Part shown: piece after piece, positions 1 to 64,000 of the stretch
Numbering within the stretch: position 1 is the first letter of the stretch
How the letters are laid out: each line of letters opens with the position of its first letter
Assembly: GCF_019008365.1 (NCBI RefSeq)
Contig: NZ_JAHHUL010000003.1
Span: 62,001 to 126,000 of the forward strand
Origin: Phosphitispora fastidiosa
Lineage (GTDB): Bacteria > Bacillota > Thermincolia > Thermincolales > UBA2595
DNA length: 64,000 nt
Direction of reading: 5' to 3'
Position numbers and translations under genes: made by a program
The notes under the pieces: model-generated
Seen by the model: the letters and a program-made list of their open reading frames with translations, nothing else
Databases searched by the model: none
Told to the model about the DNA's origin: nothing

Positions 1-791
1 TGAGTACGGTTAGCAAAACCGCATAAAAAACTTACTTCACTAATGGAGTAACTCTTTGTTGCTAACAGACCTTTAGCTTTTTCAATTTTTAATTCTGTCA
101 GATACTCAAAAGGAGTTTTCCCGGTGTGCTTTTTAAATATACGTATAAAGTGATAGGGGCTGTAGTTTACAAAAGATGCCAGATCATCCAGTGAAAAATC
201 GGAACATAAGTGGCTTTGGAGAAATTCTTTGGCGCGTTTTACGGCCCTGATATCACTATATTCTTTGGGTCTCGAATCATTTGAAAGATTGTTACTTACA
301 TTTCTTAATAGGCTGACTGTGATTTGTGAATTAAGACTCTGGAGAACAAATTCATACCCGAGCTGCTTGTTTTCGGCCTCTTCCATAAATTGAAACACCA
401 GTCTGCTTATGTTAGGGTGCATATTAAAGGAGCCGTTATTATAGAATATGCCGCTTTTTCCTGAAAGTAAGTGGGAAAATTCTTTCATATAATCGGTTTG
501 AATAAAAATAGGTATAAAAGTCTCAACTGATTTTTCTTCATTAAACAGGTGAACCTGATCGGGATTTACAGGAAAGATTTTTTGCTGTTCCAGGTGATAT
601 TTCTTTTTTTCTACCACGGCTACAGGCATATTCCTTGCAGGAAGCAGAAATTTATAGCATCCAAATCCCTTGGGCTCTGAAAACACGTTTCTTGCTTTTA
701 AAATAGTTATTTTATCGCTGGAATACGTCTTTACTATATTTGGAATATCCGGAGGAAACTCTGTAAATAATTCTGTGGAATATAGCTTCAT
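1..791 (-). CDS. AraC-family transcriptional regulator, 3' end cut by window edge
   Basis: Reading the minus strand from the ATG at 791 gives an uninterrupted protein of about 263 residues that runs off the window start, so the C-terminus and stop are missing. The last ~100 residues match the AraC/XylS double helix-turn-helix: a first HTH with LDDLASFVNYSPYHFIRIFK, then the TPFEYL segment and a second helix pair containing ISEVSFLCGF. The N-terminal ~165 residues resemble an AraC_binding cupin-like sensor, but I cannot name a ligand. The gene diverges from the histidine kinase gene at 1050, and the shared 258-bp spacer could hold control sites for both. AraC assignment is sure from the HTH; the target is unknown. 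Confidence 0.88.
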   Translation of the reverse strand, partial: MKLYSTELFTEFPPDIPNIVKTYSSDKITILKARNVFSEPKGFGCYKFLLPARNMPVAVVEKKKYHLEQQKIFPVNPDQVHLFNEEKSVETFIPIFIQTDYMKEFSHLLSGKSGIFYNNGSFNMHPNISRLVFQFMEEAENKQLGYEFVLQSLNSQITVSLLRNVSNNLSNDSRPKEYSDIRAVKRAKEFLQSHLCSDFSLDDLASFVNYSPYHFIRIFKKHTGKTPFEYLTELKIEKAKGLLATKSYSISEVSFLCGFANRT

Positions 792-938
792 AGTATTCCC
801 CTGAGATTCAGACTTAATATTAATACCATTATATAGTAATTATGAAAACAATCAAGCTAAAGTACACAACCATTAACAATCTAGAGCACTCAGCCATTAA
901 CAATAATGAAACGAATTAGTGAAAAAGTGGCCGCTAAT

Positions 939-986
939 ATGGTATAATAATGGTGTATTTTGTCGAACAGGGCAAAATGCACCATT
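939..986 (+). promoter_or_regulatory. Extended -10 promoter with overlapping inverted repeat ahead of the kinase gene
   Basis: TG-G-TATAAT lies at 940-948. Immediately downstream is a 14-bp inverted repeat with one G.T position (949-962 and 973-986), followed by a T-rich stretch. Transcription would start inside the left arm, so the repeat suits an operator better than an attenuator. No good -35 was seen. The rest of 792-1049 shows nothing recognisable. Confidence 0.45.
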
Positions 987-1049
987 ACTTTTTCTATTCT
1001 AGTCAGAATCGAATATATGCTAAAAGGCGGTAAATAAGGGGGGGAGAAG

Positions 1050-2789
1050 ATGCAGTATCAGTATATTCCATACATCTGGCTTCTGATGGCGTCTGCAGTG
1101 ATCTCCCTGACCCTGGGTCTATTTGCACTGTCCAGGCGGCGTAATTCAAAAGGCGCTACAAGCTTTATACTCAGCATGCTTGTGGTGACAATATGGTCTT
1201 TAGCCAATGCCCTGGAAATGACAGCAACTGATTTTTCCACCAAGCTGTTCTGGGCTAATGTGCAGTATTTTGCTTATTGCTATTCCCCTGTAACGTTGCT
1301 GGCATTATGCATGCAATTCACCGGTTTTGACAGGTTGATTCAAAATAAAAAGGTTCTGTGGTTTGCAGTTATACCTACCATTATCTTAATGCTTGTATGG
1401 ACCGACGGATGGCACGGCCTGATGAGATATAATATGCATATGGACTACAGCGGACCCTTCCCGGTAATCGTGAAAAAATACGGGACTGTTTTTTTTATTC
1501 ATGCGGTATACTCACATTCTTTGAATTTAGCCGCAGGGGCAATTTTAATAAGGGCAGTATTTTTCCGGAATACGGTTTACCGGAAACAGGCAATTGCACT
1601 ACTCATTGGATTATGTTTAATCGAAATACCGAATATCTTGTATATTTCCGGTATCAGCCCAGTGGAACGGTTTGATATTACACCGGTATTCATTGGACCT
1701 TCCGGCTTGGTGATTGCATGGGGTATTTTTCGGCTTAAGCTGTTGGATTTGGTGCCATTAGCGCGCACCACAGTTATTGAGACAATGGATGCAGGTGTGA
1801 TGGTACTTGATTTACAGAACCGGGTATTGGACATCAATCCTGCCTTTGAAAAAATTGTTGGTTTATCTGCTTCCCAGATTTCGTCCCGGAGAGCAGACGA
1901 AGTCTGTGGTAAAATTCCCGAACTGGCTAAGGCTTGTATGGACAGCAACATTGCTGATACAGAGTTTTATATAAATACAAAGGGAACAACACGGGTTTAC
2001 GAGGTCCTGCTTTCTCCTCTTACCGACAGTAAGGGCATACTCATTGGGAGACTCGCAGTAACCTATGACATAACGGAAAAAAAACAGGCTCAGCAGGCAT
2101 TTTTAAAGCAGCAGCGTAAGCTTGCTGTCATTCAGGAGAGAGAGCGGATGGCCAGGGATATGCATGACAATTTGGGCCAGGTGCTGGGGTTCATCAATCT
2201 TCAGGCACAGGGCATCAGGCAGGAATTAATAAACGCCGGCATAGAAATTACAACACATAAGCTTAACAAACTGGTAGATGCCACCCAAGCCGCTCATCAT
2301 GAAATCAGGGAATATATTTGCAATGCAACGAATGCAGCAAAATTGGAAAAGGATTTTATTACTGAACTGGCTAAGGTTATTATCAGATTTGAGGAACAGA
2401 CCGGCTTAAGAGTAAAGCCTGATATCCCTATTGATTTTACCGCCCAGGATCTGGAACCCAATGTCCAGCTTAGTGTACTTAACATTGTCAAAGAAGCTTT
2501 GCACAATATCGGGAAACATGCCGGAGCTGACCATGTAAAAATAGCCTTTTCACTTGCCCGGGAGGAGTTGTCTGCCGCCATAGAGGATGATGGCAGGGGT
2601 TTTGATGTTTTTAATAGTCATAATGGGAATCAAACCAGGTTTGGATTGGACATAATGCGGGAGCGCGCGTTGGAGATAGGAGCTCAGCTGGACATTGAAT
2701 CAACGCCGGGGAAAGGGAGCCGGATTGTTTTGCGTGTACCCATCAGCAAGGGGGAGGGGAATAGAGATGAAACTGATGTTGGCAGATGA
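1050..2789 (+). CDS. Membrane sensor histidine kinase (7TM N-terminus, PAS, HisKA_3)
   Basis: 579 aa. The first ~230 residues hold about seven hydrophobic helices like the 7TM N-terminal region of Firmicutes sensor kinases. A PAS domain follows (~residues 240-345, starting near VIETMDAGVMVLDLQNRVLD). The dimerisation and phospho-acceptor helix is of the HisKA_3 (NarX/DegS/LiaS) type, with the His in RMARDMHDNLGQVLG (~residue 371), and a HATPase_c domain with N-box NIVKEALHNIGKHA and G-box DDGRGFD closes the protein. The ATG is preceded by a GGGGGGAGA ribosome site. The next gene, a NarL-type regulator, overlaps its 3' end, so kinase and regulator form one operon. The signal sensed is not evident; the large SLH gene just downstream is a plausible target. 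Confidence 0.93.
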   Translation: MQYQYIPYIWLLMASAVISLTLGLFALSRRRNSKGATSFILSMLVVTIWSLANALEMTATDFSTKLFWANVQYFAYCYSPVTLLALCMQFTGFDRLIQNKKVLWFAVIPTIILMLVWTDGWHGLMRYNMHMDYSGPFPVIVKKYGTVFFIHAVYSHSLNLAAGAILIRAVFFRNTVYRKQAIALLIGLCLIEIPNILYISGISPVERFDITPVFIGPSGLVIAWGIFRLKLLDLVPLARTTVIETMDAGVMVLDLQNRVLDINPAFEKIVGLSASQISSRRADEVCGKIPELAKACMDSNIADTEFYINTKGTTRVYEVLLSPLTDSKGILIGRLAVTYDITEKKQAQQAFLKQQRKLAVIQERERMARDMHDNLGQVLGFINLQAQGIRQELINAGIEITTHKLNKLVDATQAAHHEIREYICNATNAAKLEKDFITELAKVIIRFEEQTGLRVKPDIPIDFTAQDLEPNVQLSVLNIVKEALHNIGKHAGADHVKIAFSLAREELSAAIEDDGRGFDVFNSHNGNQTRFGLDIMRERALEIGAQLDIESTPGKGSRIVLRVPISKGEGNRDETDVGR

Positions 2790-3441
2790 CCATCCTTTAT
2801 TCCTGGAAGGCCTGCAATACCTTCTGGAAACTCATGGTATTCAGGTTGCCGGTGTGGCCAAAGATGGTAAAGAAGCGGTTGTTCAAGCCCGGATGCTTCA
2901 GCCGGATATTATCCTGATGGATATTAAGATGCCTGTGTGCAGTGGAATGGATGCCTTGAAGCTGATTAAGGCGGAAATGCCTGAAATTAAAATTGTTATG
3001 CTGACAACTTCGGAGGAGGATGAAGATCTCTTTGATGCAGTCAAATATGGCGCCTCAGGATACCTTTTGAAAAGCACTAATGCCCGGGAGCTTGTGGACA
3101 TGCTGTCTGACCTGGAAAAAGGAGAGGTTCCTCTGTCACCGGGCCTGGGTATCCGGTTGTTAAAAGAATTCAAACCTAGTGGAGCATATGACAATAATGC
3201 CTCACCTCAAAGGTCAGAGGAAGCTAAGAGGGTACAGCTCACCGAACGGCAGTTGGAAATACTGGAAATGGTAGCCAGGGGGATAACCTATAAAGAAGCG
3301 GGGGATGCCCTGGGACTTACAGAACGGACTGTAAAATACCATATGGGAAGAATTATTGAGCTGCTGCAGTTGGAAAACAGGGCTCAGGTGATTGCCTATG
3401 CAGCCCGGATGGGGCTGGTAAAGTACAGGACTCTTGAATAA
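2767..3441 (+). CDS. NarL/LuxR-type response regulator
   Basis: 224 aa from the ATG at 2767, chosen because GGGAGGGG lies just upstream and the receiver fold begins exactly there (MKLMLADDHPLFLEG). Receiver domain ~1-120: acidic pair D7/D8, phospho-acceptor D52 in ILMDIKMP, T/S and K switch residues present (LTTSEE, YLLKS). LuxR-type HTH at ~158-220 (LTERQLEILEMVARGITYKEAG, then TVKYHMGRI). It overlaps the kinase gene by 23 bp, a translationally coupled two-component operon. The palindrome TGTAC-N4-GTACA lies 29 bp after its stop and again at ~7.04 kb, so these are candidate binding sites for this protein, an inference from position only. Confidence 0.94.
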   Translation: MKLMLADDHPLFLEGLQYLLETHGIQVAGVAKDGKEAVVQARMLQPDIILMDIKMPVCSGMDALKLIKAEMPEIKIVMLTTSEEDEDLFDAVKYGASGYLLKSTNARELVDMLSDLEKGEVPLSPGLGIRLLKEFKPSGAYDNNASPQRSEEAKRVQLTERQLEILEMVARGITYKEAGDALGLTERTVKYHMGRIIELLQLENRAQVIAYAARMGLVKYRTLE

Positions 3442-3468
3442 AGGGACTGTACTTTTTTTATGTGGAGA

Positions 3469-3503
3469 CTGTACTTTGGTACATTGTTACAAAAGAGCGA
3501 AAA
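3469..3503. repeat. 35-bp direct repeat, copy 1, containing TGTAC-N4-GTACA
   Basis: Identical over 35 bases to 7034-7068. It contains the perfect short dyad TGTAC TTTG GTACA and then a GTTACAAAAGAGCG segment. A partial copy (GACTGTACTTT) also sits at 3445-3455. Located ~70 bp before the SLH gene start, it may be an operator or the footprint of an old duplication or insertion. Confidence 0.8.
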
Positions 3504-3572
3504 ATATATAATTATGGTGAAATCTCTATATATAACAGAGATTTTGTAGAAATATATGTCAGGGGGGATTTC

Positions 3573-6500
3573 ATGAAGAGGAAAGCATTGGTTTTTCTGC
3601 TATCTGCAGCCTTGGTTATTGCCATGCTGCCAACAGTAGTATTTGCCGCAGGATTTGCTGATATGCCAAATGACTGGTCCACACAAGCTCTTGAAAATGC
3701 AGTTGCAAATGGTTTGCTCACAGGGGCAGATGGAAAACTTATGCCAAAAAACAATTTAACCAGGGCGCAAATGGCGGTGATTATCAACCGTGCTTTTGGC
3801 GCAGAGCAGCAGGCTTCGTTAAATAGCTACACTGATGTGGCCTCCGGCGCGTGGTACTATGCCGATATGGCCAAGGCGGTGCAGATGAAAACATTTGTCG
3901 GGAGCGGCGGCAGGTTGAATCCTGAAAGCAATATTACTCGGGAGGAAGCCTTTGTGGTGCTTGCCCGTGCCTTCGAACTGGCAGGCAGTGCAGACAGTAC
4001 GCTTGACAGATTTGCGGACAAATCTGCCATCAGCAGTTGGGCCAAAGACGGCATTGCATCACTTGCATCAGCAGGTTATGCCGCCGGCTCTAACGGCCGG
4101 CTGAATCCAAAACAGAACATTACCCGGGCTGAATTCGCCCAGATTATGGACAACCTTTTAAAGAGCTACATCAAAACCGCAGGCACCTATACAGAGGTCT
4201 CAGATGGCAACGTCATGATTAACGCTGCCGAGGTAACCCTTAAAGATGTTACGGTAAAGGGCGATTTAATAATTGGCGACGGCGTCGGTGACGGCAATAT
4301 TATTCTTGATAATGTCAAGGTAACGGGAAGAACGGTGGTTCGCGGCGGTGGCGTTAACTCCATAAGGATTATCGGAGGCAGCGAAATTGCCAGTGTAATT
4401 ATATCCAAGGTTAACGGAAATGTCCGTGTCGTTACCGAGAGCGGCGCGATGGTAGAAGCAGTATATATTGATGATGGTAAAGATGATGTTGTTATCGAGG
4501 GTAATATTGGCAGTATCGAAGTTGCTGCTTCCAATGTTCCCGTTGTCATTCAAAACGCAGTGGTTACAAGTGTGACAGTAACCGCCCCGGACGCAAGCCT
4601 CACTGTTGGCAGCGCCGCAACGGTAACTACGGTTTCTGCAACTCAGGCGGCCCGGGGTGCGACAATTACTGCGGGTAATGGTGCAACCATTACCAACGTC
4701 AACACAGCAGCTCAGAACACAACGGTTGGCGGTACAGGGACAGTCAAAAATGCAAACATAGAGGGAGATAACTCCAGTATAAATACGGTAGGGACAAAAA
4801 TTAAGGTTGGGACAAATATAAGCGGCACTAAAGTTGTCGGTGAATTAGTTGTTGGGGGTACAGCAGGTACATCGATCTCCACCGGAGGTATAGCTGCACC
4901 TTCCACAAGCAGTGGCAGCAGCGGTTCATCAAGTGTAGCTGTTGTTTCCATCAGTGTTACCGGTGAAGGTGGTGCAGCCACTGTTGTCAATGGTGGTACC
5001 TTACAGCTAAATGCAGCTGTAGCGCCGGAGAATGCAACAGATAAGACGGTAACATGGAGTGTGGCAACATTAGTATATGGCACAGCAACAGTTGACACAA
5101 CCGGATTATTGACCGGGACCGGAGATGGAACAGTACTGGTAACAGCAGCTAATGATGCTTCCAGTGTGACAGGGACTTTGGAAGTTACAGTAGTTACAGT
5201 TGACAAAACTGCCCTCACAGCAGCAATTACAACAGAAGTAGGAGCAGATCATGCGAACCCGGTATATGAGTTGACCCAGGCTGATTATACAGCAGAGAGC
5301 TGGACTGCCTATGCAGATGCCATTACAGCAGCGATAGCTGTGGAAGCAGATGTCAATGCAGTACAAAGTGAAGTAGATGCAGCGATAGCACCAATTGGCA
5401 CCGCTAGAGCAGCGCTGGTATTTGCAGGTCAGGCTGACCTTGACATAGCAGAAGCAGCTGCGGCAGGTTTAACCCAAACAGATTATTCGGCAGCCTCATG
5501 GGCGGTCCTCACTGACGCATTGGCATTAGCGGAAACGACAAATGCATTGGTGGTTGATAAGACTACAGCAATCAATAATGCGATAGCAGCCCTTGTGTTT
5601 GCCGGTCAGGCAGACCTGGATACAGCAGAAGCAGCTGCGGCAGGTTTAACACAGGGACATTACACAGCAGCCTCATGGACAGTTCTTACAACTGCATTGG
5701 CTTTACCGGCAACAACAAATGCAGAGGTAGAAACCAAGACTGCAGCAATCAATGATGCGATATCAGGGCTGGTGTTTGCGAACCAGGCAGCCCTGGCTAC
5801 AGCAGTGACAGCAGCCCAGGCAAAGGCAGAAAGCGATTACTCAGCAGCAAGCTGGGCATCATTTATCGGTGCAAGGACAACCGCCCTGGCAATGCCTGAA
5901 ACGACCTATGCAGAAGTGGATGCCAAAATAACCGCTCTCAATGATGCCATGGCAGAGTTGGCAGTGGATAAAACTGCCCTCACAGCAGCAATTACAGCAG
6001 AAGTGGGAGCAGATCATGCGAACCCGGTATATGCACTGACTCAGGCTGATTATACGGCGGCCGGCTGGACAGTCTATGCAGATGCCATCACAGCAGCCAT
6101 AGCTGTGGAAGCAGATGTCAATGCAGTACAAAGTGAAGTGGATGCAGCGATAGCACCAATTGGCACCGCTAAAGCAGCACTGGTATTTGCCGGACAGGCT
6201 GACCTTGACATAGCAGAAGCAGCTGCGGCAGGTTTAACCCAAACAGATTATTCGGCAGCCTCATGGGCAGTCCTCACTGACGCATTGGCATTAGCGGAAA
6301 CGACAAATGCATTGGTGGTTGCCAAAACTACTGCAATCAATGATGCCATCGCAGCGTTATCAGTAGATAAATCGGCCCTCACAGCGGCAATAACAGCTGA
6401 AGTGGGAGCAGATCATGCAAATCCTGTATATGTATTGACTCAGGCGGAGTACACAACAGCCAGCTGGACAGCCTATGCAAACGCCATCACGGCAGCCATA

Positions 6501-6959
6501 GCTGTGGAAGCAGATGCAAATGCAGTACAGTCAGCAATAGATGCGGCAGAAGATGCAATCACATCAGCAAAGGCAGCACTCGAACTGCTTACCTACACCA
6601 TAAGCGTAGATAATATGGAAGATCCAGTGATGCTGAGCGGTCAGTATGGCTGCATCTCCACTTATACAGCGGCAGATTATGGGCGTTTGTGGGTAATAAG
6701 TAAAACAGGAACCGGGGACATAACTAATCTGGATGCAGCATTGAGTGGAGCTAATCCGGAAGCATTTACACTATATAAAGAAGATAACTGGGGGAATTAT
6801 TGGACTTCAACGTTAACTGACAGTTCGCCGGGCACGTATCTTGGATTGAGGCCTAATGAAGGGTTGGCAGGGGGAACGTATACAGCAACAGTCACCATAA
6901 CTGCAGATCATGGGGTAAGTTTATCCTTTGGTGTAAACTTTATTGTAGTGGAAGTTTAA
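3573..6959 (+). CDS. Large S-layer-anchored surface protein: 3 SLH, beta-solenoid, Big_2, FIVAR repeats
   Basis: 1128 aa. The ATG at 3573 follows AGGGGGG and starts a clear signal peptide (MKRKALVFLLSAALVIAMLP...VFA). Three SLH domains occupy ~residues 25-205 and should bind pyruvylated secondary cell-wall polymer. They are followed by a Gly/Val/Asn-rich region of short beta repeats (~210-440), a Ser/Gly linker, a Big_2-like Ig domain (~455-545; LTGTGDGTVLVTA), and then several FIVAR-type helical modules (~545-1010; VDKTALTAAI, YTAASWTVL, INDAI patterns). The end is a ~120-aa beta-rich domain. The FIVAR block contains a ~380-bp DNA repeat at 765-bp offset with very high identity. Likely role: adhesion or envelope structure. 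It is codirectional with the upstream two-component pair and followed by a strong terminator. Confidence 0.9.
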   Translation: MKRKALVFLLSAALVIAMLPTVVFAAGFADMPNDWSTQALENAVANGLLTGADGKLMPKNNLTRAQMAVIINRAFGAEQQASLNSYTDVASGAWYYADMAKAVQMKTFVGSGGRLNPESNITREEAFVVLARAFELAGSADSTLDRFADKSAISSWAKDGIASLASAGYAAGSNGRLNPKQNITRAEFAQIMDNLLKSYIKTAGTYTEVSDGNVMINAAEVTLKDVTVKGDLIIGDGVGDGNIILDNVKVTGRTVVRGGGVNSIRIIGGSEIASVIISKVNGNVRVVTESGAMVEAVYIDDGKDDVVIEGNIGSIEVAASNVPVVIQNAVVTSVTVTAPDASLTVGSAATVTTVSATQAARGATITAGNGATITNVNTAAQNTTVGGTGTVKNANIEGDNSSINTVGTKIKVGTNISGTKVVGELVVGGTAGTSISTGGIAAPSTSSGSSGSSSVAVVSISVTGEGGAATVVNGGTLQLNAAVAPENATDKTVTWSVATLVYGTATVDTTGLLTGTGDGTVLVTAANDASSVTGTLEVTVVTVDKTALTAAITTEVGADHANPVYELTQADYTAESWTAYADAITAAIAVEADVNAVQSEVDAAIAPIGTARAALVFAGQADLDIAEAAAAGLTQTDYSAASWAVLTDALALAETTNALVVDKTTAINNAIAALVFAGQADLDTAEAAAAGLTQGHYTAASWTVLTTALALPATTNAEVETKTAAINDAISGLVFANQAALATAVTAAQAKAESDYSAASWASFIGARTTALAMPETTYAEVDAKITALNDAMAELAVDKTALTAAITAEVGADHANPVYALTQADYTAAGWTVYADAITAAIAVEADVNAVQSEVDAAIAPIGTAKAALVFAGQADLDIAEAAAAGLTQTDYSAASWAVLTDALALAETTNALVVAKTTAINDAIAALSVDKSALTAAITAEVGADHANPVYVLTQAEYTTASWTAYANAITAAIAVEADANAVQSAIDAAEDAITSAKAALELLTYTISVDNMEDPVMLSGQYGCISTYTAADYGRLWVISKTGTGDITNLDAALSGANPEAFTLYKEDNWGNYWTSTLTDSSPGTYLGLRPNEGLAGGTYTATVTITADHGVSLSFGVNFIVVEV
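5199..6345 (+). repeat. Long near-identical repeats inside the FIVAR region
   Basis: The segment starting at 5199 is repeated starting at 5964 (offset 765 bp, in frame) for about 380 bp with few differences. A third, shorter and more diverged copy starts at ~6361. Such repeats allow in-frame copy-number change by recombination. Confidence 0.8.
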
Positions 6960-6984
6960 TAATTTGGTGACAGAACGATCACAG

Positions 6985-7024
6985 AACGCTAGGCAATTTT
7001 TGCCTGGCGTTTCCTCTTTTTTTG
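6985..7024 (+). terminator. Intrinsic terminator after the SLH gene
   Basis: 12-bp stem (6985-6996 with 7000-7011, one T.G position), three-base loop, then TTCCTCTTTTTTT. It lies 26 bp after the stop of the SLH gene. Confidence 0.85.
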
Positions 7025-7033
7025 TTGGGATGC

Positions 7034-7068
7034 CTGTACTTTGGTACATTGTTACAAAAGAGCGAAAA
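7034..7068. repeat. 35-bp direct repeat, copy 2
   Basis: Exact second copy of 3469-3503, again with TGTAC-N4-GTACA. It lies ~50 bp before the decayed ABC-F reading frame, in the position an operator would take. Confidence 0.8.
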
Positions 7069-7117
7069 TAATTTTCAAAGTATCTGAGACTTAAGAATAT
7101 CATGGTTGAGTACCGGC

Positions 7118-8475
7118 AAAATCGAGAATATAAACGGAAAAGTAGATAAACAGGATAAAATCGGGCTTATTGGGGTGAACGGTATTGGGAAAACCACACT
7201 TGTTAAACTTAAAACAAAGGTACTTAAGCAGGTTAAACAAGACATTACTGGTGATATCCCATGACCGGTTTTTCCTCGATAGGGTTGTGAATAAAATATG
7301 GGAATTAACCTCAACAGGCCTGAAGCCATATGAAGGCAATTACAGCGACTATAGAATTCAGAAGGAAATTGAACTTAATTACCAGGGAGTATCAGAAGCA
7401 GCAGTCGAGAATACTGAGTCTGGAAAAAATGATTGCTGCCAGAAAGAATTGGTTTGCCAGCGCCCATAATGCAGCAGGGCAGAATGATTTTTACAGGTCG
7501 AAGGCAAAAAAGCATACCAGTGTTATCAAGGCTAAGGAAAGAGAACTGGAGCGCCTGGAAAATAAAAAAATTGATAAGCCTGAGAAAACAGTGACACCTG
7601 CCTTTGATATTATTAACAAAAACATTATCATAAAAAAACTGCCTCCTGTACTGGTGCGGACAGCGAAGGTCAGTAAAGCCTTCGGAGAACGGACAATATT
7701 TAAAAATATTTCGGTCAATATCAGGCGTGGCGATAAAATAGCACTGCTTGGCTCCAATGGTTCAGGTAAAACTACTTTACTGAAGATTATAAACAATACT
7801 GATGCAGACTACGAAGGTTCTGTGACGGTAAACCCCTCTGTTAGAATAGGATGTTTTGCCCAGGAGCTTGATAATTTAAATCATGCAGCCACTGTTATTG
7901 ACGATGTTTTATCAACTGGGGCGACAGTTGGCGAAGCGCGGCTGCTCTTGGCATGTTTGCTCTTCAGAGGGGATGACGTTAATAAAAGAATCGGCAGTCT
8001 AAGTATGGGAGAGCAGTGTAGAACAGCCATGGCCAAATTAATTTTGTCAGGAGCTAATCTGCTCATTCTGGACGAGCCTACCAACTATATGGATATTGTT
8101 TCTAAGGAGAAGATTGAAGAGGTCCTGGAGGATTTCAGGGGAACTGTGCTTTTTGTTTCTCACGACAGGTACTTTACCGGAAGAATAGCTAATCGCATTT
8201 TTGAAATCCGGGACCAGACTGTAAGGTGCTATGAAGGAAATTATGATTATTATTTATCAAAAAGCCGGCATGAGCAGATGAATGCCAATACAGATGGGGA
8301 CTTGAATCAAATAAGTGATAATATCCGGCGTCTGGAATGCCAACTGGCTTTTATAAGTGGAAAACTGGCCGAGCCTGCGGAAGAAGTAGTAAAAGAACAT
8401 TTGAATGCTGAATTTATAAAGGTTGCCAGAGAACTTAATCAATATAAAGAGACCGTCAAAAGACTGCAAAAGTAA
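7118..8475 (+). pseudogene. Decayed ABC-F ATPase (ribosome-protection type), first NBD deleted and frameshifted
   Basis: Homology to ABC-F proteins runs through three reading frames. From 7118 one frame gives KIGLIGVNGIGKTTLVKL (Walker A of NBD1). A second frame (from ~7220) resumes at the H-loop region LLVISHDRFFLDRVVNKIWEL, so the Q-loop, signature and Walker B of NBD1 are gone. Near 7385 the frame changes again. The third frame (an open frame 7330-8475, up to 381 aa) keeps the charged linker and a complete NBD2: LLGSNGSGKTTLLKI, signature LSMGEQ, Walker B LLILDEPTN, H-loop VSHDRYFTGRI. ABC-F proteins need both NBDs, so function is doubtful although the NBD2 frame is long and intact. Subfamily (Lsa/Msr/Vga or housekeeping) not determined. 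Confidence 0.85.
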
Positions 8476-8549
8476 TTTCTAAAGAGGGAATTTGGATGGT
8501 CTCAAAGAAATATACTGATTGAATCTGGAGTGGGGGGTGTGCTTGAACA

Positions 8550-9659
8550 GTGGAACAAAATAATTCTATCCAGAAGGCTATTGGAGAATTGAATTTATTT
8601 GAACGCTTATATGATTATATAAGAATGGTTGACCCTGTGAATAAAAATGTTGCTTATTACCTGAAACCTGATGTAACGGAGATAGGTGATGGAGAACACC
8701 ACTGTTACAAACTCTGGGGTAAAGGAGATTTGTGTGAGAACTGTATTTCGGTAAGGGCTTATAATCAGGGGGATACCTTTGTTAAAATTGAATACCAGGC
8801 TGATAAGGTCTGGATGGCGACAGCAGTTCCCGTCGTTATAGAAGACAATAAGGTCGTGATTGAATTTCTAAAGAATATTACCGAAACCGGAATCATAGAT
8901 ATTGAGGGTAAAGAGACCGGCGAGATTCATAAAATCATTAACAAAAAGAATAGACTGATCGTTAGTGATGCTCTGACAGGTCTTTACAATAGCCGCTTCA
9001 TCAATGAAAGACTGCCATATGACATTGTATCATCCCGGGAAAACAGCAGACACCTTACGTTGGTTTTTATCAGCCTGAATAATTTTAAAGCGATTAATGA
9101 TACATATGGTCACGCGGCAGGTAACCACATAGCCAAAGAACTGGGGAAAATCATAAAAAAATACTGCAGGGACAGTAAAGATTGGGTTGCCAGATATGGC
9201 GGGATGGAATTTATTATGCTGTTATCTGATACCGATAATCAACAGGCCCATCAGGTGTACAAGCGCCTTTATAAAACGATTAATAACACAAGATTCCATT
9301 ACGGGGGAAATGACGTGAAGATTGCTGTCAGCATTGGGTTTTACTCTATGCTGAATGAGAACATAACAGCAGAGGAATTTGTGAAAAAGGCTGAAAAGAG
9401 TACATATATAATGACTGAGGCGGGCAAAACAGATAAAAAAGCTGTATTTGAAGAACTTGAGCAAAAGCTCTTTCTGACTGTTCGTGAGGGTGAGGTAGCG
9501 GAGCTGCTTTTAAAGGGTCTTTCTAACACCGAAATTGCGGAGCAGATATTTGTCAGCAATTCGACTGTCAAAAAACACATCTCAAGTATATTTAATAAAG
9601 TGAAAGTAAAATCTAGGTCGGAATTCATCTCTAAATATAGCTATATCACAAGGTTATAA
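8550..9659 (+). CDS. PAS-like / degenerate GGDEF / LuxR HTH regulator
   Basis: 369 aa from a GTG at 8550 with GGAGTGGGGGG upstream; the nearer TTG at 8543 is out of frame and stops at once. The N-terminal ~130 residues look like a PAS-type sensor with a Cys motif (HHC-x8-C-x2-C, ~residues 51-65). The GGDEF domain (~140-300) is recognisable from SDALTGLYNSRFINERL and INDTYGHAAGN, but the signature is GGMEF and the metal-binding DxD is replaced (FISLNNF), so diguanylate cyclase activity is unlikely. The C-terminal ~60 residues form a LuxR HTH (LTVREGEVAELLLKGLSNTEIAEQ...). It is 72 bp upstream of the Hrb gene in the same direction and may control it. Function inferred from domains. Confidence 0.85.
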   Translation: MEQNNSIQKAIGELNLFERLYDYIRMVDPVNKNVAYYLKPDVTEIGDGEHHCYKLWGKGDLCENCISVRAYNQGDTFVKIEYQADKVWMATAVPVVIEDNKVVIEFLKNITETGIIDIEGKETGEIHKIINKKNRLIVSDALTGLYNSRFINERLPYDIVSSRENSRHLTLVFISLNNFKAINDTYGHAAGNHIAKELGKIIKKYCRDSKDWVARYGGMEFIMLLSDTDNQQAHQVYKRLYKTINNTRFHYGGNDVKIAVSIGFYSMLNENITAEEFVKKAEKSTYIMTEAGKTDKKAVFEELEQKLFLTVREGEVAELLLKGLSNTEIAEQIFVSNSTVKKHISSIFNKVKVKSRSEFISKYSYITRL

Positions 9660-9731
9660 TTGTCCTTTTGGCCCATATTTTTCATCTCTTTCATATGTTA
9701 TACTCACTATAAAAAAGGAGGTCAGGAAAAA

Positions 9732-10445
9732 ATGGATACTAAAGCTTTTTACAAATTAAGCTACGGATTGTATGTCATTGGTTCTACAAAAGAAGGTCAG
9801 TTGAATGGACAGGTAGCCAACACTGTTTTCCAGATTTCTTCAGATCCGGCTACAGTGGCAATAAGCATCAACAAAAAGAACCTTACCAATGAGTTCATTA
9901 AATCAAGCAAAGTATTTTCAGTTTCTGTTTTGTCCAAAGAAACTCCTTTGGATTTCATCGGGCACTTTGGCTTTAAATCAGGGCGGGACATCGAAAAGTA
10001 CAAAGACATAACTTTTAAATTGGGCTTAAATGGCGTTCCGGTTCTTTTGGAACACACAGTAAGCTGTATAGAGGCTGAAGTAATTGCCAGTTATGAAGTG
10101 GAAACACATACCATTTTTATAGGAAAGGTTCTTGATGCCGAAGTGCTTGACAGTGGTGAGCCAATTACCTATGCCTATTACCAGCAGGTCAAAAGGGGGC
10201 AGACACCCGCTGCGGCGCCAACTCAGGTAAAAGAAGAAAACGAAGGGCAAACCGGTTCAAAAGGAGCTGGGGACAATAAGATGAAAAAATATGTTTGTTC
10301 AGTCTGTGGGTACGTGTATGATCCGGTGTCCGGTGACCCGGATTCGGGCATTGCCCCCGGAACGGCTTTTGAGGATATCCCTGAGGATTGGGTGTGTCCG
10401 GTATGTGGGGTGGGAAAAGATCAGTTTGAAGCCGTAGAAGAATAA
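9732..10445 (+). CDS. hrb: High-molecular-weight rubredoxin: flavin reductase-rubredoxin fusion
   Basis: 237 aa from the ATG at 9732 after a full AAGGAGGT site. Residues ~1-160 form an FMN-binding flavin reductase (flavoredoxin-like) domain ([39 protein letters not shown]). After a Pro/Ala/Glu/Gly-rich linker comes a complete rubredoxin (~185-237) with both iron ligand pairs, [10 protein letters not shown] and CPVCGVGKD. The same fusion is known as Hrb in Moorella thermoacetica, where it passes electrons from NAD(P)H to the flavodiiron protein FprA for O2 or NO reduction. Here rubrerythrin follows at 22 bp, so the pair forms an oxidative-stress operon; no FprA gene is visible in the window. 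Confidence 0.92.
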
Positions 10446-10467
10446 TAAAAAGAGGGAGGAAACTTAA

Positions 10468-11004
10468 ATGAATTTAAAAGGGTCAAAAACTGAGGCCAAT
10501 TTAATGGCGGCTTTTAGCGGAGAATCAATGGCCAGGAATAAGTACACTTACTATGCCTCCAAGGCCAGGAAAGAGGGCTTGAACCAAATTGGCGACTTCT
10601 TTGAGGAGACTGCCGGCAACGAAAAAGAGCATGCTAAGATTTGGTTCAAGCTGCTGCACGATGGGATTCCAACAACGGCAGAGAATTTGGAAGACGCTGC
10701 GGCAGGTGAAAAGTATGAATGGACAGAGATGTATGCAGAATTTGCCCGGATTGCCAGGGAAGAAGGCTTTGAGAAAATTGCTGTTCTCTTTGAAAAGGTG
10801 GGCGCCATTGAAAAAGAACATGAGGAAAGATATCGGAAATTACTGCAGAACTACAAAGAAAACAAAGTTTTCGTAAGAGAAACCAAGCAGTCATGGATTT
10901 GTGCCAATTGTGGGCATATTCATTACGGTGAAGAGGCCCCTGAGGTTTGTCCTGTCTGTGACCACCCGAAAGCCTATTTTAATATTAGGGCTGAGAATTA
11001 TTAG
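10468..11004 (+). CDS. rbr: Rubrerythrin
   Basis: 178 aa, ATG after AGAGGGAGGA. The N-terminal four-helix bundle carries the diiron ligand pattern ([33 protein letters not shown]; ...[10 protein letters not shown]...EKEHEERY), and the C-terminus is a rubredoxin-like Fe(SCys)4 domain, [10 protein letters not shown] then [11 protein letters not shown]. Cytoplasmic NAD(P)H-linked peroxidase in anaerobes; electrons probably come from the Hrb encoded directly upstream. Length is normal for the family and all expected ligands are visible. A long hairpin follows its stop. Confidence 0.96.
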
Positions 11005-11068
11005 AGAGCCATTTGTGGAAAACAATAGTTAGTAGCGAAATATTTTCTATTTACCTACAATATGTATC

Positions 11069-11135
11069 GGGTAGATATATTCCTGCGGCAGTTGACAGAA
11101 CTGCTTTTGGGAATACATCTACCCCTTTGTTATTT
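11069..11135 (+). terminator. Terminator of the hrb-rbr operon
   Basis: Long imperfect hairpin: outer arms GGGTAGAT (11069-11076) and ATCTACCC (11117-11124), an inner GCAGTT/AACTGC stem, followed by CTTTGTTATTTTTT. Confidence 0.75.
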
Positions 11136-11150
11136 TTTCAGTAAATTCCG

Positions 11151-11179
11151 TTGACAAAATAGTTGATTTAATTAATAAT
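11151..11179 (+). promoter_or_regulatory. Sigma-A-like promoter of the marR/RND operon
   Basis: TTGACA at 11151-11156, 16-17 bp spacer, then TAATAA/AATAAT near 11173-11179, about 65 bp ahead of the marR start. The surrounding sequence is very AT-rich with TTAATTAATAATTAA-type dyads that could be MarR sites. Confidence 0.55.
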
Positions 11180-11243
11180 TAACATGGTAAATAGTTTAGT
11201 ATATTAAATAAATGAAATAATTTATTAAAAAAGAGGTGATTTA

Positions 11244-11711
11244 ATGGAAAATGGAGAGAAAAAGGCTATTGCCGAGGAGCTGGCCGGCACAATAATGAGG
11301 TTTAAGAAGCTTGACGGGCCGCATATTTCCTTCAAGGGTGTTAAACGCAGCGAATTCTTCCTGCTGGCCACTCTTGCTTATCATTCCACACCGGATTCGC
11401 AGGGGATAAAAATTTCGGATTTAAGCGCTAAAATGGATATTACGCCTCCGGCAGTAACACACATGATCAATTCTCTGGAAGAATTGGGACTTGTACTGCG
11501 TTTGGCAGATTCCAGCGACAGGCGTGTAGTTCTTGTCAGCCTGACAAGGAAAGGGAAGGATGTTGTCAAAAAGATTCAGGAGGAGTTCCTTGATAAATTG
11601 ATAGGGTTGGTAGAGTTTTTAGGGGAGAAGGACAGCAAAGAATTCATCAGACTTTTATCGCTGAACCTGGATTATCATAAAAAAATGTGCCGGCAGAATA
11701 TAGATGCATAA
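11244..11711 (+). CDS. MarR-family transcriptional regulator
   Basis: 155 aa, ATG after AAGAGGTGA. Winged helix visible at ~35-105: SEFFLLATLAYHS, ISDLSAKMDITPPAVTHMINSLEELGLV (HTH) and the wing DSSDRRVVLVSLTRKGKDVV with its conserved Asp-Arg-Arg. It is the first gene before the membrane-fusion adaptor and RND pump, the usual place for a local repressor released by the pump's substrates. The ligand is unknown. Confidence 0.93.
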   Translation: MENGEKKAIAEELAGTIMRFKKLDGPHISFKGVKRSEFFLLATLAYHSTPDSQGIKISDLSAKMDITPPAVTHMINSLEELGLVLRLADSSDRRVVLVSLTRKGKDVVKKIQEEFLDKLIGLVEFLGEKDSKEFIRLLSLNLDYHKKMCRQNIDA

Positions 11712-11730
11712 AAAGTATATGGATTGAAAT

Positions 11731-11770
11731 ATAACTGTATAACTGTATAACTGTACAACTGTATAACTGG
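11731..11770 (+). repeat. Five tandem copies of an 8-bp unit (ATAACTGT)
   Basis: ATAACTGT is repeated five times, with one base change in copy 4 and one in copy 5, inside the 97-bp gap between marR and the efflux adaptor. Copy-number change would alter spacing in the leader; it could equally be a row of protein sites. Confidence 0.85.
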
Positions 11771-11808
11771 ATGAAAGTGGATGTATACATATGGGGAGAT
11801 GATGTTTT

Positions 11809-12978
11809 TTGAATTTTAAACAGCGGAAAGTAAAGATTGCACTAATTGCAGCAGTTGGACTGATAATCCTCGCCATTGCGTGGGGAGCAATGTCTAAAAA
11901 TAAAGATGTGTCTGCTACCCAGGATGAGGAGGTTACTCCTGTAAAAATCGTAAAGGCGGCTAAGGGCGAGTTGGTTTCCACTCTGAAGATCAGTGGCAAA
12001 GTGGCAGCTTCAAAAGAAGTGACCATAGTTCCCAAGGTTGGGGGAAAGGTTACTGATGTGAAGGTTAAAGAAGGCCAGAAGGTCAAGCGGGGTGACTTAC
12101 TTATTGCCCTTGATGATGCGGATATCAGGGCACAGATTAGGGTGACTGAAGCGTCCCTGGAAATGTCAAAGGCAGGACAGCAGACGGCAGTGATTGCCTA
12201 CCAGGAAGCCCAGGCCAACCTGGAGCGGATGAAGGCCCTGTTTGCCGAAGGAGCCATATCAAAAAGTCAGCTGGAGACTGCTGAAAATAATTTTGCCAGA
12301 GCTGCCGCGTCCTACACTCCTGATGCCGGAGGTACCCAGACTGCAGCTCAGATTAAGCAGGCCCAGGCCCAACTGGAAGCGGCCAGGATTAATCTGCAGA
12401 ATACCAGGATTACAGCACCAATTGACGGCACTGTGGCAGCTAAAAATATTGAGCCCGGTGAAATGGCCGGTCCCGGTTCACCGGTGCTGACAATTGCTGA
12501 TATGGACCAAATGGTTGTGGAAGGCAACCTGGCAGAGAGTGAAGTTAATTTCGCCAAAGTGGGTGATGAAGTTAAGGTTTATGTAACCGCGGCAGACGAG
12601 GAACCCTTCCAGGGTTACATAGAAAGTGTCAGCCCTATTGCGGATCCTGTGACTAAAGCCTATTCCATAAAGGTTTGGCTTGAAAACGGAAGCCTGCTGC
12701 TTAAAGGCGGAATGGCTGCAGAAATATATATGACCGCTGAAGCCCGGGATGAGGTCCTGGTGCTGCCGCGGGAAGCTCTGTTAGACCAGGGGGACAGGCA
12801 GGTAGTGTATGTTGTCGATGGCGATAAGGCCCGGGAACGGGTCGTCACCCTGGGGCTTACTACCGACGAGATGGCGGAAATTGTTTCGGGACTGAAGGCG
12901 GGCGAGCAGGTAGTAATTTCCGGTCAGCAGTTTTTGATAGATGGTACCAAAGTCACAGTGGCATCCGGGGGCGAATAA
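11809..12978 (+). CDS. RND efflux membrane-fusion (adaptor) subunit
   Basis: 389 aa from a TTG at 11809; the ATG at 11802 stops after five codons and GGGGAG sits at a correct distance. One N-terminal membrane helix (KIALIAAVGLIILAIAWGAM) leads to the biotinyl-lipoyl half-motif (TIVPKVGGKVTDVKVKEGQKVKRGDLLIALDD), a coiled-coil hairpin (~110-200), the second lipoyl half (NTRITAPIDGTVAAKNIEPGEMAGPG), then beta-barrel and membrane-proximal domains (QVVYVVDGDKARERVVTLG). It should link the RND pump at 12982, which starts 3 bp after the stop of this gene. No outer-membrane factor gene is nearby. Confidence 0.93.
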   Translation: MNFKQRKVKIALIAAVGLIILAIAWGAMSKNKDVSATQDEEVTPVKIVKAAKGELVSTLKISGKVAASKEVTIVPKVGGKVTDVKVKEGQKVKRGDLLIALDDADIRAQIRVTEASLEMSKAGQQTAVIAYQEAQANLERMKALFAEGAISKSQLETAENNFARAAASYTPDAGGTQTAAQIKQAQAQLEAARINLQNTRITAPIDGTVAAKNIEPGEMAGPGSPVLTIADMDQMVVEGNLAESEVNFAKVGDEVKVYVTAADEEPFQGYIESVSPIADPVTKAYSIKVWLENGSLLLKGGMAAEIYMTAEARDEVLVLPREALLDQGDRQVVYVVDGDKARERVVTLGLTTDEMAEIVSGLKAGEQVVISGQQFLIDGTKVTVASGGE

Positions 12979-12981
12979 GTT

Positions 12982-15900
12982 ATGAAAATATCTGATTTTG
13001 CTGTCCGGAGGCCTGTCACTATTAGTATGATTGTCCTGGGGATTATCCTTATTGGAGTCGTTTCCCTGGGGAAACTGGCAATTGATTTATACCCGGAACT
13101 TAATTTCCCAATCGCGGCGGTGATTGCCAACTATCCCGGGGCCGGCCCCGAGGAAATCGAGAATCAGGTTACCCGGCCGCTGGAAGAAATCATGGGAACA
13201 GTAAATAATGTGGAGAGTGTCATGTCAGTTTCTTCACCAGGCAGTTCGATGGTGCTGATGATGTTTAACTGGGGCACAGACATTAATTTTGCCACACTTC
13301 AGATGCGTGAAAAGGTAGACCTTATCAAGGCGGGCCTGCCAGATGATGTGGGCACACCTACAGTTTTAAAAATGGACCCCACAACTATGCCAATTATACA
13401 GGCCGGTGTAAGCGGCAGCCGGGATCTGGCCAGTCTGCAGCAGATAACCGAAGATTTGATTAAGAACCGCCTGGAAAGAATTGCAGGGGTGGCTTCAGTT
13501 GCCATCACGGGAGGCCTGGTCAGTGAGGTGGAGGTTAAGGCTGACCCGGTCAAAATGGATGCTTACGGTCTTGCAGTTAACCAGATTATCCAAACTTTAC
13601 AGGGCGAAAACATGAACCTGTCTTCAGGAGAAATTGAAGACGGGAAGGAAAAGCTGCTGGTGCGGACCGTTGGAGAACTTAAGCGAATTGAGGACTTTGA
13701 AGAAATCGTCATCAGCGGTTCCGGCGGCGTTCAGGTTAAGCTAAAGGATGTAGCCCAGATTAAGTTTACCCATCAGGAGCCGACCCAGTATACAAGGGTT
13801 AACCAAAAGCCCAGCCTGAGTATAAATATTCTTAAACAGTCGGGTAGTAATATTGTTCAGGTTGCTGATAAGGTTAATCAGGAAATTGAAAACCTGCAGA
13901 GAGAACTCCCGTCAGGGGTGAAAATCGATATTGTGGTTGACCAGTCACTGTTTATCAAGGATTCCATAAGCCAGATGGCCCGGAATACGATATCCGGTGG
14001 AGTTCTTGCCGTGCTGGTACTCCTGGTGTTTTTGAGAAATTTTCGCAGTACGCTGATTATCGGACTTGCGATTCCTTTTTCAGTTATATCCACATTTATT
14101 CTGGTGTACTTTGCCGGAATTACCCTCAATGTTATGTCCCTGGGCGGGCTGGCTTTGGGTGTCGGGATGATGGTGGACAGTGCAATCGTTATCCTGGAAA
14201 ATATCTATCGATACCGTCAGCTTGGTCACGGATATATCGATGCCGCTATCAAGGGAAGCAGTGAAGTGGGTAGCGCTGTAATGGCCTCTACATTTACAAC
14301 TGTCGCTGTATTTTTGCCGATAGTGTTCGTAGAAGGGTTGGCATCAGAGCTTTTTAAGCAGTTGGCATTAACAGTTACTTTTTCTCTTTTGGCTTCGCTT
14401 TTTGTGGCATTGACCCTGATACCCATGTTATCTTCCAAACTATTGAAGGTTAATCCCCAGGAAGAATCTGCAAGAACGACACCCTTAGCCAAGATGGCTA
14501 ACAAAGTGCAGGGGGCTCTGGGGGCATTGGACGAAAGGTATCGCCGGCTATTAAACTGGGCGCTGCAGCACAGGAAAACCGTGGTCATAGGGGTAACTGC
14601 AGCTCTTATAGGCAGTTTTGCCCTGATACCTCTTGTCGGGATGGAGTTTATGCCACAGGTTGATTCGGGAGATATTGCGGTAACTGTGGAGCTTCCCAAA
14701 GGTGCGGTGCTGGAAGATACGGCCCGCATTGCCACTGAGGTTGAGGACATTGTTAATCAGGTAGATGAGGTTAAATCAATTTTTACCAGTATTGGCAGTA
14801 CCGGTCAGATGATGGGAGGCTCATCAGGAACGGTTTCACAGATGCAGTTAAAGGTTGGCAGCAGGACCGAACGGGAGCGCTCGACTGATGAAATAATGGA
14901 AGATTTGAGAAAACGGCTGAAGGGTGTTACCGGGGCCAAAATAACAGTATCTGGCGGAGCGCAGCAGCAGATGGCCGGCGGGAGCCCTATAGATATAGCC
15001 ATCAAAGGAAAAGATCTGGAAACCTTAAAAGATTTGTCCCTACAGGCGGTGCAGGTGGTCAGCGGAATTTCCGGCACCAGGGAAGTGGAAAGCAGCCTTG
15101 AAGAATCACGACCGGAAATCCAGCTGGTGATAGACCGTCAGAGGGCCGGGCAGTTGGGCCTGACGTCAAGTCAGGTGGCAACCGGTGTCAGAACTGCAAT
15201 CAGTGGGACAACTACCTCTACATACAGGGTAGGGGGCAGGGAGTATGATATCAGGATTAAAGTAGGCGAAAACAACCCTAACTTAAGGGAACTGGAGGGC
15301 ATGACTATTGTGGCCCCCACGGGTGCCAGGGTGCCGCTGCGGGAAGTAGCCGAGATTGCCAGGGTCAATGGACCTACCAGTATTAACCGGGAAGACCAGT
15401 CTCGGGTAGTCAATATTACTGCTAATGTAGTCGACCGGGATTTGGGGTCTGTGACCACAGAGCTCAAGCAGGCTATGGATAAGGTGAGATTACCCGGGGG
15501 GTATTCTATTGAATACGGGGGTCAGAATCAGGAGATGATGGAATCTTTTGAAAGCCTGGGTTTGGCCTTGATTTTATCAATAATATTAGTTTATATGGTT
15601 ATGGCATCCCAGTTTGAATCTCTGATGCATCCCTTTGTAATCATGTTTTCCATACCCACCACTTTTATTGGCGTCATTGGCGGCTTGGCTGTGACGGGCA
15701 GGTCTTTGAGTGTGCCGGCTTTTATCGGGGTGATTATGCTGATGGGTATAGTTGTTAACAATGCTATTGTTTTAGTTGACTATATTAATACCCTCAGGAG
15801 AAGAGGGATGGAACGGGCAGAGGCTATTGTCCAGGCCGGACCAACGCGGCTCAGGCCGATCCTGATGACAACCCTGACCACGGTCTTGGGATTAGTACCC

Positions 15901-16101
15901 CTGGCCTTGGGTATTGGAGAAGGCGCCGAGGCTCAGGCGCCTATGGCCACGGTTGTTGTCGGGGGACTGACAATGTCTACTCTTTTTACCCTGGTATTTG
16001 TTCCGGTAGTATATACTATTATGGATGATGCCGGTCAGTGGTTCCGGAAGAAACGGGGCCAGGCCGAGGCTCGGGAACAGGGCCAGGGAGCGGTAATTTA
16101 G
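12982..16101 (+). CDS. RND multidrug efflux transporter (AcrB/HAE1 type)
   Basis: 1039 aa, normal RND length. N-terminal MKISDFAVRRPVTISMIVLGIILIGVVSL is the classical first helix; two porter loops alternate with membrane blocks. TM4 contains GGLALGVGMMVDSAIVILEN, the region with the proton-relay Asp of HAE RND pumps (here D in MVDSA), and the second half ends with FIGVIMLMGIVVNNAIVLVDYINTLRRRG. It is a proton-driven exporter in complex with the adaptor encoded just upstream. Gram-positive-type neighbours and absence of a TolC-like gene suggest an envelope-spanning role without a dedicated outer-membrane channel, as in other Firmicutes RND loci. Substrate unknown. Confidence 0.95.
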   Translation: MKISDFAVRRPVTISMIVLGIILIGVVSLGKLAIDLYPELNFPIAAVIANYPGAGPEEIENQVTRPLEEIMGTVNNVESVMSVSSPGSSMVLMMFNWGTDINFATLQMREKVDLIKAGLPDDVGTPTVLKMDPTTMPIIQAGVSGSRDLASLQQITEDLIKNRLERIAGVASVAITGGLVSEVEVKADPVKMDAYGLAVNQIIQTLQGENMNLSSGEIEDGKEKLLVRTVGELKRIEDFEEIVISGSGGVQVKLKDVAQIKFTHQEPTQYTRVNQKPSLSINILKQSGSNIVQVADKVNQEIENLQRELPSGVKIDIVVDQSLFIKDSISQMARNTISGGVLAVLVLLVFLRNFRSTLIIGLAIPFSVISTFILVYFAGITLNVMSLGGLALGVGMMVDSAIVILENIYRYRQLGHGYIDAAIKGSSEVGSAVMASTFTTVAVFLPIVFVEGLASELFKQLALTVTFSLLASLFVALTLIPMLSSKLLKVNPQEESARTTPLAKMANKVQGALGALDERYRRLLNWALQHRKTVVIGVTAALIGSFALIPLVGMEFMPQVDSGDIAVTVELPKGAVLEDTARIATEVEDIVNQVDEVKSIFTSIGSTGQMMGGSSGTVSQMQLKVGSRTERERSTDEIMEDLRKRLKGVTGAKITVSGGAQQQMAGGSPIDIAIKGKDLETLKDLSLQAVQVVSGISGTREVESSLEESRPEIQLVIDRQRAGQLGLTSSQVATGVRTAISGTTTSTYRVGGREYDIRIKVGENNPNLRELEGMTIVAPTGARVPLREVAEIARVNGPTSINREDQSRVVNITANVVDRDLGSVTTELKQAMDKVRLPGGYSIEYGGQNQEMMESFESLGLALILSIILVYMVMASQFESLMHPFVIMFSIPTTFIGVIGGLAVTGRSLSVPAFIGVIMLMGIVVNNAIVLVDYINTLRRRGMERAEAIVQAGPTRLRPILMTTLTTVLGLVPLALGIGEGAEAQAPMATVVVGGLTMSTLFTLVFVPVVYTIMDDAGQWFRKKRGQAEAREQGQGAVI

Positions 16102-16104
16102 GCC

Positions 16105-16275
16105 ACATACCGTTTTCAGAAGCGCCAAATGTTGTGTAAGTTCTTCGCCTTTTATAGGTTTTCCATGACTGGGGATGACCAGGGATGGTTTCAAGTCCCT
16201 GAGGTGTTGTACTGACTTTTCTGCGGCCTCCCAATCTGTAGTCAAGTATTTTGGATACATTGGACACACATTGGA
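16105..16275 (-). pseudogene. C-terminal remnant of a metallo-beta-lactamase-fold hydrolase
   Basis: The minus strand reads YPKYLTTDWEAAEKSVQHL, then DLKPSLVIPSHGKPIKGEEL. This matches the end of MBL-fold hydrolases, where the late His sits in a SHG/GHG motif. The N-terminal zinc motif HxHxDH and most of the protein are absent. The open frame continues antisense into the RND gene without homology. A fragment, not a working gene. Confidence 0.65.
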
Positions 16276-16327
16276 CACATTTATGTGCTATAATATTACC
16301 TAAATATTAAGGAGTGTGATTGGGCAA

Positions 16328-17236
16328 GTGGAACTAAAATTCCCCAAAATTAAACGCAGTGTAATCATCAGTTTTTTAATCCTGAGTATTACCTTAGCTT
16401 TTGCTGCCGGCTGTAGTAATGGTAATTCCAATCAAGATGTTGTGGCCAGTGTGAATGGCGAAGACATCACTAAAAATGAGTTATACGAATTAATGGTGAA
16501 ACAAAATGGTCAACAAGCGCTGGATGCACTAATTTCTCAAAAAGTCATTGAACTTGAAGCCAAAAAACAAAAGATTGTTGTATCTGATGAAGATATCCAG
16601 AAAGAAATGGAAACTTATTATGAGACATATGGAGGCGAGGAAGCCTTTGCCCAGACTCTGGAAATGAGCGGCTATTCCCTGGATGATGTAAAAAAAGAGC
16701 TGGCTCTGAATATAAAAATCAATAAGCTGTTGGAACCCCGGGTTAAAATTACAGAAGATGAATTAAAAACCTATTTTGAAGAAAACAAGGCACAATTCGC
16801 CCAGCAAAAGCAGGTGAAGGCAAGCCATATTCTGGTTGAGACTGAGGAAAAGGCAAACGATATTAAGAAGAAACTGGCAGAAGGACAGGATTTCGCCCAA
16901 TTGGCAAAAGAAAACTCAACAGATGCGCAGAACAAGGATAAGGGCGGAGATTTGGGATTTTTTGGCAGCGGTGATATGGTCAAGGAATTTGAGGAAGCAG
17001 CCTTTGCCTTAAAAGTTGGAGAAGTCAGCGCTCCGGTGAAGACCGAATTTGGGTATCACATCATTAAGGTTTCAGAAGTAAAGGCAGCCCAGGACGCGAG
17101 TTATGAACAGAGTAAGTCCCAAATCAGGGAAACCCTGTTTGGGGAAAAAGCCCAGGCAGAATATAGTGTCCTGATGCAGGAACTGCAAAAAGAGTATAAA
17201 ATCGAAAATTATCTGGAAAAGAAAGCAGAAAAATAA
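16328..17236 (+). CDS. PrsA-like peptidyl-prolyl isomerase lipoprotein
   Basis: 302 aa from a GTG at 16328. An upstream GTG at 16316 is in frame, but only one base from AAGGAG, so the start is uncertain by four codons. A lipobox (FAAGC) ends the signal peptide, so it is a membrane-anchored lipoprotein outside the cytoplasm. A SurA_N-like region (DVVASVNGEDITKNELYELM...) precedes a parvulin domain (~165-265; VKASHILVETEEKA, GGDLGFFGSGDMVKEFEEAAFAL, VKTEFGYHIIKV), followed by a charged C-terminal helix. Known role of the family: folding of exported proteins, which fits the many large secreted proteins here. Monocistronic; a strong terminator follows. Confidence 0.93.
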   Translation: MELKFPKIKRSVIISFLILSITLAFAAGCSNGNSNQDVVASVNGEDITKNELYELMVKQNGQQALDALISQKVIELEAKKQKIVVSDEDIQKEMETYYETYGGEEAFAQTLEMSGYSLDDVKKELALNIKINKLLEPRVKITEDELKTYFEENKAQFAQQKQVKASHILVETEEKANDIKKKLAEGQDFAQLAKENSTDAQNKDKGGDLGFFGSGDMVKEFEEAAFALKVGEVSAPVKTEFGYHIIKVSEVKAAQDASYEQSKSQIRETLFGEKAQAEYSVLMQELQKEYKIENYLEKKAEK

Positions 17237-17253
17237 CAAGTGATAAAATATTT

Positions 17254-17282
17254 ACCGAGGCCAAAACGGCCTCGGTTTTTTG
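17254..17282 (+). terminator. Intrinsic terminator after the PrsA-like gene
   Basis: Perfect 9-bp GC-rich stem (17254-17262 with 17268-17276), five-base loop, run of six T. Confidence 0.93.
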
Positions 17283-17379
17283 TCTGGCTAAAATTAGTTT
17301 CTAATGCCATTTAACAATATTTCGAAGTGCTGCCGAACGGTCAGGGTGCTAATTCACCTTGGCCGATTTGTATTCCACG

Positions 17380-17541
17380 ATGACAGCACGTATTTCGACT
17401 GCCGGAATTATTGCCGGAACACTGCTGCTGTGGGGAATATTTACTTCGTTTATAACACGTTTTGCTACCGGTGAGATGTATATCGCCATTGCTTCTACAA
17501 TGGTCTTCACCTTGCCGGGAATTGGAATTTTTCTGTTTTAA
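17380..17541 (+). other. Doubtful small hydrophobic frame in a 400-bp spacer
   Basis: The spacer 17283-17637 has no clear gene. A 53-residue frame from the ATG at 17380 encodes two hydrophobic stretches (AGIIAGTLLLWGIFTSF and MYIAIASTMVFTLPGIGIFLF), but there is no ribosome site. The opposite strand also has an open, non-homologous frame over the same bases. Could be a gene remnant or a small membrane protein. Confidence 0.2.
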
Positions 17542-17637
17542 ATCCTTACAGGAACTGACCGCTGCAAGAATAGCTAAGCGATTCATTGACGAACCGGTCT
17601 TAATTTGGTATCATATTTATACCGAGGTGATGTTGTG

Positions 17638-17919
17638 ATGAACATTAAAGAAGATATCAGACCGATTTCCTACATCAAAGCAAATGCGGCTGAGATTTTG
17701 GAACAAGTCAATGAAACCCACAGACCAGTCTATGTTACCCAAAACGGAGAGGCCAGGGCGGTATTACTGGATCCTGAATCATACGAAAAAATGAAGAAGG
17801 CTATCGGCTTATTAAAATTGCTTGCCCAGGGGGAAAGTGACATAGTTGAAGGAAAGGTTTCACCACAGGAAGATTTTTTTTCCGACCTGGATCGTGAATT
17901 GGATGATATGAGGCCATGA
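17638..17919 (+). CDS. Phd/YefM-type antitoxin
   Basis: 93 aa from the ATG at 17638, chosen because GAGGTGATG lies just upstream. The N-terminal half has the Phd/YefM fold pattern (RPISYIKANAAEILEQV, then PVYVTQNGEARAVLLDPESYEKM), which dimerises and binds the operator; the acidic C-terminus (EDFFSDLDRELDDMRP) would wrap the toxin. Its stop overlaps the toxin start by four bases (ATGA), typical for type II modules, so the pair should be autoregulated from the sequence just upstream. Confidence 0.93.
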   Translation: MNIKEDIRPISYIKANAAEILEQVNETHRPVYVTQNGEARAVLLDPESYEKMKKAIGLLKLLAQGESDIVEGKVSPQEDFFSDLDRELDDMRP

Positions 17920-18242
17920 CCAAAGGGGTATTTCAGGTTTTCTGGACACAAACTGCTCAGCAGGATCTAAAAAAGATTATTAAATATATAGCTGCTGACA
18001 GTAAAAATCATGCTGGAAGGGTATATGATGCCATTAAACAAAAAGCCCATAACCTGATGCAGATGCCCTTACAGGGAAGGATTGTTCCCGAACTGGGATA
18101 CTATGGTATCCTGAATTACAGGGAACTAATCAGTTCACCCTGGAGAATAATCTATAAGATTGAAGGAAAGAAAGTATGGGTGCTGGCAGTATTTGATGGC
18201 AGGAGAAACGTGGAGGACCTGCTGCTTGAACGGTTCATTTAA
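17916..18242 (+). CDS. ParE/RelE-family toxin
   Basis: 108 aa. Fold signature of the ParE/RelE superfamily: QVFWTQTAQQDLKKIIKYIAADS at the start, a central helix pair, NYRELISSPWRIIYKIEGKKVWVLAVFDGRRN near the end. The YRELI-WRIIY-V-VFDGRR pattern is more ParE-like than RelE-like, but whether it hits gyrase or ribosomal mRNA cannot be told from sequence. Coupled to the antitoxin gene upstream. Confidence 0.9.
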   Translation: MTKGVFQVFWTQTAQQDLKKIIKYIAADSKNHAGRVYDAIKQKAHNLMQMPLQGRIVPELGYYGILNYRELISSPWRIIYKIEGKKVWVLAVFDGRRNVEDLLLERFI

Positions 18243-18303
18243 TATATGGAGGCTCCATGATTAAGTAATGACAATTGCTGTTTTAATTTAGAGATTTAAA
18301 TTA

Positions 18304-18426
18304 GGAAGCGGCTGATGTGTTCCGAACGACGAGTCTGACGTCCGTCGGCCTGCGACCCGCACAGAGTGCGGGAGCAGTTTGCCGACGGAGTTGTAGCCGT
18401 CGTGAGGAATATATCCAGCTGCTTCC
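18304..18426. other. 123-bp nested inverted repeat / structured element
   Basis: Successive complementary arms enclose each other: GGAAGCGGCTG (18304-18314) with CAGCTGCTTCC (18416-18426, one G.T); TCC/GGA and ACGACG (18326-18331) with CGTCGT (18398-18403); TCCGTCGGC with GCCGACGGA; and innermost CCCGCAC-AGA-GTGCGGG. GC content is above its surroundings. It may be a small structured RNA or a non-autonomous mobile hairpin. The adjoining 18243-18303 shows nothing. Confidence 0.7.
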
Positions 18427-18540
18427 ATACTTTAAAAGCTCAAATGAACATATTGGCGGCTTAATTATGGGACGTCCCTTTCTGCATTTTCCTCCCTTAA
18501 ATTGGGTAAATTTTAACGTGACACTTCCCCCGGCAGGATG

Positions 18541-18730
18541 GTATTGAAATTGAAATAGAAGGGTCAAAAAGGGTAGCATTGGCCAAACAGATTGCCGGTG
18601 AACTCACTCTCCCGAATACTACCGTAAGTCTGACGGAAAATGCTGCAGTTAAGATACCATTTATCTGAAACGCCTTATCCGCCAGGACGAAACGGGGATC
18701 TGGTCAGTTGTCGGCTATGACCCACGGTAA
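18541..18730 (+). pseudogene. Degraded 3' end of an unknown coding sequence
   Basis: Two short frames look protein-like: one reads IEIEGSKRVALAKQIAGEL, then the other ends YLKRLIRQDETGIWSVVGYDPR followed by TAA at 18728. The frame changes between them and there is no start or ribosome site. The parent family was not recognised. Confidence 0.4.
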
Positions 18731-18749
18731 TTAGGAACTGTTAACTTAA

Positions 18750-18790
18750 AATCAACCCCCTGCAGCACCGGTTGCCGCAGGGGGTTGATT
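18750..18790. terminator. Bidirectional-type hairpin between converging transcripts
   Basis: Perfect 14-bp stem (18750-18763 with 18777-18790), 13-base loop, 11 bp beyond the stop of the exporter gene on the minus strand. T-runs on both sides are weak. Confidence 0.7.
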
Positions 18791-18800
18791 ACATTCAACA

Positions 18801-20411
18801 TTATATTGCCGAATTCTTTTCCGGATTTTGTGTAACTGCATTGCCTGCTTTGTGGACTGTGGTGCGAAGCGGAACTTCCTTAAGGAGGAAGGTCAGGACA
18901 AATGCTGCTGCCAGAACGATGGTCCCGGTTAAGAAAACATTTGACAGGGATGCAGCCAGGGCTTCCCGTAAGGCTTCGGTAATTTGTGTAAAGACCGGCT
19001 GGAGAGGTGCCGGCAGGCTGTCTTGAATTGCCATAAGCTTGGGTTGGTCCAGAAGAATCTGGGGATTTTGTAATTGAGCCAGCTTGTCGGTCATGGCTGG
19101 GTCCACTAATGCCGGGTTTATTCCGCTGTCAGGGGTGAGCAGGTTCTTCATTTTACCGGCCATGCTTGTGGAAAGAATAGTTCCCATCACAGCGATACCG
19201 ATGGTCCCCCCAATGCTGCGGAATAATTGAATTGATGCTGTAGCCACTCCCAGATCCTTGGAAGCGGCGGCATTTTGGACAGCGATCGTGAAGACAGGCA
19301 TTCCGAGACCGAGGCCGAAACCGAAGATAAACATACTGATTGCAGCCATCAGGATAGTATTCATTGTAACCATTAGAGCCATGCCAAAAACCATCAGGAA
19401 GGTTCCCAGCAGGGCCATCTTTTTGTATTTACCCGTCTTGGTCATGCGGCGTCCTGTATAAGCGCTTACGGTAAACATGCTCAAAGACATGGGCATGGCA
19501 ACATAGCCGGCATAGGTTGCCGAAACGCCCATGACGCCCTGCACGTACAAAGGCATGTAAATCAGGGCCCCAAACATGCCTGCATTCATCAGGAATCCAA
19601 TGACATTGGAAATGGCTATCACCCTGTTTTTAAATAAGGACAGGGGAAGGATCGGGGTTTTTACCCTGGTTTCGGTGAAAATAAAGAAAGCCAGAGAAAC
19701 AATCGCCAAGGCGAAGAGTTCTAAAATCAGGGGTGAACCCCAGGGATATTTTGTGCCTGCCCACGAGAAGGCAAGCAGCATGGGGACGATTGTCAGGGTA
19801 ATAAACAAGGAACCCAGGTAATCGATGGATTCGGATTTTCTCCGCTTCACTTTGGGGAAAAGGAGCAGAATCATGAAAAAGGCCAGGAAGCCCAGCGGCA
19901 GGAACATCCAGAATACCCAGTGCCAATCCATGTGGTCTACAATATAGCCGCCGACACCCGGACCCAGGATACTGGATATTCCAAAGGCCGCGCTCATCAG
20001 GCCGGCCCAGCGTCCTCGTTCCCGCGGGGAGAAGAGATCACCAACTGCAGTAAAGGCCGTAGCCATGATAACACCTGCCCCGATCCCCTGAATGCCGCGG
20101 TAAATTATCAGTTGGATGATATCTTTGGAAGTTCCGGAAAAGAAGGCTCCTATCATAAAAACCACAATTCCAAATAAAATAAAGGGCTTTCTCCCATAAA
20201 TATCTGAGAGCTTGCCGACCAGAATCGTAGAGATTGTCGAGGTTAACAGGTAGATGGTCATAATCCAGGTGTAATAATCCATACCGCCGAGTTTGGCGAT
20301 AATGCGAGGCAGGGCCACACCTACAATTGTCTGGTTAATCGAAGAAAAGAACATGGCTACAATGATGGCAACCATAATCGTTATTTTGCGCTGGTGAGAT
20401 AAATGTTCCAC
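18801..20411 (-). CDS. DHA2-type MFS drug exporter (EmrB/QacA family)
   Basis: 536 aa from a GTG at 20411 with GGAGGAG upstream. About 14 membrane helices. MFS signatures: GKLSDIYGRKPFILFG (motif A between TM2 and TM3), YRGIQGIGAGVIMATAFTAVGDLF and AFGISSILGPGVGGYIVDHMDWHWVFW (motif C, antiporter). Drug:proton antiporter in the cytoplasmic membrane. It follows a marR gene by 25 bp in the same direction, so expression is most likely derepressed by its substrates. Confidence 0.94.
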   Translation of the reverse strand: MEHLSHQRKITIMVAIIVAMFFSSINQTIVGVALPRIIAKLGGMDYYTWIMTIYLLTSTISTILVGKLSDIYGRKPFILFGIVVFMIGAFFSGTSKDIIQLIIYRGIQGIGAGVIMATAFTAVGDLFSPRERGRWAGLMSAAFGISSILGPGVGGYIVDHMDWHWVFWMFLPLGFLAFFMILLLFPKVKRRKSESIDYLGSLFITLTIVPMLLAFSWAGTKYPWGSPLILELFALAIVSLAFFIFTETRVKTPILPLSLFKNRVIAISNVIGFLMNAGMFGALIYMPLYVQGVMGVSATYAGYVAMPMSLSMFTVSAYTGRRMTKTGKYKKMALLGTFLMVFGMALMVTMNTILMAAISMFIFGFGLGLGMPVFTIAVQNAAASKDLGVATASIQLFRSIGGTIGIAVMGTILSTSMAGKMKNLLTPDSGINPALVDPAMTDKLAQLQNPQILLDQPKLMAIQDSLPAPLQPVFTQITEALREALAASLSNVFLTGTIVLAAAFVLTFLLKEVPLRTTVHKAGNAVTQNPEKNSAI

Positions 20412-20436
20412 AGATTTATTCTCCTCCGTAATAAGG

Positions 20437-20856
20437 CTACTGGTTGTCGAGATTGCCGGAAATTATATGGTAAATCCGAATCAGGTGGTCGATATCCTCC
20501 TCAGGTAACCCCTCAAAAAACTTCGCCATTACCTTGTTTTGATTCTCAATCAGAGAGTCTGTGAGTTGTTTCCCTTTAGCTGTGATTTCCAGGTAGACGA
20601 CGCGCCGGTCTTCTTTTGCCCCCTTGCGTTCAGCATAACCCTCCGCAACCAGTTTGTCTGAGGCCCCGGTAATAGCACCAGGCGTTATTTGAAGCGTTTC
20701 AGCAAGTTCCGTTGCTTTTTGGGGACCCCCATGTATCAGAGCCTTCAAAATAAGGTACTGGGTGGGGTTGATATCATAAAGCTGTTTATGCCACTCTTTT
20801 TTCATTTTTCTCAGGACACTGTAAAAAAGTTCAAGTAACTCTTGGTGTTCAGCCAT
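20437..20856 (-). CDS. MarR-family repressor of the adjacent exporter
   Basis: 139 aa, ATG with a GGAGTAGG-like site. Winged helix at ~30-100: TQYLILKALIHGGPQKATELAETLQITPGAITGASDKLVAEGYAER, wing EDRRVVYLEITAKGKQ. First gene of a two-gene operon with the DHA2 exporter; a perfect inverted repeat lies between its promoter and start, as expected for autorepression. Confidence 0.94.
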   Translation of the reverse strand: MAEHQELLELFYSVLRKMKKEWHKQLYDINPTQYLILKALIHGGPQKATELAETLQITPGAITGASDKLVAEGYAERKGAKEDRRVVYLEITAKGKQLTDSLIENQNKVMAKFFEGLPEEDIDHLIRIYHIISGNLDNQ

Positions 20857-20874
20857 GTCCTACTCCTTCACTGT

Positions 20875-20900
20875 TAAATATTTTAGAACTGAAATATTTA
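20875..20900. promoter_or_regulatory. Candidate MarR operator
   Basis: Perfect 9-bp arms TAAATATTT (20875-20883) and AAATATTTA (20892-20900) separated by 8 bp, located between the -10 box and the start codon of the minus-strand marR gene. Confidence 0.7.
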
Positions 20901-20916
20901 GTGAATAACATTTTTT

Positions 20917-20945
20917 ATTATACTTTTTTGTTTTATAATAGTCAA
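20917..20945 (-). promoter_or_regulatory. Sigma-A promoter of the marR-exporter operon
   Basis: Minus strand TTGACT (20945-20940), 17-bp spacer, TATAAT (20922-20917). Confidence 0.8.
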
Positions 20946-20962
20946 TGGATGAGAAGCAGAAA

Positions 20963-21003
20963 CCATCCATCTGTTAATTGGCAGATTGATGGCTTTTGTT
21001 TTG
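20963..21003 (+). terminator. Terminator-like hairpin in the leader of the degenerate receiver gene
   Basis: 11-bp stem with one mismatch (20963-20973 and 20982-20992), then CTTTTGTTTT. No plus-strand gene lies directly upstream, so it would act inside the leader of the gene at 21068 or end a small RNA. Confidence 0.65.
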
Positions 21004-21067
21004 GGAGAATTTTGGGAGAATCGGGTTGTACAATAAAAGCAAAGGCAAAGACTCAGGAGGTGGATTG

Positions 21068-21406
21068 GTGAGAGTATTCATTCTCCACACAGGCGGTTCC
21101 GGGTTGGATAAAATCGTCACCTGGCTGGCGGAGAAAACCGGTATTAAGGAAGTAGCAGTGATGAAAAGTCCGGACGGGTTTTTGGAAAGGGTTGAGCGGG
21201 ATAGGCCGGAAATGGTTTTTATCCGCATCGGAAACAGTGAAATTCCAGGACTGGGGGTTGCCCAGATGGTAATCGCTATAGACCGGAACATCAGGATAGT
21301 ATTTGTTGCCGAGGAAAAGGATTATGCATTGGACGCTTATGAAGTAGGCGCCTATGGATATCTGTTGTGCCCTATTGAGAGGGAAAAATTTGAGCTCTTA
21401 TTCTGA
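21068..21406 (+). CDS. Stand-alone degenerate receiver-domain protein (phospho-Asp replaced by Arg)
   Basis: 112 aa from a GTG at 21068 after CAGGAGGTGG. The CheY-like alternating pattern is clear (VRVFILHTGG, MVFIRIGN, IRIVFVAEEKDYALDAYEVGAYGYLLCPI), closest to receivers of the LytTR/SARP type. The acidic pocket is lost (LHTGG), the phospho-acceptor position is R53 (FIR instead of FLD), and the switch Lys is Cys (LLCP). No output domain. A second protein of the same design lies at 52201. The 3' end overlaps the oppositely oriented DUF6179 gene by 35 bp. Likely phosphorylation-independent signalling or protein binding; function unknown. Confidence 0.75.
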   Translation: MRVFILHTGGSGLDKIVTWLAEKTGIKEVAVMKSPDGFLERVERDRPEMVFIRIGNSEIPGLGVAQMVIAIDRNIRIVFVAEEKDYALDAYEVGAYGYLLCPIEREKFELLF

Positions 21407-22718
21407 CCAAATCCATTTCCTTTAAAAAGCTGTTAAGCCTTTGGTGCCATTCTTTCTCGTTTTCTGTATAGTGAAGGTCGGAATCTGCTGCGTTTGCCGG
21501 AAGCCTTTTTGAAAGCAGTGCCAGCTCCATATCCCCAAGTGATTGAAATAACTGAGAAAATTCATCATTAAAGAGGCAATATCCTTCGAGGATATCCACC
21601 AGATCAGCCATACTGTGAATTTCCCTTCTAATGATTGCTATTTTATCTGATACATATCTGCATTGTCTGATTTCGTCTAAAATTTTGCGGAATAATTCAT
21701 CATCCATTTTCCGGCCGTCTTCAAACTTAACGGCAGGTTGTGGGTGGTTTTCTTTTAAACTGATAAATACTGCTTCCAAACGGTTATTTTCTAACGCATT
21801 TTTTATTCTTGGTGATATATCAGGGATAGTTGCGGTGATGTATGTCTGTAACAACCCGCCCGAGATATTAAATTCTTCAAAGAGTTGTTTGGATGCATCA
21901 TGCAGTATTGCATCCAATTGGTTTTTAGTCATGTTCACCAGTTTTTGCTGCAGGTACTGCCTGTCAATTGGTTCAATATTGAGCCGGCGGGTGCTTTTGT
22001 CTGCCAAATTGCAGCCAATCGCATTTGTTAGCACGACTCCAAAAATATTTATCAGCAAATCCTGATAATGGGCATCATATCCGTACAGCAAGCAATGAAT
22101 ATCATGGGTGGTGAAGTTTTTACAGAATTGATTCTCCATTAGCAGTTTTTGCAGATAATAATTGATATACTCTATGCCGGTCAACTCCATTTTGTCGCTG
22201 CTTAAAGGATAATCTATGGAAGCAGGCGTTTCGTGGGCGGCATAGTCAACCTCATAGGCAGAGAAAAAAGCCGGGATTCCATTCTGTAAAGTATCATTAT
22301 AGGCATGATTACCGGTGGTGATGCAGTTATCTTGAACTTGATTATAGATTTGTTTGGCATGCTCTAATTGTGTTTCCACCAGTTTTTTGCCCTCCCGGTA
22401 TAGTTCGGTCAAGGGCTTCTGTTTAAGTATTTCTATGCTTATGTCCGCATCGGGAAGGCTCTTAAGATAGACTCCAACAGTGTAAAAGATCGACTGAAAA
22501 ATATTGTGCGCAGTTTCCTCCATTATGGAACTGCTTTCACCGCCTGTATAGCGCTCTGCCTGTCTGGCCAATAGCTGTATGCACTGTAGTTGAATATTTT
22601 CCAATTCCGAATCAGTCAACAGATTCAGGCGGCAGGCTTCCTGTAAAACTGATTGGAAGTAATGTGTCTGATTAAGGTTTTCACTTTTAATCAAATGCTG
22701 TTTTTCCAGATTAGTCAT
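21372..22718 (-). CDS. DUF6179-type protein of unknown function
   Basis: 448 aa from the ATG at 22718, chosen over an ATG at 22736 because GAGGAGG lies 7-8 bases before it. Largely helical and acidic, without signal peptide or membrane helix, so cytoplasmic. I recognise the pairing with the upstream DUF6323-type gene, which is common in Clostridia, from memory. Motifs such as GIEYINYYLQKLLMENQFCKNF and the C-terminal SMADLVDILEGYCLFNDEFSQLF are visible, but no catalytic signature is. The ATG overlaps the stop of the upstream gene by 8 bp (translational coupling). Confidence 0.75.
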   Translation of the reverse strand: MTNLEKQHLIKSENLNQTHYFQSVLQEACRLNLLTDSELENIQLQCIQLLARQAERYTGGESSSIMEETAHNIFQSIFYTVGVYLKSLPDADISIEILKQKPLTELYREGKKLVETQLEHAKQIYNQVQDNCITTGNHAYNDTLQNGIPAFFSAYEVDYAAHETPASIDYPLSSDKMELTGIEYINYYLQKLLMENQFCKNFTTHDIHCLLYGYDAHYQDLLINIFGVVLTNAIGCNLADKSTRRLNIEPIDRQYLQQKLVNMTKNQLDAILHDASKQLFEEFNISGGLLQTYITATIPDISPRIKNALENNRLEAVFISLKENHPQPAVKFEDGRKMDDELFRKILDEIRQCRYVSDKIAIIRREIHSMADLVDILEGYCLFNDEFSQLFQSLGDMELALLSKRLPANAADSDLHYTENEKEWHQRLNSFLKEMDLVRIRAQIFPSQ

Positions 22719-23208
22719 AATGGTCCTCCTCATCAATAGATTCTTCGCTGTCTTGGCTTAGATCCGTGTAATTTCTGACTCCATACCGGATATTGCGTGC
22801 CAGTAATTCTAACTCCCGGTGCTGCAGGAGTTCGATGGAACCCTGGCAGTTGTGGTCAAAATACTTCTTCATTAATGAAAGCAATTCGTCATCACCGACT
22901 TCATCAAGTGTTTCGTTTTTAAAGTAATAGAAGGTTTCTATTAAGTCATTCAAGGTGGCGGTATAGTTATGCTTCGAAAGGAAGGGGGAGTCACAAAATT
23001 TCAAAATCAGTTTATTTATGATTCCGGCGCCGAATTCGATGCGTCCATTGCTTCTTAGGGCTGCTGCCCGTGTTTCAGCAAGTTCCACGGCCTCCTCGGA
23101 GGAAAGCGCCAGACCGTAACGCAGGGTTATTACGTTGCAGTTTATGATTGTGGAAATTGCCGCTTTGTTCATAATAATTGCCGGGAACAGTAAAGCATTA
23201 TCAGCCAT
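22711..23208 (-). CDS. DUF6323-type protein of unknown function
   Basis: 165 aa, ATG preceded by AAAGGAGC. Soluble, helical, strongly acidic at the C-terminus (DSEESIDEEDHYD). LRYGLALSSEEAVELAETRAAALRSNGRIEFG is the most distinctive stretch. First gene of an operon with the DUF6179 gene; overlapping start-stop indicates a complex with defined stoichiometry. A minus-strand sigma-A promoter lies about 110 bp upstream. Confidence 0.75.
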   Translation of the reverse strand: MADNALLFPAIIMNKAAISTIINCNVITLRYGLALSSEEAVELAETRAAALRSNGRIEFGAGIINKLILKFCDSPFLSKHNYTATLNDLIETFYYFKNETLDEVGDDELLSLMKKYFDHNCQGSIELLQHRELELLARNIRYGVRNYTDLSQDSEESIDEEDHYD

Positions 23209-23241
23209 TTTTTGCTCCTTTCAATTATTTTTTTAAGGCTA

Positions 23242-23270
23242 TTGACAAAGGGTTTGCTTTGTGCTATAGT
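23242..23270 (+). promoter_or_regulatory. Near-consensus plus-strand promoter
   Basis: TTGACA (23242-23247), 17-bp spacer, TATAGT (23265-23270). It faces away from the DUF6323 gene and overlaps that gene's leader. No coding sequence follows until 23584. Confidence 0.7.
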
Positions 23271-23276
23271 ATAGTT

Positions 23277-23406
23277 GGATAAATCTATCTATACATAATC
23301 AACTTTCGTCAAATTTCAGTATACCATGGGCTCTTTAAGAAGTCAATGGTTTTTAGATTAGTACCAAATCGACTACTTCCAACGTCCGTTTAAGGGCGTT
23401 TTTTCA
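23277..23406 (+). ncRNA. Candidate small RNA between two promoters
   Basis: A transcript from the promoter at 23242-23270 would end at a hairpin with T-run: AACGTCC (23381-23387) pairs with GGGCGTT (23394-23400, one G.T), then TTTTTT. The ~130-nt product has no open frame with a ribosome site. Its 5' part is antisense to the leader of the DUF6323 transcript, so it could act in cis. No known RNA family recognised. Confidence 0.45.
23318..23346 (-). promoter_or_regulatory. Promoter of the DUF6323-DUF6179 operon
   Basis: Minus strand TTGACT (23346-23341), 17-bp spacer, TATACT (23323-23318). Confidence 0.7.
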
Positions 23407-23451
23407 TTATTAGGGGAATTACTGTTTTGCAGGGTTGTGGATAATATAATA

Positions 23452-23480
23452 TTGACAAAATGCATACATTAACGTATAAT
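23452..23480 (+). promoter_or_regulatory. Perfect consensus sigma-A promoter
   Basis: TTGACA (23452-23457), 17 bp, TATAAT (23475-23480): both hexamers match consensus, ~100 bp before the DUF6530-type gene. Such a strong promoter usually needs a repressor; see the repeat just downstream. Confidence 0.88.
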
Positions 23481-23492
23481 CAAAACAGTTAA

Positions 23493-23534
23493 TTTACTAA
23501 ACAACTAAACCAGTAATGTTAGTAGTTTAGTAAA
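23493..23534. promoter_or_regulatory. Operator-like inverted and direct ACTAAAC repeats
   Basis: TTTACTAAAC (23493-23502) and its perfect complement GTTTAGTAAA (23525-23534) flank another ACTAAAC at 23504-23510. The array begins 13 bp after the -10 box of the promoter at 23452-23480, a typical repressor position. Confidence 0.6.
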
Positions 23535-23583
23535 GTAGCAAAAGCAAGGCTATAATATCATCAAGAGTATGAGGAGGCAAACA

Positions 23584-24063
23584 ATGAAAATACCAACTGT
23601 TTTGAAACACAAACCGGTTATTGTATCAGAAAACTATGAAAATATTGATGGCAGAAATGCCTATAACTCAGACACAAAGGGGCTTTCACTGGGATTAGCC
23701 CAATGGAATGACAGAGGAAAGGTAGATATTTCCGCTAAAGTGTGGCGGTATACAGGAGAAAAATGGTCGCGGCAATCTGAGGAACTGCCCTTACACCGCG
23801 TTCTGGACCTGGCGATTCTCGTTTGTCGGACAAGGCTTCATTTCAGAGAGGCTTATCGATATGATAAATTATATGACAAAGAAAATCCTGTTATTGACAG
23901 AGTGGGCCTCCAGGGAGATGCTATGACAGTGGCTGTATGTACCGACAATGATAAAATTGATGAAGATATTAAATTATTCAGCCAGGCTCTCAGTCACGAT
24001 GATGAACTAATTGGTGAACGTTTACGTACCCTGGCAAGGATTCTCAGGGAGATGGGTTATTGA
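23584..24063 (+). CDS. DUF6530-type small soluble protein, function unknown
   Basis: 159 aa from the ATG at 23584; GAGGAGG at 23571-23577 rules out the ATG at 23569. Sequence features: KIPTVLKHKPVIVSENYENIDGRNAY, GLSLGLAQWNDRGKVDISAKVWRYTGEKWSRQSEELPLHR, C-terminal helices. No signal peptide or membrane helix. I recall the family as DUF6530 with moderate confidence. Transcribed alone from a consensus promoter with an operator-like array, so it is probably strongly expressed under a specific condition. Confidence 0.7.
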   Translation: MKIPTVLKHKPVIVSENYENIDGRNAYNSDTKGLSLGLAQWNDRGKVDISAKVWRYTGEKWSRQSEELPLHRVLDLAILVCRTRLHFREAYRYDKLYDKENPVIDRVGLQGDAMTVAVCTDNDKIDEDIKLFSQALSHDDELIGERLRTLARILREMGY

Positions 24064-24077
24064 TTTTTTCTAAAATA

Positions 24078-24108
24078 TTGACATCAGACTCATATTTTGG
24101 TATATAAT
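24078..24108 (+). promoter_or_regulatory. htpG promoter
   Basis: TTGACA (24078-24083) and TATATA at 17 bp, or TATAAT at 19 bp (24103-24108). Confidence 0.7.
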
Positions 24109-24113
24109 AATTG

Positions 24114-24146
24114 TTATTGGCACTCTGAGAATCAGAGTGCCAATAA
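24114..24146. promoter_or_regulatory. CIRCE-like operator (HrcA) in front of htpG
   Basis: TTGGCACTC-N9-GAGTGCCAA at 24117-24143, with flanking bases extending each arm to 12 bp. The CIRCE consensus is TTAGCACTC-N9-GAGTGCTAA, so each arm differs by one symmetrical base while spacer length is exact. It lies just downstream of the -10 box, fitting repression by HrcA and heat induction. Confidence 0.82.
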
Positions 24147-24195
24147 CTTGGGGATGAATTTGAATTATTAATTAGAAGGAAAGGAGAGACTTGCT

Positions 24196-26079
24196 TTGCC
24201 GAAAAAACAATTTAAAGCTGAATCAAAGAGACTGCTGGATTTAATGATTAACTCAATTTACACCCATAAGGAGATTTTTTTAAGGGAGCTTATTTCCAAT
24301 GCCAGTGACGCTATTGACAAAATTTATTACAGGGCACTAACAGATGACTCTCTGAGCTTCAATAGGGACGAATATTATATTAGAGTAGCAGTGGACAAGG
24401 AAAACAGGGTGCTGAAAATATCCGACACCGGTATCGGGATGAACAGGCAGGAGCTTGAAGATAACCTGGGAGTTATCGCAAACAGCGGCTCATTGGCTTT
24501 TAAAAATGAGAATGAAGTAAAAGACGGGTATGATATTATCGGGCAGTTTGGGGTCGGATTTTATTCGGCATTTATGGTGTCTGATACAGTGACTGTGATA
24601 ACTAAAGCTTTGGACAGTGATGAGGCTTACAAATGGGAATCCCAGGGAGCTGACGGCTATACTGTTAAGCCATATGAAAGAGATTCTGTCGGTACTGATG
24701 TCATTCTCAAAATTAAGGAGAATTCAGGAGAAGAAAATTTTGATGAGTTTCTGGAGGAGTATAAATTAAGGTCTATCATAAAAAAATACTCTGATTTTAT
24801 CAGGTATCCCATTAAAATGGATATCACCGGATCAAGATTAAAGGAAGGCAGTGACAACGAATACGAGGAATATAAAGAAGAACAGACTGTTAACAGTATG
24901 GTTCCTATCTGGAAAAAGAACAGAAACGAACTTGCCCAGGAGGATTATGACAACTTTTATTCTGAAAAGCATTATGGCTTTGACAAGCCGATTAAGCATA
25001 TTCACATCAGCGCCGAAGGTGCGGTCACCTATAAGGCAATATTGTTTATTCCGGAGAAAATGCCCTTCGATTTCTATGCCAAAGAGTATGAAAAAGGGCT
25101 GGAGCTGTATGCCAACGGTGTTTTGATCATGAATAAGTGTGCTGAGCTGCTGCCCGATTATTTCAGTTTCGTTAAAGGAATGGTGGATTCGGAAGATTTA
25201 TCCCTGAACATATCCAGGGAGATGCTGCAGCATGACAGGCAGCTGAAATTTATTGCCAAAAACATCAAGACTAAGATAAAAAACGAATTGGAAAGCCTGC
25301 TCCAAAATGAAAGGGACAAGTATGAGGAATTCTATAAATCCTTCGGCAGACAGTTGAAGTATGGGGCCTACAGCGATTTTGGCAGCAACAAGGAGGTCCT
25401 GCAGGATTTATTGATGTTCTATTCTTCCAAAGAGAAAAAGATGGTTACTTTAGGTGAGTATGTCTCCAGGATGCCCGAAGAGCAGAAATATATCTATTAT
25501 GCATCCGGAGAATCCATTGACAGAATTGATAAAATGCCGCAAACAGAGCTGGTATCAGATAAGGGATATGAAATTTTTTACTTCACTGATGATGTTGATG
25601 AATTTGCCATTAAGATGATCGGGACCTATCAGGAAAAGGAGTTCAAATCAGTATCCAGCGGTGATTTGGGCATAGAACCTGAGAAAAGCGAAAATTCTCA
25701 GGACTCAGATGAGAAGGACAAGCAGGAACTCTTTGAACAGATGAAGGCTATCTTGTCAGATAAGGTTAAGGATGTCAGAGCTTCAAAGAGGCTGAAGAAT
25801 CACCCTGTCTGCCTGGCTAATGAAGGTGAACTTACAATTGAGATGGAGAAAGTGCTGAACTCGATGCCATATAATGACCAGAATATCAAGGCAGACAAAA
25901 TCCTGGAAATTAACGTAAATCACGATGTCTTCAAAGCGCTGCAGGAAGCCTATGAACAAGATAAAGATAAGCTGCAGATGTATACAGATTTATTATATAA
26001 CCAGGCGCTGCTTATTGAAGGGCTGCCAATTGAGGACCCGGTGGAGTTTACCAATAATATCTGCAAAATGATGAGATAG
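24196..26079 (+). CDS. htpG: Hsp90 chaperone HtpG
   Basis: 627 aa from a TTG at 24196 after AAGGAAAGGAGAG. GHKL ATPase domain ~1-215: [43 protein letters not shown] are the classic nucleotide-binding motifs. Middle domain includes [38 protein letters not shown]; the C-terminal dimerisation domain is present and length is normal. ATP-dependent cytosolic chaperone. Monocistronic under a CIRCE-like element. A perfect 11-bp hairpin without a strong T-run lies at 26122-26155 after the gene. Confidence 0.97.
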
Positions 26080-26121
26080 GCGGGGTTATTTGGATATTAT
26101 GCCTGAAATTAGCCGTGAATT

Positions 26122-26155
26122 AAAGCACAGAGTTCGATAAGGGGCTCTGTGCTTT
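26122..26155 (+). terminator. Hairpin after htpG
   Basis: Perfect 11-bp stem AAAGCACAGAG / CTCTGTGCTTT (26122-26132, 26145-26155), 12-base loop. The T-tract is poor, but a transcript end between two converging genes is expected here. Confidence 0.55.
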
Positions 26156-26200
26156 CATAATTACCGGGGTTTGAAAGGTAACCGGGCAGATAGCAGCTGA

Positions 26201-26785
26201 TTAAATTGTAATAACCTTATCTGCGGCGGACATTTTCTCATAAATGGTGTACATATTGGATACCTGTCCAACGGCAAGCTTGTCCTTCAGATTGAAGTAA
26301 TCCAGGCAGGTGCCGCATGACAATATTTCCACACCGCGGTTCCGCAGGTTTATCAGATGCTCCAGCACCGCTGAATCAGCACAGGTGAGATAAACACCGC
26401 TATTGACAAACAATATTGTCTGTGGCACTTTATCACTTTCTACAAGAGTGAACACAAAACTCTTCATTAAGATATCGCCCAGTTCCGCACTGCCTCGTCC
26501 CAATTCTGATGCCGAGATAAGAAGTACGATGTTACCAGTAACCAGATCATCGGAACTCATTTTGACATTTTTTTTGGTGATATGAACCCTGTATTCATTT
26601 CCTTCCTGTTCTATCTCTACCCCGCACCCCATGCTGTTAGCCAGCGCTTTAACATTGTCTTTGGCCGCTTCATTATCAACCAGGGTGGTTACAGGGCCTT
26701 CTTCCATTGCTTCCAGTACTTTTTTGGTGTTAATAACAGGCATGGGGCATGCCATGCCGCGGGCATCAATGGTTTTTGATTCCAT
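26201..26785 (-). CDS. yedF: YedF-type sulfurtransferase-like selenium metabolism protein
   Basis: 194 aa from the ATG at 26785, preceded by GGAGGAGTGA. Residues ~1-75 form a TusA/SirA domain with the hallmark DARGMACPMPVINTKK (Cys in CPxP). The C-terminal half is a DsrE-like domain (IVLLISASELGRGSAELGDILMKSF ... VEILSCGTCLDYFNL), the architecture of YedF proteins linked to selenium metabolism. Cytoplasmic persulfide or selenium carrier by family knowledge. No selD or selA genes lie in the window. Alone on its strand. Confidence 0.93.
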   Translation of the reverse strand: MESKTIDARGMACPMPVINTKKVLEAMEEGPVTTLVDNEAAKDNVKALANSMGCGVEIEQEGNEYRVHITKKNVKMSSDDLVTGNIVLLISASELGRGSAELGDILMKSFVFTLVESDKVPQTILFVNSGVYLTCADSAVLEHLINLRNRGVEILSCGTCLDYFNLKDKLAVGQVSNMYTIYEKMSAADKVITI

Positions 26786-27056
26786 ATATATCACTCCTCC
26801 ACACAAGTTTTCACTAATCCAATCATAATTATAATACAGGACCGGTGCCTATAACCAATAAAAAAAGAAAATACTTTCCAGACATACAATAAATATTTTT
26901 TATTCTGTCATTGTTTTTACTTTCTCAGTTGAATTGTGACAGGAATTTAGGGGCGTTATGCAGAAATGACAATTAATATTAACTAACAATTATTTACAAT
27001 ACACGGAGTATATTTTAGTAAAAGTAAATTAATACCGGGTAGGAGGAGGAAGCAAA

Positions 27057-28367
27057 ATGGGAATAAGGCTGAGACTAATTTTGCTGTATCTGGTGATAGG
27101 AATCGCTCTATTGGCGGGTGCGGGATGCTCAAGCGGAAAGGAACCACAGGAAGCTGAAGCAGATGATGCCCAGGGTAAATATTCCCTGGAGTATATCCAG
27201 GAGTCCTTAAAATCAGACAAAAACGCTGCCGATATATCATGGTCAAAAAACAAGTCCCGGGTGGCCTTTTTTAAGAACACAGAGGATTATGAAGTCCAAA
27301 TGTATCTCTGGAATGTCGGGGAGGCAAGAGAAAATAAAGTTGCAGGGGCCAGTGGTAACCTGTATGACCTCAAGTGGTCTCCTGACAGCAGGTTTGTTAC
27401 CGTAAATGAAGGGACTTCAACAGTTTATGAAACACTGATAATCGACCCGGATAATCTGACAATAGCAGATAAAATCGTCAATGCAGGCGGCCCTGTGTGG
27501 TCCCCTGACTCCGCCAGGCTGGCCTTTGCGGTCTTAAATAATAAGAAACCTATTGTTGCAGTGGAATGGGATGGTACCTGTGACCTGGTGATATATGACC
27601 TTAAGACAAAAAATGCAGACGTTATCCTGGCTGCTGAAAATGATTTCTATTACAGCCCTAAGTCCTGGGATAAAGGCGGTCTGAGGTATGAAAAATGTTA
27701 TTTCGATGACAGGAAACCGGAAGTATTGATACATCAGGAGGGCAGTCAGGGAAAAACCGGCAGTAACAGCAGCCCGTCTTTTACAAACGCTTATAATATA
27801 TCCACACAAACCTACACCGATCAACAGGTGAACATCGAAGTAGAGATAAAGTATCCAGTTATCACAAAGATGCAGAATAAGGATATAGAAAACAGAATCA
27901 ACAGCATCATAGAAAATAAATTCGGCCTTCATGATGAGCCGACAGAAACAGGTGATGAAACATTTAAGGAAACGCTGAATGTAAATTATGAAGTTAAGCG
28001 CCGGACAGAAAATGCCCTCAGCCTGAGGATTTTCTTTTCAGCATATATGGAGGGCGCTGCACATCCCAGCAATTTTATTGAAGGACTTACCATCAACTTG
28101 AAAACCGGAAAGGAACTGCAGTTACAGGATTTATTTGCGCAGGGTGTTGATTATAAGAGTATCTTGGATCCCATCTTAAAGGAGAAGGTAAATAAACTGG
28201 ATTATGAACTATTTGAAGAGTTTAAGGGTATTGAGGATAAACAGGGATTTTACCTGACCGATACGGCTTTGGTTATCTATTATCAGGAATATGTATATAC
28301 CCCGCATGCAGTTGGGCCCCTTGAATTTGAGATTGACCTAAATGAGATAGACTGCCTGATAGAATAA
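27057..28367 (+). CDS. Lipoprotein with beta-propeller and RsiV/PdaC-like (DUF4163-DUF3298) domains
   Basis: 436 aa, ATG after GGAGGAGG. Lipobox LLAGAGC gives a membrane-anchored exported protein. The N-terminal half has TolB/WD40-like blades (DISWSKNKSRVAFFKN, DLKWSPDSRFVTV, PVWSPDSARLAFAV). The C-terminal half resembles DUF4163 followed by DUF3298 (VEIKYPVITKM...INSIIENKF; then YMEGAAHPSNFIEGLTINLKTGKELQLQDLFAQG, PHAVGPLEFEIDLNEI), as in RsiV and PdaC outer domains, which bind muropeptides or lysozyme. Possibly an envelope sensor or binding protein. No cytoplasmic anti-sigma domain is attached. Ends at a good terminator. Confidence 0.82.
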   Translation: MGIRLRLILLYLVIGIALLAGAGCSSGKEPQEAEADDAQGKYSLEYIQESLKSDKNAADISWSKNKSRVAFFKNTEDYEVQMYLWNVGEARENKVAGASGNLYDLKWSPDSRFVTVNEGTSTVYETLIIDPDNLTIADKIVNAGGPVWSPDSARLAFAVLNNKKPIVAVEWDGTCDLVIYDLKTKNADVILAAENDFYYSPKSWDKGGLRYEKCYFDDRKPEVLIHQEGSQGKTGSNSSPSFTNAYNISTQTYTDQQVNIEVEIKYPVITKMQNKDIENRINSIIENKFGLHDEPTETGDETFKETLNVNYEVKRRTENALSLRIFFSAYMEGAAHPSNFIEGLTINLKTGKELQLQDLFAQGVDYKSILDPILKEKVNKLDYELFEEFKGIEDKQGFYLTDTALVIYYQEYVYTPHAVGPLEFEIDLNEIDCLIE

Positions 28368-28386
28368 ATAAAAGAACCCACTAAAG

Positions 28387-28420
28387 AGCAGTATGGCAAA
28401 AACCATACTGCTTTTCTTCT
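28387..28420 (+). terminator. Intrinsic terminator after the propeller lipoprotein
   Basis: 10-bp perfect stem (28387-28396 and 28403-28412), CAAAAA loop, then TTTCTTCTTT. Confidence 0.85.
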
Positions 28421-28816
28421 TTAGGTATCTTTTAACATATCGAAGTGGCGGCGATACCGCTGCGGAATGTGTATGTCCACCTTATAGCCTACAGCCTGCA
28501 GAGCCTTAGAGATTTGAGTGATTCCGTCACTGTAAAAGACTTCTATCCTTTTCTCTTTGCTGCTGATACCTTTGTAGGTACTGGGGCAAACAAAGGTCCA
28601 ATCGACACCTTCCCTGTTAACTATAACCCTAAAGAACCTGTCTATCTCATTTTCTTTATAGTCCAATTTCTTCAAAAGAATGTGATGTTCAAAGGCATCA
28701 TCAATATTAGCAAGCAGTATTTCCCGCCCATCATAAGAAACGAGCATCAACAATGGGTCATCAGCCTGCATAGCTTCTTTTACATGCGATTCGCCTGGAT
28801 AATACTTGATAACCAT
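28421..28816 (-). CDS. Hypothetical small soluble protein
   Basis: 131 aa from the ATG at 28816, with AAGGAGGA just upstream; a longer frame to 28855 lacks a ribosome site. No signal peptide or membrane helix. Notable stretches: DDPLLMLVSYDGREILLANIDDAFEHHILLKKL and the basic C-terminus IHIPQRYRRHFDMLKDT. The family is not recognised; the residue pattern alternates strands and helices as in a small alpha/beta protein. Its stop sits at the edge of the terminator of the convergent lipoprotein gene. Confidence 0.75.
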   Translation of the reverse strand: MVIKYYPGESHVKEAMQADDPLLMLVSYDGREILLANIDDAFEHHILLKKLDYKENEIDRFFRVIVNREGVDWTFVCPSTYKGISSKEKRIEVFYSDGITQISKALQAVGYKVDIHIPQRYRRHFDMLKDT

Positions 28817-28927
28817 GCAAAATTCCTCCTTAAACGTGTATGGCCAAACGGCCAAATACGCTTGTGTAAATTATAGCCCAATTTGATTCCCGACTCAACA
28901 TTCTCCTGAATTTTTTCTGAAATGGTG

Positions 28928-28958
28928 TTGACATTGACGCTGCGTAAAGGTTTATAGT
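28928..28958 (+). promoter_or_regulatory. MerR-type promoter with 19-bp spacer and central dyad
   Basis: TTGACA (28928-28933), 19-bp spacer, TATAGT (28953-28958). The spacer contains the dyad TTGACGC-T-GCGTAAA (28934-28948, one mismatch), the arrangement used by MerR activators that untwist long-spacer promoters. It should be autoregulated by the gene that follows. Confidence 0.8.
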
Positions 28959-28980
28959 AGAATTGTCAGGAGGTGAGGAC

Positions 28981-29757
28981 ATGGAATACACAGTGCAGAA
29001 GCTGGCCAGAATGGCGGGTATCAGCTCCAGGACCCTGCGTTATTATGATGAAATCGGAATTCTCCGGCCATCTAGAATCAATTCTTCAGGATACCGGATT
29101 TACGGGCAGAGAGAAGTTGACCGGCTGCAGCAGATACTGTTTTACAGAGAATTGGGTGTCAGTCTGGAAGACATCAGGGATATCATCACCGGGCCGACTT
29201 TTAGCGCTGCCGGTGCTCTCAGAGAGCACCGTGAAAAACTGCTGGCAAAACGGGAACAGCTGGATTTGTTGATAGCCAATGTGGAAAAAACGATTTCTGC
29301 CGAGGAAGGGAGAATGAAAATGAGTGATAGAGAGAAATTTGAAGGCTTTAAACAAAAAATGATTGATGAAAATGAGAGGAAGTATGGTAAAGAAATCAGA
29401 GAAAAATACGGGGATGAGCAGGTTGACAGGTCAAACCAAAAAGTTAAAGGCATGACTCAAGAGCAATATGCTCAGGTTGAGAAATTGGGTGAGGATGTCA
29501 TTACTACCCTGGAGAAGGCCTTTGCCACCGGTGACCCTGCCGGTGAACTGGCTCAGAAGGCTGCGGACCTGCACCGGCAGTGGCTAACCTTTTTCTGGGA
29601 CAGTTATACCAAAGAAGCCCATGCCGGAGTGGCTCAGATGTATGTGGATGACGAGAGGTTTACAGCATATTATGACAAGAAACAGCCGGGTACAGCCGCT
29701 TTTCTGCGGGATGCGGTTTTCATTTACACAGGTATGGTTGATAATGATAACGCATAA
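28981..29757 (+). CDS. MerR-family regulator with TipAS drug-sensing domain
   Basis: 258 aa from the ATG at 28981 after GGAGGTGAGG; the upstream GTG at 28963 precedes that site and is rejected. MerR HTH at ~1-70 (YTVQKLARMAGISSRTLRYYDEIGIL...SGYRIYG), long dimerisation helix (~75-115), then a TipAS domain (~130-255) with FEGFKQKMIDENERKYGKE and HRQWLTFFW...YVDDERFTAYYDK. TipAL-type activators bind diverse antibiotics covalently or tightly and switch on their own promoter. Ends with a hairpin and T-run at 29782-29825. Confidence 0.93.
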   Translation: MEYTVQKLARMAGISSRTLRYYDEIGILRPSRINSSGYRIYGQREVDRLQQILFYRELGVSLEDIRDIITGPTFSAAGALREHREKLLAKREQLDLLIANVEKTISAEEGRMKMSDREKFEGFKQKMIDENERKYGKEIREKYGDEQVDRSNQKVKGMTQEQYAQVEKLGEDVITTLEKAFATGDPAGELAQKAADLHRQWLTFFWDSYTKEAHAGVAQMYVDDERFTAYYDKKQPGTAAFLRDAVFIYTGMVDNDNA

Positions 29758-29781
29758 CAAATACTTGCCTTTGGCGCCAGT

Positions 29782-29825
29782 GGAAGGCTGTCCTATTCAT
29801 ACAAATGGGGCAGCTTTCCTTTTTG
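29782..29825 (+). terminator. Terminator after the TipA-like gene
   Basis: GGAAGGCTGTCC pairs (with G.T) with GGGGCAGCTTTCC, followed by TTTTT. Confidence 0.7.
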
Positions 29826-29836
29826 GCCGCAAAATC

Positions 29837-29970
29837 ACTAATAAGCAGGAAACATGAGACATTTTGGAGAAATTATAGATAAAACTGAAACATAAACCTG
29901 AAATATTTTGCATAAGAATGAGGTTTGATGCCAATGAGCCTTTATCAAAGAGGGAAGTAAATCGTTATTG
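29837..29970 (+). repeat. Remnant copy of the hybrid-kinase leader and first codons
   Basis: This segment resembles 47095-47216 over ~125 bp at roughly 85% identity with one 12-bp gap. It includes the leader, the GAATGAGGTTTGATGCC start region and codons for Met-x-x-Tyr-Gln-Arg-Gly-Lys, then a stop replaces the kinase reading frame. It is either a truncated pseudogene of the kinase at 47173 or the left border of an insertion. 29971-30195 shows no gene. Confidence 0.75.
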
Positions 29971-30195
29971 AATTCAAAGGGTGATGTTTTGCTTCAGAAA
30001 ACTTATAAAGTTGATTGGCTTTGAAAAAAGGTTTGTAAATAAATGTGAGGTTTCCAAGTATTATGTTGAGGAAAGCCATCTTTCGATTATTGATAAAGAA
30101 CCTGGGAAGCGGTACAGCTTGAAATGAAGAGAAGAAGAACCTTTGTAGAGAATCATGGTATCGTAAAAATAGAACACGCCACACTTCTTCAAAAT

Positions 30196-30227
30196 ATTTC
30201 CTATTAAGAAAATTCTTAATAGGAAAT
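30196..30227. promoter_or_regulatory. Perfect 32-bp palindrome before the HMG-CoA reductase-kinase gene
   Basis: Arms of 15 bp (30196-30210 and 30213-30227) around AA, AT-rich, 72 bp ahead of the start. No T-run follows, so operator is more likely than terminator. Confidence 0.7.
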
Positions 30228-30298
30228 TTAAATTATGGAAGGAATTAACACTTAATTGGCGAAAAGTAATGGAAAAAACGATATTAAGGAGTATACGG

Positions 30299-33025
30299 AT
30301 GAAGTTTGTTGACAGCCGCGTATATAACTCACAATTGGTTTTTCACGAAGGCAGGCAGCCTGTTGTAATTATGGTTGCGGGATCCAAAACGTATGGTGGC
30401 AGACTTTTGGAAAAGTCAGACGAAGGTCTTATTGTGGTTATGGATGAGGAGCCAACGGTTAATATTGATGATGTGATATCAACCCTGCATATTGGTGAAA
30501 TCGGTTCTGAATTCTCCGTAAAGGGACTTAGAATAGCCAGTCTTACTAAATACTCAGCAACTCAACAGGTGAGTATTTGTCTTGTCCCGTCGTCCGAAGA
30601 TGTTCAGAGGCGCATTACTGAAGTTCTTCAGTTGATTATTGAAGGAAAAAAAGAAATTCAGGGTGAATACAGTGTCGAAAAGATTCCGTCAACACGCAGC
30701 AGACTGCATTACTCCAAGGAAGCTGTTAACGAGCGTCTAAATTGGGCTCGGGCAGTTTCGGGCGCAAATTTGAATCATATTTCAGAATCAAACTTAGACC
30801 CTGAAAGTCTTGCGGGCAATATAGAAAACTATATTGGCAGTGTTCAAGTTCCTCTGGGATTAGCTGGTCCCATTCTTGTCAGGGGGACATATACTAACGG
30901 ATATTGCCCTGTTCCAATAGCAACGACTGAGGGCGCTCTCATATCGTCAATATGCCGGGGGGCGCGGGCCTGCAACCTGTCAGGAGGTATTCGTGTTCAT
31001 GTAACCCGTCACAGCATGGTGAGGGCACCAGTATTCTTTTGCGAGGACATGGATGGCGCTATAAAGCTGGAAAACTGGATAAAGTTCAATCAGCAAGAAA
31101 TTGCAAGTAAGGCCAATAGTGTCTCATCAGTGGCAAGGGTTATAAAATTAAATACTCTTCTGTTTGGTAGTATCCTGCATCTTCAGTTTTACTTTTCTAC
31201 GGGGGATGCGGCTGGTCAGAACATGACGACAGCATGTACTTGGTTTGCCTGTGAGTGGATTGTTAGAAAGATTAGTAGTAACAAGCAAATCAAATACATA
31301 TCATATTGCATTGACGCAAATCTTTCCGGAGATAAAAAGGTTAACCTGCAAAATTTCGTTAATGGACGGGGAGTTTCTGTTACTGCTGAGTGTCTCATTT
31401 CCGACGAAACATTGCAACAGGTTTTGAGAGTCAGTCCCAGAACTCTTCTTCACCTCGCCGCTGCTGGCGAAGTTGCCGGCTTGGTTACTGGTATGGTTGG
31501 GGTGAATATTAATTTTGCCAATATAATTGCTGGCATATTTACTGCAACCGGCCAAGATATTGCTTCCGTCCACGAATCCTCGACCGGCATATTTAAGTAT
31601 AGAGAAACATACCAGGGAGTTATCTTTACAGCCTATCTTCCATCCCTGGTAATTGGTACTGTGGGCGGTGGTACTCACCTGCCTACTCAAAAAGACTGCT
31701 TGGAACTAATGGGCTGTTACGGTTCAGGTAAGCTTTTCCGGTTGGCGGAAATTATCGCTTCTGCATGCCTGGCCCTTGATATTTCTACCCTTTCGGCAAT
31801 TCGAAATAATGAATTTGTGAAAGCCCACGAAAGGTTAGGCAGAAACCGTAATAACAGAAAATTTACCAAATCGGAGATAAATGCAAGGTTTTTTTCAAAA
31901 TTGCTTTCAGCTAGGAAAGTTAAAGTAACCTCTTTTTCAGAAGAAAAAATTAAAAATATTGACGGTATCGTTTCAAATATTGTTGGTAAGAAATCAGGGG
32001 CGTCGGTAGGACTATTTAAGTATAAGTTAAGGATTAATACTGACAAGGGACCCCGGGAGATGCCCGCTGTATTAAAATTAAAGTCCGCAGAAAGTGATCT
32101 TCTTAATACCGGCGTGGGGCTTGTTCGTCTTTCGGGAGAAGATAGGCTGCCCGGGCTTTTTGAGAGGCATCAGCACATTTTCGGGTTTGAAAACAGTACC
32201 ATAAGGGAAATCGCGTTTTATAAAGATGCCAAACCTGAGGTTCTGAAATTTTGTCCGGAAATATACGGAACAAAAATAGAAGAAGACAGGGCTTTATATG
32301 CAATCCTGATGGAAGATCTTTCAGGAAATGCTAACTTTAGCACTATTGATGACCCGGCACAGTGGGATGAAAACAGCATAAAAGCGGTTTTAGAAGGCAT
32401 GGCCTCAATACACTCGGCTTATTTTAATGATTTTCAGAGTATACCTGAATCCATGCAAATTAACAGGTTTGATCCGGAATCACTTTTTGCTGCCAGCGAG
32501 TTTCTGAGAGAATTAACTGATTTTAATGCCGGGAAGTTTCCGGAATTAATTACTTCTCAGGTTAGAAAACTCTACCATGATTACATAACAGGTTTTTCCT
32601 CCAATTTAAAGAAGATGCAGGATTTTGCCATGACTTTGGCTCACAATGATTTTAATACCCGAAATCTTTGCATAAGTAATCAAAGCGGACACAAAACTCT
32701 GGTTTTGTATGACTGGGAGCTGGTTTGTTACCAGAATCCTCAGCATGATCTGGCTGAATTCCTGGTTTTTGCTTTAGGTGAACAAGCAGATGTAAAGCAA
32801 TTTTACAAATTTACGGAATTCTATCGGATTCAACTTCAGGAAAGAACCTGCATTACGATACCAAAAGAAAGCTTTAACCAGGTATTGCGTCTGAATTTGA
32901 TGGATCTTGCCACTGTCAGGTTTAATCTTTATCTGCTTGCCCACAATTTATTGCACTTTAAGTTTATACCCAGGGTGTACGGAAACCTTACAAGGTTTAT
33001 AGTCGAGAGTGACGGAGGTTACTAA
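30299..33025 (+). CDS. Fusion: class I-like HMG-CoA reductase domain plus APH/choline-kinase-like kinase
   Basis: 908 aa from the ATG at 30299, chosen because AAGGAG lies 7 bases before it; the ATG at 30269 has no ribosome site. Residues ~1-115 form a beta-rich N-domain that may be PilZ-like (GRLLEKSDEGLIVV), tentative. ~120-520 is an HMG-CoA reductase domain: ENYIGSVQVPLGLAGP, PIATTEGAL (E211), STGDAAGQNM, SGDKKVNLQNFVNGRG (K346/K347), ATGQD (D420), GTVGGGTHLP and VKAH (H510), i.e. all four catalytic residues of the family. ~590-908 is a phosphotransferase fold with LAHNDFNTRN (D784, N789) and LYDWE (D805). The final TAA overlaps the next ATG by one base. Reaction probably acyl-CoA reduction then phosphorylation; substrates unknown. 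Confidence 0.85.
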   Translation: MKFVDSRVYNSQLVFHEGRQPVVIMVAGSKTYGGRLLEKSDEGLIVVMDEEPTVNIDDVISTLHIGEIGSEFSVKGLRIASLTKYSATQQVSICLVPSSEDVQRRITEVLQLIIEGKKEIQGEYSVEKIPSTRSRLHYSKEAVNERLNWARAVSGANLNHISESNLDPESLAGNIENYIGSVQVPLGLAGPILVRGTYTNGYCPVPIATTEGALISSICRGARACNLSGGIRVHVTRHSMVRAPVFFCEDMDGAIKLENWIKFNQQEIASKANSVSSVARVIKLNTLLFGSILHLQFYFSTGDAAGQNMTTACTWFACEWIVRKISSNKQIKYISYCIDANLSGDKKVNLQNFVNGRGVSVTAECLISDETLQQVLRVSPRTLLHLAAAGEVAGLVTGMVGVNINFANIIAGIFTATGQDIASVHESSTGIFKYRETYQGVIFTAYLPSLVIGTVGGGTHLPTQKDCLELMGCYGSGKLFRLAEIIASACLALDISTLSAIRNNEFVKAHERLGRNRNNRKFTKSEINARFFSKLLSARKVKVTSFSEEKIKNIDGIVSNIVGKKSGASVGLFKYKLRINTDKGPREMPAVLKLKSAESDLLNTGVGLVRLSGEDRLPGLFERHQHIFGFENSTIREIAFYKDAKPEVLKFCPEIYGTKIEEDRALYAILMEDLSGNANFSTIDDPAQWDENSIKAVLEGMASIHSAYFNDFQSIPESMQINRFDPESLFAASEFLRELTDFNAGKFPELITSQVRKLYHDYITGFSSNLKKMQDFAMTLAHNDFNTRNLCISNQSGHKTLVLYDWELVCYQNPQHDLAEFLVFALGEQADVKQFYKFTEFYRIQLQERTCITIPKESFNQVLRLNLMDLATVRFNLYLLAHNLLHFKFIPRVYGNLTRFIVESDGGY

Positions 33026-34113
33026 TGTCTGTTCATGATGAAGTACGGTTTGATTTTATCAGGTATGCAAACTGCTGGGAAGATGCTGACATTTTGGCGG
33101 AGGCTCTGAGGATTAAAAAGGGTGATAACTGTCTTTCCGTTGCTTCTGCTGGGGATAACACCTTAGCGCTTCTTTTAAAGGACCCCGAATTGGTGATGGC
33201 TGTTGATTTCAATCCGGCCCAGCTGGCCTGTCTTGAACTTCGTATGGCGGCCTTCGCCAACCTTGACTATGACGAAACTCTGCGATTTATCGGTATCGAT
33301 GAAGAGAAGGAAAGAAAACTGATTTTCAGAGATTTACGTTCCTGTTTGTCAGAGGAGTCCAGAAAGTTTTGGGAGTCACATCCGGAATATATAGATCTGG
33401 GGATTATTCACGCGGGGAAATTTGAAAATTATTTCAGGATAATACGTAGGTACATGCTGCCTTTAATTCACAGGAGGAGGCATATCGATCTATTACTTGA
33501 TCAAAAAGAGCTAACTGCTCAGAAAGTATTTTATGAGCGGGTTTGGAATAATGATAGATGGAAATTACTGTTTAAGATTTTCTTCAGTAAAGCAGTTATA
33601 GGCCGCTTTGGGAGGGACCCTAAATTTTTTCGGTATGTTGAGGAAAATGTGGCCCTTAATATTCTGAAACGAACTGAATACGCTCTTACTTCTGTTTCGA
33701 ATTACTCCAATCCTTATTTAAATTACATTGTCAAAGGAAATTTTCCAAAGCACGCCCTGCCTCTGTACCTTCGAAGGGACAGTTATCAACAAATCAGAAA
33801 AAACCTGCATAAAGTTAAAATATTTAAAGGCGGAATCACTTCCTGCATTGATGAACATAAAGAAATTAAGTTCGATGCTTTTAATCTTTCAGATATATTT
33901 GAATATATGGATGTGCCCATTTTTCATAAAACCCTACGAATAATCCATAGGGCAGCGGAAAAAGGAGCCAGGGTGGCCTTTTGGAACATGATGGTTGATA
34001 GAACTATTCCGTCTGATTTTCCGATAAAAACCGATTTCAATCTCTCTGAAAAACTTCACCTTAAAGATAAAGCGTTTTTTTACAGAAGGTTTATTGTCGG
34101 AGAAGCTATTTGA
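33025..34113 (+). CDS. DUF3419 family (BtaA-like S-adenosylmethionine 3-amino-3-carboxypropyl transferase)
   Basis: 362 aa, start overlaps the reductase-kinase stop (TAATG), so the two are cotranslated. N-terminal signature FIRYANCWEDADILAEAL and the SAM-binding loops LSVASAGDNTLALLL and VMAVDFNPAQLACLELR match the DUF3419/BtaA family. BtaA moves the aminocarboxypropyl group of SAM to diacylglycerol in betaine-lipid synthesis. No BtaB-like N-methyltransferase is encoded nearby, so the product is probably not DGTS. The C-terminal domain (~280-362, FNLSDIFEYMDVPIFHKTLRIIHRAAEKGARVAFWNMMVD) is also typical. Acceptor unknown; the partner gene suggests a phosphorylated alcohol or polyketide/isoprenoid-type unit. 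Confidence 0.87.
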   Translation: MSVHDEVRFDFIRYANCWEDADILAEALRIKKGDNCLSVASAGDNTLALLLKDPELVMAVDFNPAQLACLELRMAAFANLDYDETLRFIGIDEEKERKLIFRDLRSCLSEESRKFWESHPEYIDLGIIHAGKFENYFRIIRRYMLPLIHRRRHIDLLLDQKELTAQKVFYERVWNNDRWKLLFKIFFSKAVIGRFGRDPKFFRYVEENVALNILKRTEYALTSVSNYSNPYLNYIVKGNFPKHALPLYLRRDSYQQIRKNLHKVKIFKGGITSCIDEHKEIKFDAFNLSDIFEYMDVPIFHKTLRIIHRAAEKGARVAFWNMMVDRTIPSDFPIKTDFNLSEKLHLKDKAFFYRRFIVGEAI

Positions 34114-34159
34114 AACAACACAAAGGCCCTCGTATAGTAGATAAGCAGGTGAACACCAT

Positions 34160-34918
34160 TTATAATCTAAACCCCGTTTTTGTCATTAGCCTGATTTGTT
34201 TTAGGGAGGGATTTTTAGTATATTTTGGCCTCATGCTAATGTTTTTGTCACTGAAAAAGTATCCTGACTGGGAAATTTTTATAAGGCTCAAGAGAAGTTG
34301 CTCCGACTCGGCAATACTGGAAATGCGGGGTATGTCGGGGTATGTCTTAACTTTTGACAAATCGATTTGTTTTGTGATAATAATATTTCCACCATCGATT
34401 TCTTCATTCATCCAATGAATCGAAAAACCGACCGGTCTGTTTTCAACCCAAGCCCAAAGGTCACACATGGTTCCCCGGTTATCAGGCAGAATTCCATGAT
34501 GAATGTTAATGCAGCCTATTTCAGGTAATGACAGGATTTCCTTCTTATAAATATTTCGTGTACGAAGATTAACAATCAGGTCAGGTTGTAATTGACGGAG
34601 TTTACATAATGACTCCGTGGAGTTAATATCTTTGACTTTTAGGATAGGGATGTGCAGTGATTTAAGCAGTCTGATTCGGGGATCGTAAATGAATGATGTC
34701 AGCATGTTTTTTAGAAGGGTTAACGAAAAGTGCCTGGCTCCTATGAACATTAAAAAAATCACTTTAAGGAGTAATTGTAAAGAAAAGGTTTTTATAAAAA
34801 CAACACAGGAGATCTCTGTGTTTTCTGGCAAATTATTTTTATCGGTAACTTGTTTTAAAAGATAATAATAATTACCTTTGACATATGTAAACTGTGATGT
34901 TACTAAAATGACTTTCAT
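34160..34918 (-). CDS. Formyltransferase-fold protein (Fmt/PurN superfamily)
   Basis: 252 aa, ATG at 34918 with a weak GAGG site. The formyltransferase core is clear at ~105-180: LQPDLIVNLRTRNIYKKEILSLPEIGCINIHHGILPDNRG carries the catalytic Asn and His (NxH), and NEEIDGGNIIITKQID supplies the conserved Asp. The first ~90 residues are more basic and hydrophobic (LLLKVIFLMFIGARHF), unlike Fmt, so membrane association is possible. Converges on the DUF3419 gene with 46 bp between stops and has its own promoter. In context it may N-formylate an amine made by the neighbouring enzymes, an inference. Confidence 0.82.
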   Translation of the reverse strand: MKVILVTSQFTYVKGNYYYLLKQVTDKNNLPENTEISCVVFIKTFSLQLLLKVIFLMFIGARHFSLTLLKNMLTSFIYDPRIRLLKSLHIPILKVKDINSTESLCKLRQLQPDLIVNLRTRNIYKKEILSLPEIGCINIHHGILPDNRGTMCDLWAWVENRPVGFSIHWMNEEIDGGNIIITKQIDLSKVKTYPDIPRISSIAESEQLLLSLIKISQSGYFFSDKNISMRPKYTKNPSLKQIRLMTKTGFRL

Positions 34919-34943
34919 GCCGGATACCTCAGTTTTTGCCTAA

Positions 34944-34972
34944 ATTATATCATAATGGTAAAATTGTGACAA
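34944..34972 (-). promoter_or_regulatory. Promoter of the formyltransferase-fold gene
   Basis: Minus strand TTGTCA (34972-34967), 17-bp spacer, TATAAT (34949-34944). The region 34973-35249 beyond it shows no recognisable gene. Confidence 0.75.
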
Positions 34973-35249
34973 TGTTGGAACGAGGTAGGCAGATGCACTC
35001 TTGGTTCAATGGTTTATCCGAGGAGTCTGTCCGAGAATAAATCTGCAAACAACATTCTCCCCCGGTTTTAATTATGGTAACTGGGGAATTCATTTGTTGG
35101 GCTTATGCAATGAATTCTTAAGATAAATTGGTGGAAGACTTGTACTCCTTTGACTTAGCCAAATACGGGTTTAACCGTTTTCTGACGCAGTTGGTATTTT
35201 TTTCGACCGCGTTTGGTTTTAATTTTTCTTTGCATATTTTATTTAACAC

Positions 35250-35478
35250 TTAAGTTGCCTGGGATTTGTCTTCGCGAAGCCGGTTCTTTAAACCGGGAAT
35301 GAGGCTGCTTATCTGGAGGTATGTGTATGCATCTATCACCTCTTTTTCAAGAAACCCAATATTATCTTCACTGAAATACCCGGCATCCGCCGATATTTCG
35401 TTAGGATTATGACCAGTGTTGGTGTTAACAGCATGTGCCATGAATTCTGAATGGTTTACATCAGTTGCCTGATTCGTT
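35250..35478 (-). pseudogene. IS1182-like transposase fragment
   Basis: Minus strand reads NQATDVNHSEFMAHAV then GHNPNEISADAGYFSEDNIGFLEKE, the internal segment around the catalytic Asp (SADAGY) of IS1182/IS5-type DDE transposases. N-terminal and C-terminal parts are missing and no terminal inverted repeats were found. Marks past IS activity between the HMG-CoA-reductase locus and the RHS operon. Confidence 0.7.
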
Positions 35479-35672
35479 ACTCCCTTGATTTACCTGAATA
35501 TCTCAAATCCTATCGATTGGCGGGCTGAAATCAGTCAGCTTGCCTTCCGGCGAAGAATGTGGGAGCATTATATACTGTTATTAATGACGACCAAATTGCA
35601 GAGTGCTAATTCCCGAGTTCGTCGGCTGCAGCAAGAGCAGACCGGTACGGAAGGCCAGGTCAACCTCCGAAC

Positions 35673-35722
35673 AAAAAAGTTTCCTTCCCTAGAAATGGTT
35701 AACCAGGAAGGAAACTTTTTTT
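35673..35722. terminator. Strong bidirectional terminator
   Basis: Perfect 16-bp stem with A-run and T-run built in (35673-35688 with 35706-35721), 17-base loop. It lies 113 bp beyond the stop of the last gene of the minus-strand RHS operon. 35479-35672 holds only non-homologous open frames. Confidence 0.9.
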
Positions 35723-35835
35723 GTGAGCCACAGGCAGCTGGTAACGGGTGGGGGTTGATGAAGATATGGCCCATTCAGTTGTTGCAAGATATTCTATTAT
35801 GGTTTTCTGGCTTAAAGACTCATTAAGGCTTTCCT

Positions 35836-36081
35836 TTAATTTTGTTTACGTATTTTTTTCAATATAATTGATGTGATTATTAATAAAATAATATTAACAA
35901 ATGTAAACTCTATGAACTCTTCTAGTTTCTGGCCGTTATAACCAATGTCACCAACAAATCTTTCTTTTAATCCAATTAATATAGTGGTACTTCCTAAGAT
36001 AACAAGTACTGATAAACAAATAAATATAAATGTTAGTATAGTCTTTATTATTTTAACCGAGATAGTTCCTTTTTTGTCCAT
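35836..36081 (-). CDS. Small two-helix membrane protein, candidate immunity protein of the RHS gene
   Basis: 81 aa from the ATG at 36081; AAGAGGTG lies ~11 bases upstream, and a GTG at 36093 would overlap that site. Two hydrophobic helices (IIKTILTFIFICLSVLVILGSTTILIGL and FVNIILLIITSIILKKI) separated by a charged loop (KERFVGDIGYNGQKLEE). It is AT-rich and starts 15 bp after the RHS stop, the position immunity genes take in polymorphic toxin loci. No family recognised; the immunity role is inferred from position, size and base composition shared with the RHS tip. Confidence 0.65.
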   Translation of the reverse strand: MDKKGTISVKIIKTILTFIFICLSVLVILGSTTILIGLKERFVGDIGYNGQKLEEFIEFTFVNIILLIITSIILKKIRKQN

Positions 36082-36096
36082 AACATATTTCACCTC

Positions 36097-39000
36097 TTAA
36101 TCTGGCCATATAACCACATACCAAGGAAGCTTATACTCATTACCTGTCAATTTCTTGTAATCGTTTGTTAAACTTTGTATCTCACTGAAATTAATTTGCC
36201 ATTCATTAGTTATACTTTTTTGGTGTTTTCCAATTTCTCTAATTTCCTTATAATCTCGAATAATTTGGTTTGTTCTTCGCTCTATATCCTCCTTAATATT
36301 TTTAAGATCATCTTCAATCTCTTTGACTTTTGCCTGGTTTTCTTTTTGGGTCCAGAATAATAGCAAACCCGTTTTGATAGCTATTTCTGTCTTTGATTCA
36401 GCAATAACTGCAGAATTACTTGCAATATTTACTGTTAAGCCTAATTGGGTTTGTTTATTCTCAGAAAACTGCCTTTTAAGTGATTCATTTCTATTAATGA
36501 GTGTATTAATTCTATCTTGAATTCTTTTTATTACATCCGATTTATTAATTAAAGGACGATCATTATATAGGTTTATTGAGTTACTATGAACAACAGTTAC
36601 TTCACCTTTAATAACTTGACTATTTTTGTTTACAGTTTTTTTCTTCTGCTTGCTGCTTTTGTTTCTATTATTATACTTGGCAATATTTATTCTTGCCTTT
36701 ATTATAGCACTTGCTATTGTGGATACGCTTTTAGGCAAGAAGAAATGCCCACTCGGATCAATATACCTCACCGGATTATTAGCAGCATATGAATAAAAAT
36801 GCTCCTGCCAGGCTGCCCCAAAGGCTATCGCATAAGAATCCTCCTGCGTAAACCTCTGCACGCTTGGGTCATAGTACCGGGCCCGCAAGTAGTAGTTGCC
36901 GGTCTCCTCATCCAGGTACTCCCCACAATAGCGGAAGGGGTTGTCAATCTTCTCTACTTCCTGCCGCCATAATTCAGTCGTCTGCTTACCGCCAAATGCA
37001 GGTAGAGGATTGACTTCTTCCTGCCCAAAGGGATCATACCGGTAATCCTTAATAAGTTGGCCCTCTTCATCCAGTAGCTGGGTGACATCCCCATGAGCAT
37101 TGTGCAGGTAGAATAACATCTGTGCATCAACCTGACCGGGGTTATTCTCCCGGTAAATCAGTTTCAGACCGCGGATGTTTCTTGCCGTAACTGCATTATT
37201 CTTATCTGTCTCCAGGATAATATTACTTCCATTGTAGTAATAATTTGTTGCCGTATCCCCAAAATCCTTCTTAGTTCGTAATCCGGTTCCATTATACGTA
37301 TACTCAACGAATCTACTGTCCGGGGTCTGTACGCGCTGCAGCTGGTTAAACCCGTTGTAGTAATAGTTAAAGGACTTGGTGGCCATGGTATTGCCATTGA
37401 TTTTAAATACATCTTCCTTGGTCAGCTGGTTTCCCACCGCATCATAAGTAAACCTGTGCTGAACCGTTTCTCCGCTTTTTGTTGTTTCCTGGAGCATAAG
37501 GCGGTTGTTCTTGTCATAGAGGTATGATGTTTCTTCAATCTTGTTCCCGGTTATTTCAGTAATCGTCTTGATATTGTCCAAGTCATCATATTCATAGTTT
37601 TGAATTTTGTCATTTGGCAGCAAGGCAGTCTTAATCCGGGATAGGGGGTCATAGTAGTACTTGGTAGTCCCGTTTCCTTCATCCTTTTGAATTTGGTTGC
37701 CGCGCTTATCATACTTATACTCATAACTGCTGACAATATTGCTGCCATCCCAATGACGCAGGTTTTTGACATTACCTGATGGGTAGTACTGATAGGTTGA
37801 TTTAATTCCCGTAACCCCGTTAAGTTCTTCCGTTAATTGGCCAATATCATTGTATTTGTAGCTAAATCTCTTGCCATTATCGTTGAGTGTTATTAACCTG
37901 CCCACATTGTCATATTCATAGTTCAGGTTAATCTGTGTCAGGCTGCCCTGCAGCACCTTAAGGGCAGAGACCCGGTCAACCCTGTCATAGGCATAGTTCT
38001 GCCTGATACCGTTTCCGTAATTTACAGAGGTAAGGCGTCCTAAGTTATCATAATCAAAAACAGTGGTTCCGGAGGCATCAGTCATCTGCCTGGTTTGCCC
38101 CAGCTTGTCAATTGTTATATTAATAGCTGTTTTCTTGCCGTCCTTACTGTTTTGTTTCTGTACCAGCCGGTTCAGACCATCATAAGTATAGGTTGTGGCA
38201 ACCTTATTCCGGTCAATCAGCCTCACCAGGTTACCATTATTATCATATTCATATCGTGTTTCCTTATCGGCAGCATCTGCTGAGAGGATGAGTCTGTTCA
38301 GGGAATCATATTCATACGAATATGAGGAGGACTCTTTATCCTGCCAGGAATTTAGCCCTTTGACAACCTTTGTGGTATTACCGACCCTATCATATTCGAA
38401 CTTGGTGATATTGGACTCTGTAGAGCTAATTACCCGTTCTGTCGCCGACAGGAAATTGCGGCTTGTATAATATTGCCTGGTCTCAAAACCTTCCGGGTCC
38501 ACTGTCTTTATCAGGTTGCTGTTGTTGTCATAATAGAATCTGGAGACAGCAGACTTTCCTGACTCGAAAGGTGCCTTAACAACTATCTGCCGGCCCAAAG
38601 AGTCATATTCAAAAGATACCGTCTGCCCCAGGGCATCAGTTTGGGCTATCATATTACCCAGCCGGTCATACCGGTATTCAGTACTGCTGTCTTCGGCATC
38701 AGTTACCTTGGTTAACTGGCTGAGGGCATCATACTTGAAGAGGGATTTTGTTCCGGCAAAATCAATCGCTTCTGTCTGGTTGCCCAGGTAGTCATACCTG
38801 TATTGAGCAAATTCTTCTTTGTTTCCGTTAAATCTACCCAGTTTGGCCAGCCATTCGAAGGTATCAAAATAATAGTTAGTGACTCTGTTTTCCCGGTCAC
38901 CCTTGGCAGTTACTGTTACCTTAAAGAAGGGATTGCCGAACTTGTCATAATTGGCCTCATCATAGGACACCCTTGTATCAGCCAGAATCCTGCCGCTGCG

Positions 39001-41373
39001 GTCAGCGTGGCTGACTGCGCTAATCCGGTTCAACTCATCATATTTGAGATATTTAGTGTTCTTGTTACCGTCCTTTTGCAGGATCGGGTTTTCCAAGTCA
39101 TCATACTGCAATTCAGCAAGAACGGTGTCTGTCTCCGGGGCAGTAACCCGTAATAAATCCCCCAGGCCATTGTAGTCATAAACTAACTTATCACCATTGG
39201 GGTTAGTTACCTCAAGGATATTATTTAAATCATCATATTTATATGTTGTTGAGCTTTTATCAGGATACGTCTCCTGTAAAAGCCTGTCCAGGGCATCATA
39301 ACGGAAGTAAGAAGCATTTCCTTTTCCGTCAACAGAAGTAAGTCTGTTACCGGTGGCCAAATCATAGGTATATTCCGTTTTAATATCCCTGGTGCCGCCA
39401 TCAGCATCCTTGACATCTTCTTCAATAACTGCTGTCAGGTAAGCCCCTTTATATTTAGAGCTAAACAAGAATCTGGTAGTTACCCATTCACCCGGTTCCT
39501 TTTCAATCTTTTGGCTGGTAACATTTCCATACCCGTCGTAAGTATATTCTGTCTGCGCCAGAAGTTTTCCGTTGCCGTAAAAAGTCTCACTGGCAACAGT
39601 CTTTTTATCTGGGCTGAGGGAATACCGGACTTCAGCGGTGGTGTTTTCATCCTGCTTGAATTTCTTGCTCTTTAGCAGGTTGTAAGCGAAATCATAGCTG
39701 TAGAATATCTTATGTTCATCACTGTTAATTTCATCAGGATCATCAGGATGGTTTTCGGCCACTATGTTCCCACGGTGGTCATATTCATATGTATCCACCT
39801 TTTCTGAGAAATCATACTTGGCATTATATGTTTTGGTAGTATCTCTTACAGGCAGGTTATATTTATCGTGATATTTGGTAAAGACTTCACTTAACAGCCG
39901 GTCTGAACGGAGTTCCGTCGTGTATAATTGGTGTTTCCCATTATACATGTATTTAGTTGTTACATCTTTTCTGTCGGTGACCGTAGAATAGTATTTATAG
40001 AGTTCATCTATTGAATCTGCCTTATATGTTGGATACCCGTCGGGTTCGTTATAGTATTGGTATCTTAAGAGGTTATAGGTTCTGTCTCCATCAACATCCC
40101 GGCGCTCTTTGACCTTGAAATACTCCATGAACCCACTGTTCAGGTTTTTCTTGCTTTTTTCATAGACATATTGGGTCTTAGCTCCGGTAGGGTAGGATAT
40201 TTCTATCAAATTGGCATACAGATTATTTTCCGAGGACTTATTTCCTATCTGGTCAAAAGCAGCTTCCTGGAAGGTATATTTATAGGAGAATTGGCGCCCC
40301 TGGGTATCAACAAATGATGATAAGTAGAATTTTCCCGTTTGACCCGGAATTTGAGTTTTAATCAGACGAACACTGCGTCCGCCGGATTTAAAAATAGTAC
40401 CGGTATCGTTATACTGGATATCCACAACACGGCCTACCGAGTCAACAACTTTGGTTAACAGCCTGAGACCATTAATGGTTTCATAGTAGTACCTGATGGA
40501 ATTGTGGGACCGATCCATCTCCACCAGCAGTTCACCATTAGCAGAGAAATAGTAGGATGTCCCATCGGCATAATAAAGCCTATAGGCAGAGGGATCCTGG
40601 CCATTATCAAATGTAGTATCTTTGGTAAAGACTATGTCACTCAGCTCATAATCAGCCAAACCTGTTCCGGTGGTAAAGTCAGCCTTATATGTTTGCCCAT
40701 TGGGCAGGGTAACCCATACTGTTTTATTATCATCTTCTCCATCTACTTCTAGAGTAGGGATATCAAGGCTCCAGCCTTCCCCGAAGATATATTTGGCTGC
40801 TGAATCAGCACTTTTTGCTCTGGGCTTATTTACTATATTGCTGGTAGTTAAATCAGGAGTTCCTGACTCGAACTGGAGATAACCGGTAAATACCCATTTA
40901 TGCTCGTCTAAAGTTGTTTCACCCAAAATAGTTAATTCGGCTGGATATTTTAGCGCTCCTGTTTTTAACCAATACCCGTTGGCATCAAAAACATCATAAT
41001 AGGCAATTACAGTTTCCCCATATTTAATGCCCCCGGCGCTGCTGGTTCCTTCATCGAATGCTTTGGCATCCCTGTTACGGTATTCCAGGACCAGGGATAA
41101 GTCCATGCCATTACGCCCCGGGATATCAAATATGGTGTTCCGGATATTTAATTCACCGGTTTCAGTACTTACTGTTTCCCGTATCCCACTGGTGGCCTTG
41201 GAGAATGGAGCATTTAACTCAATATTATATAGTGCCTTCTGTTTATCTTCCTTGAGGACTTTCATCAAAGAAGAGACCGTAGTAACCTTAGGTGTCTCAG
41301 CTACAGCAGCCTGACACCATAGCATCATTCCGGTAAACAGGAAGGCTATAAGAGAAAAGCAAAACTTCTTCAT
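36097..41373 (-). CDS. Secreted RHS/YD-repeat protein with unique C-terminal tip
   Basis: 1758 aa from the ATG at 41373 (GGAAGG at good spacing; a TTG at 41379 is also in frame). Signal peptide MKKFCFSLIAFLFTGMMLWCQAAVA. The N-terminal ~450 residues resemble the beta-rich region before RHS shells, followed by dozens of YD repeats (e.g. YDALSQLTKVTDAEDSSTEYRYDRLGNM). The RHS core ends with NYYLRARYYDPSVQRFTQEDSYAIAFGAAWQ...YAANNPVRYIDPSGH. Beyond it a Lys/Asn/Ile-rich, predicted helical tip of ~215 residues (36097-36750) has no recognised homologue and differs in base use. Likely a contact-dependent or secreted toxin; third gene of a four-gene operon. Confidence 0.92.
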   Translation of the reverse strand: MKKFCFSLIAFLFTGMMLWCQAAVAETPKVTTVSSLMKVLKEDKQKALYNIELNAPFSKATSGIRETVSTETGELNIRNTIFDIPGRNGMDLSLVLEYRNRDAKAFDEGTSSAGGIKYGETVIAYYDVFDANGYWLKTGALKYPAELTILGETTLDEHKWVFTGYLQFESGTPDLTTSNIVNKPRAKSADSAAKYIFGEGWSLDIPTLEVDGEDDNKTVWVTLPNGQTYKADFTTGTGLADYELSDIVFTKDTTFDNGQDPSAYRLYYADGTSYYFSANGELLVEMDRSHNSIRYYYETINGLRLLTKVVDSVGRVVDIQYNDTGTIFKSGGRSVRLIKTQIPGQTGKFYLSSFVDTQGRQFSYKYTFQEAAFDQIGNKSSENNLYANLIEISYPTGAKTQYVYEKSKKNLNSGFMEYFKVKERRDVDGDRTYNLLRYQYYNEPDGYPTYKADSIDELYKYYSTVTDRKDVTTKYMYNGKHQLYTTELRSDRLLSEVFTKYHDKYNLPVRDTTKTYNAKYDFSEKVDTYEYDHRGNIVAENHPDDPDEINSDEHKIFYSYDFAYNLLKSKKFKQDENTTAEVRYSLSPDKKTVASETFYGNGKLLAQTEYTYDGYGNVTSQKIEKEPGEWVTTRFLFSSKYKGAYLTAVIEEDVKDADGGTRDIKTEYTYDLATGNRLTSVDGKGNASYFRYDALDRLLQETYPDKSSTTYKYDDLNNILEVTNPNGDKLVYDYNGLGDLLRVTAPETDTVLAELQYDDLENPILQKDGNKNTKYLKYDELNRISAVSHADRSGRILADTRVSYDEANYDKFGNPFFKVTVTAKGDRENRVTNYYFDTFEWLAKLGRFNGNKEEFAQYRYDYLGNQTEAIDFAGTKSLFKYDALSQLTKVTDAEDSSTEYRYDRLGNMIAQTDALGQTVSFEYDSLGRQIVVKAPFESGKSAVSRFYYDNNSNLIKTVDPEGFETRQYYTSRNFLSATERVISSTESNITKFEYDRVGNTTKVVKGLNSWQDKESSSYSYEYDSLNRLILSADAADKETRYEYDNNGNLVRLIDRNKVATTYTYDGLNRLVQKQNSKDGKKTAINITIDKLGQTRQMTDASGTTVFDYDNLGRLTSVNYGNGIRQNYAYDRVDRVSALKVLQGSLTQINLNYEYDNVGRLITLNDNGKRFSYKYNDIGQLTEELNGVTGIKSTYQYYPSGNVKNLRHWDGSNIVSSYEYKYDKRGNQIQKDEGNGTTKYYYDPLSRIKTALLPNDKIQNYEYDDLDNIKTITEITGNKIEETSYLYDKNNRLMLQETTKSGETVQHRFTYDAVGNQLTKEDVFKINGNTMATKSFNYYYNGFNQLQRVQTPDSRFVEYTYNGTGLRTKKDFGDTATNYYYNGSNIILETDKNNAVTARNIRGLKLIYRENNPGQVDAQMLFYLHNAHGDVTQLLDEEGQLIKDYRYDPFGQEEVNPLPAFGGKQTTELWRQEVEKIDNPFRYCGEYLDEETGNYYLRARYYDPSVQRFTQEDSYAIAFGAAWQEHFYSYAANNPVRYIDPSGHFFLPKSVSTIASAIIKARINIAKYNNRNKSSKQKKKTVNKNSQVIKGEVTVVHSNSINLYNDRPLINKSDVIKRIQDRINTLINRNESLKRQFSENKQTQLGLTVNIASNSAVIAESKTEIAIKTGLLLFWTQKENQAKVKEIEDDLKNIKEDIERRTNQIIRDYKEIREIGKHQKSITNEWQINFSEIQSLTNDYKKLTGNEYKLPWYVVIWPD

Positions 41374-41389
41374 TCTCAACCTTCCTTTC

Positions 41390-42334
41390 TTATCCGGAAT
41401 AACTGTTTATTATCTCTTCCCAACTCTTGCCGGCTTTTCTTTCCTGCAGGATTTCATCCATTGAAGTTCCGGACTTCTCTGCCAGGCGGGCCGCATTTTT
41501 TACTTCCCAGACAGAAAATCCGTCTTCTTTGTATTTACCCAGTTGAACCCTAGTTAGATTATGCTCCCTGCAAATCTCTTGTTCAATTTTCTCTTTTTCC
41601 TTTTCGGCCTCGGCATTAGCTTTTTTTACAGCAGATTCATAGTCTTCTGCCGAAATAGTCTGGTTACCGGCAGCCTTTTTGATGTTTAGGGTGGCCTTAT
41701 CGTTTGCATTTTCAAATTTGTATGCAAGCTGATTGCCGACTTGTTCCCAGGATTCAGAGTTCTTTTTTAATTCCAACACTTTTTCAATATTCATATCCTT
41801 TGCCCTGGCGATACTGTCAGCATTTAAAATATCCTGTGGCGTGTAGCCGTCTTTCATCCAACTGCGTATCAATTCCTCATCGGCAGGCTTATAATGCTTG
41901 AAGTCCTTCATATTTAAAGCATTGGAGAGGACAAACTGCATTTCTGTCCCTTTGGCATGCTCAGCCAAAAGCTCTCCCGCCAAGCTGAAATCAGAATCAT
42001 TGGCTGCCAGGAATTCATATACTGCTAGAACATCTTCTGCCTTGTATTTTGTTATTAAACCGAATACTTCTTTATAGGCAGCCTGTTTTATTTCTAATGT
42101 ATCTAGTATTTTTTTGTATACAAATATGTTCTGCCTGACTGTATCCCAGTCTTCTATGGCATCATATAACCGAAGTACCGCACTTTTTGACAGCCCGGAC
42201 ATGGCGGCAATATCACTAGCCAGTTGATTGTTGTCTGCAGATTTACCGTTTCCCACTGCCCAGACTGCTGCACCTGCAAACAAAGCTATTAGGCAAACTG
42301 CCAGAATTACGGTGTTGCGCTTTGATAACCTCAT
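41390..42334 (-). CDS. Secreted helical protein with two tandem repeat units
   Basis: 314 aa, ATG after TTAGGAGTG. Signal anchor or signal peptide at 6-27 (NTVILAVCLIALFAGAAVWAV). The rest is helical, with two units of similar pattern: MKDGYTPQDILNADSIARAKDMNIEKVLELKKNSESWEQV and, ~70 residues later, YKEDGFSVWEVKNAARLAEKSGTSMDEILQERKAGKSWEEI. Related SWEEI-type motifs occur in uncharacterised exported Firmicutes proteins. Lies between the RCC1 and RHS genes with 17-28 bp gaps, so it may act with them in export or assembly. Function unknown. Confidence 0.78.
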   Translation of the reverse strand: MRLSKRNTVILAVCLIALFAGAAVWAVGNGKSADNNQLASDIAAMSGLSKSAVLRLYDAIEDWDTVRQNIFVYKKILDTLEIKQAAYKEVFGLITKYKAEDVLAVYEFLAANDSDFSLAGELLAEHAKGTEMQFVLSNALNMKDFKHYKPADEELIRSWMKDGYTPQDILNADSIARAKDMNIEKVLELKKNSESWEQVGNQLAYKFENANDKATLNIKKAAGNQTISAEDYESAVKKANAEAEKEKEKIEQEICREHNLTRVQLGKYKEDGFSVWEVKNAARLAEKSGTSMDEILQERKAGKSWEEIINSYSG

Positions 42335-42362
42335 TTTTTCACACTCCTAACTTGGGGTGAAT

Positions 42363-45300
42363 CTAACTCTCGTCAACTGAAACGAATTGAACGTTATAGT
42401 AGTTTATAAAATCATTTGTAGTAGGAATGCGGTAGAAAATGGAACCTCTATTATACTGTCTTTCATTAATCCATTCCATAAAGTCTTCTACAGAATCTTC
42501 ATCAAGGCCATTGTAGGTCTTAATAGTCCCATCGGTCATTGTAATGTTTAATATTAAATTAGGCAGCACGAACAGGTCTTCAACATAATCCACCGTAATC
42601 AAGCTGTTATACCCTTCGGTTGACATGTCATCAACCTTCATGGCATTGACAACAGAGAAACTGGTCCCTGCAAGTTGACTGGTTAGGTCCAATTCAGGGA
42701 TGGCTCTTAATTCTTCTGCACTCATCCCCTGCTGGGTAACGGCAATCCAATTGTTTTCAACATCAGCTATTAAATCGGCACTAACAGTTGTCCACTGATT
42801 GTCCTTATAGGAGTAGTAAACTGGATTTGTTGGGTCTTTAACAATGAAATAGTGCATTTCAGCAGCTTTGGGCTGAATTTCTACCGGGTAAATCCTTCTG
42901 ATTTTCCTCCAATTAGATGCATCAAAAGACTGACTTTTTGTGGTATATAAAGCCTTTTCCAGTGATATATCACCTGAATAGCTGTCACCGCCATTGAGTG
43001 TTACTGTTATGCTTTTTAGAGATGGACTAATATAGGGGTCCACTGAAGCAAAGTATACTGCTGTATCAAAATACAGTACCTCACGTCCGCCGGCATAGAG
43101 GGGCGCAAAATCACTTTCATCCATGGCATTGACCTCGTCTATGGTCATTCCATGTTGTTGGAAGTCTTCGTCTAAAGGAGTAGCGCCTGTTTTGACAACT
43201 GCCCATGTCCCTTCTTTGTATGTATGCCATGAATTCTTGCCGTCAAAGGAGAATAAGTAACGCTCAGGTCGTTTCACACCATTGAAATAGTAGGTTGAGA
43301 GACCATTAACAGCAATATAGGCCATTTTGGTGCCTGTATCATTCACACTAAATTGATAGCTATCTTCAGCATCAGTAGGGCGGATGTCTTTTAATGTATC
43401 TGTTTCGGTATCGTAAAGGTGATATTGATCATTTCCATCATTAAGAATTAATTTATTGCCATCAGTGACTTTGATAATATTTGAGTTGTTATTTACATCA
43501 AGTTTCCTGGAGGTTTCTGATGAAACCTGATAACTATACAGGTCTCCATAAACTTTCGTGAAAACTAAAGATCCATCCGAATTTGACCACAGCCCTTGGA
43601 CAGTATCCTTTGCAGTCATTAACTCAGAACTCTGCCAGCCTGTTGGAGTTTTTACTACTTGGAATAGCTTGTCTGCATTGGTATAGAATATCTGGTTTCC
43701 TATTCTGGAACTGTCAAGATGACTAGCTGTTGAACTGATCAATAACTCACCAGGTGATGTTGTTGAGTACAGATATATATTGCCTTCACCGTGATAACAA
43801 ACGGAACCATCATTTTGAACTGAATAATCTGCAACACCTGTCTTAACAAGAGTCGTTTGTTTGGAAATGTCATCATAAACGTATAAATCATTTGATGCAG
43901 TTTTAAAAGCAACTTTATTCCCTGTTAAATCTGTTTTAATGGACACAGGTACATAACTGGATAGTTCCTTTTTTTCCCCGGTTCTTAGATCAACTAAATA
44001 TAACTTATTTCCAGCATCGGGGTTTGCATAAAAGATTCTGTTTCCGTCTCCTGACAGGGTAACTACTGTAGGTTTAGCAGTAGAGTATGTTCTTGTGACT
44101 GGAAGAGAGCTTATTGTTCCTGAATTGTCAATATATGATGAGTCAATGGAAACCTTTGACATTTTACCTATTGGTAAGACGGAGAGACAATCTCCAGTTA
44201 TTGTTAAGTCTTGCAACTGAGAGGTAATAAAAGGGTCATTAGATGTCAAAGTTACTTTATATTTCAAAACTGCGCTTGATAAATCCGTTTCTGCAGAAAC
44301 ATCTGGGATGAAGCCACCATTTGAAACTGCTTTCCATCCTTGCCAGCTAACCCCTTCGTCTAAAGAAACGTTGGTTTCTACTGATAATCCGGTATTTGCA
44401 GGAACAATGGAAGTCCAGCTAATGATTAAGTTGGTAGGATTTTGAATAGTTGATAAGTCTACTGTTGCTTCATAGTATCCTCTGGTATGGTTTAGAGCAA
44501 AGAAAGAGCTTGTTTGAGGGCTTGTAAACCGAAACGTGGCAGTTCCATCTATCTGCCCCCATGAGTTGCTTCCCCAAGCCCACACTGTACCATCAGATTT
44601 TATAGCCATTGAATGCTTTTCCCCAGCAGCAATCGAGACTACATCGGTTAGACCGATTACCTGTCCTGGGGTGGGCTTGGTTGTAGTAGTACCATCTCCT
44701 AATTGCCCATCCATGTTGTCTCCGCAGGTCCATACTGTACCGTCAGATTTAAGTGCCATTGAATGACGCGCCCCAGCAGCAATAGAAATCACATCCGTTA
44801 GACCGCTTACCTGAAGAGGGGTGTACCATACAATTGTACCAGTTACATATCCTAACTGGGCACAACTATTATACCCCCACCCCCAAACTGTCCAATCAGA
44901 TTTAAGTGCCATTGAATATTGGAACCCAGCAGCAATTGAGACTACTTCGGTTAGACCGCTTACCTGAACTGGGGTGTAACTGTCTGTAGAAGTACCATCT
45001 CCTAACTGGCCAAAATTGTTTTTCCCCCATGCCCACACTGTACCATCAGATTTTAATGCTATGGAATGATCATTTCCAGCGGAAACAGAAACTACATCGA
45101 TCAGACCGCTTACCTGTACCGGAGTGTATCTGTGTGTAGTAGTGCCATCTCCTAACTGTCCATTACTATTATAGCCCCAAGCCCACACTGTACCGTCAGA
45201 TTTTAATGCTACAGAATGCATAGATCCAGCAGCGATAGTAACTACATCGGTCAGACCGCTTACCTGTACCGGAGTGTACCTGTGTGTAGTAGTACCATCT

Positions 45301-46328
45301 CCTAACCGGCCAGCATAATTACATCCCCAAGCCCACACTGTACCATCAGATTTTAATGCTATGGAATAATCATATCCAACGGAAACTGAAACTATATCGG
45401 TCAAACCGCTTACTTGTACTGGGGTGGCTCTGTATGTAGAAGTGCCATCTCCTAACTGGCCATACTCGTTCATACCACTTGCCCATGCTGTACTGTCAGG
45501 CCCTATTAAAAGTGAATGTTTTAGTCCCCCATCAATTATAACTTTTTTATTTAACTCTACTGCCCCATCATTGGTGGGAATTACACTGCTTAAAATACCC
45601 TGTTGAAAATCCGATTTAGTTGTGTCCTCTTTGAGGATGTTATTCTGTGTTACCATAATGGTAGGGTTTGTATTATATGTATTTGGTAAAAAATCTGGCT
45701 CGGTTGGATTTGAATTAAATCGTAACCCTCCATTAAGATAAACAGTCTGAGAATTAGCCATTTTGGGGATATCTGATAAATAAGTTGGAGAATAGACAGA
45801 TGTTAATTCATCAAAGTACCAGGTTGAAGCTTCGTTACAATGAACTTGGATACTATTTACCTCAGATATCTGGGGATCCAATGCAGCCAAATCCAACGTT
45901 AATGAATTCCATTGCCCACTGTTTAGGTCTTGTCCGACATAAAATTTGCCATCCTTATTTGAATCATTTTTTACCTGAGAGTCATCTGCCCAAAATTCTA
46001 TCCATTGTGCACCGGCCACTGGCTTAACCCACAAGTTAATTTTGCTATATCTGTTTACAGCACATGAAGCGGAGGCAGCAGCTAAAGTGAAATCCACATA
46101 ATCTTTAGTGCTATCAACACCACACTGAATTTTCACAGCATAATTTTCGCTAATTCTGTCTTGGACCAATGACTTGGTCCCTGAAGTAATATTGGCTATA
46201 CCATCTGTGTTTTCCATTTCATCATAAAACGGTAAATTTTGCTGTACTTCAGCTGCCTGAACTATATTAGGAAACAGAGACAAAATCATCATCAAACACA
46301 AAATAAGAGAAATTTTTTTCTTATACAT
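42363..46328 (-). CDS. Large secreted RCC1-repeat / beta-propeller protein
   Basis: 1321 aa, ATG after TTGGAGGTA, with signal peptide (ISLILCLMMILSLFPNIVQA). Domain order: a carbohydrate-binding-like beta-sandwich (~35-180; GQDLNSGQWNSLTLDLAAL), seven RCC1 blades (~265-620; units like SIALKSDGTVWAWGYNSNGQLGDGT), a discoidin-like linker (~640-720), a second TolB/WD-type propeller (~750-1030), and a C-terminal region with two copies of a ~100-residue module (WAVVKTGATPLDEDFQQHGMTIDEVNAM and WIAVTQQGMSAEELRAI). First gene of the operon that ends with the RHS protein and the small membrane protein. Probably an extracellular binding scaffold; partner unknown. Confidence 0.88.
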   Translation of the reverse strand: MYKKKISLILCLMMILSLFPNIVQAAEVQQNLPFYDEMENTDGIANITSGTKSLVQDRISENYAVKIQCGVDSTKDYVDFTLAAASASCAVNRYSKINLWVKPVAGAQWIEFWADDSQVKNDSNKDGKFYVGQDLNSGQWNSLTLDLAALDPQISEVNSIQVHCNEASTWYFDELTSVYSPTYLSDIPKMANSQTVYLNGGLRFNSNPTEPDFLPNTYNTNPTIMVTQNNILKEDTTKSDFQQGILSSVIPTNDGAVELNKKVIIDGGLKHSLLIGPDSTAWASGMNEYGQLGDGTSTYRATPVQVSGLTDIVSVSVGYDYSIALKSDGTVWAWGCNYAGRLGDGTTTHRYTPVQVSGLTDVVTIAAGSMHSVALKSDGTVWAWGYNSNGQLGDGTTTHRYTPVQVSGLIDVVSVSAGNDHSIALKSDGTVWAWGKNNFGQLGDGTSTDSYTPVQVSGLTEVVSIAAGFQYSMALKSDWTVWGWGYNSCAQLGYVTGTIVWYTPLQVSGLTDVISIAAGARHSMALKSDGTVWTCGDNMDGQLGDGTTTTKPTPGQVIGLTDVVSIAAGEKHSMAIKSDGTVWAWGSNSWGQIDGTATFRFTSPQTSSFFALNHTRGYYEATVDLSTIQNPTNLIISWTSIVPANTGLSVETNVSLDEGVSWQGWKAVSNGGFIPDVSAETDLSSAVLKYKVTLTSNDPFITSQLQDLTITGDCLSVLPIGKMSKVSIDSSYIDNSGTISSLPVTRTYSTAKPTVVTLSGDGNRIFYANPDAGNKLYLVDLRTGEKKELSSYVPVSIKTDLTGNKVAFKTASNDLYVYDDISKQTTLVKTGVADYSVQNDGSVCYHGEGNIYLYSTTSPGELLISSTASHLDSSRIGNQIFYTNADKLFQVVKTPTGWQSSELMTAKDTVQGLWSNSDGSLVFTKVYGDLYSYQVSSETSRKLDVNNNSNIIKVTDGNKLILNDGNDQYHLYDTETDTLKDIRPTDAEDSYQFSVNDTGTKMAYIAVNGLSTYYFNGVKRPERYLFSFDGKNSWHTYKEGTWAVVKTGATPLDEDFQQHGMTIDEVNAMDESDFAPLYAGGREVLYFDTAVYFASVDPYISPSLKSITVTLNGGDSYSGDISLEKALYTTKSQSFDASNWRKIRRIYPVEIQPKAAEMHYFIVKDPTNPVYYSYKDNQWTTVSADLIADVENNWIAVTQQGMSAEELRAIPELDLTSQLAGTSFSVVNAMKVDDMSTEGYNSLITVDYVEDLFVLPNLILNITMTDGTIKTYNGLDEDSVEDFMEWINERQYNRGSIFYRIPTTNDFINYYNVQFVSVDES

Positions 46329-47094
46329 TTAATTACCTCCAATAATTTTTACTTTAAAAAAATTTTTGAGACTACGATGCTTTCAGAACGAGCTTATAAC
46401 ATTTAGCAGCGAAAACTGGAGACTCTTTCCGGCAACACCTAGGTCCAACAGAAAAAACAATGACACAGGGCTGAACCAATTGTAGGCCTTTCCACTCCAC
46501 CTCCTATTCACATTAAATCACCCAAAAAATACCCTTTTTTCAATTAAAAGCAGATTACCCCATTTTTTACAAATGACTTTTGTTCCTACTATTGTATAAC
46601 ATCAAACCTGCTAACAATGTCGAAATAGCAGGACTAGGGGTATGCAAATGCGGTCGAATTTGTCATCTTAATGTAAAGATTTCAAACTGGACAATCTCCT
46701 CATTTCCTGAAATGCGGTTTTTGGGGTACAAAATACGGTCTTAGGGGTTTAAAATACAAAAAAAACCACGAAATTAATCGCAGTCTTTTTGAGTATCAGC
46801 AAAAATTTTTTACTTTTCTTAGCTTGCCCTTATCAAGTTGAAGCATTTTAATTTTGTGGACGAAATTATTTCACCCGATTCTTGTCAAAATTTAGATTCT
46901 TTACATAACCTGCCTCGTCATGGGAAGTATCCCGTAGATATTTTCCAGAATTGTTTATAAGATCCCAATATTTTTGTAACGGTAGCGGCACGTTCAGCCT
47001 TTGCTCTTTGTCCATGTTTCTCATTTTAAAAAAATAACCTGCTTTTCATCTACTACTTTCTAGATATTCTTGCCATTGGTTGCTGTTACCAGTA
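46329..47094. other. 766-bp non-coding region upstream of the RCC1-RHS operon
   Basis: No gene or known riboswitch recognised. It holds a GC-richer block (46385-46505) with a short ACCTAGGT dyad, and three imperfect copies of a GGGGT-AAAT-C motif (46637-46655, 46723-46740, 46744-46757). It should contain the minus-strand operon promoter, but no clear -35/-10 pair was found. Confidence 0.4.
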
Positions 47095-47216
47095 ACTGAT
47101 TAGCAGGAAATATAAGACATTTTGGAGAAAGCATATATAAACACGAAATATTTTGCATAAGAATGAGGTTTGATGCCCATGGGCTTTTATCAAAGAGGGA
47201 AAAGACTCGTTATTGG
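47095..47216 (+). repeat. Intact copy of the kinase leader (pair of 29837-29970)
   Basis: Leader plus first codons of the hybrid kinase; partner repeat lies 17.3 kb upstream in the same orientation. Confidence 0.75.
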
Positions 47217-50200
47217 TTTCGCCATTGCAGTAATGATTGCCGGAATAAGTTTTGCAGTTATTGCTTTTACAGATACCAACGCGAAGTTTTCGCCCCTTTC
47301 GGCCCGAAACGGAATACTGGACCTGGCCGGATGGGATCCCGAAAGAGACGGGATTTTGAGCCTGGGTGGGGAATGGGACTTCTATTGGAACAGGTTCCTC
47401 AGCCATGATGAACTTAAGGATTCGGGTCCGGAAGCTGATGTAAAGGCTGAAGTGCCGGGTGTCTGGAACACTTACAAAATCAATGGCAGTAATCTTCCCG
47501 GTTTCGGGTATGCAACCTACCGGCTGAAGGTGATTAACGCAGATACAGATGAAATTATGGCCTTCCGGATACCTTCAGAGTCTACTGCTTATCGGATGTA
47601 CATCAATGACAGGCTGGTTGCCTCTACCGGGAATGCAGCAGCGGACAGGGCTAACTTCAGACCGGAATTGAATCCTCATACGGTTCAGGTTTTACCTCCG
47701 GGAGACCAGTTCGATATTATTGTACAGATGTCAAACTTCGTTTATTCCCGCGGGGGCATGTGGTTTTCAATCGAAATGGGCACATCGGAACAGATTCAGT
47801 TTCTGGACAGGCGGATTATCTACCGTGATATTTTCCTGTTTGGCAGTTTTTTCATTATGGGAATGTACTATTTAAGTATTTTCCTGATGAGACGTGAAGA
47901 CAGGAGCAGCCTGTATTTCGTCCTCATGTGTATTGTTGTCATCGGCAGGACGAGTATACACGGGGACTATGCGGTGTACAGGCTGCTGCCGTTAATTAGC
48001 TACCAGGCCGTAGTTTTTATTAATTATGCCACTTTATACTGGTTTCCCACAGCTTTTCTCTTACTCTTGAGGGAGTTGTTCCCTGAAGAGGTGTCCCAAA
48101 AGGCAGTCAGAGCAGCTGTCATCTATGCGGCAGCAGTGACAATTGCGACGTTGCTGCTCCCTGTCCATATCTATACAAGGTATACCTATTTTGCCTTGGC
48201 AATGCTAACCCTGACATCTGTATATGCCGTTGTTTGTACCTTTATTGCCTTCATGAGGGGAAAACAGAATTCTTCAATAGTGTTATTTGGAGGGCTGGCG
48301 CTGGTCGGCAGTGCCGGTTACGATATCCTGGTTCATTTAAAGTTGATTCCTCAATATGTTGGCGAATTATCAAATTTTGGCTTTTTTGTGCTTCTCTTTC
48401 TACAGTCTTTTGTCCTTGCCAGGAGGTTTTCACAGGCCTTCAAAAATGTGAACGAGCTGTCCGGTGAACTGCTCAGGATGGATAAGCTCAAAGATGAGTT
48501 TCTTGCCAATACATCACATGAACTGCGGACCCCGCTCAATGGTATCCTTGGCATAGCTGAGGCCATGCTCAGGGGTAGTGAAGGGGATCTGAATGAAGAG
48601 CAGAGACAGAATTTATCCATTGTGGCGGTGAGTACCAGGAGGCTGGCCAACCTGGTTAATGATATCCTCGATTATTCCAGGCTGAAGCACCGTGATATCA
48701 AGCTCAGCCTAAAGCCCCTGCGGGTAGAAGCTGTCATTGAGACAACATTAAATGTTTTCCGGCAGTTGACTGACCGGCAGCAGGTGGAAATATCCAGTGT
48801 CATTCCGGGCGGACTTCCCCCGGTCATGGCTGATGAAAACCGGCTGGCACAAATCATGTACAATCTGGTAGGCAATGCGGTGAAATTTACCAGACAGGGA
48901 TATATCAGGGTTACGGTAAAAGAATCGGGTGAAATGCTGGAAGTCTGTGTGGAGGATACCGGTTCGGGCATCCCTGAAGAAAAATTTGACGATATATTCA
49001 AGTCCTTTGAACAGGTAGACACATCTATTACCCGCGAATACGGCGGAACCGGACTGGGCCTCCCGATCACAAAATTTTTGGTGGAATCACATGGGGGCAG
49101 TATATGGGTGGCATCAGAGGTGGGTAAAGGCTCAAAGTTTACTTTTACCCTCCCGACGGCAGAAGAACAGGCCGCAGAAAATGAAACAGACGTTCCGGTC
49201 TACGAGCCTGTCGCCGCTGCCCGGCAATCCCTGTCCTTCAGGATAGCAGGAGCAGGAGCCCATGTTTTGGTGGTTGATGACGAGATAGTTAACCTACAGT
49301 CGGCTGCAGCCATTCTAAAAACAGAGGGATACTCTGTTACAGCGGTGGACAGTGGCCAGGCAGCATTGGAAGAGGTCAGGAAGCAAAAAGATATTTCTCT
49401 AGTGGTATTGGATGTGATGATGCCGGAGATGTCCGGTTATGAAGTCTGCCGGAAAATAAGGGATAATAGGTCCCACTATGACCTGCCGGTTCTGATGCTG
49501 ACAGCCAAAACCAATACTGAAGATATTGTAAGGGGCTTTGAAGCAGGGGCCAATGATTACCTGCCAAAGCCGGTGGAGGTCGAAGAGCTGCTGGCCAGGG
49601 CGAAGACACTGGTGAACCTGAAGGACTCGGTAGATAAGGCAAAAGCGGCTGAAGTGGCCTTTCTGCAGGCCCAAATCAAACCTCATTTTCTCTTTAATGT
49701 CCTGAATACCATATCGTCATTTTGTGATACCGACCCGGAACGCGCAGGTAAACTAATCAATGACCTGGCCAACTACCTCAGGCACAGCTTTGATTTTAAA
49801 AATCTCGACTTGTTTGTCCCCCTCAACACAGAAATCAGCCTAATTAAGTCTTTTCTGGCAATAGAGAAGGCTCGGTTCGGTGATGAAATGAAGGTGGAAT
49901 TTGTTTTGGATGACAGTATACAAATAGATATACCTCCTTTGTCCATACAGCCCCTGGTTGAAAATGCCATCATGCACGGCCTGAGGAAAAAACCGGGAGG
50001 GGGCACTGTCACCATATCGGTCGGCAAGGCCCCGGACGGAGTGCAGGTAACCGTCAGCGATAATGGGCCGGGGATTCCTGCTGATAAGCTGGACAAAATT
50101 TTGACAGACGAAAATTTAAGCGGTGTTGGCCTGAAAAACATTCGTTTCCGGCTGAAGAAGATTTACGGAACAGGCCTGGTAATAGAAAGTGAAACCGGTA

Positions 50201-50244
50201 AAGGAACACAAGTTTCATTTACTGTGCCTATTGGAGGTGTTTAA
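47173..50244 (+). CDS. Hybrid sensor kinase with two kinase cores (7TMR-DISM, HisKA, REC, LytS-type)
   Basis: About 1023 aa from the ATG at 47173 (the ATG at 47179 is equally possible; GAGG at 47165-47168). Order: one TM helix, an extracellular galactose-binding-like 7TMR-DISM-extracellular domain (~60-205; [17 protein letters not shown]), seven TM helices (~215-405), HisKA with the His in [13 protein letters not shown] (~residue 449), HATPase_c ([22 protein letters not shown]), a receiver (VLVVDDE...; Asp in VVLDVMMPE, ~746), then a LytS/His_kinase core with [14 protein letters not shown] (~835) and a second HATPase_c ([15 protein letters not shown]). Two phospho-His sites and one Asp suggest an internal relay. 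Partner regulator follows after 2 bp. Confidence 0.93.
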
Positions 50245-50246
50245 TC

Positions 50247-51341
50247 TTGATTCGGGCAATAATCGTTGAAGATGAACGTCCTTCAGCTGATAAGATGGAG
50301 AAGCTGCTGAGAGATAGCGGGATTGTGGAGATAACAGGGAAGTTTACAAATCCGGTGGAAGCGCTGGAATTTATAAAGAAGGTTAAGATAGATGCAGCTT
50401 TTCTTGATATTGAGATGCCGGAGCTGGACGGTTTCCAACTCGCTAACCATATACTTGACCTGCAGAGCTGGGCCGCAGTAGTATTTGTGACCGCTTATAA
50501 CGGATATGCAGTAGAGGCCTTCCATTTAAATGCGCTGGATTATCTGATGAAACCTGTGGATAAAGACAGGCTTCAGGAAACCCTGGACAGGATCATTCAG
50601 GAGAAAGAGATCCAAATGAATCCTTCCCAGATGCAGGTGCGCTGTTTTGGCAGGTTCAAGGTAATCATCCGGTCCAGTGAGGTAAAATTCCGTACCGGTA
50701 AGGCGGAGGAATTACTTGCCTACTTTATTGACTGTAAAGGCAGGGAAGTCAGCCGAAATGAAATTATTGACCGTTTATGGCCGGACTATGACGGTGACAG
50801 GGCTGTCACCCATTTTAATACCACCCTGCACTATGTCAGGAAAGCCCTGTTGCGCAATGGTATTCAGGTTAGTATTGAGCATTTAAGGGGTTCATACCGG
50901 CTTGATACCAGCTCAATTGATTGTGACGGCCACAGGTTCCTGACGCGGGTGTCTGCTGCGGATAAGATCAGTGATATTACCATTTCGGAATATGAAGAGA
51001 CTGCTGCCCTTTACACAGGGGATTATCTGGGGGACAATGAATTTCAATGGGCGGAAAGAAACAAGATGCTGTACAGGGAAAAGTATATCCGGCTAATTAT
51101 AAAGATGGCTGATTATTATAAAACGGCCGGAAATTACAGCAGGCTGGTTGAACTGTTGAAAACCGGCCTGACCCATGAATCACTGCACAGTATTTTGAAT
51201 TACAGGCTCATTGAGGCATTACTGGCGGTAAAAGATACAATTGCCGCAGTCCAATATTATGATATATATAAGAGAGGCTTAAAGAATGATCTGGGTCTTG
51301 AACCTGAGGCAAAGTTCAAGAAGCTGATGAGGCAGAATTAA
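50247..51341 (+). CDS. SARP-like response regulator (receiver, winged helix, BTAD)
   Basis: 364 aa from a TTG at 50247 with TTGGAGGTG upstream. Receiver ~1-120: acidic pair EDE at 8-10, D54 in AFLDIEMPELDG, Lys in YLMKPVDK. A winged-helix DNA-binding domain follows (~130-225; VRCFGRFKVIIRSSEVKFRTGKAEELLAYFIDCKGREVSRNEIIDRLWPD), then a BTAD helical domain (~250-360; ISEYEETAALYTGDYLGDNEFQWAERN). This is the DnrI/SARP layout fused to a receiver, common with 7TMR-DISM kinases in Firmicutes. Operon with the kinase. Its receiver is the nearest recognisable relative of the two degenerate receivers in the window. Confidence 0.93.
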   Translation: MIRAIIVEDERPSADKMEKLLRDSGIVEITGKFTNPVEALEFIKKVKIDAAFLDIEMPELDGFQLANHILDLQSWAAVVFVTAYNGYAVEAFHLNALDYLMKPVDKDRLQETLDRIIQEKEIQMNPSQMQVRCFGRFKVIIRSSEVKFRTGKAEELLAYFIDCKGREVSRNEIIDRLWPDYDGDRAVTHFNTTLHYVRKALLRNGIQVSIEHLRGSYRLDTSSIDCDGHRFLTRVSAADKISDITISEYEETAALYTGDYLGDNEFQWAERNKMLYREKYIRLIIKMADYYKTAGNYSRLVELLKTGLTHESLHSILNYRLIEALLAVKDTIAAVQYYDIYKRGLKNDLGLEPEAKFKKLMRQN

Positions 51342-51356
51342 ATTTCCCCCTTTTCT

Positions 51357-51674
51357 TTATTTCTGCGAATCTTTCAAAAGGTGAGAGTAATTCCTGGCAC
51401 CGTGTAAAATACGATAGACAATGACCTTGCTGTCTATTATGCGATAGAAGGCTATATAAGGATCAACAATGACCATTCTAAAATTGAAATTTTTTAGAGG
51501 ACGATCGAATAGCGGTGCACCAGAATGCGGATAACTCTCAAGACGATGTAAGGACTGTATGATACTTTCGAGTATTCCGTCAGCCGCCTGGGGATTTTCT
51601 GCCATTATATAGTCGAATATTTCATCCAAGTCTGAATAAGCGGCAGGTAATAACTCAACGTTATATCGTTCCAT
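51357..51674 (-). CDS. ParE/RelE-family toxin
   Basis: 105 aa. Family pattern YNVELLPAAYSDLDEIFDYIMAENPQAADGILESI, central RLESYPHSGAPL, then FRMVIVDPYIAFYRIIDSKVIVYRILHGARNY, characteristic of the ParE branch. Overlaps the antitoxin gene by 14 bp, downstream of it on the minus strand. Converges on the SARP-like regulator gene with 15 bp between stops. Confidence 0.9.
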   Translation of the reverse strand: MERYNVELLPAAYSDLDEIFDYIMAENPQAADGILESIIQSLHRLESYPHSGAPLFDRPLKNFNFRMVIVDPYIAFYRIIDSKVIVYRILHGARNYSHLLKDSQK

Positions 51675-51930
51675 TAATTTTTTCCTTCAGCCGCTTGTGA
51701 GATTCGTTAAGTGAAATTGTCGGTTCGCCTGAAAGACGTTGTTGTTCAGCAAAAAGAAGTCTTTCACGAAGGTCAAGCATAGCTTCCCGGCGTTCAAAGG
51801 CCTCGATGCTCATAACGACAAGGTCACCCTCGCCATTGCGTGTAATGTATACCGGTTCGGCTTTTTCACGGGCAAGTTGTGCAATGGCATTATAATCATT
51901 CCGTAGTGTAGTGGATGACTTTATAATCAT
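51661..51930 (-). CDS. Phd/YefM-type antitoxin
   Basis: 89 aa, ATG with CGGAGGATATC upstream. Phd/YefM pattern: STTLRNDYNAIAQLAREKAEPVYITRNGEGDLVVMSIEAFERREAML, with a basic and polar C-terminal toxin-binding tail (NESHKRLKEKI). Precedes the toxin, as usual for the type. A minus-strand TATAAT lies ~35-40 bp before the start with TTTATA 17 bp further up. Confidence 0.9.
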   Translation of the reverse strand: MIIKSSTTLRNDYNAIAQLAREKAEPVYITRNGEGDLVVMSIEAFERREAMLDLRERLLFAEQQRLSGEPTISLNESHKRLKEKINGTI

Positions 51931-52090
51931 ATTGATATCCTCCGATCAAATTATTCTACTATTATTATACTATAATTCAGTTAGAATATAAACAGATACT
52001 TTAGAACCTGAGAAGATGGAGAGAATGATAGTTTTAAAAGAGTTTACCCAAAAATCGCAGGCGCCGAAAAAAGTGAATAGGAATAAGACC

Positions 52091-52133
52091 GCCGGTCAGG
52101 TGCGATGTGAATGCCTGAGCGGCTATTTTTTTT
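52091..52133 (+). terminator. Terminator hairpin in the leader of the second degenerate receiver gene
   Basis: GCCGGTCAGG (52091-52100) pairs with CCTGAGCGGC (52114-52123, one mismatch), then TATTTTTTTT. No plus-strand gene precedes it (the TA pair is on the other strand), so it ends a leader or a small RNA, or serves as an attenuator for the gene at 52201. Confidence 0.8.
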
Positions 52134-52200
52134 GCCTTTGTTTAGTGGTGGTTTAGTGAGGCTTTGTATAATGAAACCGGAAGCTAAGAAAAGGAATGAT

Positions 52201-52590
52201 ATGATGTATAATGCTGCGGTTATTGATACTGACCCCGCAACTCTTGAAGCCATGGCAGGTCTGTTGGGCAACAATCCCCATGTTGACCGGATTTCCTGTT
52301 TCAGCAGGATGCCGGATTTCTTTAGTGAACTGGAAAAGGGGTGGGTCCAAATTGCCTTTATCCGCGTCGGCGGTCCGGGGCTTCAGGGACTGTCCCTGGC
52401 CAAGGAAATAATAAAGATTTCTCCGGCTACCAGGGTCGTCTTTATGGCCGGTATCGCAGGATATGCCCTGATGGCTTTTGACGAAGGGGCCCGGGGATAC
52501 CTGCTGCTGCCGGCTGACCAGAAACGCTTGGATGAAGTGATTGAAAATATCAGGAAACGTGATAACCGGAAACGGGGTGGTTCACCATAG
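52201..52590 (+). CDS. Stand-alone degenerate receiver-domain protein, paralogue of the 21.07-kb gene
   Basis: 129 aa from the ATG at 52201 (AAGGA at 5 bases; ATG 52204 and ATG 52171 are alternatives). Receiver pattern: YNAAVIDTDPATLEAMAGLL, VQIAFIRVGGPGLQGLSLAKEI, TRVVFMAGIAGYALMAFDEGARGYLLLPADQKRLDEVIENI. As in the gene at 21068, the phospho-Asp is replaced by Arg in FIR and the switch Lys is lost (LLLP). No output domain. Lies 64 bp before an S-layer gene in the same direction and right after a terminator hairpin. Probably not phosphorylated; role unknown. Confidence 0.78.
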   Translation: MMYNAAVIDTDPATLEAMAGLLGNNPHVDRISCFSRMPDFFSELEKGWVQIAFIRVGGPGLQGLSLAKEIIKISPATRVVFMAGIAGYALMAFDEGARGYLLLPADQKRLDEVIENIRKRDNRKRGGSP

Positions 52591-52654
52591 AGATGTTTGA
52601 AGACCCATAGAATTCTAAAGTGTGAAACCGGAAAATTATGTGAGATGGGAGGAA

Positions 52655-55600
52655 ATGAAATTGAAAGGAAAAACCATATCTAGAGGGCTATTAATAACTG
52701 TAATGATACTCTCAATGTTGGCGGTCATGTCAGCGACAGTGTTGGCAGTTCCGGCTGATGTCTGTGAAATCGACGGGACCGGTTATTCCACATTAGATGA
52801 CGCCCTGGCTGCAGTTGAGGACGGAGAGACAGCAACAATTACCCTGCTCCAAAACATTGATTACGAATCGGGTACGGGCATCAGTGTTATTAATAAAAAT
52901 ATCACATTTGACCTGGGCACATATACTCTGAATCTCGGATTATTCCACACCGATCCTGTACTTGAAGCAGGCAGCGGCGGGGTAGTCGATATTATTGACA
53001 CAGACGGCGGCTTCCTAAACATCGCTGGGGGATACAGGGGTGTATATGCCCATGACGGCGGCACGGTCACGGTGTCCGGCATTTCAGGGATTTATGGCTA
53101 TGGTGTGGCTGCTGACTCCGGCAGTTCAGTGACTGTCAAGGGGAACATTTCGGCTATGAACAATGTTGGTACGGGCTTACTTGTTAACAGCGGCGCAAGC
53201 GTTCACGTGGAAGGCAGTGTGCAGAGTCTTACCGGTATAGGTGTACACGGCACAGACACCTCGGTCACGATTGATGGTGATGTTTCAGCCTCCAACGGCA
53301 CCGGGGCAAGTGTAAGCGCCGGAGCGAATCTCACAGTGGCAGGTAATATACAGGGTGCATATAAAGGGATTACCGCTTATGGGACCAATGGCGGTACTGC
53401 TCATATAGAAGGCACTGTTACGGCAAGCAATAACCTGGGTGTGGAAGCCTCCGGCGGTTCTAATGTTACTATTGACGGGGACGTTACAAGCAAAAATGGC
53501 ATTTATGCTTATGGTGAAGGTACTTCAGTCTTCATCAAAAACAATACCACCTCAACCGGTGCAACCGCTGCAGGTGCAACAGCCCTAGGCGGCGGGCAGA
53601 TAACCATAGATGGTACAATTACGGCTAATACATATATCCAGGTCGGGGAGCTTACAAAAGACGGCAGTGCAGGCAGCCGGACTGAACCGACCACAAAATC
53701 CGGGTATTATACATATACAGATGACGGGACAAATATGGTATGGGTTAAAATAGATACCTGCCTTCTTTCCGACTGTGGTTTGTCAGATGATGAGGGCGGA
53801 TTCACAGAGTACACGGACATTGACGGGGAGAGATATTACCATGTTGCCAACGGGAAACAGCTGGCCCACATAAATGACCACCTGGACCTGAATTTTATCC
53901 AGACTGCAGACATCGACCTGGCTGTTGATTTTGCCGGGGGCTGGAATCCCATTGGCGGCATCGTGGATGGTGACCAGTCAACTGATGATGACGAATTTAG
54001 AGGCAAATACCTGGGTAATGGCCATACCATTGATAATCTTTACATAGAATACGCAGGTCCGGAAGCTGTCCACATTCAGGTGGGCCTTTTTGCCCGGATA
54101 ACAGGTGAAGAGTCGCTGGTAGAGGATTTAAATGTCATTATAAACGGCATAAACACTGAAAATTATGGGTCTGCCAAGGTTGGTGCCATAGTCGGGACAA
54201 TAGATGACGGCAGCATCAGAAATTGCAGCGTAACCTTTGATGGTAATATTGTTACTGATTGTCCCAATGGCAGCACAGGAGGCATAGCCGGAGGTTCCTA
54301 TTTCGGCGAAATAGACAACTGTTCCGTTGTATTTTCAGGTGGCAGTATCATTACTGACGGGTGGGATAAATATGCCGGGGGCATAGTGGGACAGTGCATG
54401 TCTTCTGTTAAGAACTGCGAAGTTACCATTGGCGCCGGTCAAAAAATCAAAGCACCCGCAGTTGGCGGTATTGCCGGTTCCCTCAGTAAAATGAAATACT
54501 TTGATAAAGTGGTTGAAAACTGTACCGTGACAGGTGAAGGCAGCCTGGAAATCTTTCCCCAGCAATACTACCCGGTATATATCGGCGGAATCGCCGGCAC
54601 TATGTGGGAGGGAGAAATTCAGGACTGCCGGAATGAGGTGGCTATAATTGCTGATGTCATCAAAATAGCTGAAGGGCAGTCAGCTTATGCCGGTGGGACC
54701 GTAGGTTATGCCGGATCAAACTCAACTGTTTATGGCTGTACCAATACCGGTGATGTGGAGCTGGAAATTGCCGATAATATTGTAACGAGTTATGATGATC
54801 CCGGTGTCAGCGAGGGAAATGAATATGCCTATGCGGGCGGTATTGCAGGATATATCAATGGATACTCAAGGGCTTCCATAATCGAGAACTGCGCAAATGA
54901 TGCCAATATCACTTCAATTAACAACATCCCAACCCTCCGTGCCTATGCGGGCGGCATTGCCGGCCATCTTGACTGCGGTGACGGCCAAGATGCCGGTCTG
55001 ATTATCAGGACCAGTGCAAACATGGGAGCAGACAAGACGGTATCAGCTGTAGCCGGAACAACCCTCACCGGAGGACTGGTTGGTTCAACCACCTTTACCG
55101 ACTTCACCACCCCTAATATAATCATCGAAAACAGCTATAACAGAAGTAATGTATCCAGTGCCAGCAACAGCGCCCCCAAGACCGGCACCATGTGTATCGG
55201 GATTACGGCCGGCGGAGTTGTCGGTGCGGCAGGTGAAGTGAATCTTAATTATACTTATAGCACAGCAGCAGATGTCACAGCAGTAAACAATCATGAAGGG
55301 GATGCCTATGCCGGCGGTATCACAGGTGTGATTTATAACACCTCCCTGACACAGAACTATTATGAAGCCAATGAAAATGTGACTAAAGCAGTGGGAGGCA
55401 AGGTAAACACAACTGACATAATCTATGAAAGTGATGTCCCGGACATGTATTCCGGCGCGACGGCAGAGCAGTTAAAAACAAAGACCTTTTACGGCAGCGG
55501 CTGGAAATGGTATGTCAGCGGAGGGACTGCACCTGATTATTACAGCAGCAGTGACCCCTGGCGGATCACAACATCTGATGGTTATCCCGTCTTAAAGGGA

Positions 55601-56857
55601 GCTCCGTATACACCACCTTCATCAGGCGGGGGCGGCAGCGCTCCGGTCCCGGTAAAGGTAACCACTGAAACAACTGATAACATAACCACCACCAAAACAG
55701 AGATAAGCAAAGCTGCCTCCGGAGGCGAGGTAACTGTTGAGATATCACCTGCCATTGTTGACGCCTTAATCAAAAAAGCATCAGATGAGGGCGCTGTTTC
55801 CAAAGGGGATACCATTGCAGTGGTAATCAAGCCTTCAGCTGATATTAACAGGCTGAATGCCGAAATCGGTCAGCCTCAGTTGGAGAGGATTGCCCGGGAA
55901 ACTGATGCCGGGTTTGGAATTACTTCCCCGCTTCTATCCATTACCTTTGACAATAAAGCTATTGAGACAATTTCAGATGCCGCAGAGGGTGGTAATATCA
56001 CCATTTCCGCCGGAATCATTGACGAAACAACCCTCTCGGAAAAAGACCGGGCCAAGGTCGCCGGAAGGCCTGTCTATGACCTGAGTGTCAAGAACGGAGA
56101 TGTGCAGGTCTCCCACTTTGGCGGCGGTCATGCGACAGTACGGATACCCTATACCCTGAAACCGGGCGAAAATCCCAATGCAGTTGTTATCTATTATCTT
56201 AGTGATGACGGAAATCTGAAGGTTGTCAGAGGGCACTTTGATGCGGCTGCCGGGGCAGTGGTATTCAAGACATCTCATTTCTCTAACTTCGTTATCGGCC
56301 ACAATCCGGTTACCTTCAGTGATGTCAGGGCTGGTGCCTGGTACATAGATGCAGTGGACTTTATTGCCGCCCGCGGGATTACCTCTGGCACCGGAGACGG
56401 CAAATATGGCCCGGAGATACGGCTTACCAGAGGCCAGTTTATGGTACTTCTGATGAATGCCTATCAGATTGACCCTGCGAGTGGTGAAATAACCGGCAAC
56501 TTTGCTGATGCCGGCAATACCTACTATACCAGCTATCTGGCTGCAGCCAAAAGCCTGGGTATCGCCAACGGTGTGGGCAACAACATGTTTGCCCCAGATA
56601 AAGAAATCACCAGACAGGAAATGTTTGTCCTGCTCTACAATGCGCTGCAGTTGATTGATGAACTTCCGCCAGCCATAACTGATAAAGAGCTTGGTTCCTT
56701 CAGCGATGCTGACAGTGTGGCTTCGTGGGCCAGTGAAGCCATGTCTGCCCTTGTCAAGGGCGGTATCGTCAGCGGAAGTGACAACATGCTCAGCCCGGCA
56801 GAAACCACCACCAGAGCCCAAATGGCCCAGGTGCTGTATAACCTGCTAGCAAAATAA
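52655..56857 (+). CDS. S-layer-anchored GLUG/beta-helix protein with C-terminal SLH triplet
   Basis: 1400 aa from the ATG at 52655 (GGGAGG is close; the TTG at 52661 is an alternative). Signal peptide ISRGLLITVMILSMLAVMSATVLA. Residues ~40-330 form a beta-solenoid of short repeats (SVTVKGNISA, NVTIDGDVTS). ~400-930 carries GLUG-type repeats (VGAIVGTIDDGSIRNCSV, GGIAGGSYFGEIDNCSV, AYAGGIAGYING). A Gly/Pro hinge at ~990 leads to a conserved ~200-residue beta domain (KAIETISDAAEGGNITISAGIIDETTL...) and three SLH domains (~1215-1400; FSDVRAGAWYIDAVDFIAARGITSG). Cell-surface structural or adhesive protein. The last ~975 bp are nearly identical to the end of the next gene. Confidence 0.92.
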   Translation: MKLKGKTISRGLLITVMILSMLAVMSATVLAVPADVCEIDGTGYSTLDDALAAVEDGETATITLLQNIDYESGTGISVINKNITFDLGTYTLNLGLFHTDPVLEAGSGGVVDIIDTDGGFLNIAGGYRGVYAHDGGTVTVSGISGIYGYGVAADSGSSVTVKGNISAMNNVGTGLLVNSGASVHVEGSVQSLTGIGVHGTDTSVTIDGDVSASNGTGASVSAGANLTVAGNIQGAYKGITAYGTNGGTAHIEGTVTASNNLGVEASGGSNVTIDGDVTSKNGIYAYGEGTSVFIKNNTTSTGATAAGATALGGGQITIDGTITANTYIQVGELTKDGSAGSRTEPTTKSGYYTYTDDGTNMVWVKIDTCLLSDCGLSDDEGGFTEYTDIDGERYYHVANGKQLAHINDHLDLNFIQTADIDLAVDFAGGWNPIGGIVDGDQSTDDDEFRGKYLGNGHTIDNLYIEYAGPEAVHIQVGLFARITGEESLVEDLNVIINGINTENYGSAKVGAIVGTIDDGSIRNCSVTFDGNIVTDCPNGSTGGIAGGSYFGEIDNCSVVFSGGSIITDGWDKYAGGIVGQCMSSVKNCEVTIGAGQKIKAPAVGGIAGSLSKMKYFDKVVENCTVTGEGSLEIFPQQYYPVYIGGIAGTMWEGEIQDCRNEVAIIADVIKIAEGQSAYAGGTVGYAGSNSTVYGCTNTGDVELEIADNIVTSYDDPGVSEGNEYAYAGGIAGYINGYSRASIIENCANDANITSINNIPTLRAYAGGIAGHLDCGDGQDAGLIIRTSANMGADKTVSAVAGTTLTGGLVGSTTFTDFTTPNIIIENSYNRSNVSSASNSAPKTGTMCIGITAGGVVGAAGEVNLNYTYSTAADVTAVNNHEGDAYAGGITGVIYNTSLTQNYYEANENVTKAVGGKVNTTDIIYESDVPDMYSGATAEQLKTKTFYGSGWKWYVSGGTAPDYYSSSDPWRITTSDGYPVLKGAPYTPPSSGGGGSAPVPVKVTTETTDNITTTKTEISKAASGGEVTVEISPAIVDALIKKASDEGAVSKGDTIAVVIKPSADINRLNAEIGQPQLERIARETDAGFGITSPLLSITFDNKAIETISDAAEGGNITISAGIIDETTLSEKDRAKVAGRPVYDLSVKNGDVQVSHFGGGHATVRIPYTLKPGENPNAVVIYYLSDDGNLKVVRGHFDAAAGAVVFKTSHFSNFVIGHNPVTFSDVRAGAWYIDAVDFIAARGITSGTGDGKYGPEIRLTRGQFMVLLMNAYQIDPASGEITGNFADAGNTYYTSYLAAAKSLGIANGVGNNMFAPDKEITRQEMFVLLYNALQLIDELPPAITDKELGSFSDADSVASWASEAMSALVKGGIVSGSDNMLSPAETTTRAQMAQVLYNLLAK

Positions 56858-59800
56858 ACGGAAGTTTAGAATTAGGAGGAATGGGAAATGAAATGGAACA
56901 CAAAGGGAAAAACCTTATCGTGGTGGCTGCTAACACTCGTAATGGCAGTATCTCTGTTTGCGGTACTGCCCATGAGTGAGTCAGCTGCTGTAGGTCCCGT
57001 AACCCTTTACGTTTATTCAGACGGCGGTAATGATGGTAGCGACGGATCTTTGGATAATCCGTATGCCACTATAAACAAGGCCCTTACGGTAGCTCAAACC
57101 GTTTACAGCGGTAACGAGGTAATAATGTACTTAATGGAAGGGGACTATATCGCAACAGAGTATATAACTCATGCTAATTTAACCATTGAGGCTTTTAGTG
57201 ACGGTGAGGGGAATTATGATGAGGTTACAATATATCCTGATTATGACAGTGCGCTTGGGCCGCCTACCGGGATATGGACTGCAGAATGGATATTTGCGGC
57301 TAATAGTCTTGCCACCAAATTAGGTTTTACCCTAAGTCATGTCAATTTATCCGGTGATAATTCAGCCACCGGAGAACTTGTTGAAGATGGTTTAGCTGTC
57401 ACCGGGGTTTACATCTATGATGCCGATGTTACAGGCAGCCATGTTACCCTGGAAGATTGTAATGTCAGTAATATTAAATATGGTCTGTTTCAACATCAAT
57501 CTGATGCAATCACTGTATCAGTACAAAATACCGATATAGAAGCTGAATTACCGGTATATATGAACTATGGAGCGAGCTTAAATATTGAAGGTTCCAATCT
57601 TAAAATGACTGCAACATCTTATAGTTCATCGGTCATAACTGTTTACGGCAATTTAGGTCTAAGTATAAAGAATAACGTGATTGAAGGGAATGCGGGTGTA
57701 GGCCAGGGTATATACGGAGACGGCTTTTCCGGAGAGATATCAGGCAACCGGTTTTTAAATATGAGTATTGCTCTGGAAATGGATGATATTGCCAGCCTGC
57801 TGATAAAAGATAACTATGTGGAAACCACAGATGACGGTTTTGACCTGGAAACTTGTTATGCCAGCGCCACTATAAGTTTATTAAACAACACCATTATCAA
57901 TAAAGGCAGCAAAGGCGATGGTAAAAACGGAATTTACTTATATTCCGGTTCTGCCACCACAACAGGAAACTATGTGATCAACAATAATGAATTAGTAAAC
58001 TTTGCCTATGGTGTATATTACTACGGAAACAACACCAATAATGCTATGACTGTCAGCCTGGGCGGCACCGGGCTGGGCAACATCTTCAGGGGGAACACAA
58101 TCAATCTGTATGCTGAAGATTTGCGTACCACTTCTTTGACAGACCTGCAGGGAACCGACTGGGGGAGTACCGACATTCAGGAGATTATAGACCGCATATA
58201 TATTGTTGATGTTTACCCTTCTGCAGACTCGGTGTCACCGGTTTCTGACCCGGAAGTAGCCTTTGTATTTGATGAAACACCGGCTACCTCAGCTCTTGAT
58301 ACTCTGTATGTGGATGACGATTATTCTACGTCTGATGCCGGAGGCCACACCTATGGCACAGATGCCTTCAGCACTATTCAGGAAGCGCTGCCCTATGCAG
58401 CCAATGGCGGCACAATCTATATTGCCGATGGACAGTATTATGCCCCGGTATGGCTGGACCGCCAGGTAACACTTGCAGCCACGGGAAGCGCGGTTGTGCT
58501 GAACCCTGATCCCGATGATGACTCCTGGAACAGCAAAATGGTTTTGGTTACAGCAGAAGGTGTAACTATAGATGGAATTATATTCAATGAGGGCCAGCGC
58601 GGTATTTGTTTTGACAGATACACTCTGCGGAACTACAGCTCCCGGCCGAAAACCTTCTCAGTCCTCAATTGTGAATTTGTTGACCAAACCTCAATCTCCA
58701 TCGAGATAAACGATGGTTACAGTGATATCTTCCCGGGCGAAATCAATATTGGGGGAAACACCTTCAGGCGCAGTGAAAATAACGAACTGGAGACTGTGGC
58801 GTTCTATATTTTAAGTCAGGCGGAGCAGCTTAACATGGTTAATAATTCAATCTACAATTACTCTTCTGCCGGTTATACTACTTCAACCAAAGATATTCTC
58901 ATTGATAACAATGTTTTTTCCCTTAAAAGGGGTTTGTATGTAAGCGGGCTTTACGTTACGGCCGATGGCAATGTTATGATCCGGGATAATACTTTTGAAG
59001 TACCGGAATCATATGCTAACGATTCGGGTCAAGAAGGCGTTCATTTGGGTATCAGTATTCTCAATGCCATCCCGGAGACCGCTGTTACCAAGCAAATACT
59101 CCGCAATACCATTGAAGGGTTTAATTACGGCATATATATAAACGGAACAGAAAGCGAAGAGTATTTTGATATCGTAATCGGAGGTGCTGAGGCTGATGCC
59201 AACAATCTCAGCGGAAACCAGGTTGGGCTTCAATCTTGGCTGTTCAATTTTAATGATGAATCTACAAATGCGACCTATAATATCTGGGGAGTTGATTCTG
59301 ACCTTCTCTGGAGTTATATCCAGGGTGAGCATTACAATAATTCATTATATGGCCCGGTCAACTACCTTCCGGTTGCTGCCGAGACTCCGCTGCTTACCGG
59401 TCTGACCGTTAGTACCGGAACCCTGACCCCGGGCTTTGATTCCGAGATTTACGATTACGCCGTGAGCGTACCGTATGAGGAAGACAGTATTACTGTTACA
59501 CCCACTGCTTCAATTGGGACAGTCACCGTCAATGACGCTCCGTTAAACGAGTCAGGTTCTTCTGAAATCAGTTTAACCGTCGGTCTCAATGAAATTCCGG
59601 TCACAGTGGCAAACGGTGAATTATCTACGACATATACCGTCACTGTAACGCGGGCTGCAGCAGTTAACACCGGCAGCAGCGGCAGCAGCTATACCCCGCC
59701 TGCTATCGAAGTCACAACTGAAAAAATCAATGATACCACAACGACCTCAACTGAAGTATCTGCTTCGGGTTCTTCCGGAGTAGCAGAGGCAGGTATTTCC

Positions 59801-60930
59801 ACTGCGGTTGTTGACGCCCTGCTTAATAAGGCTGCTGCCGAAAACGGAACATCCAAAGGAGATATCATGGAGGTATCTGTCGATACTCCGACAGACACCA
59901 GGCAACTTGAAGTGAATATCCCACAGGCCGGGCTTAATGAGATCGCTTCAGAATCAGATGCCGGTTTTGCCATCATATCTCCGTTTATCTCCATTACCTT
60001 TGACGGCAAGGCCATTGAGACCATTTCGGGAGCGGCAGAGGGAGGAAATATAACTGTCTCCGCCGGTATCATTGACGGAACAACCCTCTCCGAAAAAGAC
60101 AGGGCCAAGGCCGCTGGAAGGCCTGTCTATGACCTGAGTGTGAAGAACGGAGATGTGCAGGTCTCCCACTTTGGCGGCGGTCATGCCACAGTCAGGATTC
60201 CATACACCTTGAAGCAGGGCGAAAACCCCAATGCAGTTGTCATCTATTATCTTAGTGATGACGGAAATCTGAAGGTTGTCAGAGGGCGCTTTGATGCGGC
60301 TGCCGGGGCAGTGGTATTCAAGACATCTCATTTCTCCAACTTCGTTATCGGCCACAATCCGGTTACCTTCAGTGATGTCAGGGCTGATGCCTGGTACAGG
60401 GATGCGGTGGACTTTATTGCCGCCCGCGGGATTACCTCAGGTACCGGGGACGGCATCTACAGTCCGGATATGCGGCTTACCAGAGGCCAGTTTATGGTGC
60501 TTCTGATGAATGCCTACCAGATTGAACCTGCGAGTGGTGAAATAACCGGCAACTTTGCTGATGCCGGCAATACCTACTATACCAGCTATTTGGCTGCAGC
60601 CAAAAGCCTTGGTATCTCTAATGGTGTAGGTAATAATATGTTTGCCCCAGATAAAGAAATCACCAGACAGGAAATGTTCGTCTTACTCTACAATGCGCTG
60701 CAGTTGATTGATGAGCTCCCGGCAGCAACAAATGACAAGCAGTTGGGCACCTTCAGTGATGCCGGTCAGGTGGCTGCTTGGGCCAATGAAGCCATGTCGG
60801 CTCTCGTCAGGAGCGGTGTTGTCAGCGGCAGTGACAACATACTCAGCCCGGCAGAAACCACCACCAGGGCCCAGATGGCCCAGGTGCTGTATAACCTGCT
60901 GGCGAGATAAACGGAAGTTTAGAATTAGGA
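55900..60930 (+). repeat. Duplicated ~980-bp 3' module of the two S-layer genes, including flank after the stop
   Basis: ~55900-56877 and ~59950-60930 are nearly identical. Identity continues past the stop codons: the same 23 bases from each TAA onwards (56855-56877 and 60908-60930), then diverges. A tandem gene duplication with N-terminal replacement, or recent gene conversion. Confidence 0.85.
56888..60910 (+). CDS. S-layer-anchored parallel beta-helix protein with C-terminal SLH triplet
   Basis: 1340 aa, ATG after TTAGGAGGA. Signal peptide ends near MSESAA. Two pectin-lyase-like beta-helix blocks (~20-430 and ~470-820), each opened by a DUF1565-like segment (YVYSDGGNDGSDGSLDNPYATINKAL; LYVDDDYSTSDAGGHTYGTDAFSTIQEAL), with NosD-type turns (LLIKDNYVETTDDG). 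A cadherin-like beta-sandwich (~835-925; LLTGLTVSTGTLTPGFDSEIYDYAVSV) precedes the same beta domain and SLH triplet as in the upstream gene. Starts 30 bp after the upstream S-layer gene, so they are cotranscribed. Possible polysaccharide binding; no catalytic residues identified. Confidence 0.92.
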   Translation: MKWNTKGKTLSWWLLTLVMAVSLFAVLPMSESAAVGPVTLYVYSDGGNDGSDGSLDNPYATINKALTVAQTVYSGNEVIMYLMEGDYIATEYITHANLTIEAFSDGEGNYDEVTIYPDYDSALGPPTGIWTAEWIFAANSLATKLGFTLSHVNLSGDNSATGELVEDGLAVTGVYIYDADVTGSHVTLEDCNVSNIKYGLFQHQSDAITVSVQNTDIEAELPVYMNYGASLNIEGSNLKMTATSYSSSVITVYGNLGLSIKNNVIEGNAGVGQGIYGDGFSGEISGNRFLNMSIALEMDDIASLLIKDNYVETTDDGFDLETCYASATISLLNNTIINKGSKGDGKNGIYLYSGSATTTGNYVINNNELVNFAYGVYYYGNNTNNAMTVSLGGTGLGNIFRGNTINLYAEDLRTTSLTDLQGTDWGSTDIQEIIDRIYIVDVYPSADSVSPVSDPEVAFVFDETPATSALDTLYVDDDYSTSDAGGHTYGTDAFSTIQEALPYAANGGTIYIADGQYYAPVWLDRQVTLAATGSAVVLNPDPDDDSWNSKMVLVTAEGVTIDGIIFNEGQRGICFDRYTLRNYSSRPKTFSVLNCEFVDQTSISIEINDGYSDIFPGEINIGGNTFRRSENNELETVAFYILSQAEQLNMVNNSIYNYSSAGYTTSTKDILIDNNVFSLKRGLYVSGLYVTADGNVMIRDNTFEVPESYANDSGQEGVHLGISILNAIPETAVTKQILRNTIEGFNYGIYINGTESEEYFDIVIGGAEADANNLSGNQVGLQSWLFNFNDESTNATYNIWGVDSDLLWSYIQGEHYNNSLYGPVNYLPVAAETPLLTGLTVSTGTLTPGFDSEIYDYAVSVPYEEDSITVTPTASIGTVTVNDAPLNESGSSEISLTVGLNEIPVTVANGELSTTYTVTVTRAAAVNTGSSGSSYTPPAIEVTTEKINDTTTTSTEVSASGSSGVAEAGISTAVVDALLNKAAAENGTSKGDIMEVSVDTPTDTRQLEVNIPQAGLNEIASESDAGFAIISPFISITFDGKAIETISGAAEGGNITVSAGIIDGTTLSEKDRAKAAGRPVYDLSVKNGDVQVSHFGGGHATVRIPYTLKQGENPNAVVIYYLSDDGNLKVVRGRFDAAAGAVVFKTSHFSNFVIGHNPVTFSDVRADAWYRDAVDFIAARGITSGTGDGIYSPDMRLTRGQFMVLLMNAYQIEPASGEITGNFADAGNTYYTSYLAAAKSLGISNGVGNNMFAPDKEITRQEMFVLLYNALQLIDELPAATNDKQLGTFSDAGQVAAWANEAMSALVRSGVVSGSDNILSPAETTTRAQMAQVLYNLLAR

Positions 60931-61027
60931 GCATTCCTGTAACTGGTGAATCCGTTTCATGTAAAGCGGAGCAAGGAACTGGATGATAATTAAAGAAAAT
61001 GAAATATTGTAGAGGGAGGAAGCTAAA

Positions 61028-64000
61028 ATGCTAAAGAAACAATTTCTATCTACAATCATGATCATTGTAATGTTATGTTCAATGATTACTATCTTCCCGA
61101 TTGATGCATATGCATTAGAAGAAGATTGGGAATATGTGCTACATGATGGGGATACAACTGTAGCAATTACTGGATATACTGGAATAGAAACAGAAATTGT
61201 AATACCCTCAACGATAGAGGGAAAACCGGTTACCCGTATAGACAGCGATGCATTTTTAAACAATACCGAGATTACCGCTGTAACCGTACCAAATAGCGTT
61301 CTTAGAATAGAGTCCGGCACTTTCCAAAATAGCATGGTGAATACGATTGATTTAGGAGAGGGCCTTACATATATTGGGCAAAATGCTTTCAATGGCGCTA
61401 AATTGGTTAATATAACAATACCTAGCAGCGTAACAGAAATTGGCAATACCTCTTTCGCCAATAATAGAAACTTATGTTCTGTTACTATCAACGGAAATAA
61501 TTTGTTGACACTTGGTGACGGTGCATTTAGCATCACCTCAATAAGTTCATTCAGGATTCCTACATCCTTATCCACTATTGCAGATTGGACATTTAATGAT
61601 ACTAATTTAAGCTCATTGACGATACCAGCCAACATTACAAGCATTGGATACAATGCTTTTGGGAACAATGTAAATTTGAATTCTGTCCTCTTTGAAGGTA
61701 ATGCTCCAATTATGGCAGATTATGTTTTTTCCATACCTTCATCCGGCTTCACAGTATATTATTACAGTGGCGCAGGGGGATTTACTACGCCAACGTGGAC
61801 AGCTGGGTCTGCAACCCTCAATACGGTTGAACTTGAGGTGCCAAGTACTTTTGATATATCTGAAGGTAATATCACCATTGCCGACGGAACCAATACCGGC
61901 ACATATAAAGTCATTTACGGAGACCCGCAGATGGAACGAGATAATATCCCTCAGGATCAAAGTATTACTATATGGGGAACAACGGCAACTGCAAATAAAA
62001 TTGCTGTTACTGCAACAGAAGGAAACGTAAAAATATGTTTAAACGGCTTGGAAATAACCGGAGGAATGAGTTTATCCTCCAGCGAAAATAGAAATGTAGA
62101 AATATTACTAGCTGATGACTCTGCCAATATTATTAGAAATTCCTTGTCCAATGCCTCTCCTGCTACTGGAGGAGGTCTTGTGATCACCTGTGAACACGCT
62201 GATGAACCTGGCCACATCTGTGATGAACACTGCGGTTCCCTAAATGTTTATGGTCCCAGCGGAAATGGCGCTGGAATCAGTGGTCACAACTTAACCATCA
62301 ACGGCGGTAATATTTATGCCAAGGGAGGCAACAGTTCGCCAGGTATAGGAAAATACGGCGGAACTGCAACCAATCTCCGGTTTAATGGAGGGAACATAAC
62401 TGCTTCCGGTAACGGTTCTTATGGTACAGCCGGTATCGGCGGCGGAGACATATCAAATGCTGATGGCATATACATTTATGGTGGCATAATAAATGCTTCC
62501 GGAGTTAAGCAAGGTGCCGGTATCGGCGGCGGAGACATTTTTTACGGCAGCGGTGGTCAGGCGCATAATATCATCATTCATTCTGGAACAGTTATGGCAT
62601 CCAGCGGTTACGATACTGCATATGATATAGGTGGTGTAGGCGACTGTTCAAATATACAGATTAACGGCGGCTCTGTAAATGCCAGTTCTATAAAGATCCA
62701 GCCGGTCAATGCATCGGCAGAGGAAGTTTACCAAACCATCATCACTCTGGAAGGGATTAACACTGTAACTCGTGTCACCGATATTCAAATGACTGGTGCT
62801 GATTATTACAATATCAGTGAAATTTTTACGGATGCTTCAGGGAAAATCTATCTCTATCTTCCTCAGGATTCCACGGTCACTAGCATTACGGCAGCAGGCA
62901 ATACTTATACCGGCAATATCGTTACCACTCTTGACGGGCTGGCAAATGCTGTTTTTGAATTAGTTGATATCGTCCCGCCAATCATAACAGCAGGAGACGT
63001 TAATCGGATCAGCGATACTGAAGCAACCGTAAGCTTTTCATCCAATGAATCCGGTGAGTATTATTATCAGGTAGTGGAAGATGATGCACCTGAACCCTCG
63101 ATTGACACCAGTGCTAACGGAATCATTTGTGATACTTCCGAGCAGACAATTAGTCTGGATTCACTTGCTGCAGGTGCTAAAGATATTCATATTGCAGTTA
63201 AGGATGAAGCCGGAAATGTCAGTGAACAGGTCAAGATGGATATTGCTGAGTATATACCCCCGTCCCCCGGCACGCTGCAATTCGAAGCCAGCAGTCACGG
63301 CACCTACGAGGGCTATAACGGCTGGATGATCGGTGTGACGCGGACCGGCGGCTCGGACGGCGAGGTTTCCGTATCCTATGCCATGGCCGATGGAACCGCT
63401 ATAGCGGGAACCCATTACCAAGCTTACAGCGGAACACTGACTTGGGCGGACGGAGATTCATCCAGAAAGGTAATCATGTTTACCTCTTATGATGACAGCG
63501 TCTTTAACGGATACCTGAACTTGACATGTGTTTTGTCCGACCCGACAGGAGGCGCCGTTCTTGGGATACAAAATCCACTAAATATTAAAATCAGTGATAA
63601 TGATACGCCTCCGGTGCCCACCGGGCTGACTGCAACAGCCGGAGACAAAGAGGTTACACTGAGCTGGGACAGCGTTAAGGATGCCTATTACAAGGTATAT
63701 TGTTCCGAGAGCTCGGGAAGCTTTACTGAGGAGGAGGACTATGTTGCCAGCGTCTATGACGGAACCAACTATACGGTGGAGAACCTGAAAAACGGTACGC
63801 TATACTACTTTGCAGTTAAAGCGGGACACAATATTTATTATAGCGATTATTCGGACGAGGATTTGGCGACTCCTAAAGCACCGACAGGCGGAGGAACGGT
63901 TATTACATACTACTCAATCACCGCAAGTGCTGGTAGGGGCGGCTCGCTCTTGCCATCTGGAAATATCAGTGTAAAGAAAAACCAGTCACAAACATTTACC
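61028..64000 (+). CDS. Large BspA-LRR / Calx-beta / FnIII surface protein, 3' end beyond window
   Basis: At least 991 residues, open to the window end. ATG after GAGGGAGGAAG; signal peptide MLKKQFLSTIMIIVMLCSM...DAYA. Then BspA-type LRR_5 repeats (~55-235; PSTIEGKPVTRIDSDAFLN, TIPSSVTEIGNTSFANN). A Gly-rich carbohydrate-binding-like repeat region (~270-560; GAGISGHNLTINGGNIYAKGG, AGIGGGDISNADGIYIYGG) follows. Next are an Ig-like segment (~650-745), a Calx-beta domain (~750-860; VSVSYAMADGTAIAGTHYQAYSGTLTWADG) and a fibronectin type III domain (~868-955; PTGLTATAGDKEVTLSWDSV). By analogy with its neighbours an SLH triplet may follow outside the window. Probable adhesin. It starts 117 bp after the preceding S-layer gene and may share its transcript. 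Confidence 0.9.
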   Translation, partial: MLKKQFLSTIMIIVMLCSMITIFPIDAYALEEDWEYVLHDGDTTVAITGYTGIETEIVIPSTIEGKPVTRIDSDAFLNNTEITAVTVPNSVLRIESGTFQNSMVNTIDLGEGLTYIGQNAFNGAKLVNITIPSSVTEIGNTSFANNRNLCSVTINGNNLLTLGDGAFSITSISSFRIPTSLSTIADWTFNDTNLSSLTIPANITSIGYNAFGNNVNLNSVLFEGNAPIMADYVFSIPSSGFTVYYYSGAGGFTTPTWTAGSATLNTVELEVPSTFDISEGNITIADGTNTGTYKVIYGDPQMERDNIPQDQSITIWGTTATANKIAVTATEGNVKICLNGLEITGGMSLSSSENRNVEILLADDSANIIRNSLSNASPATGGGLVITCEHADEPGHICDEHCGSLNVYGPSGNGAGISGHNLTINGGNIYAKGGNSSPGIGKYGGTATNLRFNGGNITASGNGSYGTAGIGGGDISNADGIYIYGGIINASGVKQGAGIGGGDIFYGSGGQAHNIIIHSGTVMASSGYDTAYDIGGVGDCSNIQINGGSVNASSIKIQPVNASAEEVYQTIITLEGINTVTRVTDIQMTGADYYNISEIFTDASGKIYLYLPQDSTVTSITAAGNTYTGNIVTTLDGLANAVFELVDIVPPIITAGDVNRISDTEATVSFSSNESGEYYYQVVEDDAPEPSIDTSANGIICDTSEQTISLDSLAAGAKDIHIAVKDEAGNVSEQVKMDIAEYIPPSPGTLQFEASSHGTYEGYNGWMIGVTRTGGSDGEVSVSYAMADGTAIAGTHYQAYSGTLTWADGDSSRKVIMFTSYDDSVFNGYLNLTCVLSDPTGGAVLGIQNPLNIKISDNDTPPVPTGLTATAGDKEVTLSWDSVKDAYYKVYCSESSGSFTEEEDYVASVYDGTNYTVENLKNGTLYYFAVKAGHNIYYSDYSDEDLATPKAPTGGGTVITYYSITASAGRGGSLLPSGNISVKKNQSQTFT

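Follow-up and report, generated by a model that had tools for sequence, protein, structure and literature searches.

The protein of 908 aa encoded in the stretch of Phosphitispora fastidiosa DNA analysed here (64,000 nt, hereafter the window) joins a reductase domain of the class I HMG-CoA reductase (HMGR) type to a kinase domain of the APH/EcKL type, and it belongs to a family that recurs across the Bacteria. From its residues and gene neighbours, the reductase is probably not an HMG-CoA reductase. With moderate confidence we regard the fusion as a bifunctional lipid-assembly enzyme, an acyl-thioester reductase and kinase that would produce a phosphorylated alcohol for an undescribed bacterial lipid.

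Gene Structure and Domain Architecture

The fusion is encoded by one uninterrupted open reading frame on the + strand (Table 1). The longest form opens at 30269 and comprises 918 aa, and residue numbers of the fusion protein are counted from that start. The ATG at 30299 is preferred as the start codon, because an AAGGAG motif lies 7 nt upstream of it and the N-terminal extension is disordered, residues 1–20 of the long form being without structure in the AlphaFold2 model.

The Pfam family HMG-CoA_red (PF00368) matches residues 152–525 with an E-value of 2.3e-106, EcKL matches residues 647–858 (E 1.7e-15, 57.6 bits against a gathering threshold of 22) and APH is also matched (E 1.5e-6, 28.6 bits against 23.2). 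In the AlphaFold2 model the reductase and kinase domains are folded with a mean pLDDT of 85 (92 for the kinase alone), and the packing of the domains is unsure (pTM 0.57). Foldseek matched the reductase model to the HMGR structure 6hr7 (6e-29) and the kinase model to APH/choline-kinase folds, with 25-hydroxysteroid kinase among the matches. The N-terminal PilZ-like domain is kept in the branch of close relatives and is missing or divergent elsewhere. Its assignment as a true c-di-GMP PilZ domain was considered and not adopted: the topology fits, but the motif (RxxxR / DxSxxG) and the Pfam support are weak, with a PilZ match (E 2.6e-4) in one of 20 homologous N-termini and none in the window protein itself.

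Table 1. Features of the fusion gene and its surroundings in the window.
Feature	Position	Strand	Evidence and remarks
PilZ-like + HMGR-like reductase + APH/EcKL kinase fusion	30299..33025	+	908 aa from ATG 30299; Shine-Dalgarno-like AAGGAG 30286-30291
N-terminal beta-barrel plus helix, PilZ-like	30326..30643	+	Predicted secondary structure; no recognisable c-di-GMP-binding RxxxR motif
Class I HMGR-like reductase domain	30722..31843	+	E221, K356, D430, H520 kept; K735-equivalent Gly/Ala; S684-equivalent D349
APH/choline-kinase-fold (EcKL) kinase domain	31889..33022	+	K603/K605, H792-N793-D794, N799, D815-W816-E817
DUF3419 (BtaA-like SAM:3-amino-3-carboxypropyl transferase family)	33025..34113	+	Pfam PF11899 E 1.1e-69, 235.9 bits against gathering 28.2
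Island, apparently laterally shared	29842..35001		93-99% identical to G005, against about 83% in flanking merR
Small stand-alone formyltransferase-domain protein	34163..34918	-	Formyl_trans_N E 1.7e-14; 97.6% identical in G005
Junction without ligase	34148..34157		G005 carries 2.1 kb here with AMP-binding ligase (L110:1876-3696)
Terminator-like hairpin closing upstream merR	29782..29819	+	Island probably transcribed separately

Catalytic Residues of the Two Domains

The reductase catalytic residues E221 (TTEG), K356 (DKK), D430 (GQD) and H520 correspond to Glu559, Lys691, Asp767 and His866 in human numbering. The fusion shares this set and the fold with class I HMGR (PF00368; 6hr7, 8ecg/7uli Arabidopsis HMG1 and human HMGCR), the equivalents of D690, K692, N755 and R590 are also kept, and a four-electron thioester reduction is expected. 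The kinase carries the HxDxxxxN catalytic loop and the metal-binding Asp (D815) of APH/EcKL kinases, whose residues here are H792, N793, D794, N799, D815, W816 and E817. Across 34 fused proteins drawn from many phyla, neither these residues nor the four of the reductase vary.

The kinase has its fold and its HxDxxxxN and DxE motifs in common with APH, EcKL and choline kinases and with ACAD10/11, and differs from them in sitting C-terminal to a reductase. Its identity to solved relatives is 10–18%. The kinase profile finds its best solved relative in ACAD11, through the kinase domain (E 1.8e-4, a weak match to the catalytic loop only), which, like 25-hydroxysteroid kinase, acts on hydroxyls of lipid-like substrates; the ACAD10/11 kinases phosphorylate 4-hydroxyacyl-CoAs (PMC11342911). 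This relationship to a hydroxyacyl-CoA kinase would fit a scheme in which the kinase acts first, on the hydroxyl of an acyl-CoA, and sets up an elimination or isomerisation, the reductase then acting on the altered thioester. Such an order is improbable, given the weakness of the ACAD11 match, the lack of a dehydrogenase domain for phosphate elimination and the many loci that offer a CTP-dependent CarS-like enzyme to use a lasting phosphate.

Loss of the HMG-Binding Residues

Lys735 of HMGR forms a salt bridge that holds the terminal carboxylate of HMG, and Ser684 is one of the conserved polar contacts (PMC9500038). The Lys735 equivalent is Ala, Gly, Ser, Thr, Phe, Ile or Val and the Ser684 equivalent Asp or Glu in all 42 fused sequences. 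Almost all unfused relatives with the GDAAGQN motif are likewise without both equivalents. The Lys and the Ser are kept in archaeal and plant HMGR (6hr7, 8ecg) and in a Streptomyces HMGR (L116), a divergent enzyme whose gene is flanked by those for an isomerase and HMG-CoA synthase in a genuine mevalonate cluster. Besides these two positions, the fusion differs from class I HMGR in the replacement of M657 by Gln (motif GDAAGQNM), in being joined to a kinase and in falling below the NCBI equivalog cut-off, with 301.7 bits against 441.8 for NCBIfam TIGR00533.

The initial annotation had named phosphomevalonate, or a mevalonate-like phosphate, as one possible product. The conversion of HMG-CoA through mevalonate to phosphomevalonate in one chain, for isoprenoid synthesis, would agree with the overall similarity to class I HMGR (TIGR00533, E 8e-90) and with the conserved catalytic residues, yet it is very improbable. 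Apart from the loss of both binding residues in every fused member and the low TIGR00533 score, the kinase is APH-type and not GHMP, and the host uses the MEP pathway: Dxr is present in the window genome, and HMG-CoA synthase was found neither there nor in genome G005, in searches whose positive controls matched. HMG-CoA synthase was also absent from 10 of the 13 other fusion hosts tested, several of which are MAGs of unstated completeness, and no mevalonate-pathway genes were recognised among the fusion neighbours examined. On the pocket residues, the host pathway genes and the gene neighbourhood, a role in the mevalonate pathway was rejected.

For the same reasons of pocket and host (residues lost, Dxr present, no HMG-CoA synthase), and with a gene neighbourhood of lipid type, the comparison with Firmicutes mevalonate pathways drawn in the initial annotation does not apply. 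The general chemistry that it proposed, in which an acyl-CoA is reduced to an alcohol that is then phosphorylated, survives as the best reading of the two domains; phosphomevalonate as the product is not supported.

Distribution and Phylogeny of the Fusion Family

A scan of about 85,000 species genomes recovered at least some 40 full-length fusions, with hosts in Bacillota, Myxococcota, Thermodesulfobacteriota, Nitrospirota, Pseudomonadota, Bacteroidota, Actinomycetota and others; the 42 fused loci span about ten phyla. In the HMGR-domain tree, all fused sequences and five unfused Streptomyces ones form one clade (support 99/93), which is consistent with one fusion event followed by later losses. 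A phage origin was also considered and was discarded, since phage records returned nothing that matched the fusion. The open-access PMC literature, as searched here, yielded no account of the fusion or its cluster.

The initial annotation had recognised a single chain of a class I-like HMGR and an APH-type kinase with both active sites intact, an architecture not known to it. The uninterrupted frame with Pfam matches above gathering, the invariance of the named residues, the predicted folds, the recurrence of the family in 42 fused loci and the silence of the literature searched all bear out this description. Three things had escaped it: a PilZ-like domain at the N-terminus, a DUF3419 gene coupled to the fusion, and the missing site for the HMG carboxylate.

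Several unfused HMGR-like groups were also observed. One large branch (L056-L092), from Chloroflexota, Bacteroidota, Acidobacteriota and Deltaproteobacteria, is without Lys735 and, with one exception, without Ser684, and is probably a widely misannotated enzyme family; several of its deltaproteobacterial copies adjoin a DUF2156-like gene, which is conserved, and one for an iron-containing alcohol dehydrogenase. A third HMGR-like group, found in the phylum of the window host (L004-L007), has the motif GDACGPNM, with Glu in the place of S684 and Gly in that of K735, each gene adjoining a ferritin-like/iron-oxidase-like gene. On an Alteromonas macleodii plasmid (L115:1139-7167), an unfused HMGR-like gene without the Lys is clustered with an AMP-binding protein, an SDR, an iron-containing redox enzyme and a 'thermostable hemolysin', possibly another non-mevalonate HMGR pathway.

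Gene Neighbourhoods of the Fusion

Neighbour families were counted with separate profiles over the 42 fused loci (41 besides the window), which are of unequal length. A PPDK/PEP-synthase-like enzyme (PPS) is present in at least 22 of them, UbiA in about 17, a CarS-like (CDP-archaeol-synthase-like) enzyme in 16, a CDP-alcohol phosphatidyltransferase in about 12, an OleC-like acyl (AMP-binding) ligase in seven and PS decarboxylase (PSD) in two. In about a third of the loci, including those of the nearest relatives of the window, the CarS-like enzyme and UbiA both stand beside the fusion, and compact versions of the cluster occur in cultured Paenibacillus and in Kosakonia sacchari. The CarS-like protein matches the solved CDP-archaeol synthase 5guf (1.6e-7), the CDP-OH transferase (CDP-OH_P_transf) matches pssA above cut-off, and the AMP-ligase is OleC-like (PRK09274). 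The UbiA-like members keep the first Asp-rich motif only, so that the UbiA donor may be unusual.

In clustering UbiA, the CarS-like enzyme and the pssA-type transferase, joined in two cases by PS decarboxylase, many fusion loci resemble the archaeal ether-phospholipid pathway (GGGPS, UbiA/DGGGPS, CarS, archaetidylserine synthase and decarboxylase). They differ from it in the additional fusion, PPDK-like enzyme and acyl ligase, and in that no GGGPS-type gene was recognised in the clusters; among 15 host genomes, a full-length GGGPS/PcrB match was found in three only, and none in the window genome (G000). The clusters with a CarS-like enzyme also differ from the FCB-group system, in which CarS was not detected (PMC7852524).

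A substrate origin of the olefin/OleABCD type was considered and set aside. In Paenibacillus oenotherae (L018) the cluster has an OleD-like gene nearby, but this gene comes with a set of KAS III, ATP-grasp and lactonase genes that the other Paenibacillus loci do not have; together with the OleC-like ligase it may hint at the involvement of a beta-hydroxy acid.

Seven Streptomyces loci and one from Mangrovihabitans carry instead GH3 and a thymidylate-kinase-like gene. On the plasmid of Streptomyces NBC_01435 (L011:6083-14202), the fusion is clustered with GH3, DUF6182, thymidylate-kinase-like, TyrA-like, CysDNC and NRPS genes, of which the GH3 and thymidylate-kinase-like genes recur in seven other actinobacterial loci.

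The NRPS, PPTase, thioesterase, GH3 and sulfate-activation (CysDNC) genes that adjoin the Streptomyces relatives could be a sign that the product is a secondary metabolite and not a membrane lipid. The family would then make a secreted compound, siderophore-, pigment- or antibiotic-like, that includes an alcohol in phosphorylated or prenylated form; PigC and RedH, prodigiosin ligases found among the relatives of PPS, and the MMPL/RND and LolA-like transport genes of the gammaproteobacterial loci point the same way. We consider this rather unlikely for the family, since the CDP-archaeol-synthase-like enzyme, the pssA-type CDP-OH transferase and PS decarboxylase all belong to the synthesis of phospholipid head groups, and the MMPL/LolA genes fit lipid export too.

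The DUF3419 Gene as a Possible Alternative Head-Group Module

In the window, the ATG of the next gene, DUF3419, overlaps the stop codon of the fusion by one base, and by this arrangement the two are translationally coupled. This gene belongs to the family of the betaine-lipid enzyme BtaA, which transfers 3-amino-3-carboxypropyl from SAM to diacylglycerol (PMC10685587), and its acceptor could be another lipid alcohol. The window differs from the BtaA system in that no BtaB methyltransferase was recognised beside DUF3419, and in the linkage of DUF3419 to the fusion, which is found in four loci of three unrelated lineages: the window and G005 (L002), Myxococcales (L024) and Bacteroidia (L049). 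Within the phylum of the host, DUF3419 occurs in two of the 199 sampled genomes, the same two that carry the fusion.

Among the 42 loci, CarS/CDP-OH and DUF3419 never occur in one locus, yet L024 and L049 have PPS, UbiA and the AMP-ligase in common with the CarS-type loci. This distribution, in which exclusivity rests on four DUF3419 loci, is suggestive of one lipid core served by two alternative head-group modules.

History of the Island in the Window

The fusion and DUF3419 lie in an island (Table 1) whose counterpart in G005, a genome of a different genus, holds a fusion copy 97% identical to that of the window. The differences between the two copies by codon position are 22/7/42, as expected under purifying selection. 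The fusion is absent from two congeners, and one of these, G002, has merR and is without the segment from about 29.97 to 47.1 kb (window 29970-47095, ~17 kb). In G005 a ligase lies between DUF3419 and the formyltransferase gene, and its best relative among the loci compared is the ligase beside DUF3419 in L024 (2e-80). Because the island is closer to G005 than the flanking merR is, is absent from G002 and includes an extra ligase in G005, it appears to have been shared laterally; the ligase was probably lost from the copy in the window. The terminator-like hairpin closing merR makes it probable that the island is transcribed separately.

The pair in the window might have been acquired laterally and be left over from a larger pathway, with no complete function in this genome now. 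The ligase deleted here and present in G005 would suit this, as would the absence of the pair from two congeners and of UbiA and CarS from the window genome, neither being found in searches that had no positive control; close PPS orthologues were also sought elsewhere in this genome, and only generic PEP synthases appeared. Against a remnant stand the intact frame of the fusion, the excess of third-position differences, the preserved catalytic residues and the other AMP ligases elsewhere in the window genome, and we judge it rather unlikely.

The segment 29970-47095 also encodes an RHS-repeat protein at 36100-41379 and, at 42366-46328, one with RCC1 repeats, and looks like an insertion hotspot downstream of merR. 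Elsewhere in the window, a fusion of TusA and a DsrE-like domain (YedF-like) is encoded on the minus strand at 26204-26806, and at 52622-60907 two large S-layer (SLH) proteins are encoded side by side, one carrying GLUG motifs and the other a cadherin-like domain.

A Proposed Route to a Phosphorylated Lipid Building Block

Alongside the observed domains, residues, site loss, gene clustering and module exclusivity, we infer the substrate, the order of the reactions, the product and the identity of the lipid as follows. The starting point would be an acyl thioester with no distal carboxylate, probably made by the partner ligase (of the AMP-binding type or, at most Streptomyces loci, GH3). Using two NAD(P)H, the HMGR-like domain would take this thioester to a primary alcohol in a four-electron reduction. 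With ATP, the fused kinase would place a phosphate on the new alcohol, or else on a hydroxyl that the chain already has, and the phosphorylated alcohol would leave the protein. In most relatives, UbiA and the PPDK/PEP-synthase-like enzymes would elaborate the core. In the CarS-type loci, the CarS-like enzyme would activate the phosphate (CDP) and the CDP-alcohol phosphatidyltransferase, with or without PSD, would add the head group; in the window, G005, L024 and L049 this step may be served instead by the BtaA-like DUF3419 with SAM. HMG-CoA is itself a 3-hydroxyacyl-CoA, so a 3-hydroxyacyl thioester is our best guess for the substrate.

For the lipid reading we count the invariant catalytic residues, the lost K735 and S684, a host without a source of HMG-CoA, the lipid-gene clusters, the exclusivity of the modules, the co-occurrence of DUF3419 with the fusion, the kinase matches to ACAD11 and 25-hydroxysteroid kinase and the single clade. 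Against it count the Streptomyces neighbours, the partial Asp-rich motifs of the UbiA-like members and the window genome itself, for which a complete route cannot be written because UbiA and CarS were not found by the searches run and the ligase is gone from the island. The acidic residue in place of S684 could equally bind a polar group.

A more specific form of the lipid reading is a glycerol-free membrane lipid, in which a 3-hydroxyacyl thioester would be reduced to a 1,3-diol that, once phosphorylated, replaces (prenyl)glycerol phosphate; UbiA would add a second chain, and the head group would come via CDP (CarS-like, PssA, PSD) or through DUF3419. This version is tentative, and on present evidence doubtful.

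Implications for Bacterial Lipid Biosynthesis

Many bacterial genes automatically named HMG-CoA reductase are probably not such enzymes, since a branch of the superfamily, fused and unfused, is without the Lys and Ser that bind HMG. Were the fusion to make a lipid backbone, this would point to a bacterial lipid pathway not described so far, one that employs CDP-archaeol-synthase-like and UbiA enzymes in hosts mostly without GGGP synthase, and would bear on the lipid divide between Bacteria and Archaea. Should the glycerol-free version be true, it would amount to a widespread class of bacterial lipids built by partly archaeal-type enzymes.
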